From: Rhizobiaceae bacterium
Lineage (GTDB): Bacteria > Pseudomonadota > Alphaproteobacteria > Rhizobiales > Rhizobiaceae
Assembly (NCBI GenBank): GCA_017640615.1
Contig: JAEPQK010000006.1
Coordinates: forward strand, 1 to 64,000
Length of the DNA: 64,000 nucleotides
Reading direction: 5' to 3'
Shown: one piece after another, positions 1 to 64,000 of the stretch
Layout: each line of letters opens with the position of its first letter
How positions within the stretch are numbered: the first letter of the stretch is position 1
The notes under the pieces: generated by a model
The model's database searches: none
Told to the model about the DNA's origin: nothing
Seen by the model: only the letters and a program-made list of their open reading frames with translations
Translations under genes and position numbers: made by a program

Positions 1-219
1 ATCATTCAGGCGGTGGCCATTCTGGCAAAGAGCCTTTCGCTTGAATTGACAGCAGAAGGTGTTGAAGACGAGGACACCGCGCGCCTACTGCGTCTTGCCG
101 GCTGCGACCGCCTACAAGGATATCATTTTGGACGGCCTCAGCCGCCGAATCTCACAGCAGCGCTGATCCGAGCGCAAGCGGATTGCGCCAACGACAAAGC
201 ACTACGCCTCGCCCGGTGA
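1..219 (+). CDS. EAL-domain protein, C-terminal end (cut by window edge)
   Basis: This is the last part of a cyclic-di-GMP phosphodiesterase (EAL) domain. The reading frame is open from base 1, so the true start lies left of the window; the GTG at 13 in the ORF track is only internal. Visible EAL signatures are the TAEGVE segment and the GCDRLQGYHFGRP segment, which form the last conserved strand and loop of the EAL barrel. The family hydrolyses c-di-GMP in the cytoplasm, usually at the end of a longer GGDEF-EAL or sensor-EAL protein. Whether this copy is complete or active cannot be judged, because the catalytic EAL motif itself is outside the window. Confidence 0.85.
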   Translation: MIQAVAILAKSLSLELTAEGVEDEDTARLLRLAGCDRLQGYHFGRPQPPNLTAALIRAQADCANDKALRLAR

Positions 220-575
220 AGAGAGTGTCGTGCCGGATCGTTCAAATGCGTGGGGTAGCCATCTCCGCGCTTTAGGATGACCCCAACACATGGAATGAGC
301 TGCATGCGCTCAACTGCTTGAACACGCCAAACTCCGGGCTTTGTGGCCGTGAATGACCAGTTGGCGTCTAAAAGCGCAATGAAGAGTGTTTGCTCTAAGA
401 ACTTATCGACCGTGAGCTATTCTCGGACAACCGTGCCGACCCGGTCAGTGGCTGCTGCCAACCATTGCCGCTCTTGACTTCCGGACAACTAGTCCAAAGT
501 TAGCGAGTTGTGGTGAGCATAGGTCGGTCGACATTTTTGAGGCGTCGATCTGAACAATTCGGCTATGTTGACGCA
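220..575. other. Intergenic region, no gene seen
   Basis: About 350 bases lie between the EAL fragment and the LysR gene. No open frame with protein-like character was found on either strand and no strong terminator hairpin with a T-run was seen. The GTG at 510 would extend the LysR gene upstream, but the added residues look non-homologous. Confidence 0.4.
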
Positions 576-1484
576 ATGGCCTTTTCCATTCGACAGCTCC
601 AGTATTTCGTGGCGGTAGCCGAGAAGGGGTCGGTGTCGGGAGCTGCGCATATGCTGTCGATATCGCAATCAGCGGTAACCGCAGCGATCAAGGACATGGA
701 GACGGACCTTGGCGTGGTCCTATTCGACCGTCATCCCCGCGGACTGAACATAACCCACAAAGGGCACCAATTCCTCCGGCACGCAACTGCGATATTGAGT
801 GGCATTTCGGATGCACGCCGCGCTCTGACCGCAGACGAAGAAAAGGTTGAGGGGACACTACAGCTGGGCGTGACGTCGCTGGTAGCCGGCTATGTGCTGT
901 CTGACATATTGGCGCGCTTCAGGCGAGCCAATCCGTCCGTCAAGGTTTCGGCGACCGAAGACAACGGCGAGTATCTGGAGCATCTCCTGATCGGTGGCGA
1001 ACTGGACGTTGCCGTAATGGTTATTTCGAATCTACGCGACAGGATGGCGCTTCAATCTGAGATCCTTGAGGTCTCGCCCTATAGGCTCTGGCTGCCACTT
1101 GGGCACAGTTTGTCGACCGCTATGAGCGTGAGCCTGTCAGACGTGTTGAAGGAGCCGCTCATCATGTTGACCGTCGACGAGATCGAGGAAGCTACGATCA
1201 AACTTCTCAGTGCTCTCGGAACTAGGCCAAACGTTGCATTCCGCACCCGTTCGGTGGAGGCAGTGCGTAGCCTTGTGGCGACCGGCGCGGGCGTCGCGCT
1301 ATTGCCGGATCTGGTCTATCGCCCGTGGTCGCTTGAGGGTGACAGGATCGAGTCTCGCGATGTCTCGGCGTCACTTCCGGTAGTGCAGGTAGGGGTCGTC
1401 TGGCGCCGCGGTTCGGCGCTGTCACGTGCAGCACAGGATTTCATCGGCGTTGCACAGGCGCAGCATATCTTGCGTCAGCGCTGA
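576..1484 (+). CDS. LysR-family transcriptional regulator
   Basis: A 302-residue LysR-type regulator. The N-terminal winged helix-turn-helix starts with FSIRQLQYFVAVAEKGSVSG and continues through the recognition-helix segment SQSAVTAAIKDME. The rest is the periplasmic-binding-protein-like effector domain (about residues 90-300). I chose the ATG at 576 because LysR proteins begin a few residues before the RQLQYF segment; the track start at 510 (GTG) adds 22 residues of no family character. It is co-directional with the polyamine-type transporter operon that starts 126 bases downstream, so it probably controls that operon in response to a polyamine or its aldehyde; this is inference from position. 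A perfect inverted repeat directly after its stop codon may be its operator. Confidence 0.9.
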   Translation: MAFSIRQLQYFVAVAEKGSVSGAAHMLSISQSAVTAAIKDMETDLGVVLFDRHPRGLNITHKGHQFLRHATAILSGISDARRALTADEEKVEGTLQLGVTSLVAGYVLSDILARFRRANPSVKVSATEDNGEYLEHLLIGGELDVAVMVISNLRDRMALQSEILEVSPYRLWLPLGHSLSTAMSVSLSDVLKEPLIMLTVDEIEEATIKLLSALGTRPNVAFRTRSVEAVRSLVATGAGVALLPDLVYRPWSLEGDRIESRDVSASLPVVQVGVVWRRGSALSRAAQDFIGVAQAQHILRQR

Positions 1485-1505
1485 GATATCGGATTTTTCG
1501 ATATC
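1485..1505. promoter_or_regulatory. Perfect inverted repeat, candidate LysR operator
   Basis: GATATCG, a 7-base T-rich spacer, then CGATATC. It begins right after the LysR stop codon and lies about 105 bases before the binding-protein gene. An AT-rich dyad of this size upstream of the target operon fits LysR-type binding sites. It could also be a short terminator for the regulator gene, but there is no T-run after the second arm. Confidence 0.4.
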
Positions 1506-1610
1506 GGCGTTCTGATTAATGAAATTGCGAAACCGGGCAAGCGGGATCAAGTTCCTGGGCGGGAAAGTCCGAGGCCGCCGCATCGGGGGTCTGTCAAATG
1601 GGAGATCGCA

Positions 1611-2768
1611 ATGAACCGTTTCCTGAAATCGAGTTCCGTCCTTGCACTAAGCCTTACATTTTCGGCCAGCGCAGTCGCCGAGATGCTAACCGAGATCGGT
1701 CCCGGAGAAGGGCAGGTCAATATAGTGGCCTGGCCCGGTTACATCGAACGCGGGGAGACGGACAAGAAGTTCGACTGGGTGACGAAATTCGAGGAGGCAA
1801 CCGCCTGCAAGGTCAACATCAAGACGGCCAATACGTCGGACGAGATGGTTGCGCTGATGAACGAAGGCGGCTTCGATTTGGTCACCGCATCAGGCGATGC
1901 CTCACTGCGTCTCGTTGCGGGGAAACGCGTGCAGCCGGTCAACGTCGACCTCGTTCCTAGCTGGTCCGCTGTAGACGATCGTCTGAAAAACGCACCCTGG
2001 CACACAGTCGACGGCATCCACTATGGCGTTCCGTATATGTGGGGGCCGAATGTGCTGATGTATAATACCGAGGTATTCAAGGAACCGCCGACATCCTGGA
2101 GAGTCGTCTTCGAGGAGACGACGCTATCGGATGGAAAGACGAATGCCGGCCGGGTTCAGGCTTACGACGGCCCGATTCATGTGGCGGATGCTGCGCAATA
2201 TCTTATGCATCACAAGCCGGAACTTGAAATCAAGAGCCCCTATGAACTCAATGAAGACCAGTATCAGGTCGCGCTCGAGCTGTTACGCCAGCAGCGCAAG
2301 CTGGTAGGACGATACTGGCACGACGCGTTTATTCAGATTGACGATTTCAAGAATGAAGGCGTTGTCGCGTCCGGCTCCTGGCCATTCCAGGTCAATCTCC
2401 TAAAGGCGGACGGTCAGCCGATAAGCTCGGTGATACCGGAAGAGGGTGCAACAGGGTGGGCGGACACCACCATGATGCATGTAGATGCAGCGAACCCGAA
2501 TTGCGCATACCTTTGGATGGAACATACGCTGTCATCCAACCTGCAGAGTGATCTGTCGGTATGGTTCGGTGCCAATCCGTCTGTGCCTGCGGCGTGCACC
2601 GACGGACGCGGGATGCAGACCGCTGAGGGCTGCACCGCCAACGGAATGGATGATTTCGAGAAAATTCGTTTCTGGACGACGCCCGTATCTGACTGCGAGA
2701 GCCAGGACGCCTGCGTGCCCTACTATCGCTGGGTATCGGATTATGTAGGCGTGATCGGCGGCCGCTGA
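1611..2768 (+). CDS. ABC transporter substrate-binding protein, spermidine/putrescine (YdcS) type
   Basis: A 385-residue periplasmic binding protein. Residues 1-23 are a Sec signal peptide (basic MNRFLK start, hydrophobic core, cleavage after AVA). The mature part has PotD/YdcS-type features such as NIVAWPGYIERG near the N-terminus and YGVPYMWGPNVLMYN in the ligand-cleft region; a cysteine-rich C-terminal stretch may form disulfides. A GGGAG ribosome-binding site precedes the ATG. It is the first gene of an operon with an ATPase, two permeases and an aldehyde dehydrogenase, the same gene set as E. coli ydcSTUV-patD. It therefore probably delivers putrescine or a related polyamine; the exact ligand is not shown by sequence. 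The track ORF at 1598 is a shadow. Confidence 0.88.
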   Translation: MNRFLKSSSVLALSLTFSASAVAEMLTEIGPGEGQVNIVAWPGYIERGETDKKFDWVTKFEEATACKVNIKTANTSDEMVALMNEGGFDLVTASGDASLRLVAGKRVQPVNVDLVPSWSAVDDRLKNAPWHTVDGIHYGVPYMWGPNVLMYNTEVFKEPPTSWRVVFEETTLSDGKTNAGRVQAYDGPIHVADAAQYLMHHKPELEIKSPYELNEDQYQVALELLRQQRKLVGRYWHDAFIQIDDFKNEGVVASGSWPFQVNLLKADGQPISSVIPEEGATGWADTTMMHVDAANPNCAYLWMEHTLSSNLQSDLSVWFGANPSVPAACTDGRGMQTAEGCTANGMDDFEKIRFWTTPVSDCESQDACVPYYRWVSDYVGVIGGR

Positions 2769-2779
2769 CACCGATCATC

Positions 2780-2809
2780 GTTGCCGGCTTCATCGTCGAA
2801 GCCGGCAAC
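2780..2809 (+). promoter_or_regulatory. Strong hairpin between binding-protein gene and ATPase gene
   Basis: GTTGCCGGCTTC, a 6-base loop, then GAAGCCGGCAAC: a perfect 12-bp stem starting 12 bases after the binding-protein stop codon. No T-run follows, so it is unlikely to be a full intrinsic terminator. It more likely protects the 3' end of the upstream mRNA or gives partial termination, so the binding protein is made in excess over the transporter. Two further transporter operons in this window have a hairpin in the same place. Confidence 0.7.
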
Positions 2810-2900
2810 CACCGTTCCCATTGCGGGCCTGCATCAATCGTTAGGCCGCTGTTGCGCGACATCAGCTATGCTGGCTCCGAATTCCAACTCGAAAGTAACA

Positions 2901-3899
2901 ATGACATCTGCCGTTTCATTTCAGGGTGTCTCGCGTCACTACGGCAGCGTCCGGGCGGTCGATGAGGTCGATCTCGAAATCAGAGAAGGCGAGTTCTTCG
3001 CCATGCTTGGTCCTTCGGGTTCGGGCAAGACAACAAGTCTACGCCTGATCGCGGGTTTCGAGCAGCCGACCAAGGGGCACATCGAAATCTTCGGCCAGAC
3101 GGCCGAGGGCATTCCGCCCTATCGGCGCAACGTAAATACAGTCTTCCAGGACTACGCGCTGTTTCCGCACCTCAATGTAATCGACAATGTCGCCTACGGA
3201 CTGATGGTCAAGGGTGTAGCTCGGGCCGAGCGTGCACGGGCGGCCGTGGAGGCATTGGCGCTGGTTCAGCTGCCGGGCTACAGCGACCGGCGTCCGGGCC
3301 AATTGTCTGGCGGACAGCGCCAGCGCGTGGCGTTGGCGCGTGCGCTCATCAACAAACCGAAGGTGCTTCTTCTCGACGAACCGCTCGGCGCGCTCGACCT
3401 AAAGCTGCGTGAGCAGATGCAGGAGGAACTCAAAGCCCTGCAGCAATCGCTTGGCATCACCTTTGTTTTCGTCACTCATGACCAGGGCGAAGCTCTGTCG
3501 ATGGCAGACCGCGTGGCGGTTTTCAACGCAGGCAGGATTGTCCAGATCGGGTCACCTTTGGACATCTATTCGCGCCCTGCCTCTCGCTTCGTGGCCGATT
3601 TCGTAGGGTCATCGAATATCCTGCCGCCCGATATTGTGCGGCGCCTCGCCGGACAAGATGGCTGGGCGAGCTTGCGGCCGGAAATGGTGCGCCTAACAGG
3701 CACTGCATCCGACGGTGCCCTTCAGGCGCGCGTTGTTTCGACCAGCTATCTGGGGTCGACCACCCGGGTCACGGTGGACGCCGATGGCCTGCGCCTCCAT
3801 GCGAGCCTTGCCGCTGGAACGCCGCTGCCGGCGGTAGGTGAAACGGTGTTCATCAATTTCGACCGCCAGAACCTCCATATCATGGAAGGCGAACAATGA
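2901..3899 (+). CDS. ABC transporter ATP-binding protein, polyamine (PotA/YdcT) type
   Basis: A 332-residue ATPase. Walker A GPSGSGKTT, the LSGGQRQR signature, Walker B VLLLDEP, and the H-loop in VFVTHDQGEA are all present. The C-terminal third (about residue 245 on) is the TOBE/OB-type regulatory domain usual in PotA/MalK-like ATPases. The ATG at 2901 is chosen because the family starts just before the VSFQGVSRHYG strand; the track start at 2781 lies inside the intergenic hairpin. The stop codon overlaps the next permease start (ATGA), showing translational coupling. It energises import of the substrate bound by the protein at 1611. Confidence 0.92.
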   Translation: MTSAVSFQGVSRHYGSVRAVDEVDLEIREGEFFAMLGPSGSGKTTSLRLIAGFEQPTKGHIEIFGQTAEGIPPYRRNVNTVFQDYALFPHLNVIDNVAYGLMVKGVARAERARAAVEALALVQLPGYSDRRPGQLSGGQRQRVALARALINKPKVLLLDEPLGALDLKLREQMQEELKALQQSLGITFVFVTHDQGEALSMADRVAVFNAGRIVQIGSPLDIYSRPASRFVADFVGSSNILPPDIVRRLAGQDGWASLRPEMVRLTGTASDGALQARVVSTSYLGSTTRVTVDADGLRLHASLAAGTPLPAVGETVFINFDRQNLHIMEGEQ

Positions 3900-4867
3900 G
3901 CGCTGCTTCGGTAACGGCCGCGGGTGCAGGCGCTCCGATCATCATGGACGGACGGCGCGGCCCTCTCGGACGCCTTTCCGACCTGTTTTGGCGCAATCCG
4001 AGACTGCTGCTGTTCCTTATGCTAACGCCGCCGATGTTGTGGCTGGGCATCGTTTATGTCGGATCGCTGTTCGCCCTGCTGCTGCAAAGCTTCTTTTCCA
4101 TCGACGAGTTTTCCGGCCTCATCCGCTACGAGTTCACGCTGAAGACCTATGGCGAGCTGTTTCAGCCGGCCAATCTCGATGTCATCGTGCGCACGGTGAC
4201 GATGGCCGTAGCGGTTACTTTGTCGTCCGCGGTGATCGCCTTCCCGATAGCATACTACGCCGCGCGCTATGCACAGGGGAAATGGAAGGCCCTATTCTAT
4301 CTCGGCGTCATGCTGCCGCTGTGGTCAAGCTATCTGGTCAAGGTCTACGCATGGAAGCTGATCTTGGCAAAGGAGGGTATTCTCAACTGGCTGTTCGCCA
4401 AGCTGCATTTGACATGGCTGCTGGATGCTTGGTTGTCGCTTCCGATCGTCGGCGGCAACTCGCTTTCCTTCTCCTATACCGGCACCTTCATCGTCTTCGT
4501 CTATGTCTGGATGCCGTTCATGATCCTGCCGCTGCAGGCCGCACTTGAGCGCGTTCCTGCAACCTTGATTGAGGCCTCCAACGATCTCGGAGCGCCCCCT
4601 GGCCAAACATTTCGTAGGGTAATATTTCCTCTTGCTTTGCCTGGGTTGATCGCCGGCTCGATCTTCACCTTCTCGCTTACGCTCGGCGACTACATCATTC
4701 CTCAGATAATCGGGACGTCACGGCTCTTCATCGGTCAGGCCGTCTATGCCCATCAGGGCACGGCTGGAAACATTCCGCTGGCAGCCGCGTTCACTGTGGT
4801 GCCGGTCGTGGTAATGGGGTTCTATCTCTGGATGGCAAAGCGCATGGGGGCCTTCAATGCGCTTTGA
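3896..4867 (+). CDS. ABC transporter permease, polyamine (PotB/YdcU) type
   Basis: A 323-residue inner-membrane permease with about six hydrophobic segments, the first near residues 38-65. The EAA loop that docks onto the ATPase reads [17 protein letters not shown] and is followed by the usual PLALPGL segment. Its start overlaps the ATPase stop by 4 bases and its end overlaps the second permease by 11, so the whole set is translationally coupled. Family knowledge: PotB-type subunit that forms the heterodimeric channel with a PotC-type subunit. Nothing odd was seen. Confidence 0.92.
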
Positions 4868-5672
4868 CCGCCACTACTCGGGACCGTTCGGATTGAAGCT
4901 CGCTGCTGCATGCGGGCTGCTTTTCCTGCATCTGCCGATACTTCTGATCTTTGTTTATGCCTTCACGACCGAAGAGAAGAGTTACCAGTGGCCGCCGCCG
5001 GGTTTCACGATCAATTGGCTGATGGTGACCTGGAACCGGCCGGACGTTTGGCAGGCGCTGGGACTGTCCGTGCGCGTTGCCGCGATATCCACAGTGATTG
5101 CATTGATGCTCGGCACGCTCTGCGCCGCTGCGGTCAGCCGCAGCCGCTTCTTTGGTAGGGAGGCGATTTCGCTCCTCGTGATCCTGCCAATCGCGCTACC
5201 GGGCATCATCACGGGGATATCGCTGCGATCCGCGTTCAGCATTGCCGAAATCCCGTTCTCGACCTGGACGATCGTTCTTGGCCACGCCACGTTCTGTGTC
5301 GTTATCGTTTACAACAACGCGGTAGCGCGGTTCCGCCGCACATCGGGTTCACTGATCGAAGCATCGATGGATCTTGGCGCGGACGGGTTCCAGACCTTCC
5401 GTTATGTCATCTTGCCGAATATCTCCACAGCGCTGCTGGCGGGCGGTATGCTCGCATTCGCGCTCTCATTCGACGAGGTCATCGTTACCACATTCACCGC
5501 CGGGCAGCAGCAGACCCTGCCGATCTGGATGCTCGAGGAACTGGTGCGGCCGCGCCAGCGCCCGGTCACCAACGTTGTCGCGATGGTCGTTGTGATCGTG
5601 ACCTTCCTGCCCATTCTCGCTGCATTCTATCTAACACGTGACGGCGACCAAATTGCCGGCGCGGGAAAATGA
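4857..5672 (+). CDS. ABC transporter permease, polyamine (PotC/YdcV) type
   Basis: A 271-residue inner-membrane permease, second channel subunit. Hydrophobic segments start around residue 14, and the EAA loop [17 protein letters not shown] is intact. The C-terminal region includes [12 protein letters not shown], typical of PotC-like subunits. It begins inside the end of the first permease gene and is followed directly by the aldehyde dehydrogenase, which links uptake to oxidation of the same class of compound. Confidence 0.92.
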
Positions 5673-5695
5673 CGCCGTCCGAGGAGGATTCCACG

Positions 5696-7120
5696 ATGGA
5701 CACGCAAATGCTGATCGGCTCGAAATTCCAAGCCGGAACCGAGAGCGAGGAAACAATTTTGAACCCGAGGACGGGCGACAAGATCATCTCCCTGCCGGAG
5801 GCCTCGCAGAAGCAGATTGACGCCGCTGTAGCGGCTGCCGAAAAGGCATTTTCGGCCTGGTCACGCACGACGCCCGCTCAGCGCGCCGGCTACCTGCTCA
5901 AAATCGCCGATAGCATCGAGGCTGAAGCCCAAGATTTCGCCAAACTGGAAGCACTGAACTGCGGCAAGCCGATTAACGCCGTGCTCAATGACGAGATCCC
6001 GGCGATTGTAGACTGCTACCGGTTTTTTGCAGGCGCCGTGCGGACAATGCCGGGCATGGTGGCCGGAGAATACATGGCAGGCATAACCTCGATGATTAGG
6101 CGCGATCCGATCGGCATCGTCGGCTCGATCGCGCCTTGGAACTACCCTCTCATGATGATGGCGTGGAAGCTGGCGCCCGCGATTGGCGGCGGCAATACGG
6201 TCGTGTTCAAGCCCTCTGAGCAGACGCCGCTGACGGCGCTGAAGCTTGCGAGGATACTCGCCGACACTCTGCCTGAAGGCGTGGTCAATGTCGTTCTCGG
6301 GCGGGGTGAGAGCGTAGGCAACGCGCTGATCAACCACCCTAAGGTCAACATGATCTCGATTACTGGCGACGTGGCAACGGGCAAGAAGGTGCTGCAGGCT
6401 GCTGCAAAATCGGTCAAGCGGACGCATCTGGAACTTGGCGGCAAGGCGCCGGTAATTGTCTTCGACGACGCTGATATTGGGCAGGTCGTCAATGGTCTTC
6501 GGGCTTTCGGCTACTACAATGCCGGCCAAGACTGCACGGCCGCATGCCGCATTTATGCAGGTGAAAAGATCTACGACAAACTGGTCGCCGATCTCAGCTC
6601 CGCCGTCTCTTCGATCAAATTCGGCCTCGACGACGACACGCAGAACGAAATCGGGCCGCTGATCTCAAAACGGCAGCGTGACCGGGTGGCGAGCTTCGTC
6701 GAGCGGGCTTCCGAACTCAAGCATATTGAGATCACGACTGGCGGCAATGCTGCCGGCAATAACGGCTTTTACTACCAGCCGACGGTGGTGGCGGGTGCAC
6801 GCCAGGACGACGAGATCGTCCGGCGCGAGGTGTTCGGACCTGTCGTCTCAGTGACGCAATTCAAGGATGTCGATCAGGCCGTCGCATGGGCCAACGATTC
6901 CGACTACGGCCTGGCGTCATCGATCTGGACGAGAGATGTCGGGCGAGCGATGGCGACGGCCGCCCGGCTGCAATATGGTTGCACATGGATCAATACGCAC
7001 TTTGCGCTGGTCAACGAAATGCCGCACGGCGGCTTGAAGCAGTCGGGATACGGCAAAGATATGTCGGTTTACGCGCTGGAGGACTACACTGCAGTGCGGC
7101 ACGTTATGGTCGCTCACTAG
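5696..7120 (+). CDS. patD: Aldehyde dehydrogenase, gamma-aminobutyraldehyde dehydrogenase (PatD) type
   Basis: A 474-residue NAD-dependent aldehyde dehydrogenase, the same length as E. coli PatD as I recall it. Visible motifs: PWNYPL, the catalytic glutamate in LELGGKAP (about residue 246) and the catalytic cysteine in [10 protein letters not shown] (about residue 280). I start at ATG 5696 because a GAGGAGG ribosome site sits just upstream; the track start at 5669 overlaps the permease stop and adds only nine residues. Position directly after the polyamine transporter supports oxidation of 4-aminobutanal, from putrescine, to GABA. The symbol is by analogy; other amino-aldehydes are possible. 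The aminotransferase or oxidase that would make the aldehyde is not encoded nearby. Confidence 0.85.
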
Positions 7121-7285
7121 GGTGTGACTCAATCACATCCGGTAATGATAGCGATTGTGGCGGGTGCGCCCGCCCGTCGCAGCAGTCACCGCCCGAGTTG
7201 TGGGAAGACAATCATTTTTCTTTCGCAGCATGAATTTTCGCTGTCTCGCGATGGGTCCCAAGATCTTGCTTGGAATCGACGTTGC

Positions 7286-7864
7286 CTAGGTGCGGCCTAC
7301 GGCCAATTCAGATCTGACCACGGGGTCTGGGTCGAGGAACGCCTTTTCCACACTTGCGCCCACGGCGTCGAAATAGCGGCTCACGAAATTGCGGAAAGAT
7401 GCGGCAAGCGCAATGTCAGCTATATTCAGGTCGCTGAAACCAACGGATCGGAGGCGCTCAATGTCGTGTTCGGTGACTGAAGACGCGTTTCGGGTAATCT
7501 TCTCGGCATAGGCCAGCATCTCAACCCGTTGCTCCGACAGCCCCGCTTTTCGGTAGTCTTTGTGAACAGCAAGCGCGGTCTCACGTCCAAGTGCTTTTGA
7601 TAGAGCCGAGAAATAGACGTGGCAGCAATAGCTCGACGGAACGAAGCGAGCGGCAACGAAGGTGATTAGTCGGAAATCGACCAGGCCCAGCGAGAAGCCG
7701 TCCCTGATTTGATGCAAAAGTGCCTCGATAGGGACGATCACGTCGGGACGTGCAGACCAGCACCGTGTCGCCTCCATCACGCATCCCATCGACTTTTGCT
7801 CGGCTTCGTAGAGCGCCGCGATGTCGCCGGTCGCCTCATCGACTCCTATTGTTCTGATAAACAC
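7286..7864 (-). CDS. AhpD/carboxymuconolactone-decarboxylase-like peroxidase-related protein
   Basis: The protein matches the pattern of the small peroxidase-related AhpD-like family: an opening of the type IRTIGVDEATGDIAALYE, then a helical segment, then the redox region SSYCCHVYFSALSKALG. I propose the GTG at 7864 (192 residues) because family similarity starts there and a G-rich ribosome site precedes it; the track ORF runs up to 7960. The usual C-x-x-x-H or C-x-x-C pattern is altered to adjacent cysteines (YCCH), so activity is uncertain. It is a single gene, convergent with the polyamine operon, and its physiological role is unknown. Confidence 0.65.
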   Translation of the reverse strand: MFIRTIGVDEATGDIAALYEAEQKSMGCVMEATRCWSARPDVIVPIEALLHQIRDGFSLGLVDFRLITFVAARFVPSSYCCHVYFSALSKALGRETALAVHKDYRKAGLSEQRVEMLAYAEKITRNASSVTEHDIERLRSVGFSDLNIADIALAASFRNFVSRYFDAVGASVEKAFLDPDPVVRSELAVGRT

Positions 7865-8165
7865 ACCCGACCCCCAGCAGACCCGAATAGCCAAAATTAG
7901 CACTTCGACATATTTCCAAGCAATACTCTGTTCAGCCGGTGAACCCCTCGTGCAGCACAAGTGCGGCCTGAATTCATGGCGAACGCTCGGTCATTGATTT
8001 GCAGATGCGGACTTGCGCGCACTACCGCTCTAAGGAGCTGTTGCTCTTGCGCCTGTGCCGGCTACGCCCTCGGTCGTGCTTCGAATTTCACCAACCCGCG
8101 CGAAACGAAAAACGGCCTAGAGCAGCAATCGCGCGACTTCGCGGGAGATGCGGTTTCCATCGCAG

Positions 8166-8981
8166 CTAGATGACCGCTAGCCTATCGGTCGGTAGATCGA
8201 CGGGAAGGCCATGTGCCGGTGCGTGCGTGATCAGGAGATCCAACCGGGCATTTAGCGCTGCATTGTGCGGCGTCACTCCGCAGGCCCAGAATACCGGAAT
8301 GTAGCCATCGGGCGGGCGGCTGACAGGTTCACCGAGAACCGGCTTGTGAAGGTCGGCACCAATTTGGTCGGGGTCTCCAATGTGAATCGGCGCGCCATGA
8401 GTCAGCGGAAAGCGAGCGCTCACTTCGGTAGCGATTATCGCTTCCGTTGGCGTCAACCATCGCATTGTAGCGACTAGCCTGCCAGAAAATGGGCCAGCCG
8501 CAACGGTTTCGATTCCGGTGTTGACGATCCACCGAAAGCGCTTCGTTTGCACGCCTGCGCGTTCGAGTGCTCCGTCAAAGGAAATGCCTGAGCCGATAAG
8601 GAAGGCCACCGAATCCCGCGTCCAAAGATTGATGATCTCACTGCGGTCCTCGCGGCGCGCACCTCTCTCAAAGACGGCGTATCGTGCAAGATCGGTGCGC
8701 AGGTCGCAGCCCGGCGCAAGTTCCACGGGTTCGGCAACACCAGGATCTGTCACCTCAAGCACGGGACAGGCCCTGCGGTTCCTTTGGCAGTAAAGGAGGA
8801 AATCGTAGGCGTGGCGACGGTCGAGGACGACGAGGTTGCAATGAACCCAGCCGAGCGCCGCTCCGCGTGTCGGACGGTGGAAGCTGCCGGCGCGGCATGC
8901 GAGACGCACCTCTTCGGGTGTCATCGCCGCTGCTAGTTCGTCCGGCGGCTCGTGCGGTCGTGTCAGGTCATAGGTCGACAT
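8166..8981 (-). CDS. DUF1445 family protein, putative hydro-lyase / D-glutamate cyclase-like (YcsI type)
   Basis: A 271-residue member of the YcsI/DUF1445 family. Characteristic segments are VRLACRAGSFHRPT near the N-terminus, FLIGSGISFDGAL in the middle, and PVFWACGVTPHNA plus LLITHAPAHG near the C-terminus. Animal members act as D-glutamate cyclase (D-glutamate to 5-oxo-D-proline); bacterial members are mostly annotated as putative hydro-lyases. I chose ATG 8981 rather than 8996. It is the last gene of a minus-strand operon with an IclR regulator, aldolase, TAXI-TRAP transporter and beta-propeller protein, and overlaps the propeller gene by 14 bases. This suggests it processes a carboxylic intermediate of the imported substrate; that is inference. 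Confidence 0.8.
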   Translation of the reverse strand: MSTYDLTRPHEPPDELAAAMTPEEVRLACRAGSFHRPTRGAALGWVHCNLVVLDRRHAYDFLLYCQRNRRACPVLEVTDPGVAEPVELAPGCDLRTDLARYAVFERGARREDRSEIINLWTRDSVAFLIGSGISFDGALERAGVQTKRFRWIVNTGIETVAAGPFSGRLVATMRWLTPTEAIIATEVSARFPLTHGAPIHIGDPDQIGADLHKPVLGEPVSRPPDGYIPVFWACGVTPHNAALNARLDLLITHAPAHGLPVDLPTDRLAVI

Positions 8982-10062
8982 TGATGCCAACCTCATAGAG
9001 CTGCGGATGCCCGGTGCGATCCGAGGTGAAGATCACTGATCGACCGTCGGGAGCAAAGCGCGGATGCGGATGTGTGTGCTGCGGTGCGTAGACCTTTACC
9101 GGTCCGTCATTATAGGGAAAGGCTCTGCCCCAGTGGTCGCCCCGCGACGTCGCGTCCGAGCGGCAGAGGAACCTCGCTTGGTCGCTCTTGTTCATGCCTA
9201 GGTCGATCAAGTGCAGGCCGCGATCGGGGAAGTTGGTGTCACAGACGAGACAATTCCCCCAACGGTCAGGAGCGCCGTGCCATACAGGGAAACGACTTAC
9301 CCAGGTGCAATTGCCAGTCTCTACTGAGACGGCGCGCAATCCGTTCGGCCAGTCCACGAAAAGCACGCTCCTGCGCCCAGGCCACCATATTTCGTGGGTA
9401 ACCCACTGAAGGGCGTGCTCGCGCTCGTAGAGCCGCCTATGGCAGGTGCCGTCGCGGCGGATCAGCCAGACGCGATCGGTCATAGGGCCGGCATAGAGAA
9501 TGAGTTCGTCATCGTCGGGACAGAATTGCGGGTGACCGATCGTGTCGCGCTCGAGAATTATCTCGGTCGCCCCCGATTGGGTATCAATCACCAGGAATCG
9601 ATACGCTACGCCGATGTTAAGCGGGATTGCCCACCACCGACCGCTCGGTGAAAGCGCTGTAGTGCCCATCGCTGCACCCACCATTCCCGTCCCGCCCATG
9701 TCGCCACCGGAAAGTTCGGCGAGAGCTTCAGTCTTGCCGCTGCGCGGATCGACGCGCATGGCGACACCGTCAGCAACGAAATAGACGAAGCTGCCGTCGC
9801 GCGCCGGAATCACTGACCATTCCGACAACCCATCGATATCTGTCAGCTGCAGAAGATCGCCGCCGGCGCGGTGCTCCACAAATAACTGTGGCGCGCCGGT
9901 GCGGTGGGAGACGAATGCAAGGAAGTTCGCTGCTTCGTCGAATGCGTCGACAAAGAAGAAAGGATGATGATGAATGGCACTCCATGTCGTTATCTGCCGC
10001 AGCCGCCGCCCAGAGGCGGGCTCCTCGATGATCCGTCCTTCTGCCGGCCATCGCCTGAGCAT
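8968..10062 (-). CDS. Beta-propeller protein, oligogalacturonate-lyase-like
   Basis: A 364-residue protein built of WD40/TolB-type (PD40) blades. Repeating segments such as DRTGHPQLYEV, DTIGHPQFCPDDDELI and PRFAPDGRSVIFTSD are visible. The opening RRLRQITT and the HHHPFFF segment resemble oligogalacturonate lyases (Ogl, PL22), which cleave digalacturonate in the cytoplasm with histidine and metal ligands; several histidine clusters remain (IHHHP, HTHPHP). No signal peptide is visible, consistent with cytoplasmic action. Start and stop overlap both neighbours (1 base with the permease, 14 with the DUF1445 gene), so it is tightly coupled. Lyase or isomerase activity on an imported sugar acid is plausible but not demonstrated. 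Confidence 0.75.
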   Translation of the reverse strand: MLRRWPAEGRIIEEPASGRRLRQITTWSAIHHHPFFFVDAFDEAANFLAFVSHRTGAPQLFVEHRAGGDLLQLTDIDGLSEWSVIPARDGSFVYFVADGVAMRVDPRSGKTEALAELSGGDMGGTGMVGAAMGTTALSPSGRWWAIPLNIGVAYRFLVIDTQSGATEIILERDTIGHPQFCPDDDELILYAGPMTDRVWLIRRDGTCHRRLYEREHALQWVTHEIWWPGRRSVLFVDWPNGLRAVSVETGNCTWVSRFPVWHGAPDRWGNCLVCDTNFPDRGLHLIDLGMNKSDQARFLCRSDATSRGDHWGRAFPYNDGPVKVYAPQHTHPHPRFAPDGRSVIFTSDRTGHPQLYEVGINVDL

Positions 10063-11984
10063 CAGCGCGCGGCTTCCCGTTCGGGATCAGCAAAGACTAG
10101 CCGGGCGAGGCCGCCAGGGGAGGCACGGGCGGTAACCACCAGGCCGACGACCAGGCCCCAGCCGAGTGCCGAGCTCACAATCCAGGCTGCGCTGCCGAAC
10201 GGAGCTATCACTGCGACGAGGCCAAGGCCACCGGTCGCCACACGGGCACCGAGGCCGAGCGGTCGGCCGCACCAGCCGCCCACCGCGATGCCCCACAGAG
10301 CGGTCGAGGCAATCAGTGCTGCACTGGCGAGGGCGATCTCACCCGCTGTGCCGGAGAAAAGGATGGCATCGTCGAAGACGAAGCCAAAGGGAATGAAGAA
10401 GGCCACGAGGCTCATCGCGAAGGCGTAGAAGCTTGTTCGCATGGCCGAGGTCCCAGCCACGCCCGCCGCTGCGAAGGAGGCAAGTGCAACAGGCGGCGTG
10501 ACCATCGACAACACGCAGTAGTAGAAGATGAAGAAATGGGCGGCGAGGCTGTCGATGCCGAGCTGCTTGAGTGCCGGCACGTAAAGAACGGCGCCGATGA
10601 TGTAGGCGGCCACGGTGGGCAGGCCCATCCCCATGATGATGCAGCCTAGGATGGCAAGGCCGAGCGAGAAAAATATTGAGCCGTCCGATAGCGATAGCAG
10701 GCTGTTTGCAAACTTCAGCGCCAAGTTTGACTGAACGGCTACGGCGATGATGAGGCCGATTGCTGCAATCGGCACAGCAACCTCGGCCGCTTGGCGCGGC
10801 GCATCCTCGACTGCAGCTACGAATCGTCCCGGGCCGATCCAAGTGCGGCGCCTTAGGAAGGGTGCGAGCAAGCACGAGCCCGTGGCCAGCACCGCTGAGT
10901 AGGACGCGGAGTAACCTGCCATCAGGCAGCCGATCAGCACCATAGGCGGGAGGAGCAGATGAATGCGTGGCCAGATCGGCTCCATCGCTGCCACTTCCTC
11001 CAGCGACAATGTCTTGAGGCCGAGCCGGCGCGCAGAAAGATCTACCACCAGCAGCAGGGCAAAGTAGAAGGCGGCCGCAGGGATGAGGCCAGCGAGCGCA
11101 ATGCGCGCATACGGGATACTCAGGAGCTCAGCCATGACGAACGCCGCGACGCCCATGATCGGCGGCATCAGCTGTCCACCTGTGGAGGCTATCGCCTCGA
11201 CGCCCGCCGCGCGCGTGGCGTGAAAGCCGCTGCGACGCATGAGCGGTATCGTAAAGACACCGGTGGCCGTCACATTGGCCACGGCGCTCCCTGAGATCGT
11301 GCCCATAAGGCTCGATGCGATGATGGCCGCCTTGGCCGCGCCACCAGTTGCCCATCCGGCGAGGCGCAATGCCACGTCGATAAACAACTGGCCGCCGCCG
11401 ATAGCTGAGTAGACTGCGCCAAATGCGACGAAATAGAAGACGAAGTGCACGGAGGTCGAGGTCGTGACTCCCAACACACCTGCCGTGGTCATAGTCGATA
11501 TCTCGATGGCGTCCGAAATGTCGAAGCCGCGGAAGCGTAGCCATCCCGGCACGAAGGGACCGAGAAAGGCATAAATGATGAATACGAGGAGGACGGCGAC
11601 AAGAATCCAGCCGACTGCCCGTCGAGCACCTTCCAGCAGCAGGAGCACCAGCACCGTGCCGGCGGCAACGTCCTGCCACAGCACGGGCGAGACGTTCTCC
11701 ATGCGCGTCGAAAGGCGGTCGAAGGCGATGAGGTAATACGCGCCGACAGCAAGCACAGCCATCAGGATCGCCGCGTCTATCGCCTTACGCGTGTGGCGTG
11801 GCAACGCCTCCGTTGTGAGCGGCCGCCACAGGAAAAGCAGGACAAGCGCAAAGATAAGGTGCACAGGCCGTTCGAGGAGCGGTTGCTGCGGCTCGAATAA
11901 GATCCAGATCTGAAACAGGATGAAGCCTGCTCCGATTAGGACGCGCGGATAAGCTAGACGAGAAAATGATATTGCGGATTCCAT
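10062..11984 (-). CDS. TRAP transporter fused permease (TAXI family)
   Basis: A 640-residue integral membrane protein that fuses the small (DctQ-like, about residues 1-150) and large (DctM-like) TRAP subunits, as is usual for TAXI-type TRAP systems. Many hydrophobic helices are visible, with large-subunit segments such as GTISGSAVANVTATG, followed by MRRSGFHATRAAGVEAIAS, and LPTVAAYIIGAVL. It would drive Na+ or H+ coupled uptake of a carboxylate delivered by the binding protein encoded just upstream (12058-13056). It overlaps the next gene by one base. No frameshift was seen. Confidence 0.92.
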   Translation of the reverse strand: MESAISFSRLAYPRVLIGAGFILFQIWILFEPQQPLLERPVHLIFALVLLFLWRPLTTEALPRHTRKAIDAAILMAVLAVGAYYLIAFDRLSTRMENVSPVLWQDVAAGTVLVLLLLEGARRAVGWILVAVLLVFIIYAFLGPFVPGWLRFRGFDISDAIEISTMTTAGVLGVTTSTSVHFVFYFVAFGAVYSAIGGGQLFIDVALRLAGWATGGAAKAAIIASSLMGTISGSAVANVTATGVFTIPLMRRSGFHATRAAGVEAIASTGGQLMPPIMGVAAFVMAELLSIPYARIALAGLIPAAAFYFALLLVVDLSARRLGLKTLSLEEVAAMEPIWPRIHLLLPPMVLIGCLMAGYSASYSAVLATGSCLLAPFLRRRTWIGPGRFVAAVEDAPRQAAEVAVPIAAIGLIIAVAVQSNLALKFANSLLSLSDGSIFFSLGLAILGCIIMGMGLPTVAAYIIGAVLYVPALKQLGIDSLAAHFFIFYYCVLSMVTPPVALASFAAAGVAGTSAMRTSFYAFAMSLVAFFIPFGFVFDDAILFSGTAGEIALASAALIASTALWGIAVGGWCGRPLGLGARVATGGLGLVAVIAPFGSAAWIVSSALGWGLVVGLVVTARASPGGLARLVFADPEREAAR

Positions 11985-12017
11985 GGGAGTTTACCGCCAA
12001 TGGAGCATCGGGGATAA

Positions 12018-12047
12018 GGGACGTGCGCATGTGTGCGCGCACGTCCC
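12018..12047 (-). promoter_or_regulatory. Strong hairpin between TAXI binding-protein gene and TRAP permease gene
   Basis: GGGACGTGCGC, an 8-base loop, then GCGCACGTCCC: a perfect 11-bp stem in the 73-base gap between the two genes, 10 bases after the binding-protein stop. No T-run follows on the minus strand. It occupies the same operon position as the hairpins at 2780 and 22814, so it probably gives differential expression of binding protein versus permease. Confidence 0.7.
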
Positions 12048-12057
12048 GATCTTGCGG

Positions 12058-13056
12058 TTACATCCAGCCACGCTCCTTGTAATAGCGCTCGGCGCCCGAA
12101 TGCAGCGGTATACCCAAGTTCTCGGACTTGAACGCCTGCTCCGGGTCGAAATTCGCCCAAGCAGCATGCGCCTCGCCGAGTTTTTCTGCGTTCTCGATCA
12201 GAGTCTTCGTGATCTGATAGGCAGTTTCCTCGTCGAGGTCTTTGTGGGCGATCAATACCGTGCCGAGATCGGCACCTGTGTTGGCGCCGGACTGCCCGTC
12301 GAACCAAGGCCCATACTCGCCCGGCTTGAGACCGTTCTTGGCAAGAAGGTCGAGCGTCTCCTGCGGCAGGTCGACGAAGGTGACGTCACCGGTCAGGCTG
12401 ACCTCGGTGATTGTGGGATGGCCCTTGATGATCGTGTCGATGTATAGATCCGCCTTGCCGTCGCGGATAACCTCAGGAATCTGCGGCGTCGCGACCTGGA
12501 TGATCTCGCCACCATTGGCCTTGATCGCATCAGGGCTTGTGCCAACCGATTCCATGATCATGTGCGCTGCCGGCACCGCGCTTGAACCAGTCGGCTTGTA
12601 GATGACGCGCACCGGCACGTCACCGCCGAGCAATTCCGCGAGATTGTCAGTGCCGCGACTACCGATATAGTCGTTGCGAACCATTACGCCGACATGGACC
12701 GTATTGAGGCCGCCTACGAGTGCCCGGATGTCGGGTGCGGAAGCGCCTTCATACATGTCGTGTCCGTTGTGGGCCCACACCGCAGTCGCCACATTGGAAA
12801 GCGCTATCTCCGCGTCGCCGTTCTGAACTACCATAGGGTTGGCTACGCCACCGCCGCGGGCAATGACTTCTACTCCAGCGCCCTCCAGCTCGGGCTCAAG
12901 CATCTGCTCAAGCGTGGCGGCAAAGACATACCAAGATGTGCCTTCGCGCATTGCGCCGATGCGAATGTCGTCCTGCGCTGAAGCCCCTGTTATGGCGCCC
13001 GCGAGCAGCACGCCGGCGACGATGCCGCCGGCCAGTGTTTTCGTGATTTGCTTCAT
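12058..13056 (-). CDS. TAXI family TRAP transporter solute-binding protein
   Basis: A 332-residue periplasmic protein with a Sec signal peptide (about residues 1-28, ending GASA). The mature start DDIRIGAMREGTSWYVFA and the later IARGGGVANPMVVQNGDAEIAL are the N-terminal lobe features of TAXI proteins (TRAP-associated extracytoplasmic immunogenic). VIYKPTGSSAVPAAHMIM belongs to the ligand lobe. A good GGGAGGAA ribosome site precedes the ATG. TAXI proteins bind small carboxylates such as glutamate or 2-oxoglutarate in characterised cases. The ligand here is unknown, but the neighbours (aldolase, sugar-acid-type propeller, D-glutamate-cyclase-like protein) suggest an organic acid. Confidence 0.92.
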   Translation of the reverse strand: MKQITKTLAGGIVAGVLLAGAITGASAQDDIRIGAMREGTSWYVFAATLEQMLEPELEGAGVEVIARGGGVANPMVVQNGDAEIALSNVATAVWAHNGHDMYEGASAPDIRALVGGLNTVHVGVMVRNDYIGSRGTDNLAELLGGDVPVRVIYKPTGSSAVPAAHMIMESVGTSPDAIKANGGEIIQVATPQIPEVIRDGKADLYIDTIIKGHPTITEVSLTGDVTFVDLPQETLDLLAKNGLKPGEYGPWFDGQSGANTGADLGTVLIAHKDLDEETAYQITKTLIENAEKLGEAHAAWANFDPEQAFKSENLGIPLHSGAERYYKERGWM

Positions 13057-13085
13057 GTCATTTCCTCCCTTGTTTGATTATCGTG

Positions 13086-14030
13086 CTATTCCGCAGCCTC
13101 GCGCATAACCAAGCCGGCGTTGGCGACAGCTGCTTCAATCCGGGCCAACTCTTGGCCCTCGGGTTTCGAGGTTGGTGCGCGCACATTGTCATTGGGAAAG
13201 CGGCCAGCCAGCCGCATCGCCGTCTTCATGCGCGCATGGGCGTCGCCAGTCGGCTCGCCGAGCCCGTAGACAGCCTCCTTAAGCGGGTTGATGCGCTCCT
13301 GAATGACAGCCGCTCTTGTAAGGTCGTTCGCTTTCACCGCCGCGAAGAGCTCTGTGATCATCTCCGGGATGAACGAAGCGAAGCCGACCAGTGCGCCGTC
13401 GACGCCTTGGACCATTGTGGGCAGCAGATATTCGTCATGGCAGGTCAGGATGGATTTTTCAGGTGCGGTTTCGCGAATCGCCTTCACGTCTCGGGCGTAT
13501 TTGCTCATGTCGCGCGTGCCTATCTTGAAGGCCTTCACGAACGGCATTTTCGCGAGCGCCACGAGCGTCTCGGTGGCGTAGGAGGCGCGCGTCCAGGAGG
13601 GGTAGATGTGGACGATCAGATCGAGCTTGCTCTTCGCGCCAATCGCCTCAAAATACCGCAGCACATATTCTTGCCTCATACCGAACCGCAACCACATGTG
13701 CGGCGGCATAACTAGTGCGCCGGAAGCTCCCGCCTCCTCGAAGGCGTGGGCATGTTCAACGGCTTCGTTGATGCCTTCGCAGCAAATACCAGAGACTGTC
13801 GGCACGCGGCCACGCGCCTGATCGGCAACTACGCGGGTAACTTCGGCCCGCTCATTTTTGTCGAGTGCGAAGACCTCGCCGGTGTGACCGTTGGTTACGA
13901 GGCCGGTGATACCTTTGTGGGTCAAGAGCCAGTCGACAAACTGCCGCAACGCGGACTCATCGATCGATTCATCCTCGTGAAACGGCACCTGAAGAGCCGG
14001 TAAGATGCCTTTGTAATCCCATTCGTTCAT
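13086..14030 (-). CDS. Dihydrodipicolinate synthase/N-acetylneuraminate lyase family aldolase
   Basis: A 314-residue class I aldolase of the DapA/NanA superfamily. The barrel opens with LPALQVPFHED; the carboxylate-binding loop reads TNGHTGE in place of the usual GTTGE; the proton-relay tyrosine is in HIYPSW (about Y143) and the Schiff-base lysine is in AFKIGTRD (about K169). The altered loop and residues argue against true lysine biosynthesis DapA, so it is more likely a catabolic 2-keto-3-deoxy acid or related pyruvate lyase/dehydratase. It lies directly after the IclR gene and before the TAXI-TRAP genes on the same strand, so it probably acts on the transported compound. Confidence 0.85.
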   Translation of the reverse strand: MNEWDYKGILPALQVPFHEDESIDESALRQFVDWLLTHKGITGLVTNGHTGEVFALDKNERAEVTRVVADQARGRVPTVSGICCEGINEAVEHAHAFEEAGASGALVMPPHMWLRFGMRQEYVLRYFEAIGAKSKLDLIVHIYPSWTRASYATETLVALAKMPFVKAFKIGTRDMSKYARDVKAIRETAPEKSILTCHDEYLLPTMVQGVDGALVGFASFIPEMITELFAAVKANDLTRAAVIQERINPLKEAVYGLGEPTGDAHARMKTAMRLAGRFPNDNVRAPTSKPEGQELARIEAAVANAGLVMREAAE

Positions 14031-14057
14031 TGTTTTCTCCTTTCGATCGTTTGTGCC

Positions 14058-14870
14058 TCAGCCGTAGCCGCTCAAAACTGTCCCATTGGCCGCCAAAGCA
14101 GCTGCGATATCGCCGGCGGCCGCACGGATCGGCTCAAGCGCTGTCGCCACCATTTCTTCCGCGCCAATTCTCACCTTGGGTGCCGCAATACTGACAGCGG
14201 CGGTCCCGATGCCGTCACCGTCGAGCACCGGCACGGCCAGGATAAGGAGCCCCTCTGCTATGAAAGACTCCGAAAAGGCGTAGCCACGCTCGCGCACCTC
14301 GCTCAAATGCGCCAAGACACGCTCTCGGCCCATAGGCATGATTGGCAAGTGTTCGCTGGTCGGCGTGGCATCCAGCGTCGCAGCAACGAGGTCTTCTGGC
14401 AGGAAGGCGAGCAGGCTGTGGCCGATCGTGCTGCAGTAGGCGGGAATGGTCGTGCCGATCCTGATGTCGACCCCGAGCCGCGTGTGTCCCGCCCGCACCC
14501 GCTCCACATAGATTATGTCGCCGTCTTTCAGGATGCCGAGACTCGCAGCCTCGCCAGTTTGCTGAACGAGCCGGCGCAGAACCGGGCGCGCTATATCGCG
14601 CAGATCCATTCTCGCGATGGCATTGAAGCCAAGATCGGTGACTTTGAGCGTTAGCCGGAAGAGCTTTGTGCCCGGCTTCTTTTCAACATAGCCAGCCGCG
14701 GCAAGGGTATTGAGCATTCGAAATGCCGTCCCGGCGTCGAGGTCTGCTGTCGCAGCTACCTGCGAAATAGAAAGCTCCGGCGCTTCAGCACTGAACGCCT
14801 CCAATACTCGAAGCCCCTTCGCGAGGGACGCGACCATATTCCGGGAGTCATGGGCGGCTTCAGGCATCAT
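14058..14870 (-). CDS. IclR-family transcriptional regulator (aldolase/TAXI-TRAP operon)
   Basis: A 270-residue IclR-type regulator. The winged helix (about residues 13-75) includes LSISQVAATADLDAGTAFRM. The C-terminal effector domain carries segments such as YCSTIGHSLLAFLP and RERGYAFSESFIAEGL, matching the family's effector-binding pocket. It is the first gene of the minus-strand operon that runs down to 8166, 28 bases ahead of the aldolase gene, and probably controls it and itself. A perfect 8-bp inverted repeat 10 bases upstream of the start codon is a likely operator. Confidence 0.92.
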   Translation of the reverse strand: MMPEAAHDSRNMVASLAKGLRVLEAFSAEAPELSISQVAATADLDAGTAFRMLNTLAAAGYVEKKPGTKLFRLTLKVTDLGFNAIARMDLRDIARPVLRRLVQQTGEAASLGILKDGDIIYVERVRAGHTRLGVDIRIGTTIPAYCSTIGHSLLAFLPEDLVAATLDATPTSEHLPIMPMGRERVLAHLSEVRERGYAFSESFIAEGLLILAVPVLDGDGIGTAAVSIAAPKVRIGAEEMVATALEPIRAAAGDIAAALAANGTVLSGYG

Positions 14871-14879
14871 TCTCGTTTT

Positions 14880-14911
14880 TTCGGATTGCGAAACTTTTAC
14901 TGTAATCCGAA
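14880..14911. promoter_or_regulatory. Perfect inverted repeat, candidate IclR operator
   Basis: TTCGGATT, 16 bases, then AATCCGAA. It lies 10 bases upstream of the IclR start codon, in the promoter region of the minus-strand operon. The AT-rich spacer could include the -10 region. Position and symmetry fit autoregulation; there is no direct proof. Confidence 0.5.
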
Positions 14912-15133
14912 TTTAGCCCAGGTGCCGCATAGGTGCAAGTCGTTGGACGGCCATTCGCCTACTAATGGTCGCTCAAGACGCTCCAAGCGGTGCTGGGGGC
15001 ACCTGTTTCAGGCAATTGGAATTCACTAATAGGTATAGGAAACCGGTCAAACAGCGGGAATCCTGTCGGTTACCGTCAGTCCCGATTGCCGATCGCTATA
15101 ACTCAATCAACGAGTTATCGGAGATCGACTGCA

Positions 15134-15541
15134 TTGACCGGCACATCCAAGGCACCACACGCCAATACCAAACTCGCCATCTTCCTGCGCCGCCGCATCC
15201 TTGAGTTGCGGCCGCGCAAGAGCCAAGTCGACATCGCGTCCGAGGTCGGCTGGAAGAGCCGCAACATGATGGCAATGATCGCAGGCGGCACATCCAAGCT
15301 ACCGATCGACCGGGTTCCAGCGCTGGCGAAGGCGCTCGACGTTGATGCGGCGCTTCTGCTCAAGCTTACCCTCGAACAGCACGACACCATGCTGTGGTCG
15401 ATCATCGAGGATGCATGTGGGATGGCACTGACCGAGAACGAACGGAAGATCGTCTCGTTGATCAGGACATCATCGGCTGACAGTGATCCTGCTCCGGTTG
15501 GCAAGCTGCTCAGAGCTTTGCGGGAGGCATTCGGCGAATGA
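15134..15541 (+). CDS. XRE-like helix-turn-helix protein
   Basis: About 135 residues. The segment KSQVDIASEVGWKSRNMMAM, followed by LPIDRVPALAKALDVDAALL, is a Cro/C1-type helix-turn-helix domain (about residues 28-80). The C-terminal 50 residues are helical and unassigned. No ATG is available in frame after the region starts to look protein-like; I propose the TTG at 15134, which has GGAG 10 bases upstream, whereas the track ORF starts at 14990 with unlike-protein sequence. Its stop overlaps the next gene's ATG (ATGA). In this context it may be the regulator or antitoxin of the two small genes that follow. Confidence 0.65.
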   Translation: MTGTSKAPHANTKLAIFLRRRILELRPRKSQVDIASEVGWKSRNMMAMIAGGTSKLPIDRVPALAKALDVDAALLLKLTLEQHDTMLWSIIEDACGMALTENERKIVSLIRTSSADSDPAPVGKLLRALREAFGE

Positions 15542-15804
15542 GCAAAGCATATAGTCCGACTTCCCGCAGGCGCCGCGTGAGGCGGACGTCAGAGCGCATC
15601 ACTGACAGAGAGGACGCCTGGCTGACATTTTTGCGTTGCATCTGGCCCGACGGACTGCCGCCTCCCACGCTGGCCTTGGTGCAGGCCGTGCGGCTGGCGA
15701 TGTCCTCCCCGAAGCAGGTGAGCTCATGGGCTGCCGATCATGCCTCCAGCAAGCACGATGCATGTCCCAGTGAAGCGAAGGGCAGCGTCCGTGAGCGGCG
15801 ATGA
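15538..15804 (+). CDS. Small hypothetical protein, coupled to the HTH gene
   Basis: An 88-residue basic protein I do not recognise. The first part is arginine-rich (SRRRRVRRTSERITDRED) and the middle holds a short hydrophobic segment around TFLRCIWPDGLPPPT. Support comes mainly from the 4-base ATGA overlap with the upstream HTH gene and from the absence of a better frame here. Its end overlaps the next ORF, so one of the two starts may be wrong. Confidence 0.45.
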   Translation: MSKAYSPTSRRRRVRRTSERITDREDAWLTFLRCIWPDGLPPPTLALVQAVRLAMSSPKQVSSWAADHASSKHDACPSEAKGSVRERR

Positions 15805-16153
15805 CTTCGATCCGCGTTGGTTGGACGCGGCGATACCCGCAAAGCACTGGCACTTCCACCGACGCCTTTACGCACATTACGGGATCGTGCTCGCTCCGGG
15901 CGACTTCGGGTCGATGCTGCGGGATATCAAACGGGGAAGGGCGCAATGGCTCCGGGATATGGGCGGCGGCAAAGAACTCTTCGCTATCCGCATCCGCAGC
16001 GACTTCGAGCGGATCTACCTTATCGTGAAACAGCGTCATTATGTGATTACCGTCCTGCCGCCGACCTCCGACCTCCGCAAGCTCCGTCTGCTGCGCGATC
16101 TTGAAGGGGGAGGGGCGAAGGTCCGGGTCGTGCCGAAGCGCACGGAGGATTGA
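15740..16153 (+). CDS. Hypothetical protein, possibly toxin-like
   Basis: Up to 137 residues. The conserved-looking core is HWHFHRRLYAHYGIVLAPG, then a helix, then the strand pair AIRIRSDFERIYLIVKQRHY. Short beta-strands with basic residues after a helix recall RelE/ParE-type or BrnT-type toxins, but no family is certain. The start is unclear: ATG 15740, ATG 15758 or GTG 15791 are possible, and the last has AGGG upstream and a smaller overlap with the previous ORF. With the HTH gene it could form a toxin-antitoxin-like module; this is a hypothesis from size and order only. Confidence 0.55.
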   Translation: MPPASTMHVPVKRRAASVSGDDFDPRWLDAAIPAKHWHFHRRLYAHYGIVLAPGDFGSMLRDIKRGRAQWLRDMGGGKELFAIRIRSDFERIYLIVKQRHYVITVLPPTSDLRKLRLLRDLEGGGAKVRVVPKRTED

Positions 16154-16511
16154 GCGCGAGTAGCGCGCTGGTGCATCGGAGGTGCTGAGCTAGTTGTTCA
16201 CTTTCCCTAAACGGCCTCGCGCGCCTCGCAAGCCGATCTTCGTCGTGCGTGGAGAAGATCGATGTTGCTCGCAGATGCACTGCGTATTGTGCTCGCGAAA
16301 GATGGTTTGCGGAACCACTCATGAGCCGCAGCGGGGAACCAAGACGTTTCGTGCCTGAGGAAGCCACCGCCCCATGGACGCGAAGTCCTAGAACGGAAAA
16401 CCGCATAGCATCCGGATGCCTCGGGTCGCCGAGACTGCCAATTCCGGAGGCACCCATGTTCAAGCTGGATTGGTCGAGCAAGGCTACGACGCCGAATCAT
16501 GGCGCCGCAAC

Positions 16512-16574
16512 GTAAACATCATGACAAGTTAGGTAAACATCATGACAAATTAGGTAAACTTCTGTCAGGCAAAA
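16512..16574 (+). repeat. Three tandem 21-bp direct repeats
   Basis: Two nearly identical copies of GTAAACATCATGACAA(G/A)TTAG at 16512 and 16533 are followed in the same 21-base period by a diverged third copy beginning GTAAACTTCTGTCAGG at 16554. An inverted GTTTAC lies at about 16629. Such periodic sites are typical of transposase or recombinase binding sites at an IS end, or of replication iterons. No transposase gene lies next to them, so they look like an orphan end. Confidence 0.7.
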
Positions 16575-16587
16575 TTGCCAAATTTTG
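16570..16587. repeat. Short AT-rich inverted repeat
   Basis: CAAAATT, four bases, AATTTTG, immediately after the tandem 21-bp repeats. It may be part of the same protein-binding end structure. Too short to assign a role. Confidence 0.4.
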
Positions 16588-17043
16588 TCAATTCACCAGG
16601 CTCCAACAACAGAATTACGGCAAATAAGTTTACACTAAACTGACAAAACAAGCCCAAAATTTTTATTTTCCCTCCGCGTCGGGCCGGCTGCTTACATTCG
16701 AATCGCTTGCCAACGGGTCTGAATCGTAGGGAAATCAGCAAATACGGCACGATAACCACCGAACTGGTGAACCGTTATGCAGCTAGCCGGCTGGTGTCGC
16801 CTCGAAAATCGCACGGCCGCGAGCTAGCCCGTTGAGCGGCAAGGCTGAATATCTATCGCCACGACAAACGCCGCAGGCATTACAAACGGCGTGTCGATGT
16901 CGACGATCGTCTTGAGCCTTTGGTCGAGCAGGCACTACTACCTCGCGGATTGACAGTCGAAGATCGGGCGCCGGCAGCCGCTTCAGAATAGTTTGGGTCG
17001 TTCGGCACAATTGCAGGGTGCACGCCGCGATAGATGTGCCCGC

Positions 17044-17105
17044 CGATTGGGGTTTCCAGGCACCCATGTGCGGGTAGGGCTGGACGCTATCGCCTGCCCA
17101 TCTGC
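17044..17105. repeat. Dispersed repeat, copy 1
   Basis: About 62 bases beginning CGATTGGGGTTTCCAGGCAC resemble the segment at 29247-29308 (roughly three quarters identical by eye). Both copies lie in gene-poor stretches beside accessory genes. Probably a remnant of the same mobile or coding element; the reverse strand of both can be read as a related short peptide containing CLxTPI. Confidence 0.5.
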
Positions 17106-17412
17106 GCCCGTCTTACGGAGCCGGGCTCGAGCACAGAAACATGGTGGCCGACAAAGCGCGGCATCGGAGGCACCAGACCGACGTTCCGATGCTTAGCATG
17201 GGGACCGGCGTTCTTAACAGGCACATCGGGACCATCGATCTTTTGCGCGAAATAAGCTCGGTGCGTCCGCTGCGCTCGGCTGTGCACCCGACATAGCGCC
17301 ATTCGCTCACCCTTGCTCACCGGCGCGCTCCGAGACAGGAGAGCTGTCAGAGCGCTTTCGGCGTGTCGGCACGCGTCAGTGCGCTTCCCCTCTATCGGAG
17401 CCTATTTGCACC

Positions 17413-17607
17413 TCAGATTTCCGCTGCAACATCCTGCTCGGTCTGCCTCTCCAGCAGCCGAATCCGGTTCAACACGTTTATTGCGCTATTGAAGCTCCAC
17501 TTGCCGCCGCGAGGACCAGGGACGCTTCGCGTATTGAGTGCCGCAGCGAGGTGCGCCGGGGACAGCTGCGAGCCGTGCGACAGTATGGCTTCTAAGCTTC
17601 CAGCCAC
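17413..17607 (-). pseudogene. Serine recombinase C-terminal remnant
   Basis: On the minus strand a 64-residue frame reads LSPAHLAAALNTRSVPGPRG followed by GKWSFNSAINVLNRIRLLER. This matches the C-terminal helix-turn-helix end of serine recombinases/resolvases (pattern: iAxxLNxxGipTPRGGxWxxxxVxxxLxR). The catalytic resolvase domain is absent upstream, so this is a fragment. It supports past recombinase-mediated exchange in this region. Confidence 0.6.
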
Positions 17608-17704
17608 CGCCTATATGGCGTTGTCCGATCAAGCGACGATTTCGGCGCATCGCCGCCGACGGACTGCTATATAGCGCTAGGTCACTAACTTTGGAGTATC
17701 TACC

Positions 17705-18481
17705 GTGACCATTTTGTCTACGCCCAGAAGAACCGTCCATGATGCTGAACTTCAAGACACTATGCTTGATGCTGCGATTGCAGAACTTGGCGGCTTGCCA
17801 GACCCCGAATGCGAGTTCCGGGCATCTGTTCCTTCATCCACCGACGATGAAATCCATTCCACGCCACCTTATCAGAGGAGCGTTACAATCGAGTTCCCAG
17901 ACGACTGTTTGGTCTATCCCGGCGCCCGTTCGCTCTCGATTCCTATCAGGGATATCCTTGAGTTTTTTGAAAGCGTCGCTTTGGACGAAGAGCGTGGCGT
18001 GGTCCGCGAGATCCGGGACCTCTACTACGGCGAAGAATATATCGACGATTATCGGGACTTGAGCTTGACCTACGGTAGCAATTCGTCCGAGCAGCGTGGA
18101 CGCATGAGGTGGCATCTCGAGCAGCGTCGCCCCGATAGAGAGAACCGCAATAGGCATCTTCTTGCAACGCTCGCCGCTCACGAGGCGGAAGATGCAGCCA
18201 AAGACCGGCTGCGGTGGGAGCCTTTCGCCGAGGAGAAGGCTGCGATGGAGACGGATGAGGATGCGCTCGGAGAGCGGCGCCGGAAGCTTGACTTGGATTG
18301 GTTCGATTATTTCCGAGAGGCAGACAGCCGGGGGACGGCCTCGGATTGGGCTAAGTCGCGTCGCGCAGAGCTCAGGGATGTCGAAGCGAGACTGGACGAG
18401 GACACGAACTCTCACTTCAAGAAGTATGAAGGACTCTACGACAGGTCATTCGAACACCTGATGACCGCAAGGGGCGAATAA
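17705..18481 (+). CDS. Hypothetical protein (orphan, 258 residues)
   Basis: A soluble, highly charged protein rich in Asp, Glu and Arg, with no signal peptide and no membrane segment. The first half has beta-like segments (SVTIEFPDDCLVYPG, SLSIPIRDILEFFESV); the second half is long charged helices (EDALGERRRKLDLDWFDYF and after), possibly coiled coil. I do not recognise a family. The start is the GTG at 17705; ATG 17741 is out of frame. It stands alone between two recombinase remnants, which suggests cargo carried by a mobile element. Confidence 0.6.
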   Translation: MTILSTPRRTVHDAELQDTMLDAAIAELGGLPDPECEFRASVPSSTDDEIHSTPPYQRSVTIEFPDDCLVYPGARSLSIPIRDILEFFESVALDEERGVVREIRDLYYGEEYIDDYRDLSLTYGSNSSEQRGRMRWHLEQRRPDRENRNRHLLATLAAHEAEDAAKDRLRWEPFAEEKAAMETDEDALGERRRKLDLDWFDYFREADSRGTASDWAKSRRAELRDVEARLDEDTNSHFKKYEGLYDRSFEHLMTARGE

Positions 18482-18681
18482 CGATCAAACAGACAAGCCG
18501 GACGGCGGTGATTCGTCGCCCGGCCATTCACCATTATCGTCATGAATAGCCAGCAGCTGTTATGAAACTAACCGCTGAGGGCGAAGAACATTTGGGTTCT
18601 GACTCCCTCGTCGACCTCATGGCCGTTTCTGGGTACGACAAATCATCTCATCATGAGAGGTAGCTCACACCCGCAATTGGC
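18482..18681. other. Intergenic stretch with degenerate sequence
   Basis: A GC-rich imperfect hairpin (GCCGG..GGCG with CGCC..CGGC, about 18496-18524) follows the orphan gene and could act as its terminator, though no T-run is present. A 33-codon frame in the same phase as the resolvase remnant ends in TAG at 18661. Confidence 0.35.
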
Positions 18682-18894
18682 GACGCTGCCGCTGCGCGCG
18701 CCGAGCACGATCGCGAGGTGATTTCTGCAGTAACCGTAAGGGCGCTTCAGGAGCGGAAGGCTGCCGGGGTCATCCTGGGCAATTGCATTAATCTGGACGA
18801 GGCGTGCATGAAGGTTATCGCCGGCAACTGCCAAGCGCCGAACGCCAAAGCGGATAGGATTTCTGATTATCTTGCCGGACGGAGACTCATTTAA
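18682..18894 (+). pseudogene. Resolvase/serine recombinase remnant
   Basis: The frame reads AEHDREVISAVTVRALQERK, then AAGVILGNCINLDEA, and ends at TAA 18892. This corresponds to the end of the catalytic domain and linker of serine recombinases (pattern: FERxLISERTxxALxxxKARGVxLGNPxNLxEA). An in-frame TAG precedes it at 18661 and no start codon supports it. It was not in the ORF track. It points the opposite way to the remnant at 17413, so the two are probably separate elements or were separated by inversion. Confidence 0.6.
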
Positions 18895-19228
18895 CTAGTG
18901 CTGTGGGCTTGGATATTGAAAGGAGCGATTTGAGATCTGTGATAATTGGCCGGACTGGAGCGAATGTGGCCTCATTGAGCTTTCAGATGCGTCCGATGAT
19001 CGCGGCTTGGCAATCGATTATCGGACTACGATTTGTAAGCGCTTAGTCTTCCCGGCCCACGCTCTCCGCGATGCCCATACTTTGAGACTTGTAATGCGGG
19101 TTCTTTCCAGTTTGGCCAAGCCGTTTACTTCGCCTTGCCGAATGAGACGATCATGCCTGACCGGAGCCGACCTCGACTACCACGCTAACGAGCGCACTGC
19201 TCAGGCTGTGCGCTTTCCAGCAATTGTG
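18895..19228. other. Intergenic region, nothing recognised
   Basis: About 330 bases between the resolvase remnant and the end of the IclR gene. A 92-codon frame at 19007-19285 overlaps the IclR gene and looks like a shadow. No hairpin terminator with a T-run was found. Confidence 0.35.
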
Positions 19229-20002
19229 CTAGCCCGCCCCGGTTATTTGAGCTGTAATGGCTTTGGTTGCTATTCTCAGTCGTAAGCCTACTTCGATTGC
19301 GTCTCCGCGTGAAAGTCTCTGTTTGGGTGCGGAAAGACTTATCGCGGCGACAGGCTGCTCTTCGGAGTTGAGTATAGCGCTTGCGACACAGACCGCCGAT
19401 TCCTCGTTCTCCTCGAACTCCGTTGCAAACCCCTGCCGCTTGAAGCGTTGCAGGCTCGAGATAATTTCGTCGATTTTGGTCATCGTGCGGCTGGTCCTTA
19501 TGTCGAGGCGATTGTTCAGACGCACGCGAACTTCATCATCGCTAAGGTGGGAGAGAATCGCCTTACCCAGTGCGGTCGAATGCGCAGGGTGCCGGTCGCC
19601 TATTCTCCCCTGAATTCGGAGGCTGCGTCGTGCCTCGACGATTTCGACATATACCACCTCGGCGCCGGCCAATATCCCGAGGTTGATGGTCTCTTCGTAT
19701 TCTTGCTCCAGCAGCAGCATTTGTGATCGGGCTATGAGCCGAAGGGAATGCAGGTCCTGGTCCGCCTGCACGATGCCGCGGAATCTCGAGCCTAACCCAT
19801 ATCGGTCGGTGCTTCTGTCATAAAAAAGATAGCCGGCTTCGGCGAGGGTCTGGAGGTATCGAAAGCAAGTGGTTCTCGGCAGACCGACATCTTTCATAAC
19901 GGCGGTAAGTGTCGTCTCATGCCCGAGGCTCGCCACGTGGGACAGGACACCGAGCGCTTTCGCTACAGGTTTGACAATATAGGGGTTTTCGTCCTCTGAC
20001 AT
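19229..20002 (-). CDS. IclR-family transcriptional regulator (aminotransferase/ABC operon)
   Basis: A 257-residue IclR-type regulator. The winged helix spans about residues 11-75 and includes TTLTAVMKDVGLPRTTCFRY; the effector domain includes HPAHSTALGKAILSHL and FKRQGFATEFEENEESAVC, both typical. An AGGAGG ribosome site sits 8 bases before the ATG. It is divergent from the eight-gene operon starting at 20118, with a 115-base shared promoter region that holds an inverted repeat. It therefore probably controls that operon in response to a pathway metabolite. Confidence 0.92.
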   Translation of the reverse strand: MSEDENPYIVKPVAKALGVLSHVASLGHETTLTAVMKDVGLPRTTCFRYLQTLAEAGYLFYDRSTDRYGLGSRFRGIVQADQDLHSLRLIARSQMLLLEQEYEETINLGILAGAEVVYVEIVEARRSLRIQGRIGDRHPAHSTALGKAILSHLSDDEVRVRLNNRLDIRTSRTMTKIDEIISSLQRFKRQGFATEFEENEESAVCVASAILNSEEQPVAAISLSAPKQRLSRGDAIEVGLRLRIATKAITAQITGAG

Positions 20003-20035
20003 GCTTATTGCCTCCTAACGTGGACATCACGATTA

Positions 20036-20071
20036 TTCCGTGTGGCGAACATCGATATCCTTTTCACGGAA
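20036..20071. promoter_or_regulatory. Inverted repeat in divergent promoter region
   Basis: TTCCGTG (20036-20042) and CACGGAA (20065-20071) form a perfect 7-bp dyad separated by 22 bases, inside the 115-base gap between the IclR gene and the aminotransferase operon. It is a candidate operator for the divergent IclR regulator. No clear sigma-70 promoter was resolved by eye. Confidence 0.4.
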
Positions 20072-20117
20072 ACTTTTGCGCCGTAGCATTTTTGAAAGTC
20101 AAGAGGACGGCAAACTG

Positions 20118-21449
20118 ATGGGCGGACAGCAAACGGGCGCGGAGAAACTTCGTTTCGTAGCCTCAAAAAAGGCTATCAAGGTTGGTGCGCAGTATGTGGC
20201 TGGCGGTGTGAACAGCCATTTCCGCATCGGGATGATGCCGCACCCATTGGTGTTTACGCATGGGGATGGGGCGTATCTGTTCGACGTCGATGGCAACAAG
20301 ATCATCGACTACTATTGCGGTATGGGAGCTGCCGTTCTAGGCCATTCCCCACGGTCGGCAATATCGGCATACCAGGCACAAGTCGCGCGCGGCATTCTAT
20401 TCGCAGGGCAATCTCAAGTCGAATACGAGGCAGCACGGCTGCTGTGCGAGGCTGTGCCGAGCGCTCAACGTGTCCGTTTCGGTTCGTCTGGATCTGAAGT
20501 CGTGCAGGCCGCATTCCGGGTGGCGCGCGGCGCCACCGGTCGAACGCGCATCATCAAGTTCGAAGGTCACTACCACGGCTGGTTCGATAATGTACTATGG
20601 TCGACAGCACCCTCTATCGACCAGGCGGGGCCGGCGGAGGCGCCGATAGCTGTTGCTGGCAGCCGGGGGCAGCTAAGCGAGGCGCAGCATGAGCTGGTTA
20701 TCCTCGGCTGGAACGACCTCAACGGCCTACGTGCTAGGCTGGCAAAAGGCGACATCGCCGCCGTCGTTATGGAGCCGGCGATGTGCAATCAGGGCGCAAT
20801 CTCGCCAGACGCGGGATTTCTTGAAGGCGCTCGTGCTGCGTGCACCGAATATGGCAGCCTGCTGATTTTCGATGAAGTCATTACCGGTTTCAGGCTCTCC
20901 AAGTCCGGGGGGCAAGGGCTGTTCGGGGTGACACCGGATCTCTCTGTTTTTGCCAAGGCGATTGCAAACGGGTTCCCGGTTTCCGCACTCGTAGGTTCGG
21001 TGGAGCTTATGGAACTTGTCGCCACCGGCGGTGTGCTACATGGCGGAACGTTCAACTCGCAGCCGGCGGCAATGGCCGCAATGATAGCCGTACAGAACGA
21101 ACTCACCGAGGATCACTATCGAACGGCCTCTGAGCGCGGACTGAGACTGCAGGCCGGCGTGCGTGATATCCTTAAGGACACAGGTATTAAGGCTTATGTG
21201 GGTGGCTTCCCGCTGGTGTTTCATGTCGCACTCGGGCTCGATGCGCCACCGAGAAACTACCGCGATCTAACGGCGGCCGACCGCTTAGGATATGTTGCCC
21301 TCGCTAATGCATTGCTGCGGCGCGGCGTGCGCGTTCTCGAGCGCGGCGCCTGGTTCGTCTCGGCGGCGCACGACGACACTGTGATCGATCGAACACTGGA
21401 AACATTGAGAGATGCGGCGAGGGAAGTCGCACCTCGGCTTGCCGCTTGA
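20118..21449 (+). CDS. Class III aminotransferase, glutamate-1-semialdehyde-aminomutase-like
   Basis: A 443-residue PLP enzyme. Features: the N-terminal GGVNSHFRIG segment, the phosphate-binding GSSGSEVVQAAFRVAR, FEGHYHGWFD, the cofactor aspartate in LLIFDEVITGFR, and the Schiff-base lysine in FAKAIANGFPVSA (about K280). This set matches GSA aminomutase-like and aspartate-aminotransferase-family proteins. I start at ATG 20118 (AGAGG upstream) instead of the track start 20040, which runs into the divergent promoter. As first gene of a catabolic operon with a sugar-type ABC importer it is more likely a catabolic transaminase acting on an amino sugar or amino acid derivative than the haem enzyme HemL; substrate unknown. 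Confidence 0.85.
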   Translation: MGGQQTGAEKLRFVASKKAIKVGAQYVAGGVNSHFRIGMMPHPLVFTHGDGAYLFDVDGNKIIDYYCGMGAAVLGHSPRSAISAYQAQVARGILFAGQSQVEYEAARLLCEAVPSAQRVRFGSSGSEVVQAAFRVARGATGRTRIIKFEGHYHGWFDNVLWSTAPSIDQAGPAEAPIAVAGSRGQLSEAQHELVILGWNDLNGLRARLAKGDIAAVVMEPAMCNQGAISPDAGFLEGARAACTEYGSLLIFDEVITGFRLSKSGGQGLFGVTPDLSVFAKAIANGFPVSALVGSVELMELVATGGVLHGGTFNSQPAAMAAMIAVQNELTEDHYRTASERGLRLQAGVRDILKDTGIKAYVGGFPLVFHVALGLDAPPRNYRDLTAADRLGYVALANALLRRGVRVLERGAWFVSAAHDDTVIDRTLETLRDAAREVAPRLAA

Positions 21450-21517
21450 GCGCGCCCAATTCGAGCAAATGCATGACTAGGCCCGATCGGCCGGAAATAA
21501 TGGGAAGGGATAAGAAA

Positions 21518-22804
21518 ATGCAGCTGACGAGAAGACTGTTTGGCGGCTTAGTGGCGGCTTCCGCCATGTGGGCGGCTCTGCCTGCCATCGGCCAGGAATT
21601 CGATGGCGTCACTCTGGTTCACTTTACTCAGGGTGGTGCTGCGGACCGAATCGCAGGTTACAAGGCGCTGGCCGAGGATTTCACGGCAGAGACTGGCGCA
21701 AAGATCCAGATTGTTGAACAGCCATGGGAACAGATGCAGACGTCGATTATCAACGATGCGCTTTCCGGCGTCGGCAATTTCGATGTGCTCGATATCGACA
21801 GCGGCTGGGACGGCAACGTTTCCGCTTGGCTTGAACCGCTTGATGACCGCATTGCGAGGGATGGCTTCGACATCGGCGACTATCAGGGGCTGAACGCCCT
21901 GATCGCCGCGCCAGAGGGCGTGCGTTACGGCATTCCTTTCACTGCGCGTTCGATGGTCATGTTCTACCGTCAGGATCTGCTCGACGAAGCGGGGATATCT
22001 GTGCCCCAGACGTGGGAGGAGCTCATAGAAGCCTCGAAGGCGCTGACTGGCGATGGCTTCTATGGTTACGTCAGCGCTGGCGTGGCGATCCAACAGGAAA
22101 AGATGTTCTTCGGCGCGTTCAAGGGGTCGACCGGCAGGTCGCTCTTCTCCGAACACGGCGAGCCTCAGTTCAACAACGAACAGGGCGCCAACGCGATCAG
22201 GTTGCTGGCAGAGCTTTACAAGTCAGCCCCCCCCGGTGTGTTTGCAATGGACATCCCTGAGGTCGATCAGGTGTTCCTCAACGGTGAGGCGGCGTTCCTG
22301 ATCGAATGGCCGGATTACATCCAGCCGTCGCTCAATGATCCCGAACGCTCCAAGGTAGTTGGCAAGTGGGGAGCCGCCAACCCTCCGGGACCGGGTAACT
22401 ACGCTTCCTGGTACACAGCGATCAATTCGGCATCCAAGAACAAGGATGCTGCCTGGGCATGGCTGAAGCATATTTCGTCGGCAGAAGCCTCCAAGACGCT
22501 GATGGTCGATCACGGTATCTACGCAACTCGCAGCAGCGTTCTGCTCGATCCCGAGATCGCTGCCTCCTTGCCAGGCATGGAGGCAGTTGTCGACAGCGCC
22601 GCTCTGTCATTCTCGCCGAACTGGATCGGCGCGCCGTGGGGCCTGGAGTGGTTCATCAAGTCCGCGGACATGGTAGCCGCGGGTGTCACCGGACAAACCA
22701 CGCCGGAGGAGACAGTAGCTGCGATGGCGGAGCTGTGGAACGAGCTGAAAAAGGACGGCGAAGTGCCTGAAGGGTTCTCCTTCGCCGACCTGTCGGTAAA
22801 CTAG
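21518..22804 (+). CDS. ABC transporter substrate-binding protein, sugar (UgpB/MalE-like) type
   Basis: A 428-residue periplasmic binding protein. Residues 1-27 form a signal peptide with a twin-arginine-like start (LTRRLFGG) and cleavage near AIGQ. Mature features are typical of extracellular solute-binding protein family 1: DVLDIDSGWDGNVSAWLEPL, GIPFTARSMVMFYRQDLL and the late GPGNYASWYTAIN. The ATG at 21518 follows a GGGAAGGGA ribosome site; the track start at 21446 lies inside the aminotransferase gene end. It feeds the permeases and ATPase downstream. The ligand is unknown but should be a carbohydrate or glycoside-like compound. Confidence 0.9.
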   Translation: MQLTRRLFGGLVAASAMWAALPAIGQEFDGVTLVHFTQGGAADRIAGYKALAEDFTAETGAKIQIVEQPWEQMQTSIINDALSGVGNFDVLDIDSGWDGNVSAWLEPLDDRIARDGFDIGDYQGLNALIAAPEGVRYGIPFTARSMVMFYRQDLLDEAGISVPQTWEELIEASKALTGDGFYGYVSAGVAIQQEKMFFGAFKGSTGRSLFSEHGEPQFNNEQGANAIRLLAELYKSAPPGVFAMDIPEVDQVFLNGEAAFLIEWPDYIQPSLNDPERSKVVGKWGAANPPGPGNYASWYTAINSASKNKDAAWAWLKHISSAEASKTLMVDHGIYATRSSVLLDPEIAASLPGMEAVVDSAALSFSPNWIGAPWGLEWFIKSADMVAAGVTGQTTPEETVAAMAELWNELKKDGEVPEGFSFADLSVN

Positions 22805-22813
22805 GCCATTCAC

Positions 22814-22848
22814 AGACCAGCCGCCGGACATCACTGGGCGGCTGGTCT
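22814..22848 (+). promoter_or_regulatory. Strong hairpin between binding-protein gene and permease genes
   Basis: AGACCAGCCGCC, an 11-base loop, then GGCGGCTGGTCT: a perfect 12-bp stem 10 bases after the binding-protein stop codon and 36 bases before the permease start. No T-run follows. It fits an mRNA-stabilising or attenuating element giving excess binding protein; same placement as the hairpins at 2780 and 12018. Confidence 0.7.
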
Positions 22849-22884
22849 ACTTCCACACTCAGGCGACCCGGTGCGGCTTTAGGC

Positions 22885-23808
22885 ATGGCCATAGCTAACG
22901 CTTTCACGCGATTTGCACGCGACGACAGAAAGGTCGCTTTGCTGTTTCTGCTGCCAGGCCTTGCCGTACTCGTCCTGACCTATCTGTTTCCGCTGATCTA
23001 TTCCCTGGTTCTAAGCTTTTCGGAATGGGATATTCGAAAGCCGGGGTCGCGGTTTGAGCCGGTCGGCTTCGACAACTACGCAGATATCCTTACTGACTCG
23101 GACTTCTGGGCTGCCGGCTGGCGCTCCACGGTCTACTCGGTAGTCTCACTGCCTATCCAGCTGGTGCTAGGAACGCTAATCGCAGTGTTGCTGACGAGCC
23201 CGCGGGTCAATTCGAAGCTGGGCGCCTTCACCCGTATCACCATGCTCATTCCATTGATGCTGCCCCCGGTCGTGCTCGGTATTCTCTGGCGACTAATCCT
23301 CAACGTGAACTACGGACCAGCAAACCACATTCTTGGTCTGGTGGGTTTCGGCCCCCTTAGCTTTGTATCCTCGGCGGAAACGGCGCTGGCGACCGCCATC
23401 TTTGTGGAGGTTCTGGCGAACACGTCTGTGGTCGTCATGATACTCATCGGTGGCATACTGGCGCTGCCGCCGGACCCGCTACGCGCTGCGGAGGTAGACG
23501 GCGCCGGACCGTGGCGCATCCTTCTGGAGATCAAGCTCCCGCAGCTCGCCTCCTATTACCTGATCATCATCCTGATACGGGTAATGGACCTGCTGAAGAC
23601 GTTCGACTTCATCTATGCGCTCACCGGCGGCGGGCCGGGGTCATCGACGATTGTTTTCAACCTTTTCATCTATCGCGAGGGACAGCGGTTCCTCAATTAT
23701 CCGGGCGCCTCTGCCGCGTCCTGGGTGTTCCTGGTGGCGTTGCTGCCGCTTTCGTTCTGGCTTCTAAGGAAGGCCGTGCGCCCAACGGATACCTACCTCA
23801 ATGATTAG
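22885..23808 (+). CDS. ABC transporter permease, sugar type (UgpA/MalF-like)
   Basis: A 307-residue inner-membrane permease with about six helices (first around residues 15-40, LLFLLPGLAVLVLTYLF). The EAA-type loop reads RAAEVDGAGPWRILLEIKLP. The TGGGPGSSTIVFNLFIY segment is characteristic of MalF/UgpA-like subunits. It overlaps the second permease gene by 8 bases. It forms the channel with the protein at 23801. Confidence 0.92.
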   Translation: MAIANAFTRFARDDRKVALLFLLPGLAVLVLTYLFPLIYSLVLSFSEWDIRKPGSRFEPVGFDNYADILTDSDFWAAGWRSTVYSVVSLPIQLVLGTLIAVLLTSPRVNSKLGAFTRITMLIPLMLPPVVLGILWRLILNVNYGPANHILGLVGFGPLSFVSSAETALATAIFVEVLANTSVVVMILIGGILALPPDPLRAAEVDGAGPWRILLEIKLPQLASYYLIIILIRVMDLLKTFDFIYALTGGGPGSSTIVFNLFIYREGQRFLNYPGASAASWVFLVALLPLSFWLLRKAVRPTDTYLND

Positions 23809-24655
23809 GCGGTATTCCCATCCCCCGCGCGAGATCGTCGCTCGAATTGCACTTTATGTGGCGGTGCTAGCGGTGCTCGTGGTGGTGCTCTTTCCGATCT
23901 ACTGGCTTGTGCTCAACTCGCTGAAGTACCAGCGGGACTTTTTCACCAACCCGCCAGTGTTCTTCGCGACCCAACTGACGCTCGACCACTATCGGGGTGT
24001 GCTGTCGAACCCGCTAAATCGGCAATATCTCTGGAATACGTTTGTAGTCACAACAGTCGCAACCATCATCGCGACGTTTGTCGGGACTCTTTGTGCTTAC
24101 GTTCTGGCGCGTATCCGGATGCCGTTCAGGCTCAACGGAACTCTGCTCGTCGCAATCCTGATCAGCCGGTTGTTTCCACCGGTCAGCCTAGCGATTCCCT
24201 ATTATCTGCTGATGCGTAATTTCGGGCTTCTGGATACCCGGTTGGCACTTGTGATCGCCTATGTCGGACTGGCCCTGCCATTCGTTACCTGGCTAATGCT
24301 GACATTCTTTCAGGACTTGCCCAAGGAAATAGAACGCGCCGCAATGGTCGATGGATGCACAATGTTCCAGCGCTTCCGCTGGGTCGTATTGCCAATGTCC
24401 GTTACCTCGATGATCGTGTCGGGGATCTTCGTCTTCATGGGAGTATGGAACGAACTGCTATTCGCCCTGACCTTGACTGCACTTAGGGCCAAGACTGTAT
24501 CGGTCGCGATCTCAAGTTTCGTGGGCGACAACGCGCTCGATTGGGGACAGATGAGTGCGCTCAGTGTGCTGTCATTCATGCCGATCTTGATATTGGCGCT
24601 GTCCGTGCAGCGCTTCCTTGTGCGAGGCATCTCATTCGGAGCCGTTAAAGGATAA
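23801..24655 (+). CDS. ABC transporter permease, sugar type (UgpE/MalG-like)
   Basis: A 284-residue inner-membrane permease. The start MIRRYSHPPREIVAR is followed by a first helix at about residues 15-37. The EAA loop reads RAAMVDGCTMFQRFRWVVLP and is followed by a helix with FVFMGVWNELLFALTLT, typical of the MalG/UgpE group. It overlaps the first permease gene and is 2 bases from the ATPase gene, so all three are one translational unit. Confidence 0.92.
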   Translation: MIRRYSHPPREIVARIALYVAVLAVLVVVLFPIYWLVLNSLKYQRDFFTNPPVFFATQLTLDHYRGVLSNPLNRQYLWNTFVVTTVATIIATFVGTLCAYVLARIRMPFRLNGTLLVAILISRLFPPVSLAIPYYLLMRNFGLLDTRLALVIAYVGLALPFVTWLMLTFFQDLPKEIERAAMVDGCTMFQRFRWVVLPMSVTSMIVSGIFVFMGVWNELLFALTLTALRAKTVSVAISSFVGDNALDWGQMSALSVLSFMPILILALSVQRFLVRGISFGAVKG

Positions 24656-24657
24656 CA

Positions 24658-25731
24658 ATGGCCAGCTCACTCAGGCTCGAAAACATCACAAAGACATTCG
24701 GTAGCGTTACGGTAATCGATGACGTGACCATCGACATCGAGCCTGGGCGGTTTGTTACGCTGGTTGGGCCATCCGGGTGCGGCAAATCGACTCTGCTGAA
24801 CATGACCGCGTCACTTGAGCGGCCGACGGATGGACGCATCCTAATCGACGGACGCGACGTGACCATGATGACCGCACGACAGCGCGGCATAGCCATGGTT
24901 TTTCAAAGCTATGCGCTCTACCCGCATCTGACGGTACGGCAGAACTTGGCTTTTCCCTTGCGCGTCCAGAAGGTCGCCAAACCGGAAATCACGAAGAAGG
25001 TCCTGCAGGCCGCGGACCTAATGGAGATCGGACACCTGCTCGATCGGAAGCCGCGCGAACTCTCGGGCGGGCAGCGCCAGCGCGTAGCAATTAGCCGCGC
25101 AATCATTCGTCCCGCTACCGTTTGTCTCTTGGATGAGCCGCTGTCTAACCTCGATGCGGCACTGCGCGTCCGCGTGCGCGGCGAACTGAAGCTGCTGTTT
25201 TCGCGGATGGAAACCACGACTATGTTCGTGACGCACGATCAGTCTGAAGCAATGACGATGAGCGACAGCATTGTCGTTCTCAAGGACGGCAAGGTGCAAC
25301 AGCAGGGCACTCCGCTGGAGGTCTATCGCAATCCGGCTAACGAGTTCGTTGCGACTTTCATCGGCTCCCCGCAAATGAACGTGCTGGACGCTCGCATCGA
25401 GAGGACTGACGAGGTCGTCGTTCATGCGGGTTCGATACGATTGCCGCTGCCGGAAAGCACTTTACTACCGTCCGGTCGTGTACGGCTGGGCATCCGGCCG
25501 GAGTTCATTACCGCGGCGCCCGTTTCTGACGGCACGCCCGTTACTGCAAAGATCGAACTGGTGGAGCACATGGGTAACAGTGCGATCGTCCACTACCGGT
25601 TCGCAGATGGCACCTCCCTTATAGGCTTGGAGATGATCGACACACAGATCGGCGTCGGATGGGAGGGTGCCGTCTACATCGACACCCAACGGCTCAAATT
25701 CTTCGATACCGCAACCGGACAGGCGATATGA
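24658..25731 (+). CDS. ABC transporter ATP-binding protein, sugar type (UgpC/MalK-like)
   Basis: A 357-residue ATPase. Walker A GPSGCGKST, signature LSGGQRQR, Walker B VCLLDEPLSNLDA and H-loop FVTHDQSEAMTMSD are intact. The C-terminal domain from about residue 235 is the OB-fold regulatory region of MalK/UgpC proteins (GSPQMNVLDARI, LGIRPEFI). Its stop codon overlaps the start of the SDR gene (ATGA). It energises the importer encoded by the three preceding genes. Confidence 0.93.
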   Translation: MASSLRLENITKTFGSVTVIDDVTIDIEPGRFVTLVGPSGCGKSTLLNMTASLERPTDGRILIDGRDVTMMTARQRGIAMVFQSYALYPHLTVRQNLAFPLRVQKVAKPEITKKVLQAADLMEIGHLLDRKPRELSGGQRQRVAISRAIIRPATVCLLDEPLSNLDAALRVRVRGELKLLFSRMETTTMFVTHDQSEAMTMSDSIVVLKDGKVQQQGTPLEVYRNPANEFVATFIGSPQMNVLDARIERTDEVVVHAGSIRLPLPESTLLPSGRVRLGIRPEFITAAPVSDGTPVTAKIELVEHMGNSAIVHYRFADGTSLIGLEMIDTQIGVGWEGAVYIDTQRLKFFDTATGQAI

Positions 25732-26555
25732 CAACGCGCCGCCGCATCGTGATCACGGGATCGAACGGCAATCTTGGACGCAAGTTGACCGCGGACCTGT
25801 CGCCGGACCACGACGTGATCTGCCTCGACATTGCCCGCTCGACTTCCGACGGCCCATCGCATCTGGTCTCCGCTGACCTGTCTGCGTGGGGAGACTGGTC
25901 GCATCACTTTGACGGTGCAGACACCGTGTTGCATCTGGCGGGCGAAATGCGCCCTACGTCGAGCTGGGCCGCCGTGCACGGTCCCAATATCGTGGCGACG
26001 CAGAATGTCCTTCGGGCAGCCAAGCTAGGGGGCACTCGCAGGGTTATCTTTTCAAGTTCGAACCAGGTCATGGCGGGCTACCGCTTTCATGACGGGCCGA
26101 TTACCGAAGACATACCTCCGTCCCCGCTCAACCCTTACGCTGTTTCCAAACTGATCGGCGAAGAACTAGGCCGAGGATTTCACGCCGAAACGGGTTCATC
26201 GTTCCTGGCGTTTCGAGTCGGCAACATCATGCCGGGCGAAAATATGCCCGCTCCGGGCATGGGGCTCGGCCTGTGGGGGCAGCAGATGTGGCTCTCCAAC
26301 CACGACATGCTGAGGGCCTTCCGTTGCGCGATTGGCGCCGGTGACTTTGGTTTTGCAGTGCTGAATCTTGTTTCGGCGAATGCGGGTATGCGCTGGTCGA
26401 TGGCACGGGCGCGAGAGGTGATCGGCTTCGTGCCGGAAACGTCCTACAGCCCGCATGCCAGCTCCCAGGACGAGATTGTTGACGCCACCGCGCGGCAGGC
26501 CGCGCTCGTGCCAGGCTACTGGCTTGATCAGGATTTCCGGCAGCTGGCTGGTTAA
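25728..26555 (+). CDS. NAD-dependent epimerase/dehydratase family, uronate-dehydrogenase-like
   Basis: A 275-residue extended-type SDR. The Rossmann motif is GSNGNLG near the N-terminus; SSSNQVMAG is the strand 5 region with the catalytic serine; the catalytic YxxxK is in NPYAVSKLIGEELG. Length and the RVGNIMPGE segment recall uronate dehydrogenases (Udh), which oxidise uronic acids to lactones. I start at ATG 25728, overlapping the ATPase stop by 4 bases; the track start at 25659 is inside the ATPase gene. The context of a sugar-type importer supports oxidation or epimerisation of an imported sugar or sugar acid. Confidence 0.82.
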   Translation: MTTRRRIVITGSNGNLGRKLTADLSPDHDVICLDIARSTSDGPSHLVSADLSAWGDWSHHFDGADTVLHLAGEMRPTSSWAAVHGPNIVATQNVLRAAKLGGTRRVIFSSSNQVMAGYRFHDGPITEDIPPSPLNPYAVSKLIGEELGRGFHAETGSSFLAFRVGNIMPGENMPAPGMGLGLWGQQMWLSNHDMLRAFRCAIGAGDFGFAVLNLVSANAGMRWSMARAREVIGFVPETSYSPHASSQDEIVDATARQAALVPGYWLDQDFRQLAG

Positions 26556-26571
26556 GCAGGATAGGGTCTCC

Positions 26572-28077
26572 ATGCGTGTAGCGGTCGGTTCATTCATGCA
26601 GGAAGGGAACACTTTCGTCCCGTTCAAGACGGACATTGCGGTGTTTCGCGCCAACTATTTCCTCGAAGGCGACGAGATGCTTACGGGCTATGGCAATGCC
26701 CGCTCTGAGGTCCCTGCGATGTTCGATGTCCTGAAGCGCGAGGGCGCCAACATCCTGCCGCTAATTGCAACCCACGGCTTTGCCGGTGGCCCGCTGACCC
26801 GGTCGTGCTTCGACGAGATCATAACCCGAATGATCGCGCGGCTGGACGGCGAGAAGGTCGATGGGGTCCTTCTGGCTCTGCACGGTGCGATGGTGGTCGA
26901 GGACAACCCGGATGCCGAAGCTGAGATCGTCGCAGCGATCCGCAGGGCCGTTGGTGCGGGTATACCAATCGGCGTTTCGCTCGACCTTCACGGCCACATA
27001 ACGCCGTCAATGTTGCAGCCTGACGTATTCTACATCGGCTACCAGGAATATCCGCACATTGACATGTATGAGACGGGCGCGCGCACGGCGGAAACTCTAT
27101 GTGACTCCCTCGCCGGCAGGTGCAGGCCGGTCATGGCGATGCGGAAGCTACCGCTGTTGGTAAGTCCGGTGAAGGCACGGACCGACGAGGCGCCGCTTGC
27201 TGCGATAATGGAACGCGCACGAGCCATGCGCGGGCAGGACGGGATCCTCCACGCCGCAATTTTCCCGGTGCAGCCCTGGCTAGACATTCCTGAACTGGGA
27301 GTTGCAGTACTGGTTTGCGCAGACGGTGATCAGTCTGCCGCGCAGGCTGCGGCCGATGAACTCGCGCAGGCCGTGTGGACCGCGCGCGAAGCATTCAACC
27401 CCGATTTGGTATCGCTGGAACAGGCGATACGAACAGGGCTCGAGCTTCCCGGGACCACCGTCGTATCGGACGCCGGAGACGCGCCCTCGGGCGGGTCGGC
27501 GGCTGACAGCGCTGCCGTGTTGAGCCAATTGCTGGCACAGGGCGCTGATCGTGCCGGACGCCTGACTTATCTGACAATGTGCGATGCCGTCGCGGCAACA
27601 CGGGCCTTTGCGGTCGGGGAGGGCACCATCGCCAGTTTCGACCTCGGGCATGCGGTATCGTCGGAAGAGGGCAAGCCGGTCAGCCTTGAGGCGCGGGTAC
27701 AGCACCTGAGCGACGGCGAGTTTGTTTTGCGGGATCGCGGTCTCCAGGGCGCAGTTTTCCGCCAAGGGCCAACCGCAGTCTTGGCGCTGGGAGACCTGAG
27801 GATAGTTGTGCGCTCTTACCCTGGCTTCGAGTGGGATACCGGATGCTTCACCGCATTTGGACTTGATCTTGCTGAAGCTGCGCTGGTTTTTGTCAAGAGC
27901 CCTTCCCATTTCCGCACTTCCTTTGCTCCCCATGCCGCCCGGATAGTCGTGGCGGACACACCCGGACCCACCGCGCCGAATGTTCGCCGGCTGAAATTTG
28001 TCCATGTCAGTCGCCCACTCTATCCGCAGGACGCAGCGGTCGTAGATTTTTGTATGACAACAGCGAGACCGACATGA
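26572..28077 (+). CDS. M81 family metallopeptidase, MlrC-like (DUF1485)
   Basis: A 501-residue protein of the MlrC family. The N-terminal DUF1485 domain shows RVAVGSFMQEGNTFVPFKTD, ATHGFAGGPLTRSCFD, LLALHGAMVVED, SLDLHGHITPSML and YPHIDMYETG, with histidines and acids likely to bind metal. The C-terminal MlrC_C half includes DAGDAPSGGSAADS. MlrC opens the linearised peptide in microcystin breakdown, but most members sit in unrelated catabolic operons and probably hydrolyse other amide or lactam substrates. The ATG at 26572 is 16 bases after the SDR gene; the track start at 26455 is inside that gene. The stop overlaps the next ATG (ATGA). Confidence 0.88.
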   Translation: MRVAVGSFMQEGNTFVPFKTDIAVFRANYFLEGDEMLTGYGNARSEVPAMFDVLKREGANILPLIATHGFAGGPLTRSCFDEIITRMIARLDGEKVDGVLLALHGAMVVEDNPDAEAEIVAAIRRAVGAGIPIGVSLDLHGHITPSMLQPDVFYIGYQEYPHIDMYETGARTAETLCDSLAGRCRPVMAMRKLPLLVSPVKARTDEAPLAAIMERARAMRGQDGILHAAIFPVQPWLDIPELGVAVLVCADGDQSAAQAAADELAQAVWTAREAFNPDLVSLEQAIRTGLELPGTTVVSDAGDAPSGGSAADSAAVLSQLLAQGADRAGRLTYLTMCDAVAATRAFAVGEGTIASFDLGHAVSSEEGKPVSLEARVQHLSDGEFVLRDRGLQGAVFRQGPTAVLALGDLRIVVRSYPGFEWDTGCFTAFGLDLAEAALVFVKSPSHFRTSFAPHAARIVVADTPGPTAPNVRRLKFVHVSRPLYPQDAAVVDFCMTTARPT

Positions 28078-28994
28078 CGCGCAGGAACGACTTAATTATC
28101 TCGGCCGAGATGCTCAGCGACGGACATCTTGCAATTGGCCCATCCGCTAGGTTTCCCGAAGTGGCGCGCTGGGCGCAGGTGGCAAATGTGCCGGATCGGG
28201 CTCTGCCCGCTATCCCGAAGCAGACATGTAGCCGGATTTCGAGGCCGCTTGTGGTCAATGGCGATTTGACCAAGCCGGAGTGGCAGGGCGCTGCCTGGAG
28301 CGAGCATTTTGGGCGCATCGATGACGGCTCGAAGAGGGGGCAAGGCGGCCAGGTCGCCTTCCTGTGGGACGCGGATTTTCTGTATGTCGGTTTCCGTATC
28401 CCGGATCGGGATATTCGCGGTTCTGCGGTTGTGCACCACGAACAAATCTACATGAAGGACGACGACGCCGAGATATTCATCAACGGCGAGGGCCGTTATT
28501 ACGAACTCGGCGTGAACCCTCTCAACACGATCTACGAGTATCGCTGGACCTGGCTTGAGCCGCTAGTCGAGAATCGCGACTTTGCGGCTATCGAAGCGCT
28601 CATGAAGACGCCCGATATCCTCTACTACTGCGCGCGCGAGGGCGAGAAGCTTGGTCGGCACGGAGACATGGGCTGGGAAATGCCCGGGCTGAAACATGCC
28701 GTACGGCTGCAGGGTTCGCTGAACTGCCCTGATGTCGAAGACGACGGCTGGACAGTTGAATTCGGCATTCCTTGGGCTGGGCTTCAAGAAATCGGATTGC
28801 CGGCCCCTGAGAAAGGCATGGTCCTCCGCGCACAAGGATATCGCGCAGAGCACGATTTTCACGACGAGCGAGGACGGATTGAAATGGACCGCTACTGGCA
28901 GGGCGCGACGCCTTATATGGGGTATACTTGGTCAGCCATGGGCAATGGCAACGTGCACAATCCGGAGCGCTGGGCCAAGGTGACATTGGCATAG
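28074..28994 (+). CDS. CBM9-like (family 9 carbohydrate-binding) domain protein
   Basis: A 306-residue protein. The segment PLVVNGDLTKPEWQGAAWSE, then VAFLWDADFLYVGFRIPD and DDDAEIFINGEGRYYELGVN, follows the CBM9-like fold found in xylanases and in stand-alone sugar-binding proteins. C-terminal parts (WTVEFGIPWAGL, NVHNPERWAKVTL) belong to the same module. No signal peptide is visible, which is unusual for an extracellular binding module and suggests cytoplasmic action or non-classical location. It is the last gene of the IclR-controlled operon and overlaps the MlrC gene by 4 bases. Its role is unknown; possibly recognition or processing of a glycosylated intermediate. Confidence 0.8.
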   Translation: MTRRNDLIISAEMLSDGHLAIGPSARFPEVARWAQVANVPDRALPAIPKQTCSRISRPLVVNGDLTKPEWQGAAWSEHFGRIDDGSKRGQGGQVAFLWDADFLYVGFRIPDRDIRGSAVVHHEQIYMKDDDAEIFINGEGRYYELGVNPLNTIYEYRWTWLEPLVENRDFAAIEALMKTPDILYYCAREGEKLGRHGDMGWEMPGLKHAVRLQGSLNCPDVEDDGWTVEFGIPWAGLQEIGLPAPEKGMVLRAQGYRAEHDFHDERGRIEMDRYWQGATPYMGYTWSAMGNGNVHNPERWAKVTLA

Positions 28995-29311
28995 GAAACG
29001 CACCTACATCATTTCAAGTCGGTGACGGCGCGACTGAAGCGGCGTCGGCGCAAAACTGACGCAAACGGATCGAACGTTCGCAGGCTTCGACGGCCGCTTG
29101 GCAAATCTCGCGCCTGCACGAAAGTTGGCCGGGTACGACTACGGTCTGCTTCACCCACGTCAGAATAAGCGGCACATTGAACGACAAGACGGCGGCAGTT
29201 ACGTTCGGCGGGAAGGTAGGGTGCAGGCCGATATCCAAGTTCGCTTCGATCGGGGTTCCCAGGCACACGGGTGCGGGTCGGGCGGGATCCTATCCCGCGC
29301 ATCTGAGCGCG
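28995..29311. other. Intergenic region with dispersed repeat, no clear gene
   Basis: About 320 bases between the end of the catabolic operon and the GNAT gene. Short frames exist on both strands (29014-29302) but none is recognisable. The second copy of the 62-base repeat lies here (29247-29308). Probably the junction between two accessory blocks. Confidence 0.45.
29247..29308. repeat. Dispersed repeat, copy 2
   Basis: About 62 bases beginning CGATCGGGGTTCCCAGGCAC, similar to 17044-17105. Lies next to the 3' end of the GNAT gene at a junction of accessory blocks. Confidence 0.5.
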
Positions 29312-29884
29312 TCAGCGGTGGGCGTCAAGAACGCTTATGCGCGCATGGGTTCGCGCTGATCGCTCATTGTCGGTCGCTGATATGGAGAAGATTGTGCACT
29401 CCCGCCCAGCAGAAATGACTGAGCGCTGGCGAGACATGCCGATCTTCTCAGCGGTCTTGATCGACGCGGTGTTCGACGAATCGATCACAGCGATGAGGTG
29501 CTTAACGGGAAGCGCAGAAAATCCGAAGTCCAGGAGCACAGACGCCAGCTCTGACCCAAGTCCTCTATGCCACAAGCTCTTATCGATCATGTAGGCGATC
29601 TCGACTTCAACAATTCCGTCGAGTTGCCACCGCACGAATCCGCCGCGACCTATAAAGGAGCCCGTCCGGCGATCCATTGCTGCATAAAGCCGGAGGCAGG
29701 GATGCAACTCGTCACTTCCATGCATCGACCAGGCAATTTCTTCCTCAGCTTCTCTGCGTGAAAGGACGCCATCCGGAAAGAAGCGCCGAACCTCCTTGTC
29801 TGCATAGAGCCTACAAAGGTCGTCGAGATCAGATTTGACGAAGTGCCGTAGCACTATTCGGTCGGTCTGGAGGACATACGCCAT
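29312..29884 (-). CDS. GNAT family N-acetyltransferase (RimJ/RimL type)
   Basis: A 190-residue acetyltransferase. The N-terminus LQTDRIVLRHFVKSDLDDLC is typical of the RimJ/RimL-type group. The acetyl-CoA-binding region is around IDKSLWHRGLGSELASVLLD (Q/RxxGxG/A motif), followed by NTASIKTAEKIGM, the usual helix alpha-4 motif NxxSxxxxEKxGF. It would transfer acetyl from acetyl-CoA to an amine, of a protein, antibiotic or metabolite; the substrate cannot be told. It is a single gene divergent from the HUH-like gene. Confidence 0.85.
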   Translation of the reverse strand: MAYVLQTDRIVLRHFVKSDLDDLCRLYADKEVRRFFPDGVLSRREAEEEIAWSMHGSDELHPCLRLYAAMDRRTGSFIGRGGFVRWQLDGIVEVEIAYMIDKSLWHRGLGSELASVLLDFGFSALPVKHLIAVIDSSNTASIKTAEKIGMSRQRSVISAGRECTIFSISATDNERSARTHARISVLDAHR

Positions 29885-29969
29885 GATCGCCGGGACCGCT
29901 GTGAATTGTATACGTTGCGTGACTCCAGGCGTGAATTGGTCTGATGAGTCAAACGCGTCAGTATGAGCC

Positions 29970-30012
29970 AGCGAGCTTTTGGCTGCAGCCGAACCGACCG
30001 GATTGGCTCGCT
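29970..30012. other. Structured intergenic segment upstream of the HUH-like gene
   Basis: AGCGAGC (29970-29976) pairs with GCTCGCT (30006-30012); between them lies the palindrome GGCTGCAGCC. If the downstream protein is a Rep-type nickase, a hairpin like this could be its nicking origin. There is no known nick motif to confirm it, so this is speculative. Confidence 0.25.
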
Positions 30013-30177
30013 TGAAATAGCCGACTGTGCAGCCGATGTTCGATCATTACTCGACATACGACTATTCGGCACGCATGCCTCGATGCTTGTCATTTTTTTG
30101 CGCATCATCGTGAATCTGTCGCTATATAGCTGACCGTTCGCCTGACGCTCGTCGGGCCTCTCGCGTTCGGAGCCTTT

Positions 30178-30663
30178 ATGACAATCCACACTTCAATTGA
30201 TCCCTGCATTAGAGCAGAGATGGGCAAGTGGCTGAAGATGGACTTCGAGTTTAGCCACTTTGTGACTCTCGCGACAAACGATGCTGGGCTGTCCCCGGCA
30301 ACGATGCGCAGGCGGCTGAAGAGCTGGGACGCGCGCGTGAACCGGGCGCTATATGGGCCGAAGTGGCAAAAGCATCAGGACGAGCTCATCTGGTTCTTCG
30401 CCTTCCTTGAGAAACCGTCGGCCAATCCACATTGGCACCTGATGTTGCGGATCGTAGGACGCTGGAACGAAGATCCGGTCTCGACCTACAGCGAGTTCCA
30501 TCGGGCGGCATTCATCGGATGGAAGCAGCTGATGCCATCGGGGACTATCGACGTGCAGGCAATTCGTGCGGGTTACTCTTCGGTTGAAGAATATGTTTTA
30601 AAAGAGCTGCGAGGTGCGATACAATATTCAAGTTTCGTTACGCCGGATGAACTCCGGCACTGA
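30178..30663 (+). CDS. Small protein with HUH/Rep-like endonuclease motifs
   Basis: A 161-residue protein with the three motifs expected of a single-tyrosine HUH (rolling-circle Rep/relaxase-type) nuclease, in order. Motif 1-like FVTLAT is at about residues 28-33, motif 2 NPHWHLML (H-hydrophobic-H, about residues 83-90) and motif 3-like VEEYVLKEL (YxxK, about residues 137-145). HUH proteins cut one DNA strand and stay covalently linked through tyrosine. There is no helicase or primase extension. A GGAG ribosome site precedes the ATG. Family membership is motif-based and unconfirmed; it could start replication or transfer of the element, or act in a defence role next to the restriction genes. 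Confidence 0.65.
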   Translation: MTIHTSIDPCIRAEMGKWLKMDFEFSHFVTLATNDAGLSPATMRRRLKSWDARVNRALYGPKWQKHQDELIWFFAFLEKPSANPHWHLMLRIVGRWNEDPVSTYSEFHRAAFIGWKQLMPSGTIDVQAIRAGYSSVEEYVLKELRGAIQYSSFVTPDELRH

Positions 30664-30873
30664 AAGCCGCCCATAAGGGTAATCGCCAAAGACCGTTTGC
30701 CACGCTACGGGACCAAGCAACCTCCCTGCATTCGAGAACACCATTTTGCGGCTGGACTTCTAGCGGCAATGGCAGTGCATTGGTGAGAACAGAATACTGC
30801 CCGCAAGAAAACGCTAATACACTACGGAAAGATCGAGGGGTGCTAAAAGCGGGCTTGCCCAGCGAGCGATTTC

Positions 30874-33800
30874 TTGGTTCCTTCCGCCAGAGTCGAATGC
30901 CGTCGGGGAGGGTGGCCAGAGAAGAGCTTCTTCGACAAGCCGATCATCAATTCGCCCTATGCGCCTCCAGATAGGCATTGGGAACTCGATCTCGAAGGAC
31001 ATCCGACGGACGTAATCGTCGAGCAGCGTCGAGGATCGGCATTGTGGACGGCCCTTCCGGGAGCGGCTTCGACGACGAAGGCCTCGGCGCAGTCGAGCAT
31101 GGTATTCAATACCGAGCTGTCTACCGACGCGACGGAATTCAACCCCTCGCCAATGATCAACGATCTCCGGCAGGAGTTGGAAACCTGGCGTAGTCTCCCC
31201 AATCCCGCTCAGTGGAAGGTGACGCCCGTTACCCAGCGGCTGCTCCAGCACTGGCGCGCGGTCCAGAACGATCCCAGCCAGACCATCCGGCCGTTCTTTT
31301 GCCAGCTCGAAGCGGTCGAGGCGGCGATCTGGCTGGCTGAGGTTGCGCCCGAAATGGGACGGCGCGGCCGGCGGTTCCTGAACTGGCTTCCGATCGCAAA
31401 CAATTTCGCGCTCCAGGCAGAAGGCACGTCACCATCCGACGCAACGCCCGAACTGATGCGCATTGCATTCAAGCTCGCGACGGGCGCCGGCAAGACGACG
31501 GTGATGGCGATGCTCATTGCCTGGCAGGCGCTCAATGCCGTGCGCTCCCCCAACAGCAAGCGTTTCTCGAAGGGGTTCCTGATCGTAACGCCCGGCATCA
31601 CCATTCGCGACCGGCTGCGGGTTCTGATGCCCAACGACGAGAACAGCTACTACGACCGGCTCAGTCTCGTGCCGCACGATCTGCTGCCTGACCTACAGCG
31701 CGCCGACATCGTGATCACCAACTATCACGCGTTCAAGCTCCGGGAGACCTTCGACGCCGCGACCGGCACTCGGCAAGTGCTCGAAGGTCACGGCGAGGCT
31801 CTGCAGACGCTGGAAACCGAAGGCCAGATGGTCCAGCGGGTCATGGGCGATCTTATGGGCAACAAGAACGTCGTCGTTATCAATGACGAAGCACATCACT
31901 GTTATCGTGAGCGCCCGACCTCGGAGACTGTCAAGCTCACCGGCGAGGAGCGTAAGGAGGCGGAGCATAACAAGGAGGCTGCGCGCCTCTGGATATCAGG
32001 GCTTGAAATACTCAACCGCCAGCTGGGTGTCCGCGTCGTCTACGATCTGTCGGCCACGCCGTTCTTCCTGTCTGGCTCGAACTGGCCTGAGGGCATTCTA
32101 TTTCCCTGGGTCGTGACTGATTTCTCGCTGATGGACGCAATCGAGTGCGGGATCGTCAAGCTGCCCCGCGTGCCAATCGCCGACAATCGCGCCGACGGCC
32201 AGCAGGTCATGTATCGCAATCTGTGGCCGGCCATTCGCCAACGCATGCCAGACAAGCGCAAGAAGAGCGAAGGCAAGCCGGATCCGCACAAACTGCCGAT
32301 CGAGCTCAAGGTAGCGCTCGACGCGCTCTATGGCCATTACGAGAAGACATTTCGGCTGTGGGAAAAAGAGCAGGTCGGTATCCCGCCGGTCTTCATCGTG
32401 GTGTGCAACAACACCACGAACTCCGAGATGGTGCGCGACTATATCGCCGGCTACGCCTGGGCCGACGAGCACGATCAGGAGCGCGTCCGCAACGGCGAAC
32501 TCGAACTCTTCCGCAACTATGACGATCACGATCAGCGGCTCGACAGGCCGCGCACGATCCTCATCGACTCCGCGGCGCTAGAAGCGGGCGGCGATATCGA
32601 TAAGGCGTTTCGCGACGCGCACGAAAAGGAGATCGAGGCCTTCAAGCGCGAACGTAACCGGCGCGATCCGACGGCCGGAGAGATCAGCGACGCCGAGATA
32701 CTGCGGGAGGTGATGAACACCGTCGGGCGCAAGGGTAGACTCGGCGAGCAGGTGCGGTGCGTTGTCTCCGTGTCGATGCTCACCGAAGGGTGGGATGCCA
32801 ACAACGTCACTCACATCATGGGTTTGCGAGCGTTCGGCTCGCGGCTGATCTGCGAGCAGGTAATCGGCCGGGCGCTGCGGCGCCTGTCCTACGAGGCCGA
32901 TCCGGACACGGGGTTCTATCGCACCGAATATGCCGACATCATGGGCATCGACGGGCTCAACTTCGCCGATCAGGCGCGGCCGGCGCCGCCGCAGCCGCCG
33001 CGGGAGATCATCCATGTCGAGGCGGTCAGTCCGGAGCGCGACCACCTCGAGATCGTCTTCCCGCGCGTCGAAGGCTTTCGCACGGACTTCCCGAAGGAGC
33101 GGATCGACGTCGACCTGTCACGCCTGGAGCCATATGTGCTCACGCCCGACAAGGTCGGCGCGACCATAGTGCAGATGTCGGGCATCATCGGCGAACGCCA
33201 CCAGCTCGGTCTTCAGCATCTCGACGACAGGCGCCTGTCGACGATTGCCTTTGACATCGCCTCCTACTGGGTCTCAGAGAAGCTGCGCGATCCGAATGGC
33301 GCGCCAAAGACACATCTCTTCCCGCACGCAAAGCGCATCGTGCTGCAGTGGCTGAATTCCGACCGGCTGGTCTGCAAGGGCGACACGCGGCCGGCGCAGC
33401 TGCGCTACCGCCAACTCGCCGACGAGGTCTGTGATCTGCTGATGGGCGCGTTGCTGGATCAGCCAGGCGGGCAGCCGATCATCCGGGCCGTGCTCGACCC
33501 GTTCGCGGCCGCGGGATCGACGGCCGGCGTAAACTTCAACACGTCGAGCACGAGCCGGCACTGGCCCAATCCCGAGCGCAGCCACGTCAACTGGATCATC
33601 ACCGACCAGGACTGGGAGAACAAGCTGGCGGAGATCCTCGACGACCACCCGGCCGTCGAGGCTTACGCCAAGAACCACAATCTGCATTTCGAGGTGCCCT
33701 ATACGAAGGAAGGCGAACCGCACGGATACCGGCCTGATTTTCTCGTCCGGCTGAAGACGCCCGACGGCGCGGAGCCGCTGACCCTGGTGCTCGAGGTCAA

Positions 33801-33984
33801 GGGTTTTCGCGGCCATGACGCCATGCTCAAGGCCGAGGCGATGCGCAACAAGTGGATTCCAGCAGTCAACAGGCTCGGCGCATACGGTCGCTGGGCATTT
33901 GCCGAGCTGCGCAGCGTCTACGATTTCCGGCCGGAGCTGGACGCGGCGATTGCGGATTTGACCAATCCGAAGGTGCCGGCATGA
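30874..33984 (+). CDS. Type III-like restriction subunit: superfamily 2 helicase with C-terminal nuclease
   Basis: A 1036-residue protein. The opening KSFFDKPIINSPY...RHWELDLEG is typical of a family of type III-like Res proteins. Helicase motifs: Walker A LATGAGKTTV (about residue 200), Walker B NDEAHHCY (about 337), SATPFF (about 392), TEGWDANNVTH and QVIGRALRR (about 637-670). The C-terminal RPDFLVR...LVLEVKG (about 953-975) is a PD-(D/E)xK nuclease core. The start is the TTG at 30874; a stop lies in frame at 30844 and no ATG is available, so a few N-terminal residues may be lost. It starts a five-gene coupled operon. In type III systems Res cuts only with the Mod methyltransferase, here encoded two genes downstream but frameshifted. 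Confidence 0.9.
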   Translation: MVPSARVECRRGGWPEKSFFDKPIINSPYAPPDRHWELDLEGHPTDVIVEQRRGSALWTALPGAASTTKASAQSSMVFNTELSTDATEFNPSPMINDLRQELETWRSLPNPAQWKVTPVTQRLLQHWRAVQNDPSQTIRPFFCQLEAVEAAIWLAEVAPEMGRRGRRFLNWLPIANNFALQAEGTSPSDATPELMRIAFKLATGAGKTTVMAMLIAWQALNAVRSPNSKRFSKGFLIVTPGITIRDRLRVLMPNDENSYYDRLSLVPHDLLPDLQRADIVITNYHAFKLRETFDAATGTRQVLEGHGEALQTLETEGQMVQRVMGDLMGNKNVVVINDEAHHCYRERPTSETVKLTGEERKEAEHNKEAARLWISGLEILNRQLGVRVVYDLSATPFFLSGSNWPEGILFPWVVTDFSLMDAIECGIVKLPRVPIADNRADGQQVMYRNLWPAIRQRMPDKRKKSEGKPDPHKLPIELKVALDALYGHYEKTFRLWEKEQVGIPPVFIVVCNNTTNSEMVRDYIAGYAWADEHDQERVRNGELELFRNYDDHDQRLDRPRTILIDSAALEAGGDIDKAFRDAHEKEIEAFKRERNRRDPTAGEISDAEILREVMNTVGRKGRLGEQVRCVVSVSMLTEGWDANNVTHIMGLRAFGSRLICEQVIGRALRRLSYEADPDTGFYRTEYADIMGIDGLNFADQARPAPPQPPREIIHVEAVSPERDHLEIVFPRVEGFRTDFPKERIDVDLSRLEPYVLTPDKVGATIVQMSGIIGERHQLGLQHLDDRRLSTIAFDIASYWVSEKLRDPNGAPKTHLFPHAKRIVLQWLNSDRLVCKGDTRPAQLRYRQLADEVCDLLMGALLDQPGGQPIIRAVLDPFAAAGSTAGVNFNTSSTSRHWPNPERSHVNWIITDQDWENKLAEILDDHPAVEAYAKNHNLHFEVPYTKEGEPHGYRPDFLVRLKTPDGAEPLTLVLEVKGFRGHDAMLKAEAMRNKWIPAVNRLGAYGRWAFAELRSVYDFRPELDAAIADLTNPKVPA

Positions 33985-34901
33985 ACGACGTCGTCTTCGG
34001 CCGTTTGACGGATCTGCTGCCGCGCGAGGCCTGGAGACACGAGGCGCGGGCGTTCACGCCGTGGCTCGCCGAGAACATCGGCCAGCTGTCGGAAGTCATC
34101 GGCATCCCGCTGGAGTTGACCGGCACCGAGATCGCCGTCGAGACCTTCGCGGCAGACATTCTCGCGCGCAATCCAAGCGATGGCACGGTAGTGCTTATCG
34201 AGAACCAGCTCGAGATCACCGACCACACTCATCTCGGCCAGATCATGACCTATCTGGCAGGGTTGGACGCGCAGACGGTCATCTGGATCGCGCCGAAATT
34301 TCGCGAGCCGCATCTTTCTGCCATCCGCTGGCTGAACGAGCACACAGCCGACGGGTTCTCGTTCTTCGCCGTCAGGCTGCGCGTGGTGCGTATCGGCGAC
34401 AGCCCTTATGCGTCGATCTTCGAGGTGATGGAAAAGCCGAGCGGCTGGGAGCGCAGCCTCAAGGAGGCGGTGCGTCCGGCGTCATCCGATCCAGGATCGG
34501 CGAAGCGCGCCGCATTCTGGGATCACTATGCCGAGCGCTACCCGGCGATGACGGACCTTCGGCCGAAGACCGGGTGGAATTACTACATGCCGCTGGCCGG
34601 CGGTCAGGTGCTGCTCTCGGGCTACATCGCGACGCGCACCTGCGGGGTCTATCTGCGCGCGCCCTGGTCAGGCGACACCGCGACCGTCGGCGAATTGCTC
34701 CTTCCATATCGCAACGAACTGGAGCGGGAACTGGGCGCGGAATTCGATGGCGCCAAGGATCACTTCTTCACCAAGCGCCGAGAGCCCGGATTTGGCGACG
34801 AGGCCGACTGGCCGGCGCTGATTGAATGGTTCGAGGAACAGCGCCGCATCTACTCGGCGGCGATCGAAAACAGGCTGGCAGGGCATCCAGATGGCGAATG
34901 A
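33981..34901 (+). CDS. DUF4268-type protein with nuclease-like N-terminus
   Basis: A 306-residue protein overlapping the restriction gene by 4 bases (ATGA). The N-terminal half shows a PD-(D/E)xK-like pattern: FAADILARN, then TVVLIENQLEITDHTHLGQ (E-x-Q in place of E-x-K), then IWIAPKF. The C-terminal half (KRAAFWDHYAERYP, GWNYYMPLAG) resembles DUF4268. Such proteins are common next to restriction-modification and other defence genes. The function is unknown; an accessory nuclease or specificity factor is plausible. I start at ATG 33981; the track start at 33852 lies inside the restriction gene. It ends 11 bases inside the methyltransferase gene. Confidence 0.8.
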   Translation: MNDVVFGRLTDLLPREAWRHEARAFTPWLAENIGQLSEVIGIPLELTGTEIAVETFAADILARNPSDGTVVLIENQLEITDHTHLGQIMTYLAGLDAQTVIWIAPKFREPHLSAIRWLNEHTADGFSFFAVRLRVVRIGDSPYASIFEVMEKPSGWERSLKEAVRPASSDPGSAKRAAFWDHYAERYPAMTDLRPKTGWNYYMPLAGGQVLLSGYIATRTCGVYLRAPWSGDTATVGELLLPYRNELERELGAEFDGAKDHFFTKRREPGFGDEADWPALIEWFEEQRRIYSAAIENRLAGHPDGE

Positions 34902-36186
34902 CAAGAAAACTCCCGTCGACATCATCACGCATGACGAGACGCGCGCCAACATCCCGCCGGCGGAGCTGGAGCCGGTGCTGGAGGAGAGCGACAAGAAACC
35001 GATCCGCACTGCCTGGGAGCGGCGCAACCGCGATCTCGATCCGCAGCTGGTCTGGCGTGGCAAGGATCCCGATCAGGCCGAGCTGACGGTAGACGCACCG
35101 CCGATCTACCGCCAGGAGCACGTGCATCCAAAGGCACTGGTCGACGATCTCAGGAACGGCCGCGAGAAGGCGGAAGACCTGTTCGGCCATTTCGGGCTGA
35201 CGGAGGAGGACCGCGAGGCGGAGGTCGAGTTCTACCGGCACAGCGCCCGCTGGTCGAACCGCATGATCCTGGGCGACGCGCTTCAGGTCATGTCGTCGCT
35301 GGCCGAGCGCGAGAGGCTGAAGGGCCAAGTGCAGGCGATCTACATCGATCCGCCCTACGGCATCAAGTTCCAGTCGAACTTCCAATGGTCCACCACATCG
35401 CGCGACGTGAAGGACGGCAAGCTCGACAATCTGACGCGCGAACCCGAACAGGTGAAGGCCTTTCGCGACACCTGGCGCGACGGCATCCACTCATACCTGT
35501 CCTATCTGCGCGACCGGCTGACCGTGGCGCGCGAACTGCTGACGGAGAGCGGCAGTTGTTTCGTCCAGATCGGCGACGAGAATGTCCACCGGGTGCGGGC
35601 GCTGATGGATGAGGTGTTTGGTGAGAAGTGCTTCATAGCTGCAATAAACTACGTAACGACAAGCGGCAGGCAAGATAGATACATCGACAATATTTCAAAT
35701 CACATCCTTTGGTATTGCCGGGATTTCGGCAAGGCGAAGTATCGGCAGCTTTACCTCGGCAAAGAGGATGGCGACGGCGGCTTTGTTGCCGACCAATTCC
35801 AGTCAGACGGCGTCCGAACCGATGGAGATTACCCAGTTCGGGTTCATGGTCGCGAATTTCGACCAAAAGTGGGGAACCATTGGAAGACACATCCGGAAGG
35901 TGCCAACCGGCTGAAGCGTGCTGATCGACTAGTTCCGCAAAGGGCGATGGTTCGCTACAAAAGGTTCAGCGATGATTTTGCCGGGCGCGCACTTCCAAGC
36001 GTGTGGCTCGACACTTCTGGCGGTGCTGGCAGAGACAAGGTCTACGTGGTCCAAAGCAACGCGCGCCTCGCGGAGCGGTGCATCCTGATGGCCACCGATC
36101 CAGGCGACCTTGTGCTCGACCCGACCTGCGGCTCGGGCACTACGGCCATGTCGCCGAACAGTGGGGCCGACGCTGGATCACCATAG
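34891..36186 (+). pseudogene. Beta-class DNA methyltransferase (type III Mod-like), N-terminal part before a frameshift
   Basis: This frame encodes the first 431 residues of an adenine/cytosine-N4 methyltransferase. The catalytic DPPYG (in IYIDPPYGIKF, about residue 152) comes before the SAM-binding DPTCGSGTT (about residue 409), the beta-class order typical of type III Mod proteins, with the target-recognition region between. Right after GSGTTA the frame becomes nonsense and stops at 36186, while the expected continuation (VAEQWGRRWITIDTSR) is found in another frame from 36150. One missing base between 36147 and 36148 (a T, giving GCC TAT GTC) would restore one gene of about 926 codons, 34891-37670. 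No repeat tract is present, so phase variation is unlikely. Either a real inactivating deletion or a sequence error. Confidence 0.82.
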
Positions 36187-37670
36187 ACACGTCGCGCGTT
36201 GCACTGGCGCTTGCCCGCGCGCGCATCATGGGCGCCAAATATCCCTGGTATCTGCTGGCCGACAGCCCTGAGGGACAGAAGAAGCAGGCCGAGGTGACTC
36301 GTTCGTCACCATCTACCCAATCCACCTATGGCGACATCCGCCATGGCTTCGTCTACGAGCGAATACCAAGGGTTTCTCTTGGAAAGATTGGCGCGAACAC
36401 CGAGATCGACGTGATCTGGGAGCGCATGCAGCCGGCGGTGGAGAATGCGCGGGCCGCACTCAACGCCGCGCTCGCCGGCCACGCCACGCCATTCAAGGTC
36501 GAGACCGGCGGCCGCGCCGGCAAGACCATCGACTTCAGGGCGTCTGGCGAGGTCGAACTGCCTTCCGGCGAATATGCGCCGGCAAACGGCTTCATGGAAT
36601 GGGAAACTCCGCACGAGGCGCCCGACGGTTGGCCGGACGCCGCGGTGAAAGCGCTTGAGGCTTTCTGGGCTGCGCGTATCTGCCGCCAGAAGGAGATCGA
36701 CGCCTCGATCGCCGCCAAGGCCGAGCATGAATATCTCTATGACAAGCCCTATGAGGACAGGAAGCGCATCCGCGTTGCCGGTCCCTTCACGGTCGAGAGT
36801 CTGTCGCCGCACCGCATGTCGGCGGTGGACGAGCATGGCGAACTGATCGACGAGATCAACGCCGCCGAGGGCCTGCAGCTGTCGGGCGAGCAGGAGTCGG
36901 AGAATTACCGAAAGGCCATCATGGAAAACCTCGCCAAGGCCGGCGTGCACCAGTCGGGCAAGGCGGACGCCATCCGCTTCGACACGCTGACGCCCTGGCC
37001 CGGCGAGTGGATCGGCGCCGAGGGCCGCTACCGGGAAGGTGAGGGTGACGACGCCGTGGAGCGGCGCGCCGGCATCTTCATCGGCCCGGAATACGGCACC
37101 GTCTCCAGAGCCGATCTCGTCGCCTGCGCGCGCGAGGCGGCGGACGCCGGCTTCGACATCGTGATCGCCTGCGCCTTCAACTTCGAGGCGCATGCGCAGG
37201 AGTTCCACAAGCTCGGCCGCGTGCCGATCCTGCATGCGCGCATGAACGCCGACCTGCACATGGCCGGCGAGCTGAAGGCCGGCGGCGGCAACCTCTTCGT
37301 CGTCTTCGGCGAGCCGGACTTCGAGCTGAAGGAAGAGGGCGAGCGCTACCGCGTCGAGCTCAGGGGCGTCGACATCTTCAAGCCGGCGACAGGCGAGGTG
37401 GTGAGCTCCGAGCCCGACGACATCGCCTGCTGGTTCATCGACACCGACTATTCTGGCGAGAGCTTCTTCGTGCGCCAGGCCTACTTCCCCGGCGCGGAGG
37501 TGCCCTACAAGGCGCTGCGCTCGACACTGAAAGCCGAGATCGACGAGGAGGCCTGGGTCAGCCTCAAGCGCACCGTCTCACGGCCGTTCGCCAAGCCGAA
37601 GAGCGGGCGGATAGCGGTGAAAGTGATCAACCATCTGGGGGACGAAGTGATGAAGGTGTTGGGGGTGTGA
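36150..37670 (+). pseudogene. DNA methyltransferase C-terminal part after the frameshift
   Basis: This is the continuation of the methyltransferase in the shifted frame. It begins with the end of the SAM-binding motif (VAEQWGRRWITIDTSRVALA) and continues with about 490 residues typical of large type III-like Mod proteins, including VDEHGELIDEINAAEGLQL and DIACWFIDTDYSGESFFVRQ. The track ORF starts at a GTG at 36003, but the residues before 36150 are out of frame with the family and have no support. Alone it lacks the catalytic DPPY motif and cannot methylate. It is followed after 1 base by the DUF4357 gene. Confidence 0.82.
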
Positions 37671-37671
37671 G

Positions 37672-38016
37672 GTGGACATCTTCAGGTATGAGGTCGGAAA
37701 GGCTGCAGCCGAAGGATTCCCGGTCGGTGGGAACAGAATCGTAGAATTTGTTGTTCTCGCTGGATCGACCGCGCTGAATCGATCGAAGGGCGCCGATCGC
37801 AAAGGGAAATTGCCGCTGAGGAGAGATCGACTTCTCAACGATGGGATATTGGCTCCCCACGCGCGGGATACTGACCTGTATGTGTTTGTGCGAGATCACC
37901 GTTTCACAAGTCCGACCGCTGCCGGAGATATTGTCAACGGGGCCAGTCTGAGTGGACGAGCCCCGTGGCTACATAAGGTGACGGGCCAGTCTCTCAAGGA
38001 CTGGCTTGTGCCATGA
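37672..38016 (+). CDS. DUF4357 domain protein
   Basis: A 114-residue protein starting at GTG 37672, one base after the methyltransferase stop. The last 50 residues follow the DUF4357 pattern: HRFTSPTAAGDIVNGASLSG then PWLHKVTGQSLKDWL. This small domain often sits at the end of GIY-YIG nucleases or as a separate gene in restriction-modification loci. The function is unknown; a DNA-binding or substrate-recognition role is usually assumed. It overlaps the helicase gene by 4 bases, so it belongs to the same operon. Confidence 0.75.
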   Translation: MDIFRYEVGKAAAEGFPVGGNRIVEFVVLAGSTALNRSKGADRKGKLPLRRDRLLNDGILAPHARDTDLYVFVRDHRFTSPTAAGDIVNGASLSGRAPWLHKVTGQSLKDWLVP

Positions 38017-40028
38017 CCGTCCTCATTGCCACCAGCTTCACTAAATCACTTGCCAAGCTCACCGGTCAGGAGCAATCGGCGGCCAAGGTCACAGCGTTCG
38101 ACATCCAGCAGAATCCCGATAGCCCGGGCCTGTCGCTGCACCGGATCGACAGGTGCCGGGATCCCGATTTCTGGACTGCGCGCGTTAACAGGGACATTCG
38201 CATAGTTCTGCACAAGCGCGGCGGCAGCACAGCACTGGTCTATGTCGGGCATCACGACGATGCCTACGACTGGGCGGCGCGACATCGTCTCGATCAGCAT
38301 CCGACGACGGGCGCGGCACAGATCGTCGAGATACGCGAGACAGTCGAGGAGATCGTCGTTCGCCGCTATGTCGAGGAGGCGGTGAAGAAGCCGCCGATTT
38401 TCGCAAGCGAGACCGCGGAGACACTGCTCAGCTGGGGTGTGCCCGAAGACTGGCTCGACACGGTGCGTCAGGCGACCGAGGACACCGTGCTCGACATTGC
38501 CGGCCACCTGCCTGATGAAGCCCAGGAAGCATTGCTGGCGGCCGCGGTGGGCGAGACGCCGACCATCCGGCTCCAGACAGTGGAGGAGGGTGGCTACAGC
38601 CATCCAGATGCGCTTCGTCGTTTCATGATCATAGGCGACGAAGCCGAGCTCGCAGCCGCTCTCGATGCCCCTTGGGACGACTGGGCGATCTTTCTCCATC
38701 CGGCGCAGCGCGAATTCGTCGATCGGGACTTCAATGGCCCAGCTCGCGTCATCGGGTCGGCGGGAACGGGAAAGACGGTCGTTGCTCTGCACCGCGCCGT
38801 GCGGCTGGCAGGCGATGATCCCGATCATCGCGTGCTGTTGACCACCTTCTCGGGGGAGCTCGCCGAAGGCCTCGCCAACAAGCTCGCGCGGCTCACGGGC
38901 GCGCGGCCGGACATTGCCGCCCGCATCACCGTCGGCACATTGGCCGAGATTGCGCAACGGCTGGCAAAAGAGCAGCCAGGGCACGCGAATATTGCTTCGG
39001 ATGCGGAGGTAGTCTCGCTCCTGAACGATGCCGTCATCGCGGAAGGAACAGCCGTCGCTCCAGGGTTCATCCTCGAGGAATGGCGCCTCATCGTGGATGC
39101 CTGGGACGTGCGCGACGCGGAAACCTACCTCGATCTCCCACGGCTTGGACGGAAGGTGCGCATGGCTGCTTCGCGCCGGGACGAGGTCTGGCGTGTTTTC
39201 GCGCGCGTGCGCGCCGTTCTCGACGCGCAGGGTAAGGAAACCGAGGCGGGTCTCATGCATCGGCTGGCGCGCGAGATTTCCAATACGCCCTTCACGCATG
39301 TCGTGGTTGACGAAGCACAAGACATCTCCGTGCCGGAACTTCACTTCGTCGCGGCTCTCGCCGGCGGCCGGCCGAACGGTCTCTTCTTCGCCGGAGACAT
39401 CGGACAGAGAATTTTCCGTTCGCCATTTCCTTGGAGGGCCGCAGGTGTCGATATTCAAGGTCGATCGCGCAGCCTCAAAGTGAATTATAGGACCTCGCAT
39501 CAGATCAGATCGAAGTCGGACATACTGCTTCCGCCGCGCCTGCTCGAGGCAGACGGTGGCGAAGACAACAGGTGGGGCGTGTCGTCGGTGTTTCACGGTC
39601 CCCTGCCAGAGCTTCGCTTGTTTGAAGGACCGGAGGACGAAATCGCTTCTGTCAGCGCCTGGATCGATGACTGCCTGAGCAGTGCGATTGCACCGGAAAC
39701 GATCGCCGTGCTAGTTCGATCTGAAGCTGAAATGCCGCGTGCGCGAAAAGCTATCGCCGCGTCAAAGAACGACCGTGTGGTCGCCGCTCTCATGCACGAT
39801 GCCAAGGGACGGGAATTCCGCGCGGTCGCCGTGATAGCGTGTGATACCGACGTCCTTCCCAGCGAGAAGCGTTTATTGGAAGCGTCCGATGAGCGGGCGC
39901 TCAAGGAAATCTACGACACCGAGCGCCACTTGCTCTATGTGGCGGCCACTCGCGCCAGGGAACGACTCTGGATATCGGCAAGCGGAACACCTTCGGAGTT
40001 TCTGGCCGATTTGGGACTCGGGGAATAA
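38013..40028 (+). CDS. RelE-like domain fused to UvrD-family helicase
   Basis: A 671-residue protein with two parts. Residues 1-90 read like a RelE/ParE-superfamily toxin fold: FTKSLAKLTG, LSLHRIDRCRDPDFWTARVN, DIRIVLHKR and YVGHHDDAYDWAARH. From about residue 225 it is a superfamily 1 helicase: Walker A GSAGTGKTVVALHRA (about 248), DEAQD in HVVVDEAQDIS (about 432), NYRTSHQIR (about 492), AKGREFRAV and LYVAATRARE (about 643). Helicase motifs look intact, so it is probably active on DNA; whether the RelE-like part cuts RNA or only docks is unknown. It is the last gene of the defence operon and overlaps the DUF4357 gene. The minus-strand ORF 38046-39596 is a shadow. Confidence 0.88.
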   Translation: MTVLIATSFTKSLAKLTGQEQSAAKVTAFDIQQNPDSPGLSLHRIDRCRDPDFWTARVNRDIRIVLHKRGGSTALVYVGHHDDAYDWAARHRLDQHPTTGAAQIVEIRETVEEIVVRRYVEEAVKKPPIFASETAETLLSWGVPEDWLDTVRQATEDTVLDIAGHLPDEAQEALLAAAVGETPTIRLQTVEEGGYSHPDALRRFMIIGDEAELAAALDAPWDDWAIFLHPAQREFVDRDFNGPARVIGSAGTGKTVVALHRAVRLAGDDPDHRVLLTTFSGELAEGLANKLARLTGARPDIAARITVGTLAEIAQRLAKEQPGHANIASDAEVVSLLNDAVIAEGTAVAPGFILEEWRLIVDAWDVRDAETYLDLPRLGRKVRMAASRRDEVWRVFARVRAVLDAQGKETEAGLMHRLAREISNTPFTHVVVDEAQDISVPELHFVAALAGGRPNGLFFAGDIGQRIFRSPFPWRAAGVDIQGRSRSLKVNYRTSHQIRSKSDILLPPRLLEADGGEDNRWGVSSVFHGPLPELRLFEGPEDEIASVSAWIDDCLSSAIAPETIAVLVRSEAEMPRARKAIAASKNDRVVAALMHDAKGREFRAVAVIACDTDVLPSEKRLLEASDERALKEIYDTERHLLYVAATRARERLWISASGTPSEFLADLGLGE

Positions 40029-40054
40029 ATCTCCGCATCGCCGGCTACAAGGTT

Positions 40055-40062
40055 GCTATAAT
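40055..40062 (+). promoter_or_regulatory. Extended -10 promoter for the AlpA/integrase pair
   Basis: GCTATAAT preceded by T forms TGCTATAAT, a perfect extended -10 (TG-n-TATAAT), 22 bases before the AlpA-like start codon. No good -35 is seen, which extended -10 promoters tolerate. It would let the excision/integration genes be transcribed separately from the defence operon that ends at 40028. Confidence 0.55.
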
Positions 40063-40083
40063 GAGTTGCGAAAGGAATTTCGC

Positions 40084-40350
40084 ATGTCATATTCGACCAT
40101 TCAGCTCATTCACGCACTGCCGCCTTCCGAGCGTCGCTGTTTCGACAGAAAGGAAGCGGCCAGCTACGTCGGTGTCAGCCCGAACACACTGGACCGTTTG
40201 GTTCGTCAGGGGTTATTGCCGTCGCCCATCAAATGGTGCGGTCGCAAGGTCTGGGATCGCAATGCGCTCGACCTAGCCATCGCTTCCGCGGCGAATACGC
40301 CGACAAAAGGCACTTCCAACGAAATTGATCGCATTCTTGGCGTGTCATGA
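40084..40350 (+). CDS. AlpA/excisionase-like HTH protein
   Basis: An 88-residue DNA-binding protein of the MerR/AlpA (HTH_17) group: FDRKEAASYVGVSPNTLDRL is the helix-turn-helix, followed by PIKWCGRKVWDRNALDLAIA. Such proteins act as recombination directionality factors or regulators of island excision. A strong GAAAGGAA ribosome site precedes ATG 40084; the track start at 39841 lies in the helicase gene. The stop overlaps the integrase start by 4 bases, which directly ties it to integration and excision control. Confidence 0.85.
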   Translation: MSYSTIQLIHALPPSERRCFDRKEAASYVGVSPNTLDRLVRQGLLPSPIKWCGRKVWDRNALDLAIASAANTPTKGTSNEIDRILGVS

Positions 40351-41432
40351 AGGTCAAGCTTCCGACTTACACGCAAGAAGTCTGCAAGCGCGGCCGCATC
40401 TACTACTATTACCGGCGCGGCAAGTTCCGGATGAGACTTCCGGGGCGACCGTTCTCGACAGAGTTCATGGACGCTCATTCCGCGGCCGAAGTCGCTTTCA
40501 GGGCGCAAGGTGGCCTTGAAACTGACATCGGTGCCAATCGTCTGAAGCCGGGTTCATTCAACGCGCTGGTGATGTCCTACTATCGATCGGCAGAGTTCCT
40601 CAATCTGAAGCCGATATCACAGCGAACGAACCGCAATGTGATCGAGAAGATTCGGCTTCTGCTTGGTGATGCGCAGGTGTCTAGTTTTCTGCCGCGGCAT
40701 CTTGAGAGGATGATGGCCGAGAAGGCCGACACACCTGATGCCGCCAACCGAATCCGCCGGATGATGAAAATCCTGATGAGGCATGCAATCAGGCTTGGAT
40801 ATCGAAACGATGACCCGACTGCCCGCGTCCCGAAGCTGAAGAATCGTTCGGACGGCTACAAGACCTGGAGCGAAGACGAGATCGAACAGTTCTATGCAGC
40901 GCACGGGGAGGGGACTCGGGCGCGATTGGCATTCGACCTGATGCTCTATACCGGCCAACGCCGTTCCGATGTAATCCGGATGGGGCACCAGCATATCCGC
41001 AATGGCACACTCGCGATCCGGCAGTCCAAGACCGGCACTGTGGTGGAGATCCCGATTCACCCCCGATTGAAGACGGTGCTCGATAGCTTGTCGCGGGACA
41101 ACCTGACGTTTCTCGTGACCGATCAAGGCAAGCCTTTCTCGCCTGCGGGTTTTGGAAACTGGATCGGAGACTGTGTGCGCAAGGCCGGACTGAGGCAGGG
41201 CCTGGCAAAGGGCGAAAAGGGGCTATCGTCCCATGGGTTGCGCAAGGCCATCTGTAGGCGCTTGGCGGATGCCGGTTGCGATGCGTTGCAGATCATGGCG
41301 ATTACCGGTCATCGCGACATCAAGCAGATCATGGTTTACATCGAAGCGCGCGATCGTAGCAGAGCTGCCGAAGCGGCGATCAGGGCGATTGGAGAGCGTC
41401 CCGGCGGGACAAACAGAGATCAAACAGTGTAA
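40347..41432 (+). CDS. int: Tyrosine recombinase/integrase
   Basis: A 361-residue phage-type integrase. The catalytic residues are visible: Arg I in YTGQRRSDVIRMG, the beta-hairpin lysine in RQSKTGTVVEIPI, HxxR in SSHGLRKAI, and the nucleophile Tyr in GHRDIKQIMVYIEARDR. The N-terminal part (about residues 1-150) has the arm- and core-binding domains. It ends 65 bases from the 3' end of the tRNA-Glu gene, the normal place for an island integrase whose attB is the tRNA 3' end. It is coupled to the AlpA-like gene. The coding frame looks intact, so the element may still be mobile. Confidence 0.93.
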   Translation: MKVKLPTYTQEVCKRGRIYYYYRRGKFRMRLPGRPFSTEFMDAHSAAEVAFRAQGGLETDIGANRLKPGSFNALVMSYYRSAEFLNLKPISQRTNRNVIEKIRLLLGDAQVSSFLPRHLERMMAEKADTPDAANRIRRMMKILMRHAIRLGYRNDDPTARVPKLKNRSDGYKTWSEDEIEQFYAAHGEGTRARLAFDLMLYTGQRRSDVIRMGHQHIRNGTLAIRQSKTGTVVEIPIHPRLKTVLDSLSRDNLTFLVTDQGKPFSPAGFGNWIGDCVRKAGLRQGLAKGEKGLSSHGLRKAICRRLADAGCDALQIMAITGHRDIKQIMVYIEARDRSRAAEAAIRAIGERPGGTNRDQTV

Positions 41433-41452
41433 ACTCGGGGCCGCAGTTTACA
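41428..41452. promoter_or_regulatory. Perfect palindrome at integrase gene end
   Basis: TGTAAACT, 9 bases, AGTTTACA. It overlaps the integrase stop codon. It could be a terminator (a TTTCTT stretch follows) or an integrase/AlpA binding site near the attachment site. The same GTAAAC hexamer starts each of the 21-bp repeats at 16512. Confidence 0.45.
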
Positions 41453-41497
41453 ATCGCGTTTCTTAAGCTACTGATTTTCATCAATATTTTGGAAAGC

Positions 41498-41573
41498 TGG
41501 CACGCCCAACGGGACTCGAACCCGTGTTTCCGCCGTGAAAGGGCGGCGTCCTAGACCGCTAGACGATGGGCGC
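41498..41573 (-). tRNA. tRNA-Glu (anticodon TTC)
   Basis: The minus strand reads GCGCCCATCGTCTAGCGGTC... and ends ...GGGTTCGAGTCCCGTTGGGCGTGCCA. The acceptor arm pairs GCGCCCA with TGGGCGT, the anticodon stem CCGCC/GGCGG encloses the loop CTTTCAC with anticodon TTC (glutamate), the T-loop is TTCGAGT, and CCA is encoded. Its 3' end faces the integrase gene 65 bases away, so the island left of it is probably inserted at this tRNA 3' end. Confidence 0.95.
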
Positions 41574-41645
41574 GCGGAACGGAGCGCTTATAACAGCTTC
41601 GCCTTGGCCGGCAACCCGGAAAGCCCGCTCAATGTGAAGATTTTT

Positions 41646-42926
41646 CTACTTTCTTTTGCGCCGGCGGCAGCGCCAGTTCCAATCGCGCTCTGGACCCACG
41701 TCGATATGGACCGATTTGGTGTGACAATAGGTGCCAACGCCTCCGCGGCCGGGCATGGAGCGCAGGAACTGCGCAAGCTCCCACTTGCCGATATTTTCGA
41801 CCTGAATATCGGCTGCGGCGCAGAACATGTGCAAAGAATTGCGCGAGCCGCGCGCCCGGCGGTTGTGTTGCGGGCTTCGATAGCCCGAGGTGACAACGAC
41901 CTTTTCGCCATAATGGCGCTCGACAGCCTTGAGCACACGCACCAGCGACGGTTTGAGGCAGCCGACGTCGACGCGGTCGGTCTGGATCATAAGGCCATTG
42001 GGCGCCAGCCGCGCGAAGCCGGGCGCCAGGGCGAGCTCGACATCGCTGTTTTCATTGATGTCGATATCGCTGTCGTCGGTCGAGCCCGACTTGCGCCGTA
42101 TCTCATAGAGGCTGTCGGAATCACGCACGCCGGGCAGTTTGTCCGTGCCGTAGAAATTGGAAGTGGCGGCTTGTGTTGGCTGCGCGGCTGCGACGACCAC
42201 AGGCTCACGCTTTTTAGCCGGGGTGACCGGCTCGGGCGCGGAAAAGAAGGATGACAGGAAGCCGCGGCGGCGGGCAGGGGCCTGCTGGACGGCCTCCGGC
42301 GGCCGGTTTTCGACATAGGCGGTCGGCTCGGCGACATCGGTCGGATCGACAGCCGCGACCTCGGTGGGTTCGGCCGAGCCTTCGGCTTGCACTTCGTCCG
42401 AAGCAGGTATTTCCGCCTGCGCGACTTGTGCCGGAGGGGCCGGCTGCTGAACATTCGCTGGCGGCGCCTTGCGGTGTTCCGACTTGGCAAACAGCGCTGA
42501 GAAGAAATTGCGGCGGCGCGGTTGGGGCGCTTGTGGCTGAGCGGCTCTTGCCGGCGCTGTCTCCAGATAGGCGCCGTCGGCGCCCATGCGCGTTGCCAGG
42601 GTCGCGTCGTCGGCGGTGGGGACAGCGGCTGCAAACTGCGTTTCGCCGCCGGATACAACCGCCGGTTCGCTGCCATCCGCAGGTGCTGGATTCGAAGCGA
42701 CCTGCTCGGGTAGCGCCGGATCGTCTTCCGAGACGATGAATTGCTGTTCGGCGGAAGCGGCCTGCGCGTCGGCGACCTTCTGCTGCTGATAGCCGGGCTG
42801 AGCTACGAGACCAAGCTGCGAAAACGGATCGGACGACGTGCTGCAGGAGGCCAGCAGCAAACCTGCCAGCCCCGCAGCGCCCGCATAAGTGACGAATTCC
42901 AACCTACGAAAGGCCGGCGTTGACAT
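41646..42926 (-). CDS. Lipoprotein with C-terminal M15 (DUF882/YcbK-like) peptidase domain
   Basis: A 426-residue protein. The N-terminus has a lipoprotein signal (hydrophobic AGAAGLAGLLLASC lipobox), then a long proline- and alanine-rich low-complexity region (about residues 30-270). The C-terminal domain has Zn-binding features of M15-type peptidases: SGYRSPQHNRRARGSRNSLH, then AADIQV, and VHIDVGPERDW near the end. Such proteins trim peptidoglycan peptides in the periplasm. I start at ATG 42926; the track start 42941 is a TTG. It is the first core gene beyond the tRNA. Downstream and upstream gaps hold nothing recognised. Confidence 0.8.
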   Translation of the reverse strand: MSTPAFRRLEFVTYAGAAGLAGLLLASCSTSSDPFSQLGLVAQPGYQQQKVADAQAASAEQQFIVSEDDPALPEQVASNPAPADGSEPAVVSGGETQFAAAVPTADDATLATRMGADGAYLETAPARAAQPQAPQPRRRNFFSALFAKSEHRKAPPANVQQPAPPAQVAQAEIPASDEVQAEGSAEPTEVAAVDPTDVAEPTAYVENRPPEAVQQAPARRRGFLSSFFSAPEPVTPAKKREPVVVAAAQPTQAATSNFYGTDKLPGVRDSDSLYEIRRKSGSTDDSDIDINENSDVELALAPGFARLAPNGLMIQTDRVDVGCLKPSLVRVLKAVERHYGEKVVVTSGYRSPQHNRRARGSRNSLHMFCAAADIQVENIGKWELAQFLRSMPGRGGVGTYCHTKSVHIDVGPERDWNWRCRRRKRK

Positions 42927-43157
42927 GCCGTCAGCCTGCAAGGCGTCTTCCCTTTGCGTTTGTTCTGACCCAAGCGCCTGAGCGCTCAGCAGAGTTTTCT
43001 CGTTGGTTCGGCTGTCGGCAAAATTGCCGGATCATCCCACCAGATTTACGCGCCCCAGTGTCCCGGTGCCCCTTGGTCAAAGCATTCTTGCCGTACATTT
43101 GAGCCGGCGAGGGAAATCACTGAGCGCAAACTATCGAATTGTGCCCGCAACCGCAAA

Positions 43158-44987
43158 TCAAACACGCACCTTTACATATGTGCCCGGTGCGTCGTCCAGA
43201 ACCTCGGTACGTTCGCCTGGAGTTCGCGCGTCAACTCGCTTCTTATCCTGCGATTCGATCCATGCATGCCAGTGCGGCCACCAGGAGCCCGGCGTTTCTT
43301 CGGCTTCTGCCAGCCAGTCCTCGAATTCGCCTTTCACCTTGCCGCCGGTCCAGAACTGATATTTGCCGGCTTTGGGCGGATTCACCACACCGGCAATATG
43401 GCCTGACCCTGCCAGGACGAAATCCACCTTGCCGCCGAAATAGGCGCTGCCGATGAATGCGGATTTCGCCGGTGCGATGTGGTCCTCGCGAGTCGCCAGA
43501 TTGTAGATCGGTATTTTGACGTCGCCCAGCGAAACCGGCTTGCCGCCGAGCTTCATCTTGCCCTTGCTCAGATTGTTTTCGAGGTAGCAATTGCGCAGGT
43601 AGAACGAGTGGTTTGCTGCCGCCATGCGGGTGGAATCGGAGTTCCAGTAAAGCAGGTCGAACGGCATCGGCGCTTTGCCGCGCATATAGTTGTTGACCAC
43701 ATAGGGCCATATGAGCTCGCTCGAGCGCAGCATGTTGAAGGCTGTCGCCATGCGCGTGCCGTCGAGATAACCCTTGTCGTTCATCGCCTTTTCGAGCGCT
43801 GCAATCTGCTCTTCGTCGACGAAGACTTTCAGGTCGCCGGCATGGGTGAAATCCACCTGGGTGGTGAGGAAAGTGGCGGAACGAATGCGGTCGTCGCCAT
43901 CGCGCGCCATCTTGGCCAGTGCCGCGGCAAGCAGTGTGCCGCCGACGCAGTAGCCGATCGCGTTGACCTTGGTGTCGCCGGTCGCTTTCTCGATCGTGTC
44001 GAGGGCGAAATTGAGGCCGAGATTGACGTAGTCGTCCCAGTCCATCTTGCCGTGGCGCTCGTCGGGGTTCGCCCATGAAATTACGAACACCGTGTGGCCC
44101 TGTTCGACCGCCCAGCGGATGAAGGATTTATCCGGGTTGAGATCGAGAATGTAGAACTTGTTGATCCAGGGTGGGCTGATCAGCAGCGGCCGGCGCAGCA
44201 CTTTCTTGGTCGTTGGCGTGTACTGGATGATCTCGACAAGCTCATTGCGCGCCACGACCTTGCCGGGCGTGGTGGCGATGTTTTCTCCGACAGCGAAGCG
44301 TGAGGCATCCGACTGCCGCAACTTCAGTTCGCCGTGGCCCGCCTTGATGTCCTCAGCCAGCATGTTCATGCCGCGCGCCAGGTTCTCGCCGTTGCTCGCA
44401 ACCGTTTCACGGAAAAGCTCCGGGTTGGTCAGCACGAAGTTTGAGGGCGAAAGCGCGTTGGTGATCTGCTTGATGTAGAAGCGGGCCTTGTGACGAGTAT
44501 GCTCGTCGAGCCCCTCGGTTTCTTCCGCGAGTTCAGACGCCCAGCGCGAGGTGACCAGATAGGTTTTCTTCAGGAAATCGAAGAAGGCGTTTTTGGCCCA
44601 TTCGGGATCCTGGAAACGCTTGTCGCCGCGCTCCGGCTCGACTGCCTCGCCGACTTCCTTGCCACTCATCTTCTGGACCGAGTTCGACCAGATCGACATG
44701 TAGTTGGACAGCAGGCGCGTTTGCGCCTCGAGCGCGCGGGACGGGTCGGAGAGCCAGTATTCGGTAAGCTTGGAAAAGGTGCGCACCATGTCGGCGACGG
44801 GATCGGAAACAGTGTCGCGAATCTCGCCCTTTTCGCGCGGCTCCGCCCATGCGGCAGCGGCTTTGCCGGCTTCCTCGACCATGCGGGCGAAATTCAGTGC
44901 GAAACGTTCCGGATCTTTGACGATATATTGTTCGACACCGGCGTTTTCAGCCTTGTCATCTTTGGCCTTTTCGCGCTGGTCGCCCAT
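43158..44987 (-). CDS. phaC: Class I poly(3-hydroxyalkanoate) synthase
   Basis: A 609-residue polymerase that joins 3-hydroxyacyl-CoA units into storage polyester on granules in the cytoplasm. The lipase-like box with the catalytic cysteine is GYCVGG; the triad is completed by Asp in TREDHIAP and His in GSGHIAG. Family segments LLISPPWINKFYILDL and WPYVVNNYMRGKAP are intact. The ATG at 44987 is preceded by GGGGAGGA; the track ORF extends to 45158 into the promoter region. It stands alone, divergent from a small lipoprotein gene. Length is typical of class I enzymes. Confidence 0.95.
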   Translation of the reverse strand: MGDQREKAKDDKAENAGVEQYIVKDPERFALNFARMVEEAGKAAAAWAEPREKGEIRDTVSDPVADMVRTFSKLTEYWLSDPSRALEAQTRLLSNYMSIWSNSVQKMSGKEVGEAVEPERGDKRFQDPEWAKNAFFDFLKKTYLVTSRWASELAEETEGLDEHTRHKARFYIKQITNALSPSNFVLTNPELFRETVASNGENLARGMNMLAEDIKAGHGELKLRQSDASRFAVGENIATTPGKVVARNELVEIIQYTPTTKKVLRRPLLISPPWINKFYILDLNPDKSFIRWAVEQGHTVFVISWANPDERHGKMDWDDYVNLGLNFALDTIEKATGDTKVNAIGYCVGGTLLAAALAKMARDGDDRIRSATFLTTQVDFTHAGDLKVFVDEEQIAALEKAMNDKGYLDGTRMATAFNMLRSSELIWPYVVNNYMRGKAPMPFDLLYWNSDSTRMAAANHSFYLRNCYLENNLSKGKMKLGGKPVSLGDVKIPIYNLATREDHIAPAKSAFIGSAYFGGKVDFVLAGSGHIAGVVNPPKAGKYQFWTGGKVKGEFEDWLAEAEETPGSWWPHWHAWIESQDKKRVDARTPGERTEVLDDAPGTYVKVRV

Positions 44988-45115
44988 GGTGGCGCCTGTC
45001 CTCCCCAATGTGCTTTTTATTGACATATTACAATGAGAAGTCCCTACACGTCCAACTGCGTCAGCAATTTGACGATGGCTTGAAACGGACTGCCGAAAAG
45101 GACAAGAAACCGGCC

Positions 45116-45433
45116 ATGGCGGCTTCAGCGAACTGGAAGCGTTTGTGCGCGCTCGCACCGGTCCTTGCGATCGCGGCCGGCTGTGTTTCGGCGTCGTTGG
45201 AAGACGCGGTGCCGGGTGCGCGCAACACCGGCAGCTATCCGAACCTCAACATACCGACTCGTGCCGAAACCGAGCAGCTGACCGACGAGGAGGCGTCGGC
45301 GCGGCTCGCGGCGTTACGCGACCAGCGCGCATCGCAAAAGGCACTGCCAACAACTGCAAGCAACGAGGCCGAGAGGCTGAAGAAGCTCAGGCGTAGTCAT
45401 GCCGAGGACACGTTGAAGGAAATCGAGAATTAG
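45116..45433 (+). CDS. Small putative lipoprotein
   Basis: A 105-residue protein. Residues 1-24 form a lipoprotein signal ending in the lipobox AIAAGC; the mature part is short, with PNLNIPTRAETEQLTDEEAS and a charged C-terminus. I do not recognise a characterised family. ATG 45116 is chosen because the signal peptide begins there. It is divergent from phaC and 69 bases before the aminotransferase gene. Confidence 0.7.
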   Translation: MAASANWKRLCALAPVLAIAAGCVSASLEDAVPGARNTGSYPNLNIPTRAETEQLTDEEASARLAALRDQRASQKALPTTASNEAERLKKLRRSHAEDTLKEIEN

Positions 45434-45502
45434 GGGCAGAGCGGCCCGCATCTATCGACCCGCCCGGTGATTGGGTGTATAGCCGCCGCGATCAGCCCAC
45501 CG

Positions 45503-46732
45503 ATGGAAATCACGATGGAAGAGTTTCACAAGGTTCGCCGGCTTCCGCCTTATGTTTTCGAGCAGGTCAACCGGCTGAAGGCGAGCGCGCGGGCCAGTGG
45601 CGCCGACATCATCGATCTCGGCATGGGCAACCCCGACCTGCCGACACCGCAAAGCATAGTGGACAAGCTGTGCGATGTCGTACGCGACCCGCGCACGCAT
45701 CGGTACTCTTCATCGCGCGGTATTCCCGGACTGCGCCGCGCGCAGGCAGCCTATTATGGGCGCCGTTTCGGTGTGAAGCTCGATCCCGAGCGGCAGATCG
45801 TTGCCACCTTGGGATCAAAGGAAGGCTTCGCCAATATGGCGCAGGCGATCACCGCGCCGGGCGATGTCATCTTATGCCCGAACCCAACATATCCGATCCA
45901 TGCCTTCGGCTTCATCATGTCGGGCGGCGTGATCCGCTCCATGCAGGTTGAGCCGGACGAGGGTTTTATTCCCGCCCTTGAGCGCGCGATCAGGCACTCG
46001 ATCCCGAAACCGCTGGCGCTGATCCTCAACTACCCGTCGAACCCGACGGCGCATGTCGCGACACTCGATTTCTTCAAGGATGTTGTGGCGTTCGCGCGCA
46101 AGCACGAGCTGATTCTGCTGTCGGACCTCGCCTATTCGGAAATCTATTTCGACGGCAATCCGCCGCCTTCGGTGCTTCAGGTGCCGGGCGCGATGGATGT
46201 CGCGGTCGAGTTCACCTCGATGTCGAAGACCTTCTCGATGCCGGGATGGCGCATGGGCTTCGCGGTCGGCAATGAACGGCTGATCGCAGCGCTGACGCGG
46301 GTCAAATCCTATCTCGACTATGGCGCCTTCACGCCGATCCAGGTGGCCGCGACGGCCGCGCTGAACTCGGATGGCGCGGAGATTGAAGAAGTGCGCGCGA
46401 TCTATCATCGCCGCCGCGATGTGCTGGTCGATGCATTTGCGCGTGCGGGCTGGCAGGTGCCGGCGCCGGCGGCAACGATGTTTGCCTGGGCGCCGATCCC
46501 GGAGCCTTTCCGGGCAATGGGTTCGCTGGAGTTCTCCAAGCTGCTTGTCGAGAAGGCCGACGTTGCCGTTTCGCCGGGCATCGGCTTTGGCGAACATGGC
46601 GACGAATATGTGCGTATCGCGCTGGTGGAGAATGAGCATCGCATCCGCCAGGCGGCGCGCAACATCAAGCGGTTCCTGGCGTCGGTCGAAACCACGCCGG
46701 ACAATGTGGTGGCGCTCAACGCGCGCCGCTGA
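45503..46732 (+). CDS. Class I aminotransferase, AlaC/LL-DAP-aminotransferase-like
   Basis: A 409-residue PLP enzyme. MEEFHKVRRLPPYVFEQVN is the start pattern of AlaC (YfdZ)-type alanine aminotransferases; the PLP lysine is in TSMSKTFSMPGWRMGF; NYPSNPTAHV and SDLAYSEIYFDG are typical. Two ATGs (45503 and 45515) are possible. It lies 38 bases before homoserine dehydrogenase, suggesting an amino-acid biosynthetic operon; AlaC makes alanine from pyruvate and glutamate. An aspartate or diaminopimelate role cannot be excluded. Confidence 0.88.
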   Translation: MEITMEEFHKVRRLPPYVFEQVNRLKASARASGADIIDLGMGNPDLPTPQSIVDKLCDVVRDPRTHRYSSSRGIPGLRRAQAAYYGRRFGVKLDPERQIVATLGSKEGFANMAQAITAPGDVILCPNPTYPIHAFGFIMSGGVIRSMQVEPDEGFIPALERAIRHSIPKPLALILNYPSNPTAHVATLDFFKDVVAFARKHELILLSDLAYSEIYFDGNPPPSVLQVPGAMDVAVEFTSMSKTFSMPGWRMGFAVGNERLIAALTRVKSYLDYGAFTPIQVAATAALNSDGAEIEEVRAIYHRRRDVLVDAFARAGWQVPAPAATMFAWAPIPEPFRAMGSLEFSKLLVEKADVAVSPGIGFGEHGDEYVRIALVENEHRIRQAARNIKRFLASVETTPDNVVALNARR

Positions 46733-46770
46733 ATTTTCAGACAGAATGTAAGGAAGGGGACGCCGGGGAT

Positions 46771-48084
46771 ATGGCCGACGCGTTGCGGATCGGAATTGCG
46801 GGTCTGGGCACCGTGGGTGCTTCTACCGTGCGGGTGCTTGCCGAGAAGGCTTCCGAGCTCACACGTCAATGCGGGCGCGAACTCACCGTCACGGCCGTTT
46901 CGGCGCGCGACAAGAACCGCGACCGGGGTCTCGACCTTTCCGGCATCGAGTGGTTCGACGATCCAGACGCGCTGGCGCGCTCGGCCGAGATCGATGTCTT
47001 CGTCGAGCTGATCGGCGGCGAAGATGGCGCCGCGCTCACCAGCGTGAAGGCCGCGCTCGAAGCGGGCCGTCACGTCGTGACAGCCAACAAGGCTCTGCTT
47101 GCCAAACATGGCGTACCGCTTGCGGAGCGCGCCGAGAAAAACGGCGTCGTGCTCAACTATGAGGCGGCGGTGGCCGGCGGCATTCCCGTCATCAAAACGA
47201 TGCGGGAATCGATGGCCGGCAACACGATCAGCCGCGTGTTCGGTATCCTCAACGGCACCAGCAATTATATCCTGACCCGCATGGAGGCCGAGGGCCTGTC
47301 CTTCGCCGACTGCCTGAAGGATGCACAGCGGCTCGGCTATGCCGAGGCGGACCCGACCTTCGACATTGAAGGCCAGGACACGGCTCACAAGCTGGCGATC
47401 CTTTCCAGCCTCGCATTCGGTCACAAAATCGCGGGCGAAGACATCTATCTTGAAGGGATCTCGAATATCAGCCAGGCGGATATTCGCGCGGCGGCGGAAC
47501 TCGGCTACCGCATCAAGCTGCTGGGCGTTGCGCAGCGCACCGAGAGCGGCGTGGAGCAGCGCGTTCACCCGACCATGGTGCCCACTGCCTCCGTGATCGC
47601 GCAGGTGCATGGCGTGACGAACGCTGTCGCAGTCGAGACCGATATTCTGGGCGAGCTTCTGCTTTCGGGACCGGGTGCGGGCGGCAGCGCGACGGCTTCT
47701 GCGGTTGTCGGCGACATTGCCGATATCGCCAAGAGCCGGCCGGGCTTTCAGAACGCGCCGGTGTTCGGCCGGCCTGCCAAGCAGCTCACGCCTTACAAGC
47801 GGGCGCGGATGCGCACCCATGCGGGCGGCTACTTCATCCGCTTCACCGTGCATGACCGCGCAGGCGTCTTCGCAGCGCTTGCCAAGCGCATGGCCGACAA
47901 CGCCATTTCGCTGGAATCGATCGTTCAGCACGCCAGCGACGATCAGCCCGAAAAGCACAAGACGGTTATTCTCGTCACCCATGAGACGACGGAAGCGGCG
48001 GTGCGCAAGGCCGTTGACGGTGTGACGCGCGACGGCCACCTTGTGGACAAGGCGCAGGTCATCCGTATCGAACGGGCGGCATAG
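46771..48084 (+). CDS. hom: Homoserine dehydrogenase
   Basis: A 437-residue enzyme reducing aspartate semialdehyde to homoserine for threonine and methionine synthesis. The NAD(P)-binding GIAGLGTVGASTVRVL is at the N-terminus; the catalytic region includes NYEAAVAGGIPVIK, GILNGTSNYILTRM and YAEADPTFDIEGQDTAHK. The C-terminal ACT domain (about residues 355-435, FIRFTVHDRAGVFAAL) mediates feedback control. An AAGGAAGGGGA ribosome site precedes the ATG. It is in a likely operon with the AlaC-type gene and glpX. Confidence 0.96.
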   Translation: MADALRIGIAGLGTVGASTVRVLAEKASELTRQCGRELTVTAVSARDKNRDRGLDLSGIEWFDDPDALARSAEIDVFVELIGGEDGAALTSVKAALEAGRHVVTANKALLAKHGVPLAERAEKNGVVLNYEAAVAGGIPVIKTMRESMAGNTISRVFGILNGTSNYILTRMEAEGLSFADCLKDAQRLGYAEADPTFDIEGQDTAHKLAILSSLAFGHKIAGEDIYLEGISNISQADIRAAAELGYRIKLLGVAQRTESGVEQRVHPTMVPTASVIAQVHGVTNAVAVETDILGELLLSGPGAGGSATASAVVGDIADIAKSRPGFQNAPVFGRPAKQLTPYKRARMRTHAGGYFIRFTVHDRAGVFAALAKRMADNAISLESIVQHASDDQPEKHKTVILVTHETTEAAVRKAVDGVTRDGHLVDKAQVIRIERAA

Positions 48085-48218
48085 AGCCTTTTTCCGGCGT
48101 TCCACAAAAGTTCAATCGATTCAGTTCGTTGGGTCGTCAAGCTGTCACTTGATGCCGGCAGGTTCCTTTGACAGAAGGATCGCCACGCAACGAACCACAT
48201 CCCCGCCGGAGACATCCC

Positions 48219-49196
48219 ATGGCAAAATCCGCCCAGTCGGGCCTCGACCGTATCCTGACGCTTGAGCTGGTGCGGGTGACCGAACGCGCAGCTGTTGCGG
48301 CCGCCCGGCTGCGCGGACGCGGGGATGAAAAAGAGGCCGACCAGGCGGCGGTGGACGCCATGCGCGCCGAGCTGAACCGGCTGCCGATCAAAGGCACTGT
48401 GGTTATCGGCGAAGGCGAACGCGACGAAGCGCCCATGCTCTATATCGGCGAGGAGGTTGGCGACGGCGAAGGGCCAGAGGTCGATATCGCGCTCGACCCG
48501 TTGGAAGGCACGACGATCTGCGCCAAGAACCTGCCGAATTCGCTCGCGGTGATCGCAATCGCCGAGCGCGGCAGCCTGCTTTACGCGCCCGACGTCTATA
48601 TGGACAAGATCGCGGTGGGCCCGGGTTATCCGGCCGGTATCGTCGACCTCGATGCGCCCGCGGCAGAGAACATCGCCAATATCGCCAAGGCAAAATGTGT
48701 CGCGGTGAGCGACATCACCGCCTGCATTCTCGACCGTCCGCGCCATGCGCGGCTGATCGAAGCCGTCCGCGACACTGGTGCTGCTATCCGGCTGATCGGC
48801 GATGGCGATGTCGCCGGCGTCATTCATACGACCGACCCGGACGAAACGGGCATCGACATCTATATGGGCTCGGGCGGTGCGCCTGAGGGCGTGCTTGCGG
48901 CTGCCGCGTTGCGGTGTATTGGCGGACAGATGCAGGGACGGCTGCAGCTTAACACGGACGACAAGATCGCACGCGCGGCCAAGATGGGAATTTCGGACCC
49001 GCTAAAGGTCTATACGATGGAGGAAATGGCGCGAGGCGATGTGCTTTTTGCAGCCACCGGCGTGACCGACGGGAATCTGCTGTCGGGTGTCAAATTCGGC
49101 CGCGACTCCATCGAGACTGAAACCATCGTGATGCGTTCGTCCTCGCAGACCGTGCGCAGCATCAAGGCGCGGCATCAGGACATGGACAAGTTTTGA
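48219..49196 (+). CDS. glpX: Class II fructose-1,6-bisphosphatase
   Basis: A 325-residue phosphatase for gluconeogenesis. Metal and substrate motifs are clear: GTVVIGEGERDEAPMLYIGE and DIALDPLEGTTICAK, then GDGDVAGVIHTTDPDE. The ATG at 48219 is chosen; the track start at 48168 adds residues without family similarity. It follows hom by 134 bases and precedes recJ by 64 bases. This gene order is one I associate with rhizobial relatives. Confidence 0.95.
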   Translation: MAKSAQSGLDRILTLELVRVTERAAVAAARLRGRGDEKEADQAAVDAMRAELNRLPIKGTVVIGEGERDEAPMLYIGEEVGDGEGPEVDIALDPLEGTTICAKNLPNSLAVIAIAERGSLLYAPDVYMDKIAVGPGYPAGIVDLDAPAAENIANIAKAKCVAVSDITACILDRPRHARLIEAVRDTGAAIRLIGDGDVAGVIHTTDPDETGIDIYMGSGGAPEGVLAAAALRCIGGQMQGRLQLNTDDKIARAAKMGISDPLKVYTMEEMARGDVLFAATGVTDGNLLSGVKFGRDSIETETIVMRSSSQTVRSIKARHQDMDKF

Positions 49197-49260
49197 GTTC
49201 GCGCGGGATATCGCCCCGCACGACCTTTCGCGCAAAAGCCTGAACGCGCATGATGCTGCG

Positions 49261-51042
49261 ATGAGCGGCGAAAAGCGTCTATTCCTCGATGTCGATAATT
49301 CGGCGACAGGCCGCGCTTGGCGGCATCGGCTCGATATGCGCCAGGAGCAGCTTGCGACAGCGATCGCGCAGGAGCATGGCCTGCCCGACATAGTTTCGCG
49401 AGTTCTCGCTGGGCGCGGCATACAGGCGGAGGGGGCCGAGCGCTTTCTCGATCCGACGATCCGCGATCTTCTGCCCGACCCTTCGACGCTGACAGACATG
49501 AAAGCCGCCGCAGACCGGCTGGCCAAAGCGATCTGTAACAGGGAGCGGGTGGCGATCTTTGGCGACTACGATGTCGATGGCGCGGTATCGTCGGCCATGC
49601 TGGCGCGCTTCCTGCGGCACTATGGTATCGAGGCGCGTATCTACATTCCCGACCGCATTTTCGAGGGCTACGGGCCGAACCCGGATGCGATGCGTGAACT
49701 CGCCGGTTCGGCAAGCCTGATCGTCACGGTCGATTGCGGCACCAACAGCGCAGAAGCGATCGCAGCGGGCAGGGCGGCAGGAGCCGATGTGCTGGTGCTC
49801 GACCATCATCAGGTCGGCGGTGCGCTTCCCGCCGATACGCTGGTGGTCAATCCGAACCGGGACGACGATCTCTCAGGGCAGGGGCATCTATGCGCGGCCG
49901 GCGTGGTGTTTCTGTCCCTTGTCGAAACCGTGCGGCGGCTGCGTGGAGCAAGCGACCTGCCGTCGCCACCGGACCTCCTGAAATATCTCGACCTGTTGGC
50001 GCTTGCGACTGTTGCTGACGTCGTTCCACTGACGGGCGCAAACCGGGCTTTCGTGGTCAAGGGGCTGATTGCAATGCGGGCGCTCGGCAATCCCGGCCTC
50101 GCGGCACTCATTCGGGCTGCTCGTATCGGCGAGCCGGTTGCGACATTTCATCTGGGCTTCGTGCTCGGCCCCCGCATCAATGCCGGTGGGCGCATCGGCG
50201 ATGCAGCGCTTGGTGCGCGCCTGCTCGCAACCGACGATCCCACCGAAGCGCAGGAAATTGCAGAGACGCTGGAGCGGCTCAACGCCGAGCGACAGGCACT
50301 CGAGCAGCAGATGGTGGACGAGGCTAAAGCCGAAGCCGACGCCGAGATGGCGGCGGGCGGAGGGCCCGAGATTCTGGTCGCCGGCTCGCGCGAGTGGCAC
50401 CCCGGCATTGTCGGTCTCATCGCCTCGCGCCTGAAGGACCATGCGCGGCGGCCTGCATTCGCAATTGCGTTCAACGCAAATGGTGTCGGAACCGGCTCGG
50501 GGCGTTCGATAGCAGGCTTCGACCTTGGCCGTCTCGTCAACGCGGCGGTCGAGAAAGGCCTGCTCATCAAGGGCGGCGGCCACGCTATGGCCGCTGGCAT
50601 AACCGTGGAAAAGGCCAAGCTCGCGGAGTTGCGCGGCTTCTTCGAAGAGGCGGCTGGCGGGCGCATTTTCGCGCTGCGCGATCAGGAAAGCGTGCTCATC
50701 GACGCGGCACTTTCGGCCGGCGGTGCAACGATCGATCTGGTCGAGACGCTGGAGCGCGCCGGGCCATACGGGGCCGGGCACGCCGCTCCGCTGCTGGTCC
50801 TGCCACGGCACATCCTGTCCGACGCTCGTGTCGTGGGCACCAATCACGTTAGGGCTGAACTGCGCTCAGAAACCGGCCAGCGGCTGGCGGCGATCGCCTT
50901 TCGCGCCGCCGACAACGACCTCGGTCGCTTCCTGCTCGACCGTCGCGGACACACGATCCACGCGGTGGGCACCCTTGCCATCAATCACTGGAATGGAAAC
51001 CGGACCGTGCAACTGCGCATGGTCGATGCGGCAGCGGCCTGA
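49261..51042 (+). CDS. recJ: Single-stranded-DNA-specific exonuclease RecJ
   Basis: A 593-residue 5'-3' exonuclease used in recombination and mismatch repair. DHH-family motifs: FGDYDVDGAVSSAML, IVTVDCGTNS and VLDHHQVGG; the DHHA1 domain has GGGHAMAAGITVEKAK. Length is near the family's usual 570-600. It is convergent with the patatin-like gene, with only 3 bases between stops. All catalytic aspartates and histidines in the motifs seen are present. Confidence 0.96.
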   Translation: MSGEKRLFLDVDNSATGRAWRHRLDMRQEQLATAIAQEHGLPDIVSRVLAGRGIQAEGAERFLDPTIRDLLPDPSTLTDMKAAADRLAKAICNRERVAIFGDYDVDGAVSSAMLARFLRHYGIEARIYIPDRIFEGYGPNPDAMRELAGSASLIVTVDCGTNSAEAIAAGRAAGADVLVLDHHQVGGALPADTLVVNPNRDDDLSGQGHLCAAGVVFLSLVETVRRLRGASDLPSPPDLLKYLDLLALATVADVVPLTGANRAFVVKGLIAMRALGNPGLAALIRAARIGEPVATFHLGFVLGPRINAGGRIGDAALGARLLATDDPTEAQEIAETLERLNAERQALEQQMVDEAKAEADAEMAAGGGPEILVAGSREWHPGIVGLIASRLKDHARRPAFAIAFNANGVGTGSGRSIAGFDLGRLVNAAVEKGLLIKGGGHAMAAGITVEKAKLAELRGFFEEAAGGRIFALRDQESVLIDAALSAGGATIDLVETLERAGPYGAGHAAPLLVLPRHILSDARVVGTNHVRAELRSETGQRLAAIAFRAADNDLGRFLLDRRGHTIHAVGTLAINHWNGNRTVQLRMVDAAAA

Positions 51043-51045
51043 GGC

Positions 51046-52029
51046 TCAGACCATGACCTGGCGCATGCGTGCGATCTCGCTGAGCTGCGCCTTCGTCGTT
51101 TCGTAGCCGATGTTGATCGCCTCGTCGGCGCGGTGAAACTCGCTCAATCCGATATGGCCGAGCTTGGGCAGGATCGACATGTCCGGCGGGTCGCCTGCGA
51201 GGCGGGCGCGCGATATGCGGTCCTGTATAATATTGAAGGCTTCCACCATGACACCCATGATGCCGAGCCGCGCTTCGCGGTCCGACGTGCCGCGATCGAC
51301 CACGAGCTGGTTCGACGCCTGACCGTCGGCCTCGCTCGGCGACGGCGCATCGGCGGTGTGTTTGATGACGGCAGCGCGCCCGAAGAGATCGTAATGCAGG
51401 TTCACCGCGACCACGAGCTGCTGTTCATGCGCGCGGCAGACCGAGACCGGCACCGGATTTACCAGAGCTCCGTCGACCAACACGCGCCCGTTGCAAGCCA
51501 CCGGCTCGAACACGCCAGGCAAGGCATAGGACGCGCGCATCGCGGTGATAAGCGAGCCGCTAGAAAGCCAGATTTCGTGACCGGTGCGAATTTCGGAGGC
51601 CACGCAGACGAAAGGTTTCGGCAGATCGCTGAAGCTGACGCTCGAAAGATGCTCCTGCATGCGTGCGTTGAGCTTCATGCCGCCAAACAGGCCGCCGCCG
51701 CCAAGATTGATGTCGAGCAGGCCAAAAATGCGGCGCTTGGTCAGAGAGCGGGCGAAATCTTCCAGCTCATCGAGCTTGCCGGCGAGGTAGCAGCCGCCAA
51801 CCAGAGCGCCGATAGACGTGCCTGCGATCATGCTGATATTGACGCCGGCTTCGTCCAGCGCCCGCAATACGCCGATATGCGCCCAGCCACGCGCGGCACC
51901 GCCACCCAGCGCCAGGGCAATCCCCTGACCCGGGTCCGGATCTTCCGCAACAACCGACCCGGAGGCCGGCGGAATATCGTCGGTCACCCTCATAACATGC
52001 CTGCCGCGCAATGACGCCCATTCAAGCAT
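51046..52029 (-). CDS. Patatin-like phospholipase (RssA-like)
   Basis: A 327-residue acyl hydrolase. Oxyanion segment ALGGGAARGWAHIGVL, nucleophile elbow MIAGTSIGALVGG with the catalytic serine, and the catalytic aspartate in LVDGALVNPVPV. A GAGGTG ribosome site 6 bases before ATG 52029 supports this start; ATG 51993 is an alternative. The family hydrolyses phospholipids or lysophospholipids at the inner membrane. No signal peptide is seen. Confidence 0.9.
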   Translation of the reverse strand: MLEWASLRGRHVMRVTDDIPPASGSVVAEDPDPGQGIALALGGGAARGWAHIGVLRALDEAGVNISMIAGTSIGALVGGCYLAGKLDELEDFARSLTKRRIFGLLDINLGGGGLFGGMKLNARMQEHLSSVSFSDLPKPFVCVASEIRTGHEIWLSSGSLITAMRASYALPGVFEPVACNGRVLVDGALVNPVPVSVCRAHEQQLVVAVNLHYDLFGRAAVIKHTADAPSPSEADGQASNQLVVDRGTSDREARLGIMGVMVEAFNIIQDRISRARLAGDPPDMSILPKLGHIGLSEFHRADEAINIGYETTKAQLSEIARMRQVMV

Positions 52030-52111
52030 TTGGCACCTCGTCCCATACTCATCCTAGAACGTTAGGCGTATCAAAATGGTGAATATTGGGATGATGGTAA
52101 AAACGGCCACT

Positions 52112-52540
52112 TCAGCTTTCGGTGATCGGGTCTGTTTGCAACTCGGCGGTGCCGACTTCATTCAGGTGAACTGAGCGGTAGAAACAGCTGCGCCGGCCCG
52201 TATGGCACGCTGCGCGGTCACCCTGCGGGCGCACCTTGATCCACACGGCATCCTGATCGCAATCCACCCGCATCTCGGCAATCTTCTGGAAGTTCCCGGA
52301 GGTTTCGCCCTTCTTCCAGAGCTGCTTTCTCGAGCGCGACCAGTAATGGGCGATGCCGGTTTCGATGCTGAGCGCCAGCGCCTCGGCATTCATGTGGGCA
52401 AGCATCAGCACGTCGCCGGTGTCGGCGTCGGTCGCCACCGCCGTGACGAGGCCATTGGCGTCGAAGCGGGGTGTCAGGTCCGAACCGATTTCCAAAACCT
52501 GTTTGTCGTCAGGGGCGGGGGCGAATTGAATGTCGGGCAT
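52112..52540 (-). CDS. hisI: Phosphoribosyl-AMP cyclohydrolase
   Basis: A 142-residue enzyme of histidine synthesis, third step. The zinc/magnesium site is visible in [15 protein letters not shown] and [13 protein letters not shown], and the substrate segment is [20 protein letters not shown]. Length is right for a stand-alone HisI without the HisE domain. It lies 33 bases after folE on the same strand, so the two may be co-transcribed, although they belong to different pathways. Confidence 0.96.
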
Positions 52541-52573
52541 GCCGGGCTTTCGAATTTGGCGGCCGGCTGATGC

Positions 52574-53212
52574 TCATTCAGGGGTGCCGGCCCTGATCAT
52601 GGAAATGAAACGAACCTGTTCCTCGGGATGATCGCGAAACGCGCCCGTGAAGGTCGAGGTCAGCGTGGTCGAACCCTGCTTGCGGATGCCGCGCATGGCC
52701 ATGCACATATGTTCGGCCTCGATCATGACCGCGACGCCGCGCGGATTTAGCACGTCCTGAATGACGCCGGCAATCTGCGCGGTCAGGGCTTCCTGCGTCT
52801 GCAGGCGCTGGGCGAAGATATCGACCACGCGGGCGATCTTCGACAGACCGACGACCTTGCGGTCGGGCAGGTAGGCGACATGCGCGCGGCCGATGATCGG
52901 CACCATGTGGTGCTCGCAATGGGAATGGAAGGAAATGTCCTTCACGAGCACCATATCGTCATAACCGGCCACTTCCTCAAAGGTGCGGCCGAGTTCTTCC
53001 GCCGGATCCTTGGCGTATCCAGCGAACATTTCCTGATAGGCTTTGGCGACGCGCGCCGGCGTGTCTGTCAGGCCTTCGCGGCTTTCGTCCTCGCCAATCC
53101 AGCGCAGCAGCGTGCGCACGGCGTCTTCGACTTGCGCCTGCGAAGGGCGCTCGGCGCTGGTTTTTTCGGATGTCGCGATGGTGGCGGCAGGTTTCTTCGC
53201 GTAGGCGTCCAT
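52574..53212 (-). CDS. folE: GTP cyclohydrolase I
   Basis: A 212-residue enzyme producing dihydroneopterin triphosphate for folate (and queuosine-type) synthesis. Zn ligands are in [15 protein letters not shown] and in [12 protein letters not shown]; other signatures are [19 protein letters not shown] and TSTFTGAF. The ATG at 53212 has GGGAG upstream; the track ORF extends to 53350 without family support. It is in a unit with hisI. Confidence 0.96.
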
Positions 53213-53441
53213 GAAAGGCGTCTCCCGTAGTTCCTTTCGAGGAAGGAACGAGTTGAACGGACCACAGCCTTTCTCGAGGCATGGCCCCGGGCGGCGTGAA
53301 TTCCCTTGGTCTACGGGCGCGGATGCGACGTGGCGCTCCCTTGCCCGCATTGTGCATGGGTCACTATATAGGACTGGCCGGGGTGAATGAAAGATGCCGG
53401 CGGCAAACGCGGTTTATGCTGCTGCCAATGTGAGTGCGCTG

Positions 53442-53888
53442 ATGATTGACGACGTCTACAACGCCAAGATTATCGAATATGCGGGCAATATCGGCCGGAT
53501 CGGCCGGTTGGACGCGCCGCAGGCCAGCGCCACCGCGCATTCCAAACTGTGCGGGTCGACCGTGACGATCGACCTGGTAATGGAGGGCTCCACCGTCACC
53601 GACTTCGCACATGAGGTGAAAGCCTGCGCGTTGGGCCAGGCATCTTCTTCTATCATGGCACGCAATGTCGTGGGTTCGAGCGCTGATGAATTGCGCGCCG
53701 TGCGCGAGACGATGCGCAGGATGCTGAAGGAAAACGGCGAGCCGCCCGAAGGCCGCTTCGCCGACCTTAAATATCTGGAGCCGGTGCGCGACTACAAAGC
53801 CCGCCATGCCTCCACCATGCTCACCTTCGACGCGGTGGTGGATGCGATCGACCAGATTGAAAAGAAGCGGGCCGGCGAGGCCGCCTGA
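53442..53888 (+). CDS. NifU/IscU-like Fe-S scaffold protein, cysteine-poor variant
   Basis: A 148-residue protein of the NifU_N/IscU fold. MIDDVYNAKIIEYAGNIGRI starts the fold; two of the three cluster cysteines are present (HSKLCGSTV and KACALGQASSS), but the third IscU cysteine position reads ARHASTML, with alanine in its place. This is a variant of the fold I associate with alphaproteobacteria; its scaffold function is unproven. The start is ATG 53442 rather than the track's 53394. It is followed after 5 bases by yidD. Confidence 0.82.
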   Translation: MIDDVYNAKIIEYAGNIGRIGRLDAPQASATAHSKLCGSTVTIDLVMEGSTVTDFAHEVKACALGQASSSIMARNVVGSSADELRAVRETMRRMLKENGEPPEGRFADLKYLEPVRDYKARHASTMLTFDAVVDAIDQIEKKRAGEAA

Positions 53889-53893
53889 GGTCG

Positions 53894-54268
53894 ATGGCCG
53901 ACGACGAGCATGGCGACGAAAAGCCCGGACACACGATCAAATCGCGCAACTGGCAAGGCGTCTGGCCCAAGACGCCTGGCCGGGTGATAGGCACATCGTT
54001 CGTCCGCGTCTACCAGCTCACACTTTCCGGCTTCATCGGCAATTCCTGCCGTCATTTCCCGACCTGTTCAGAATATGCCTATGAGGCGATTGCGCGCCAC
54101 GGCCTATGGTCGGGCGGCTGGCTGGGGCTGTTTCGGGTGATGCGATGCGGGCCGGGCGGCACACATGGAATCGACCCTGTTCCCGAAAGGCTGGATCGCG
54201 ACCAGACATGGTGGGCGCCATGGAGGTTCTGGCGGGTCGGCAAGAAGAAGCCCGAAGAGATTGGTTGA
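53894..54268 (+). CDS. yidD: Membrane protein insertion efficiency factor YidD
   Basis: A 124-residue protein. The conserved core is GNSCRHFPTCSEYAYEAIARHG followed by WLGLFRVMRCGPGGTHGIDPVP. YidD helps the YidC insertase place membrane proteins. N- and C-terminal extensions beyond the core of about 75 residues are charged and probably cytoplasmic. It lies directly after the NifU-like gene, likely one transcript. The usual rnpA-yidC neighbours are absent, as I expect for many alphaproteobacteria. Confidence 0.93.
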   Translation: MADDEHGDEKPGHTIKSRNWQGVWPKTPGRVIGTSFVRVYQLTLSGFIGNSCRHFPTCSEYAYEAIARHGLWSGGWLGLFRVMRCGPGGTHGIDPVPERLDRDQTWWAPWRFWRVGKKKPEEIG

Positions 54269-54360
54269 ACTCAAAGCATTGGCGCGTTCGGCACTTGTTC
54301 ATCTGCTCTGCTGCTGGCAGGTTAGGAATCGCGCACACTCATAAGGAGAGGGAGGCCGGC

Positions 54361-54537
54361 ATGGCTCACAAATTCGAAATCTACAAAGACAAGAAGGGCG
54401 AGTTCCGCGTCCGCTTCAAATACAACAGCGAGATCATGTTCTCGACCGAGGGCTACAGCTCCAAGTCGAGCGCCGAAAATGCAATCGCCTCGATCAAGAA
54501 GAACGGGCCAGGCGCTCCGATCGAAGACAACAGCTAA
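54361..54537 (+). CDS. DUF1508/YegP-like small protein
   Basis: A 58-residue protein with one YegP repeat: KFEIYKDKKGEFRVRFKYNS then STEGYSSKSSAENAIASIKKN. The fold is small and soluble; the function is unknown, possibly stress related. AAGGAGAGGGAGG just upstream is a strong ribosome site and fixes the start at 54361. The track ORF begins at 54106 inside yidD and is too long. Confidence 0.9.
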   Translation: MAHKFEIYKDKKGEFRVRFKYNSEIMFSTEGYSSKSSAENAIASIKKNGPGAPIEDNS

Positions 54538-54586
54538 GTTATCCCACCGGCGTAGCCGCCGGCCTTCATTCTATGATCTTTATGCC

Positions 54587-54622
54587 GCGCCGGCACCGCA
54601 CGCTCTTTACGTGCGCCGGCGC
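54587..54622 (+). promoter_or_regulatory. Hairpin in the thrS leader
   Basis: GCGCCGGC, ACC bulge, GCACG, loop CTCTTTA, CGTGC, GCCGGCGC. A second small hairpin (CCGGC..GCCGG) lies at 54547-54562. Together they occupy the 180 bases between the YegP-like gene and thrS. They could terminate the upstream gene or form part of a thrS leader; there is no T-run, so a plain intrinsic terminator is not obvious. Confidence 0.45.
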
Positions 54623-54717
54623 GACGCATATGTAGCGCCCTGCCGGGGCGTGCTGCGCCTCGTACACATAACAACCACCCGCGTTCGTAGGCGGGACTGG
54701 ATAGAGAGGATGCGACC

Positions 54718-56694
54718 ATGGCGTCAGCCGTTTCACTTGCTTTTCCCGACGGTTCCAAACGCGAATACGATGCCGCCACGAGCGGCACCGAACTCGCCGA
54801 ATCGATTTCCAAATCACTGGCCAAGAAAGCTGTCGCCTATGCGCTCGATGGCGAAGTGCGCGACCTAGCCGACCCGATCGGCCGCGACGGCGCGGTGGAA
54901 ATTCTGACGCGCGACGACCCGCGCGCGCTGGAGCTCATTCGCCACGACGCCGCTCACGTTTTAGCCGAGGCGGTGCAGGAGCTTTGGCCGGGCACTCAGG
55001 TGACCATCGGCCCGGTGATCGAAAACGGCTTCTATTACGACTTCGCGCGCGATGAGCCTTTCACGCCCGACGACTTCCCGGCCATCGAAAAGAAGATGCG
55101 CGAGATCATTCAGCGCAACCAGCCCTTCACCAAGGAGGTCTGGGAGCGCGATCGCGCACGCAAGGTCTTTGCCGACAAGGGCGAGAGCTACAAGGTTGAT
55201 CTGATCGACGCTATTCCCGCCGATCAGGATTTGAAGATTTACGCGCAAGGCGACTGGTTCGATCTTTGCCGCGGGCCGCATATGGCCTCGACCGGGCAGA
55301 TCGGCAACGCTTTCAAGCTGATGAAGGTGGCCGGCGCCTATTGGCGCGGCGATGCCAACAATCCGATGCTGACGCGCATCTACGGCACCGCCTGGCGCAA
55401 CCAGAGCGAGCTCGACAACTACCTCCACATGCTGGAAGAGGCCGAGAAGCGCGACCACCGCCGTCTTGGCCGTGAGATGGACCTCTACCACTTTCAGGAA
55501 GAGGGGCCGGGCGTCGTGTTCTGGCACGCAAAGGGCTGGAAGATGTTCCAGAACCTGCTGGGCTATATGCGCCGCAGGCTGGAGCTCGATTATGACGAGG
55601 TCAACGCGCCGCAAGTGCTCGACCACTCGCTGTGGGAGACTTCCGGCCATTGGGGCTGGTATCGCGAGAACATGTTCGCGGTGACCTGCGCGGACGAAGA
55701 GGCGGAAGACAAACGCATCTTCGCGCTCAAGCCGATGAACTGCCCCGGCCATGTGCAGATTTTCAAGCATGGGCTGAAATCATATCGCGACTTGCCGGTG
55801 CGCCTGGCAGAGTTTGGGGCGGTGCATCGCTACGAGCCATCCGGCGCGCTGCACGGGCTGATGCGCGTGCGCGGCTTCACGCAGGACGACGCGCACATCT
55901 TCTGCACCGAAGAGCAGCTCGAGGCGGAGATCCTGAAGATCAACGACCTCATGATGTCGGTCTATGAGGATTTCGGCTTCACTGAAGTCGTCGTGAAGCT
56001 CGCCACGCGGCCCGAAAAGCGCGTCGGCAACGACGCTGCCTGGGATCACGCAGAAGACATTCTGCGCCGCGCGCTGACCAAGATGGAGGCCGAATCGAAC
56101 GGTCGAATCAAGGCCGGCATCAACGAAGGCGAGGGCACGTTCTACGGTCCGAAGTTCGAGTACACGCTGCGCGACGCGATCGGCCGCGAATGGCAGTGCG
56201 GCACCACTCAGGTGGACTTCCAACTGCCGGAGCGGTTCGGCGCTTTCTATATCGACAAGGATTCGGAGAAGAAGCAGCCGGTAATGGTACACCGGGCGAT
56301 CGTGGGATCGCTCGAGCGCTTCCTCGGCATTCTGATCGAAAGCCATGCCGGCCACATGCCGCTCTGGTTCGCTCCGTTGCAGGTGGTGGTCGCCACGATC
56401 ACCTCCGACGCCGACGATTATGCCATGCAGGTCGTCGACAAGCTGCGCGCGGCTGGCCTCACCGTAGAATCCGATCTGCGCAACGAGAAGATCAACTACA
56501 AGGTCCGCGAGCACTCGTTGACCAAGGTTCCGGTGATTCTCGTGTGCGGCAAACGCGAAGCCGAGGAAGGCACCGTCAATATCCGGCGGCTTGGCTCGCG
56601 CGACCAGCAGTCGATGTCGGTCGATGACGCGCTTGCCGCGCTTTTGGAAGAGGCGACGCCGCCTGACACGGTGCGCAAACGCGCCGGCAAATAA
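54718..56694 (+). CDS. thrS: Threonine--tRNA ligase
   Basis: A 658-residue class II synthetase. Domains: TGS (about 1-65), editing domain with [11 protein letters not shown] and [20 protein letters not shown], then the catalytic core with [13 protein letters not shown] (Zn cysteine), [19 protein letters not shown] (motif 2), and motif 3 in [19 protein letters not shown]. The anticodon-binding domain is C-terminal. Length is standard. A leader of 180 bases with hairpins precedes it. It charges tRNA-Thr and hydrolyses Ser-tRNA-Thr. Confidence 0.98.
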
Positions 56695-56700
56695 CGAAAG

Positions 56701-56727
56701 GCGCTCGGCTGCCTCTCAGTCGAGCGC
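56701..56727. terminator. Bidirectional terminator-like hairpin between thrS and convergent gene
   Basis: GCGCTCGGCTG, loop CCTCT, CAGTCGAGCGC: an 11-bp stem with one G-T pair, 7 bases after the thrS stop. It overlaps the stop codon of the minus-strand gene ending at 56716. A T-rich stretch (CTTTCGTT) follows on the minus strand. Fits termination of both convergent genes. Confidence 0.55.
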
Positions 56728-57774
56728 TTCTACAAGGGATGTCGCGTTTGCGAGCACTTCGACGTCCTGGTTGCGGCCGGGGACGATGGTGAAGTCTTTT
56801 TGGTAGATGCGGTCGCGGTTTTTCGCGATCGCCGTGTAGGTGCCTTCAGCCAAAACCATGGGGGCAAACGCGCCCACCACTTCGCGCACAATGTCGCCCG
56901 TGTCGGTCAGCACCGACCACGAAGTGTCGGCGATTGCTTCGCCCCCCTCGTCGCGCACTAGTTTGAGCGTAATCTGCGCTGCACGGTGTTCAACTGTCGC
57001 TTCCGTCAATTTGCCTGCTTCGACGCGGATATCGGCGCGGATGACGGCATTCACGGAGCCGTAAGTGGAGACGACATGATAGGTTCCGGCGTTCAGCCGG
57101 ACCACGGTGTTTGGTGCGACATTGGGGATGATCAGTGCGCGGTCACCATGCGTGCCCGCGTCGGTCTCGTAAATCGAAAAGCGCAGCTTGGACGAGGGAA
57201 TGCGCACGCCGCCCGACAGGATCGCGTCGAGCTTCACGCCGCCCGCGTCGAGCACCAGGTTTTCCGCATGCGGGTCGCGGCTGACACTTATGCGCTTGGT
57301 TGCGCCGGCGCGGCCAAACGCGGCATGGACGAAATAGCTGCCCGGTGCGAGCTCGAATACGCTTGAGCCGCCTTGGGCGGTGGCAATCAGCGGCAGCTTG
57401 CCATCCTCATCGGCCTGCGGGCCGAAGATGCGCCAGGTTACGCCGCGCGTGATTTCGGGCCCGTCGGCGAACATCTGAGCGGAGAGGCGGATCGAGCCCG
57501 GCTGAATGGCGAGCTGGCTCTGCGGGTTCGCGGGCGCGTAGCCGGAGATAGGCGGCAGGTTGAGCGGAACGTCCGACTGCGTGCCGAACGTGGTGTCGCC
57601 GCCGGCCGCCCCTGTTGATTCCTGCGCCACTACGTCCCCGCGCGGCGCGCTTTGCGGGATTGGCGGATTGGCTTCAGATGCCGTCTGCTGCGCATATGCG
57701 CCGCCTGCCGCCATGCCGATCATGGCTGCCGCGAAAACTGCCTGTCTCAGAATTGAAATCGCCCGCGCAAACAT
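56716..57774 (-). CDS. Exported hypothetical protein
   Basis: A 352-residue protein with a Sec signal peptide (ARAISILRQAVF then a hydrophobic core, cleavage after AYAQ). The mature protein starts with a proline- and alanine-rich segment and then consists of repeated beta-sandwich-like stretches: LAPGSYFVHAAFGRAG, LNAGTYHVVSTYG and LAEGTYTAIAKN, an internal repeat of the L-x-x-G-x-Y type. I do not recognise a characterised family; a periplasmic or envelope role is likely. ATG 57774 is chosen because the signal peptide starts there; the track start 57954 extends into the divergent nitroreductase region. Confidence 0.75.
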   Translation of the reverse strand: MFARAISILRQAVFAAAMIGMAAGGAYAQQTASEANPPIPQSAPRGDVVAQESTGAAGGDTTFGTQSDVPLNLPPISGYAPANPQSQLAIQPGSIRLSAQMFADGPEITRGVTWRIFGPQADEDGKLPLIATAQGGSSVFELAPGSYFVHAAFGRAGATKRISVSRDPHAENLVLDAGGVKLDAILSGGVRIPSSKLRFSIYETDAGTHGDRALIIPNVAPNTVVRLNAGTYHVVSTYGSVNAVIRADIRVEAGKLTEATVEHRAAQITLKLVRDEGGEAIADTSWSVLTDTGDIVREVVGAFAPMVLAEGTYTAIAKNRDRIYQKDFTIVPGRNQDVEVLANATSLVEALD

Positions 57775-57904
57775 GACTTGCCTTGAAACCCAGTGCGATG
57801 GCAATTTCAAGGCTGAAAACGGCGTGTGGTTTCCAGACCTCGCCAGCAGCATCGCCAGCCGCGCCATCCTCTCAATACGAATTTTCCTGCGACTGGAGCA
57901 ATCA

Positions 57905-58489
57905 TTGAACGCGACCGTTATCGACTTTCTGCTTTCGCGCAAATCCGCGCCCATTCCCGAACTTCACGAACCAGCGCCGAGTGATGAGGAAATCGCGACG
58001 CTGATCAGGGTCGCGAGCAGGGTGCCGGACCATGGCCGATTAGCGCCCTGGCGCTTCATCATCTATCGGGGCGATGCACGTTTCAAAATCGGCGCGTTGC
58101 TAGCCAAGCGGGCCGAAGAGCGGGAGGGGCCGCTGGCGGAAGCGCGCGTCGAGCAGGAGAAGGCGCGTTTCGCACGCGCGCCGCTGGTGGTCGGTGTCGT
58201 GCATTGTCCGCGCGACAATCCCAAGATTCCGCAATGGGAGATGCTGCTCTCCGGCGCGGCAGCTGCGATGAACCTCGTCATCGCCGCCAATGCGCTCGGG
58301 TTTGGCAGCAACTGGATCACCAACTGGTATTCCGACGACGAAGAGGGCCGGCGCATATTGGGGCTCGCACCTCAAGAGCGCGTTGTCGGCTTTGTGCATA
58401 TTGGCACGTTTTCAGGCGATGCGCCGGAGCGGCCGCGCCCCGACCCGGAGACGCTGGCTAGCGAATATTCAGGACCGTGGAGCGGCTGA
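57905..58489 (+). CDS. Nitroreductase family protein (YdjA-like)
   Basis: A 194-residue FMN-binding oxidoreductase. FMN contact segments: FLLSRKSAPIPELHEPAP (RRS/RKS pattern), RVPDHGRLAPWRFIIY and GFGSNWITNWYSDDE. YdjA-like nitroreductases are short and single-domain like this. I propose the TTG at 57905, with GGAG 8 bases upstream, as no ATG fits; the track ORF starts far upstream at 57560 in the divergent gene. It is 1 base from the flavin reductase gene, so the two may form one flavin-using unit. Confidence 0.82.
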   Translation: MNATVIDFLLSRKSAPIPELHEPAPSDEEIATLIRVASRVPDHGRLAPWRFIIYRGDARFKIGALLAKRAEEREGPLAEARVEQEKARFARAPLVVGVVHCPRDNPKIPQWEMLLSGAAAAMNLVIAANALGFGSNWITNWYSDDEEGRRILGLAPQERVVGFVHIGTFSGDAPERPRPDPETLASEYSGPWSG

Positions 58490-58490
58490 G

Positions 58491-59099
58491 ATGTTTTTTG
58501 AACCCAGAAACGGGCACGGCTTGCCGCACGACCCGACCAAGGCAATCATCTCGCCGAGGCCGATTGGCTGGATTTCGACACTTGATGAAAACGGTACACC
58601 AAATCTCGGGCCGTACTCGTTTTTCAACATGATCTCGTCGCGCCCGCCGCTGGTGTGGTTTTCATCGGAGGGCCCGAAGGACAGCGCCACTCATGCGGAA
58701 GCGACGGGCGAGTTCGTGGTCAATTTGGTCGGCCGCGCGCTGGCCGAAAAGATGAATTTGAGCGCTGTCGATGCGCCGCGCGGGGTGAGCGAGTTCGGCT
58801 ATGCCGGGCTGGAGGCCGAGCCCTCGACGCTTGTGAAGCCGCCGCGTATCGCGGGTGCGCCAGCTGCCCTGGAATGCAAAGTAACGGAGATTGCAAGCCC
58901 GCGCGGACTTGGCGGCACGCAGTCCGATTCCATTGTCGTTACCGGCGAAGTCGTCGGCGTTTATATTGACGATGCGATGCTGAAGGACGGTCTGTTCGAT
59001 ATCGTGGCGGCCGGCAATGTCGGCCGGCTGGGCTATATGGACTATGTGTCGGTGGACAGCATTTTCGCCATGCGCCGCCCGCGCTGGGACAAGGACTAA
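58491..59099 (+). CDS. Flavin reductase family protein (FMN-binding split barrel)
   Basis: A 202-residue protein of the flavin-reductase-like family. SPRPIGWISTLDENGTPNLGPYSFFN is the flavin-binding strand-loop; GEFVVNLVGRALAEKMNLSA and LGYMDYVSVDSIFAM are typical. Members use FMN and NAD(P)H, or act as FMN-binding oxidoreductases; the substrate is unknown. The start is ATG 58491, one base after the nitroreductase stop. It is convergent with the CitE-like gene, overlapping its 3' end by 4 bases. Confidence 0.86.
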   Translation: MFFEPRNGHGLPHDPTKAIISPRPIGWISTLDENGTPNLGPYSFFNMISSRPPLVWFSSEGPKDSATHAEATGEFVVNLVGRALAEKMNLSAVDAPRGVSEFGYAGLEAEPSTLVKPPRIAGAPAALECKVTEIASPRGLGGTQSDSIVVTGEVVGVYIDDAMLKDGLFDIVAAGNVGRLGYMDYVSVDSIFAMRRPRWDKD

Positions 59100-59974
59100 C
59101 CGGATTTAGTGTTGCTGGCGCGTGCCAGAACGCGCTCTGCAAGCCGCAAATGCGGGCGGTCATACATCTTGCCGTCGATGGCGAGAACGCCCGGGTCGCC
59201 CGCTGCCTTGAAGGCGGCGACGACCCTCTCGGCCTCCGCCACAGCCTCGGGCGAGGGGGTGAATACCTCGTTGATCACCGGCACCTGCGCGGGATGGATC
59301 GCCATCTTGGCGGTGAAGCCGTCGCGCTCCGCTTCCTCGCAGTCGGCGCGGAAGCCCGCCTCGTTTCTGAAATCAGGATAAACCGTATCGACCGCAGGCG
59401 CTCCGGCCGCGGAAGCCGCGAGCAGCGTGATCGTGCGGGCATGGCGGAAGAGCTCCGTGTAGCGGCCGTCCGCATCGCGTGTGGCGCGTGCGCCGACAGC
59501 CGCAGAGAGATCTTCCGCACCCCAGGTCAGTCCGGCAAGGCGCGGGGTGGTCGATTGATATGTCGCGCCGGCCAGAACGCCGACAGCGGTTTCCGTGATG
59601 ATAGGCAGGATGAGCGTTGCGCCGTCCTCGATGTCGTTCTGTGCCTCATGAACACGAAGCTTGGTTGATAGCAGCATCACATCGTCGCCGCTCGAGCATT
59701 TGGGCAGCATGATGCCTGCGGGCTTTGCCGGCATGATCGCTGCCAGATCTTCGTCGGTCAGTCCTGTGGAGAAATCGTTGACCCGCACGAAGAGCGTTGC
59801 GGCTGCGCGCGCGTCCTTCGAGCCAATAAAAGAAGCTGCCGTCGCGCGCGCAGCCTCTTTCGCAGATGCTGCAACGGAGTCTTCCAGGTCGACGATCAGT
59901 ACGTCGGCGCCCGAGCCCAAGCCCTTCGCCAGCTTGCGTTCGGCATCGCCTGGAACGAAAAGCAGCGAGCGCAT
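59096..59974 (-). CDS. HpcH/HpaI family CoA ester lyase (CitE-like)
   Basis: A 292-residue lyase. RSLLFVPGDAERKLAK is the start of CitE-like and malyl-CoA lyase proteins; DVLIVDLEDSVA has acidic metal ligands; LGLIPI-like substrate segments are replaced by LILPIITETAVGVL, and LAGLTWGAEDLSAAVGA is conserved. The family cleaves malyl-, citramalyl- or related CoA esters to acetyl-CoA plus a keto acid. The gene follows the MaoC-like gene by 1 base; a hydratase plus lyase pair is the arrangement seen for itaconate/mesaconate-type CoA pathways. The exact substrate is not shown. Confidence 0.88.
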   Translation of the reverse strand: MRSLLFVPGDAERKLAKGLGSGADVLIVDLEDSVAASAKEAARATAASFIGSKDARAAATLFVRVNDFSTGLTDEDLAAIMPAKPAGIMLPKCSSGDDVMLLSTKLRVHEAQNDIEDGATLILPIITETAVGVLAGATYQSTTPRLAGLTWGAEDLSAAVGARATRDADGRYTELFRHARTITLLAASAAGAPAVDTVYPDFRNEAGFRADCEEAERDGFTAKMAIHPAQVPVINEVFTPSPEAVAEAERVVAAFKAAGDPGVLAIDGKMYDRPHLRLAERVLARASNTKSG

Positions 59975-59975
59975 A

Positions 59976-60428
59976 TCAGGCCGGCCGCTTGACGATCATC
60001 GCGCTGCGCTTGCAGCGTGCAACCAGCACATCGTCCTGATTGAAGGCGCGGTGCTCGAATTCGACGATGCCGCGATCGGGCTTCGATTTCGATTCCCGCA
60101 GGCCGATCACCTCGGTTTCCACCCGCACCGTGTCGCCATGGAAAACCGGGTTTGGGAAGACGGTCTCGGTCATGCCGAGATTGCCGATGGTGGTGCCGTG
60201 CGTGGTGTCGTTTACCGAGATGCCGATCATCAGGCCGAGTGTGAAGATCGAGTTCACCAGCGGCTTGCCCCATTCGGTTTTCGATGCGTAGTCAAAATCG
60301 ATATGGAGCTGCTGGGTGTTCATCGTCATGACAGAAAACAGCACATTGTCCGACTCCGTCACCGTTCGGGTCACGCTGTGACGAATGACCTGACCGACCT
60401 CGAATTCTTCCAGATAAAGTCCCGGCAT
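59976..60428 (-). CDS. MaoC-like dehydratase/hydratase
   Basis: A 150-residue hot-dog-fold protein. The hydratase catalytic pattern D-x5-H is present near MTMNTQQLHIDFDYA, followed by GKPLVNSIFTLGLMIGISVN, typical of small MaoC-like enzymes. AGGAGGAG just before the ATG is a strong ribosome site. It is upstream of the CitE-like gene in a two-gene operon, so it probably hydrates an unsaturated CoA ester that the lyase then cleaves (for example mesaconyl- or itaconyl-CoA). That link is inferred from gene order. Confidence 0.88.
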   Translation of the reverse strand: MPGLYLEEFEVGQVIRHSVTRTVTESDNVLFSVMTMNTQQLHIDFDYASKTEWGKPLVNSIFTLGLMIGISVNDTTHGTTIGNLGMTETVFPNPVFHGDTVRVETEVIGLRESKSKPDRGIVEFEHRAFNQDDVLVARCKRSAMIVKRPA

Positions 60429-60565
60429 CGAACATCTCCTCCTGCTGGGAGCCTGATAGACGCGGGCTCGGCGGCGGGCAAGGCGTTAAAAAACATGGTG
60501 AACTCTTCGTAAACCATTCCTGCCTAACGTGCCGGTCATCGGTCCTTTTGCCCCGGTTTGCGTAG

Positions 60566-61708
60566 ATGATAGTCGGACAATTCCTGAACTGGATAGACAA
60601 AGCGTGCGTTTCGGAGCGCGCAGACGCCGCGCATGCACTGGCGCGCGCCTATTTGCGCGACGACGTTTCCTTTGAAGACCGGTGCGCAGCAGATGCCGCA
60701 CTCACCATGCTGCTCGACGATCCTTCGCCGAAGGTGCGGCTAGCGATGGCGGAGGTATTGGCGTTGAGCCATCGTGCGCCACAACAGATTATCGCGGCAC
60801 TCGCTGCCGACCAGTCCGAAATCGCGGCCATCGTGCTGGCGCTTTCGCCGGTGCTGACCGACGCAGACCTGATCGACCGCGTTGCCTCGGGTGGCGTGAG
60901 CGAACAGAAGCATATCGCGCAGCGGCCGGTGGTCTCCATGTCGCTGGCGGCCGCGATCGCGGAGGTCGGCGCGGCCGAAGCCGCCATCGAGCTTATCGAA
61001 AATACCGGCGCGACGATCGCCGCGCTTTCATTTCGGCGGCTTGCGGAGCGTTTCGGCGACCGCTGTGATGTGCGCGAAGCGCTGCTCGCGGACCGCCGCC
61101 TGCCTTCCGACAGCCGTCACCATCTTTTGGTGAAGGTCGGCGAGGTGCTGAAGGAATCGCCCTTCGTCGTCGCGCTGATTGGCGCCGACCGGGCTGCCAA
61201 ACTCACGCGAGATGCCTGTGTGCGAGCCTCGGTCACGCTGATCGACGGTACGGACGCAGCTGAATATGGCGCGCTGGTCGAGCATTTGCGCATGCGCGGC
61301 GAACTGACCACGAATTTTGTGATGCGCACGGTCGCGCTCGGCAAGATCGACTTTTTTGGCGCAGCGCTTGTTGCGATCTCGGGCCAGACGGTACAGCGGG
61401 TTCGTTCGTTGCTTGCCGGGGGCAGGGATGCAGCTCTGACAGCACTGTTCAGGGCTTCAGGCCTGCCGTCTTATGCAGACAAGGCGATTCTCACGGCACT
61501 TGCGGTGTGGCGAGACGTTGCCAACGGCAAACGGGTTGCTGGCGCGCAGGAAGTTACCTGGCTGATGCTGAAGACGGTCAATGCCGCACCCGGCCAGTCC
61601 GGTCCGGCGCGCGAATGCCGCGAACTCGCTTCGCTGCTGAAGTCGATCCATCTCGACGAGTTGCGCGCCAATGCACGCGGTCATGCACTGGCGATAGCGG
61701 CGGCTTAG
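60566..61708 (+). CDS. DUF2336 domain protein
   Basis: A 380-residue helical-repeat protein. The N-terminal half has HEAT-like repeats (AALTMLLDDPSPKVRLAMAEVLA; HRAPQQIIAALAADQSEIAAI). The whole protein matches what I recall of alphaproteobacterial DUF2336 proteins, whose function is unknown; a role in signalling or protein interaction is sometimes suggested. No signal peptide or membrane segment. The start at 60566 has no strong ribosome site, so an alternative start is possible. It is convergent with parE, 12 bases apart. Confidence 0.82.
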   Translation: MIVGQFLNWIDKACVSERADAAHALARAYLRDDVSFEDRCAADAALTMLLDDPSPKVRLAMAEVLALSHRAPQQIIAALAADQSEIAAIVLALSPVLTDADLIDRVASGGVSEQKHIAQRPVVSMSLAAAIAEVGAAEAAIELIENTGATIAALSFRRLAERFGDRCDVREALLADRRLPSDSRHHLLVKVGEVLKESPFVVALIGADRAAKLTRDACVRASVTLIDGTDAAEYGALVEHLRMRGELTTNFVMRTVALGKIDFFGAALVAISGQTVQRVRSLLAGGRDAALTALFRASGLPSYADKAILTALAVWRDVANGKRVAGAQEVTWLMLKTVNAAPGQSGPARECRELASLLKSIHLDELRANARGHALAIAAA

Positions 61709-61720
61709 GGGCGCCACTTC

Positions 61721-63766
61721 CTAGATATCGAGTTCCTCGGCGAACTCTGCGTTCTCCTGAATAAAGCGGAAGCGCAGTTCCGGCTTGGTGCCCATCAGGG
61801 CATCGATGGCCGACTTGGTCGCCTCGGCCTCTTCCACGACCTCCACACGCAGCAGCGTGCGCTTGGTCGGGTCCATCGTGGTCTCTTTCAGCTGCGCCGG
61901 CATCATTTCGCCCAGGCCTTTGAAGCGGCCGATCTCGACCTTGCCGCGGCCGGTGAATTCATCTCGCAGCAACTGATCCTTGTGCGCGTCGTCGCGCGCA
62001 TACATCACCTTGCCGCCCTGGCTGATGCGGTAAAGCGGCGGCACTGCGAGATAGAGGTGGCCGTTGGCGATCAGCTCCGGCATTTCCTGGTAGAAGAAGG
62101 TGATCAGCAGCGATGCGATATGCGCACCGTCGACATCGGCGTCGGTCATGATGATCACGCGGTCGTAGCGCAGATCGTCTTCGCGGTATCTTGAACGCGT
62201 GCCGCAGCCGAGCGCCTGAATGATGTCGGCGATCTGCTGGTTGGACGCGAGCTTGTCGGAGCCCGCGCTTGCGACGTTCAGGATCTTGCCGCGCAACGGC
62301 AGCACGGCCTGGCTGGCGCGGTTGCGCGCCTGCTTGGCCGAGCCGCCGGCGGAATCGCCCTCGACGATGAAGATTTCCGCACCCGCAGCAGCGTTCTGGC
62401 TGCAATCGGCCAGCTTGCCGGGCAGGCGCAGCTTGCGCACCGCGCTCTTGCGGCTGACTTCCTTTTCCTGCCGGCGCTTCACGCGCTCTTCGGCGCGGGC
62501 AATCACCCAATCCAGAAGCTTGGTGGCTTCCTGCGGATTATCCGCCAGCCAGTGATCGAACGGATCGCGGACGGCGTTTTCCACGATCCGCTGGGCTTCG
62601 GTCGTCGCCAGCCGGTCCTTGGTCTGGCCGACGAATTCCGGTTCGCGAATGAAGACCGACAGCATGCCGGCGGCCGAAATCATCACGTCTTCGGTGGTGA
62701 CGATCGACGCGCGCTTGTTGCCGACCAGATCGGCGTATGCACGCAGGCCGCGCGCCAGCGCGTTGCGGAAACCGGCCTCATGCGTGCCGCCTTCGGGCGT
62801 CGGAATGGTGTTGCAATAGGAATTGACGAAACCGTCGCCGCCGAACCAGGTGACAGCCCATTCCAGCGAGCCGTGGCCGCCCTGTTTTTCGCTCTTGCCT
62901 GCAAAGGCTTCGCGGGTGACCTGGAAGTCGCCATTGAGCTGTTCGGCGAGGTAGTCCTTCAGGCCGCCGGGGAAATGAAAAACCGCCTTGTCCGGCGTGT
63001 CGTCCTTTTCGGCGATCAGTTCGGGGTCGCAGCTCCAGCGAATTTCAACGCCGCCGAAGAGATAGGCCTTGGAACGCGCCATGCGAAACAGGCGCGCGGG
63101 CTCAAGCCTTGCGCCTTTGCCGAAAATTTCCGCGTCCGGGAGGAAGCGGATTTTGGTGCCGCGGCGATTGTGAACTTCGCCGTGATCCTCGATCGGGCCA
63201 TCAGCCTTGCCCCGCGCGAAACTTTGCCGCCACAGCCTGCGGCCGCGCGCGACTTCGACTTCCAGCTTTTCAGACAGCGCGTTGACCACCGAGACGCCGA
63301 CACCATGCAGGCCGCCGGAGGTCTCGTAGACCTTGGAGTCGAACTTGCCGCCCGCATGCAGCGTAGTCATGATGACTTCGAGCGCGGATTTGTCCTTGAA
63401 TTTCGGGTGCGGATCGACCGGGATGCCGCGGCCATTGTCAGTGACGGTGAGGAAGCCCTCGGCGTCGAGCTCGACCTCGATAAAGGTCGCGTGGCCGGCC
63501 ACCGCCTCGTCCATCGAATTGTCGATGACCTCGGCAAAGAGGTGATGCAGCGCCTTCGCGTCCGTGCCGCCAATATACATGCCCGGGCGGCGACGCACCG
63601 GCTCGAGCCCCTCCAGAACCTCGATGTCGGCGGCGCTGTAGTTTTCGCTGCCATCCTTGCGCGGCTGAGGCTTGGCGGCGCGCGCGGCACTCACGATCGG
63701 ATCCTCCGGCCGGCTCTGCGCCGTCGGTTTGTCAATCGATGCGAAAAGGTCGTTGCTGTCGTCCAT
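61721..63766 (-). CDS. parE: DNA topoisomerase IV subunit B
   Basis: A 681-residue GHKL-ATPase/TOPRIM subunit. ATPase motifs: VIDNSMDEAVAGHA (N box), TVTDNGRGIPVDPHPK (G1) and SGGLHGVGVSVVNALSEKL; the TOPRIM domain starts at IFIVEGDSAGGSAKQARNR and has MTDADVDGAHIA. The C-terminal VEIGRFKGLGEMMPAQLKETTMDP is conserved. With ParC it decatenates daughter chromosomes. ParE rather than GyrB is favoured by length (GyrB is usually over 800 in this group) and by the short N-terminus. The opposite-strand ORF 62552-63826 is a shadow. Confidence 0.95.
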   Translation of the reverse strand: MDDSNDLFASIDKPTAQSRPEDPIVSAARAAKPQPRKDGSENYSAADIEVLEGLEPVRRRPGMYIGGTDAKALHHLFAEVIDNSMDEAVAGHATFIEVELDAEGFLTVTDNGRGIPVDPHPKFKDKSALEVIMTTLHAGGKFDSKVYETSGGLHGVGVSVVNALSEKLEVEVARGRRLWRQSFARGKADGPIEDHGEVHNRRGTKIRFLPDAEIFGKGARLEPARLFRMARSKAYLFGGVEIRWSCDPELIAEKDDTPDKAVFHFPGGLKDYLAEQLNGDFQVTREAFAGKSEKQGGHGSLEWAVTWFGGDGFVNSYCNTIPTPEGGTHEAGFRNALARGLRAYADLVGNKRASIVTTEDVMISAAGMLSVFIREPEFVGQTKDRLATTEAQRIVENAVRDPFDHWLADNPQEATKLLDWVIARAEERVKRRQEKEVSRKSAVRKLRLPGKLADCSQNAAAGAEIFIVEGDSAGGSAKQARNRASQAVLPLRGKILNVASAGSDKLASNQQIADIIQALGCGTRSRYREDDLRYDRVIIMTDADVDGAHIASLLITFFYQEMPELIANGHLYLAVPPLYRISQGGKVMYARDDAHKDQLLRDEFTGRGKVEIGRFKGLGEMMPAQLKETTMDPTKRTLLRVEVVEEAEATKSAIDALMGTKPELRFRFIQENAEFAEELDI

Positions 63767-64000
63767 CTGGTTCAGTTTGTAAGGTGCCTCGAATCACTGG
63801 CGAGTGTGCCACGCGCGCAGTTCTGATGCGAGGCGACCGGGGCCGTTGTCCTGCCCCTGTTCGTTCAGATTTTCAGCAAATGCAAGGCAGGCTGTAGCAG
63901 GCCGAATAACCACGCCGGCAAAGTAAGCCGGCGCGTGACCTCGAAATTTCGGATTTCGTTAGGAATCGGGCCCAAGCTTTTCCCAACGCGAACCGGCGAC
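63767..64000. other. Window end, no gene seen
   Basis: About 230 bases upstream of parE. This should hold the parE promoter region. I see no open frame that is convincingly coding and no clear terminator; the next gene begins beyond the window. Confidence 0.4.

Follow-up and report, generated by a model that had tools for sequence, protein, structure and literature searches.

CRESS-DNA Reps and the Reps of pCRESS plasmids carry the HUH motifs, with an HxH placed before one YxxK tyrosine. Both also carry an SF3 helicase (PMC6668415). The Rep of SIRV1 (ORF119, 2x3g) is a minimal HUH initiator which, like the protein described here, consists of one small domain without a helicase, and the phage-associated Pfam family REP_ORF2-G2P (PF23343) has its motifs in the same order as that protein and its relatives. 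Rolling-circle-type nickases are found on integrative elements as well: Rep_trans relaxases are of this type on integrative mobilizable elements (PMC7563843), and for Rep-Arvir of archaeal viruses excision builds the replication operon (PMC13107129, where Rep_trans is set apart from the HUH superfamily). P0001, a small protein from a Rhizobiaceae bacterium, is proposed below to work along comparable lines, as a nickase of rolling-circle type borne by an integrative element; no sequence match of Rep_trans or Rep-Arvir to P0001 was found.

P0001 as a divergent HUH protein

The window (the whole stretch of 64,000 nucleotides analysed here) encodes P0001, an HUH-type single-domain protein of 161 residues, at 30178-30663 (+), an annotation drawn from the list of open reading frames, the family alignment, a structural model and matches to viral structures. 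Its ATG lies 5 nt downstream of a ribosome-binding-like GGAG (30169-30172, +). The sequence-only reading had recognised motif 1, H-x-H and YxxK in HUH order, and these are indeed present, all on the plus strand: FVTLATN (residues 28-34; 30259-30279), NPHWH (residues 83-87, with N83, H85 and H87; 30424-30438) and YVLK (residues 139-142; 30592-30603), with an acidic residue, E78 (30409-30411), N-terminal of the HxH. The key columns are near-invariant among 18 diverse alphaproteobacterial members, which were aligned and compared with four more distant outgroups. H85, Y139 and K142 occur in all 18 sequences, H87, E78 and G60 in 17 and T30 in 16; conservation across the 18 is almost confined to this catalytic set, and the tyrosine, the lysine and the first histidine are retained in each of the four outgroups.

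Whole-genome searches at the level of class, order, family and phylum found relatives of P0001 in about 2% of genomes. They are single-domain proteins of 155-216 aa, approximately 17-35% identical to P0001, and include members in Brevundimonas, Devosia, an uncultured Rhizobium and an unclassified alphaproteobacterium, as well as one on plasmid pAB510d of Azospirillum sp. B510 (L028:7959-8432); a further candidate (L006) was rejected as a chance match within an unrelated gene. P0001 is present once in its own genome, and its relatives are single copy in all hit genomes but one. In the Azospirillum member HFG replaces HxH, so that the second histidine, and with it probably one metal ligand, is gone, the sole such case in the 18-member alignment; at least one family copy is thus probably inactive as a nickase. 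Between the copies of two Brevundimonas species dN is 0.17 and dS 0.78, and this branch of the family is therefore under purifying selection.

The nearest curated family to P0001 is PF23343, its only Pfam match, yet one that falls below the curated cut-off (E 0.0041; 17.8 against 27.8 bits). Searching with profiles for Rep families was more productive with the relatives, nine of 12 members matching PF23343 at E <= 1 (best E 8.7e-6). Conversely, PF23343 retrieved alphaproteobacterial proteins, two of which score above its cut-off, and most of the proteins so retrieved are matched by the P0001-family profile too, as is the case for the above-cut-off protein L080. For P0001 itself NCBIfam and PADLOC gave no match, PHROGs and PDB sequences nothing significant, and a single-sequence search no relatives in plasmids, phages, viral contigs or GTDB contigs; the family likewise had no match in the phage and IMG/VR collections, and no description of it was found among the titles and passages covered by a literature search. 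Thus, single-sequence database searches overlook this family, although an alignment makes its catalytic signature plain, and the earlier idea of an unnoticed HUH family came close, tempered by the sub-threshold link to PF23343. Against the PDB, the top match of the family profile was SIRV1 ORF119, a weak one (E 0.92) whose alignment spans E, HxH and Y..K and which, coming from an archaeal virus, is a lead rather than a proven relationship.

A six-sequence AlphaFold model of P0001 (pLDDT 76, pTM 0.78) puts motif 1 in the first strand, HxH in a central strand and Y139 in a C-terminal helix, in the strand and helix order of HUH proteins; a model built from P0001 alone (pLDDT 47) was poor, and was set aside together with the fold search based on it. 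Structural comparison with HUH folds, which the sequence-only reading had proposed, spoke for the assignment in a viral structure library and was uninformative in the PDB. In the former, the named leading matches included Replication-associated protein ORF2/G2P, Replication gene A protein, a Vibrio cholerae phage replication protein and microvirus initiators, with inovirus Reps also present, at modest E values (2.6e-5 to about 1e-2) in a set where most matches are unnamed and some named ones unrelated; in the latter, no HUH protein appeared among the top 50. Catalytic residues conserved in homologues and a modelled fold resembling phage Reps support the HUH assignment of P0001. The label of a CRESS-type Rep, on the other hand, was too specific: the best named structural matches are phage Reps of the ORF2/G2P type, and P0001 and its relatives lack the SF3 helicase of CRESS and pCRESS Reps, hence P0001 is not a CRESS Rep. 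Nor is it a conjugative relaxase of the MOB families, whose tyrosine is N-terminal to HxH, whereas it is C-terminal in all members. Overall, the P0001 family is a thinly spread, uncatalogued and divergent HUH subfamily related to PF23343.

The island, the family loci and two circular plasmids

P0001 directly precedes a defence-type operon (30874-40028, +) in which profiles identify a type III-like res helicase/nuclease, PDC-S11, a frameshifted MTase_III, a DUF4357 protein and a UvrD-like helicase. This operon, noticed from the sequence, is real, but the type III methyltransferase gene (34822-37670) is interrupted by a frameshift near 36140, with two ORFs matching complementary parts of PADLOC PDLC03632. 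An assembly error could explain this, as could a broken gene or a phase-variable site. Downstream lie a small HTH_17/excisionase-like protein (40126-40350, +) and, directly after it, a tyrosine recombinase of 361 aa (PF00589; 40347-41432, +), both from profile matches, the latter ending about 65 bp from a tRNA-Glu(ttc) (41498-41573, -), which a tRNA call and genome comparison mark as the presumed insertion target of the island. In one genome of the same genus (G1018) the sequence corresponding to window 15093-16459 lies near the same tRNA-Glu, and in another (G1021) window 14952 is joined to an integrase remnant beside it. These junctions indicate that about 25 kb was gained or lost at tRNA-Glu, the DNA missing in a same-genus genome running approximately from 16500 to 41470. 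An integrase-bounded island, as first proposed, is real, yet its left border is not sharp and no att repeat of the tRNA-Glu 3' end was found within the window. Because the 25 kb also holds a sugar-transport and metabolic cluster, the HUH-bearing element may cover just a part of this stretch, in a possibly composite island. The remnant in G1021 (L036) comprises about 49 C-terminal integrase residues by tRNA-Glu, joined to a homologue of window 8148-14952, which suggests that the island was lost at this site. Elsewhere in the window, a THF-II riboswitch (folE RNA; 53222-53260, -) is found upstream of a GTP cyclohydrolase gene.

Other family loci do not share the defence operon in its entirety. 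What recurs is a tyrosine or serine recombinase, in 14 of the 18 family loci (the window included, at 10 kb from P0001) and in none of 20 control stretches taken from those genomes, a contrast that is suggestive rather than exact, as the HUH loci themselves supplied the seeds of the recombinase profiles, so that the control figure understates unrelated recombinases, and the stretches differed in length (16 kb for controls, up to 20 kb for HUH loci and 40 kb for the window). DUF6641-like genes occur in 6/18 family loci and 0/20 controls, with a seventh genome (G603) carrying DUF6641 some 16 kb from the HUH gene, and DUF6626-like genes recur too; none of the papers covered by the literature search names either. 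A conserved protein of about 440 aa, with no Pfam match, also recurs near the HUH gene (L041:4458-5702, L049:12678-13997, L053:8328-9710), and can be read from its motifs, which recall those of tRNA-guanine/DNA transglycosylases (DpdA-like), as putatively transglycosylase-like. The Azospirillum copy adjoins a tRNA-Phe, an integrase and a DUF6641-like gene; no att repeat of the tRNA-Phe was found at this locus. Thus, the P0001 family usually sits on mobile DNA beside site-specific recombinases.

Two further relatives are encoded on contigs of one genome, L050 (5087 bp) and L051 (6356 bp), each with exact 99-bp terminal overlaps, which identify them as circles of 4,988 and 6,257 bp. Both carry a serine resolvase, 89% identical between them, and each has a theta-type initiator, Rep_3 on one and RPA on the other. 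Iteron-like repeats of 22 bp are found in L050 at 4918-4985. With their own Rep_3 or RPA, these two plasmids are unlikely to have the HUH protein as main initiator, and the idea of the HUH protein as main initiator of the plasmid replicon is weakened accordingly; accessory nicking is more likely for the family than essential plasmid replication.

Hairpins near the gene

A hairpin upstream of P0001, suggested earlier as a place of nicking, was not recovered: the window copy has no significant hairpin upstream or downstream, and no nick site was identified there. Several relatives have their strongest local hairpin about 45-180 nt 3' of the gene, and z scores of -2.5 or lower (mononucleotide shuffles, 15 each) were obtained for six of the 17 downstream flanks and for no upstream flank. 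The two Brevundimonas species share such a hairpin about 75 nt past the HUH stop codon (L052:10540-10580 and L053:10540-10580), with two compensatory changes and no T-tract. Here the HUH gene is kept together with roughly 200 bp of flank per side, as a block of about 870 bp in otherwise unalignable DNA, and the recombinase and DUF6641 genes are conserved as blocks separate from it. The Brevundimonas hairpin is our best candidate nick site, though it may instead have a terminator-like or regulatory role.

A probable nickase of mobile elements

P0001 is probably a single-domain, single-tyrosine HUH endonuclease on mobile DNA, and we predict that it nicks its element to allow rolling-circle copying or mobilisation. 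What the data provide are the catalytic residues, a modelled fold like that of Reps, and a family that associates with recombinases and circular plasmids. In this model, P0001 would bind a short origin on its own element, H85 and H87 would hold a divalent metal, and Y139 would cut one strand and stay joined to the 5' end, while a host or element helicase would unwind the DNA, the UvrD-like helicase encoded on the island being a candidate only. A recombinase, presumably the integrase at tRNA-Glu (40347-41432) in the window, would excise the element first, and the cut would then start rolling-circle-type copying or mobilisation; across the family the protein may serve accessory nicking, either in mobilisation or in amplification of the excised form. 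We infer that P0001 could start replication or transfer of its island, and keep the proposal at this strength because the search for an origin, a hairpin or an att pair came up empty and the two plasmid relatives coexist with theta-type initiators. More speculatively, and with distinctly lower confidence, the family might form a distinct minimal class (about 160 aa) of HUH nickases that mobilise or amplify small theta plasmids and recombinase islands of Alphaproteobacteria at a hairpin immediately 3' of their own gene, and that current relaxase and Rep typing misses.

A different view, rather unlikely though it has real arguments, is that the protein serves as main rolling-circle initiator to an element of plasmid or phage-like type that has integrated, and that the chromosomal copies are remnants. 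The relationship to PF23343, the structural matches to microvirus and inovirus Reps and the mobile context of the family are all in its favour, but both circular plasmids already have Rep_3 or RPA, no genes for ssDNA-phage capsids or assembly could be recognised in those large neighbours that were tested, the phage and IMG/VR collections gave no match, and the one pair tested shows measurable purifying selection. Unlike the phage setting of PF23343, the relatives of P0001 sit with recombinases and theta plasmids and beside no recognised ssDNA-phage genes. Recruitment of an HUH-derived protein to another task, such as that of a DNA-binding regulator or of a defence or counter-defence nuclease tied to the adjacent operon, appears improbable. 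It would fit the position of P0001 directly before that operon, the metal histidine missing in Azospirillum and the plasmid relatives found alongside theta initiators; yet the operon as a complete unit is not shared by other family loci, the catalytic residues are otherwise retained and PADLOC does not match P0001.

Y1 transposases have HxH before a single tyrosine. P0001 shows this order as well, and the conserved Brevundimonas block of some 870 bp with its downstream hairpin could be read as a single-gene cassette moved by a very small IS200/IS605-like Y1 transposase. We regard this as very improbable: YxxK is a Rep-type motif, none of the 12 members tested has a Pfam transposase match, the recombinase and DUF6641 neighbours are conserved as separate blocks, and copies are single in the P0001 genome and in all other hit genomes but one; an active element of this type was rejected on the transposase profiles and the single copy of P0001. 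Finally, a chance resemblance, with motif-like strings in what is no HUH protein or no gene, could draw on the sub-threshold Pfam match, the missing NCBIfam match and the poor model of the single-sequence searches but is hardly credible, being already contradicted by near-invariant catalytic columns in 18 members, retained in four outgroups, and by the selection on the family and its profile and structure matches to Reps.

The context of the family, recombinase islands and theta plasmids, suggests a role other than the replication of ssDNA phages. If the favoured reading of P0001 as an element-borne nickase is correct, a set of chromosomal islands and plasmids that seem non-mobilisable would carry their own tiny nickase, a missing route of mobilisation or copying in Alphaproteobacteria would be filled, and the family would offer a compact, helicase-free HUH domain for mechanistic work or as a DNA-tagging tool.
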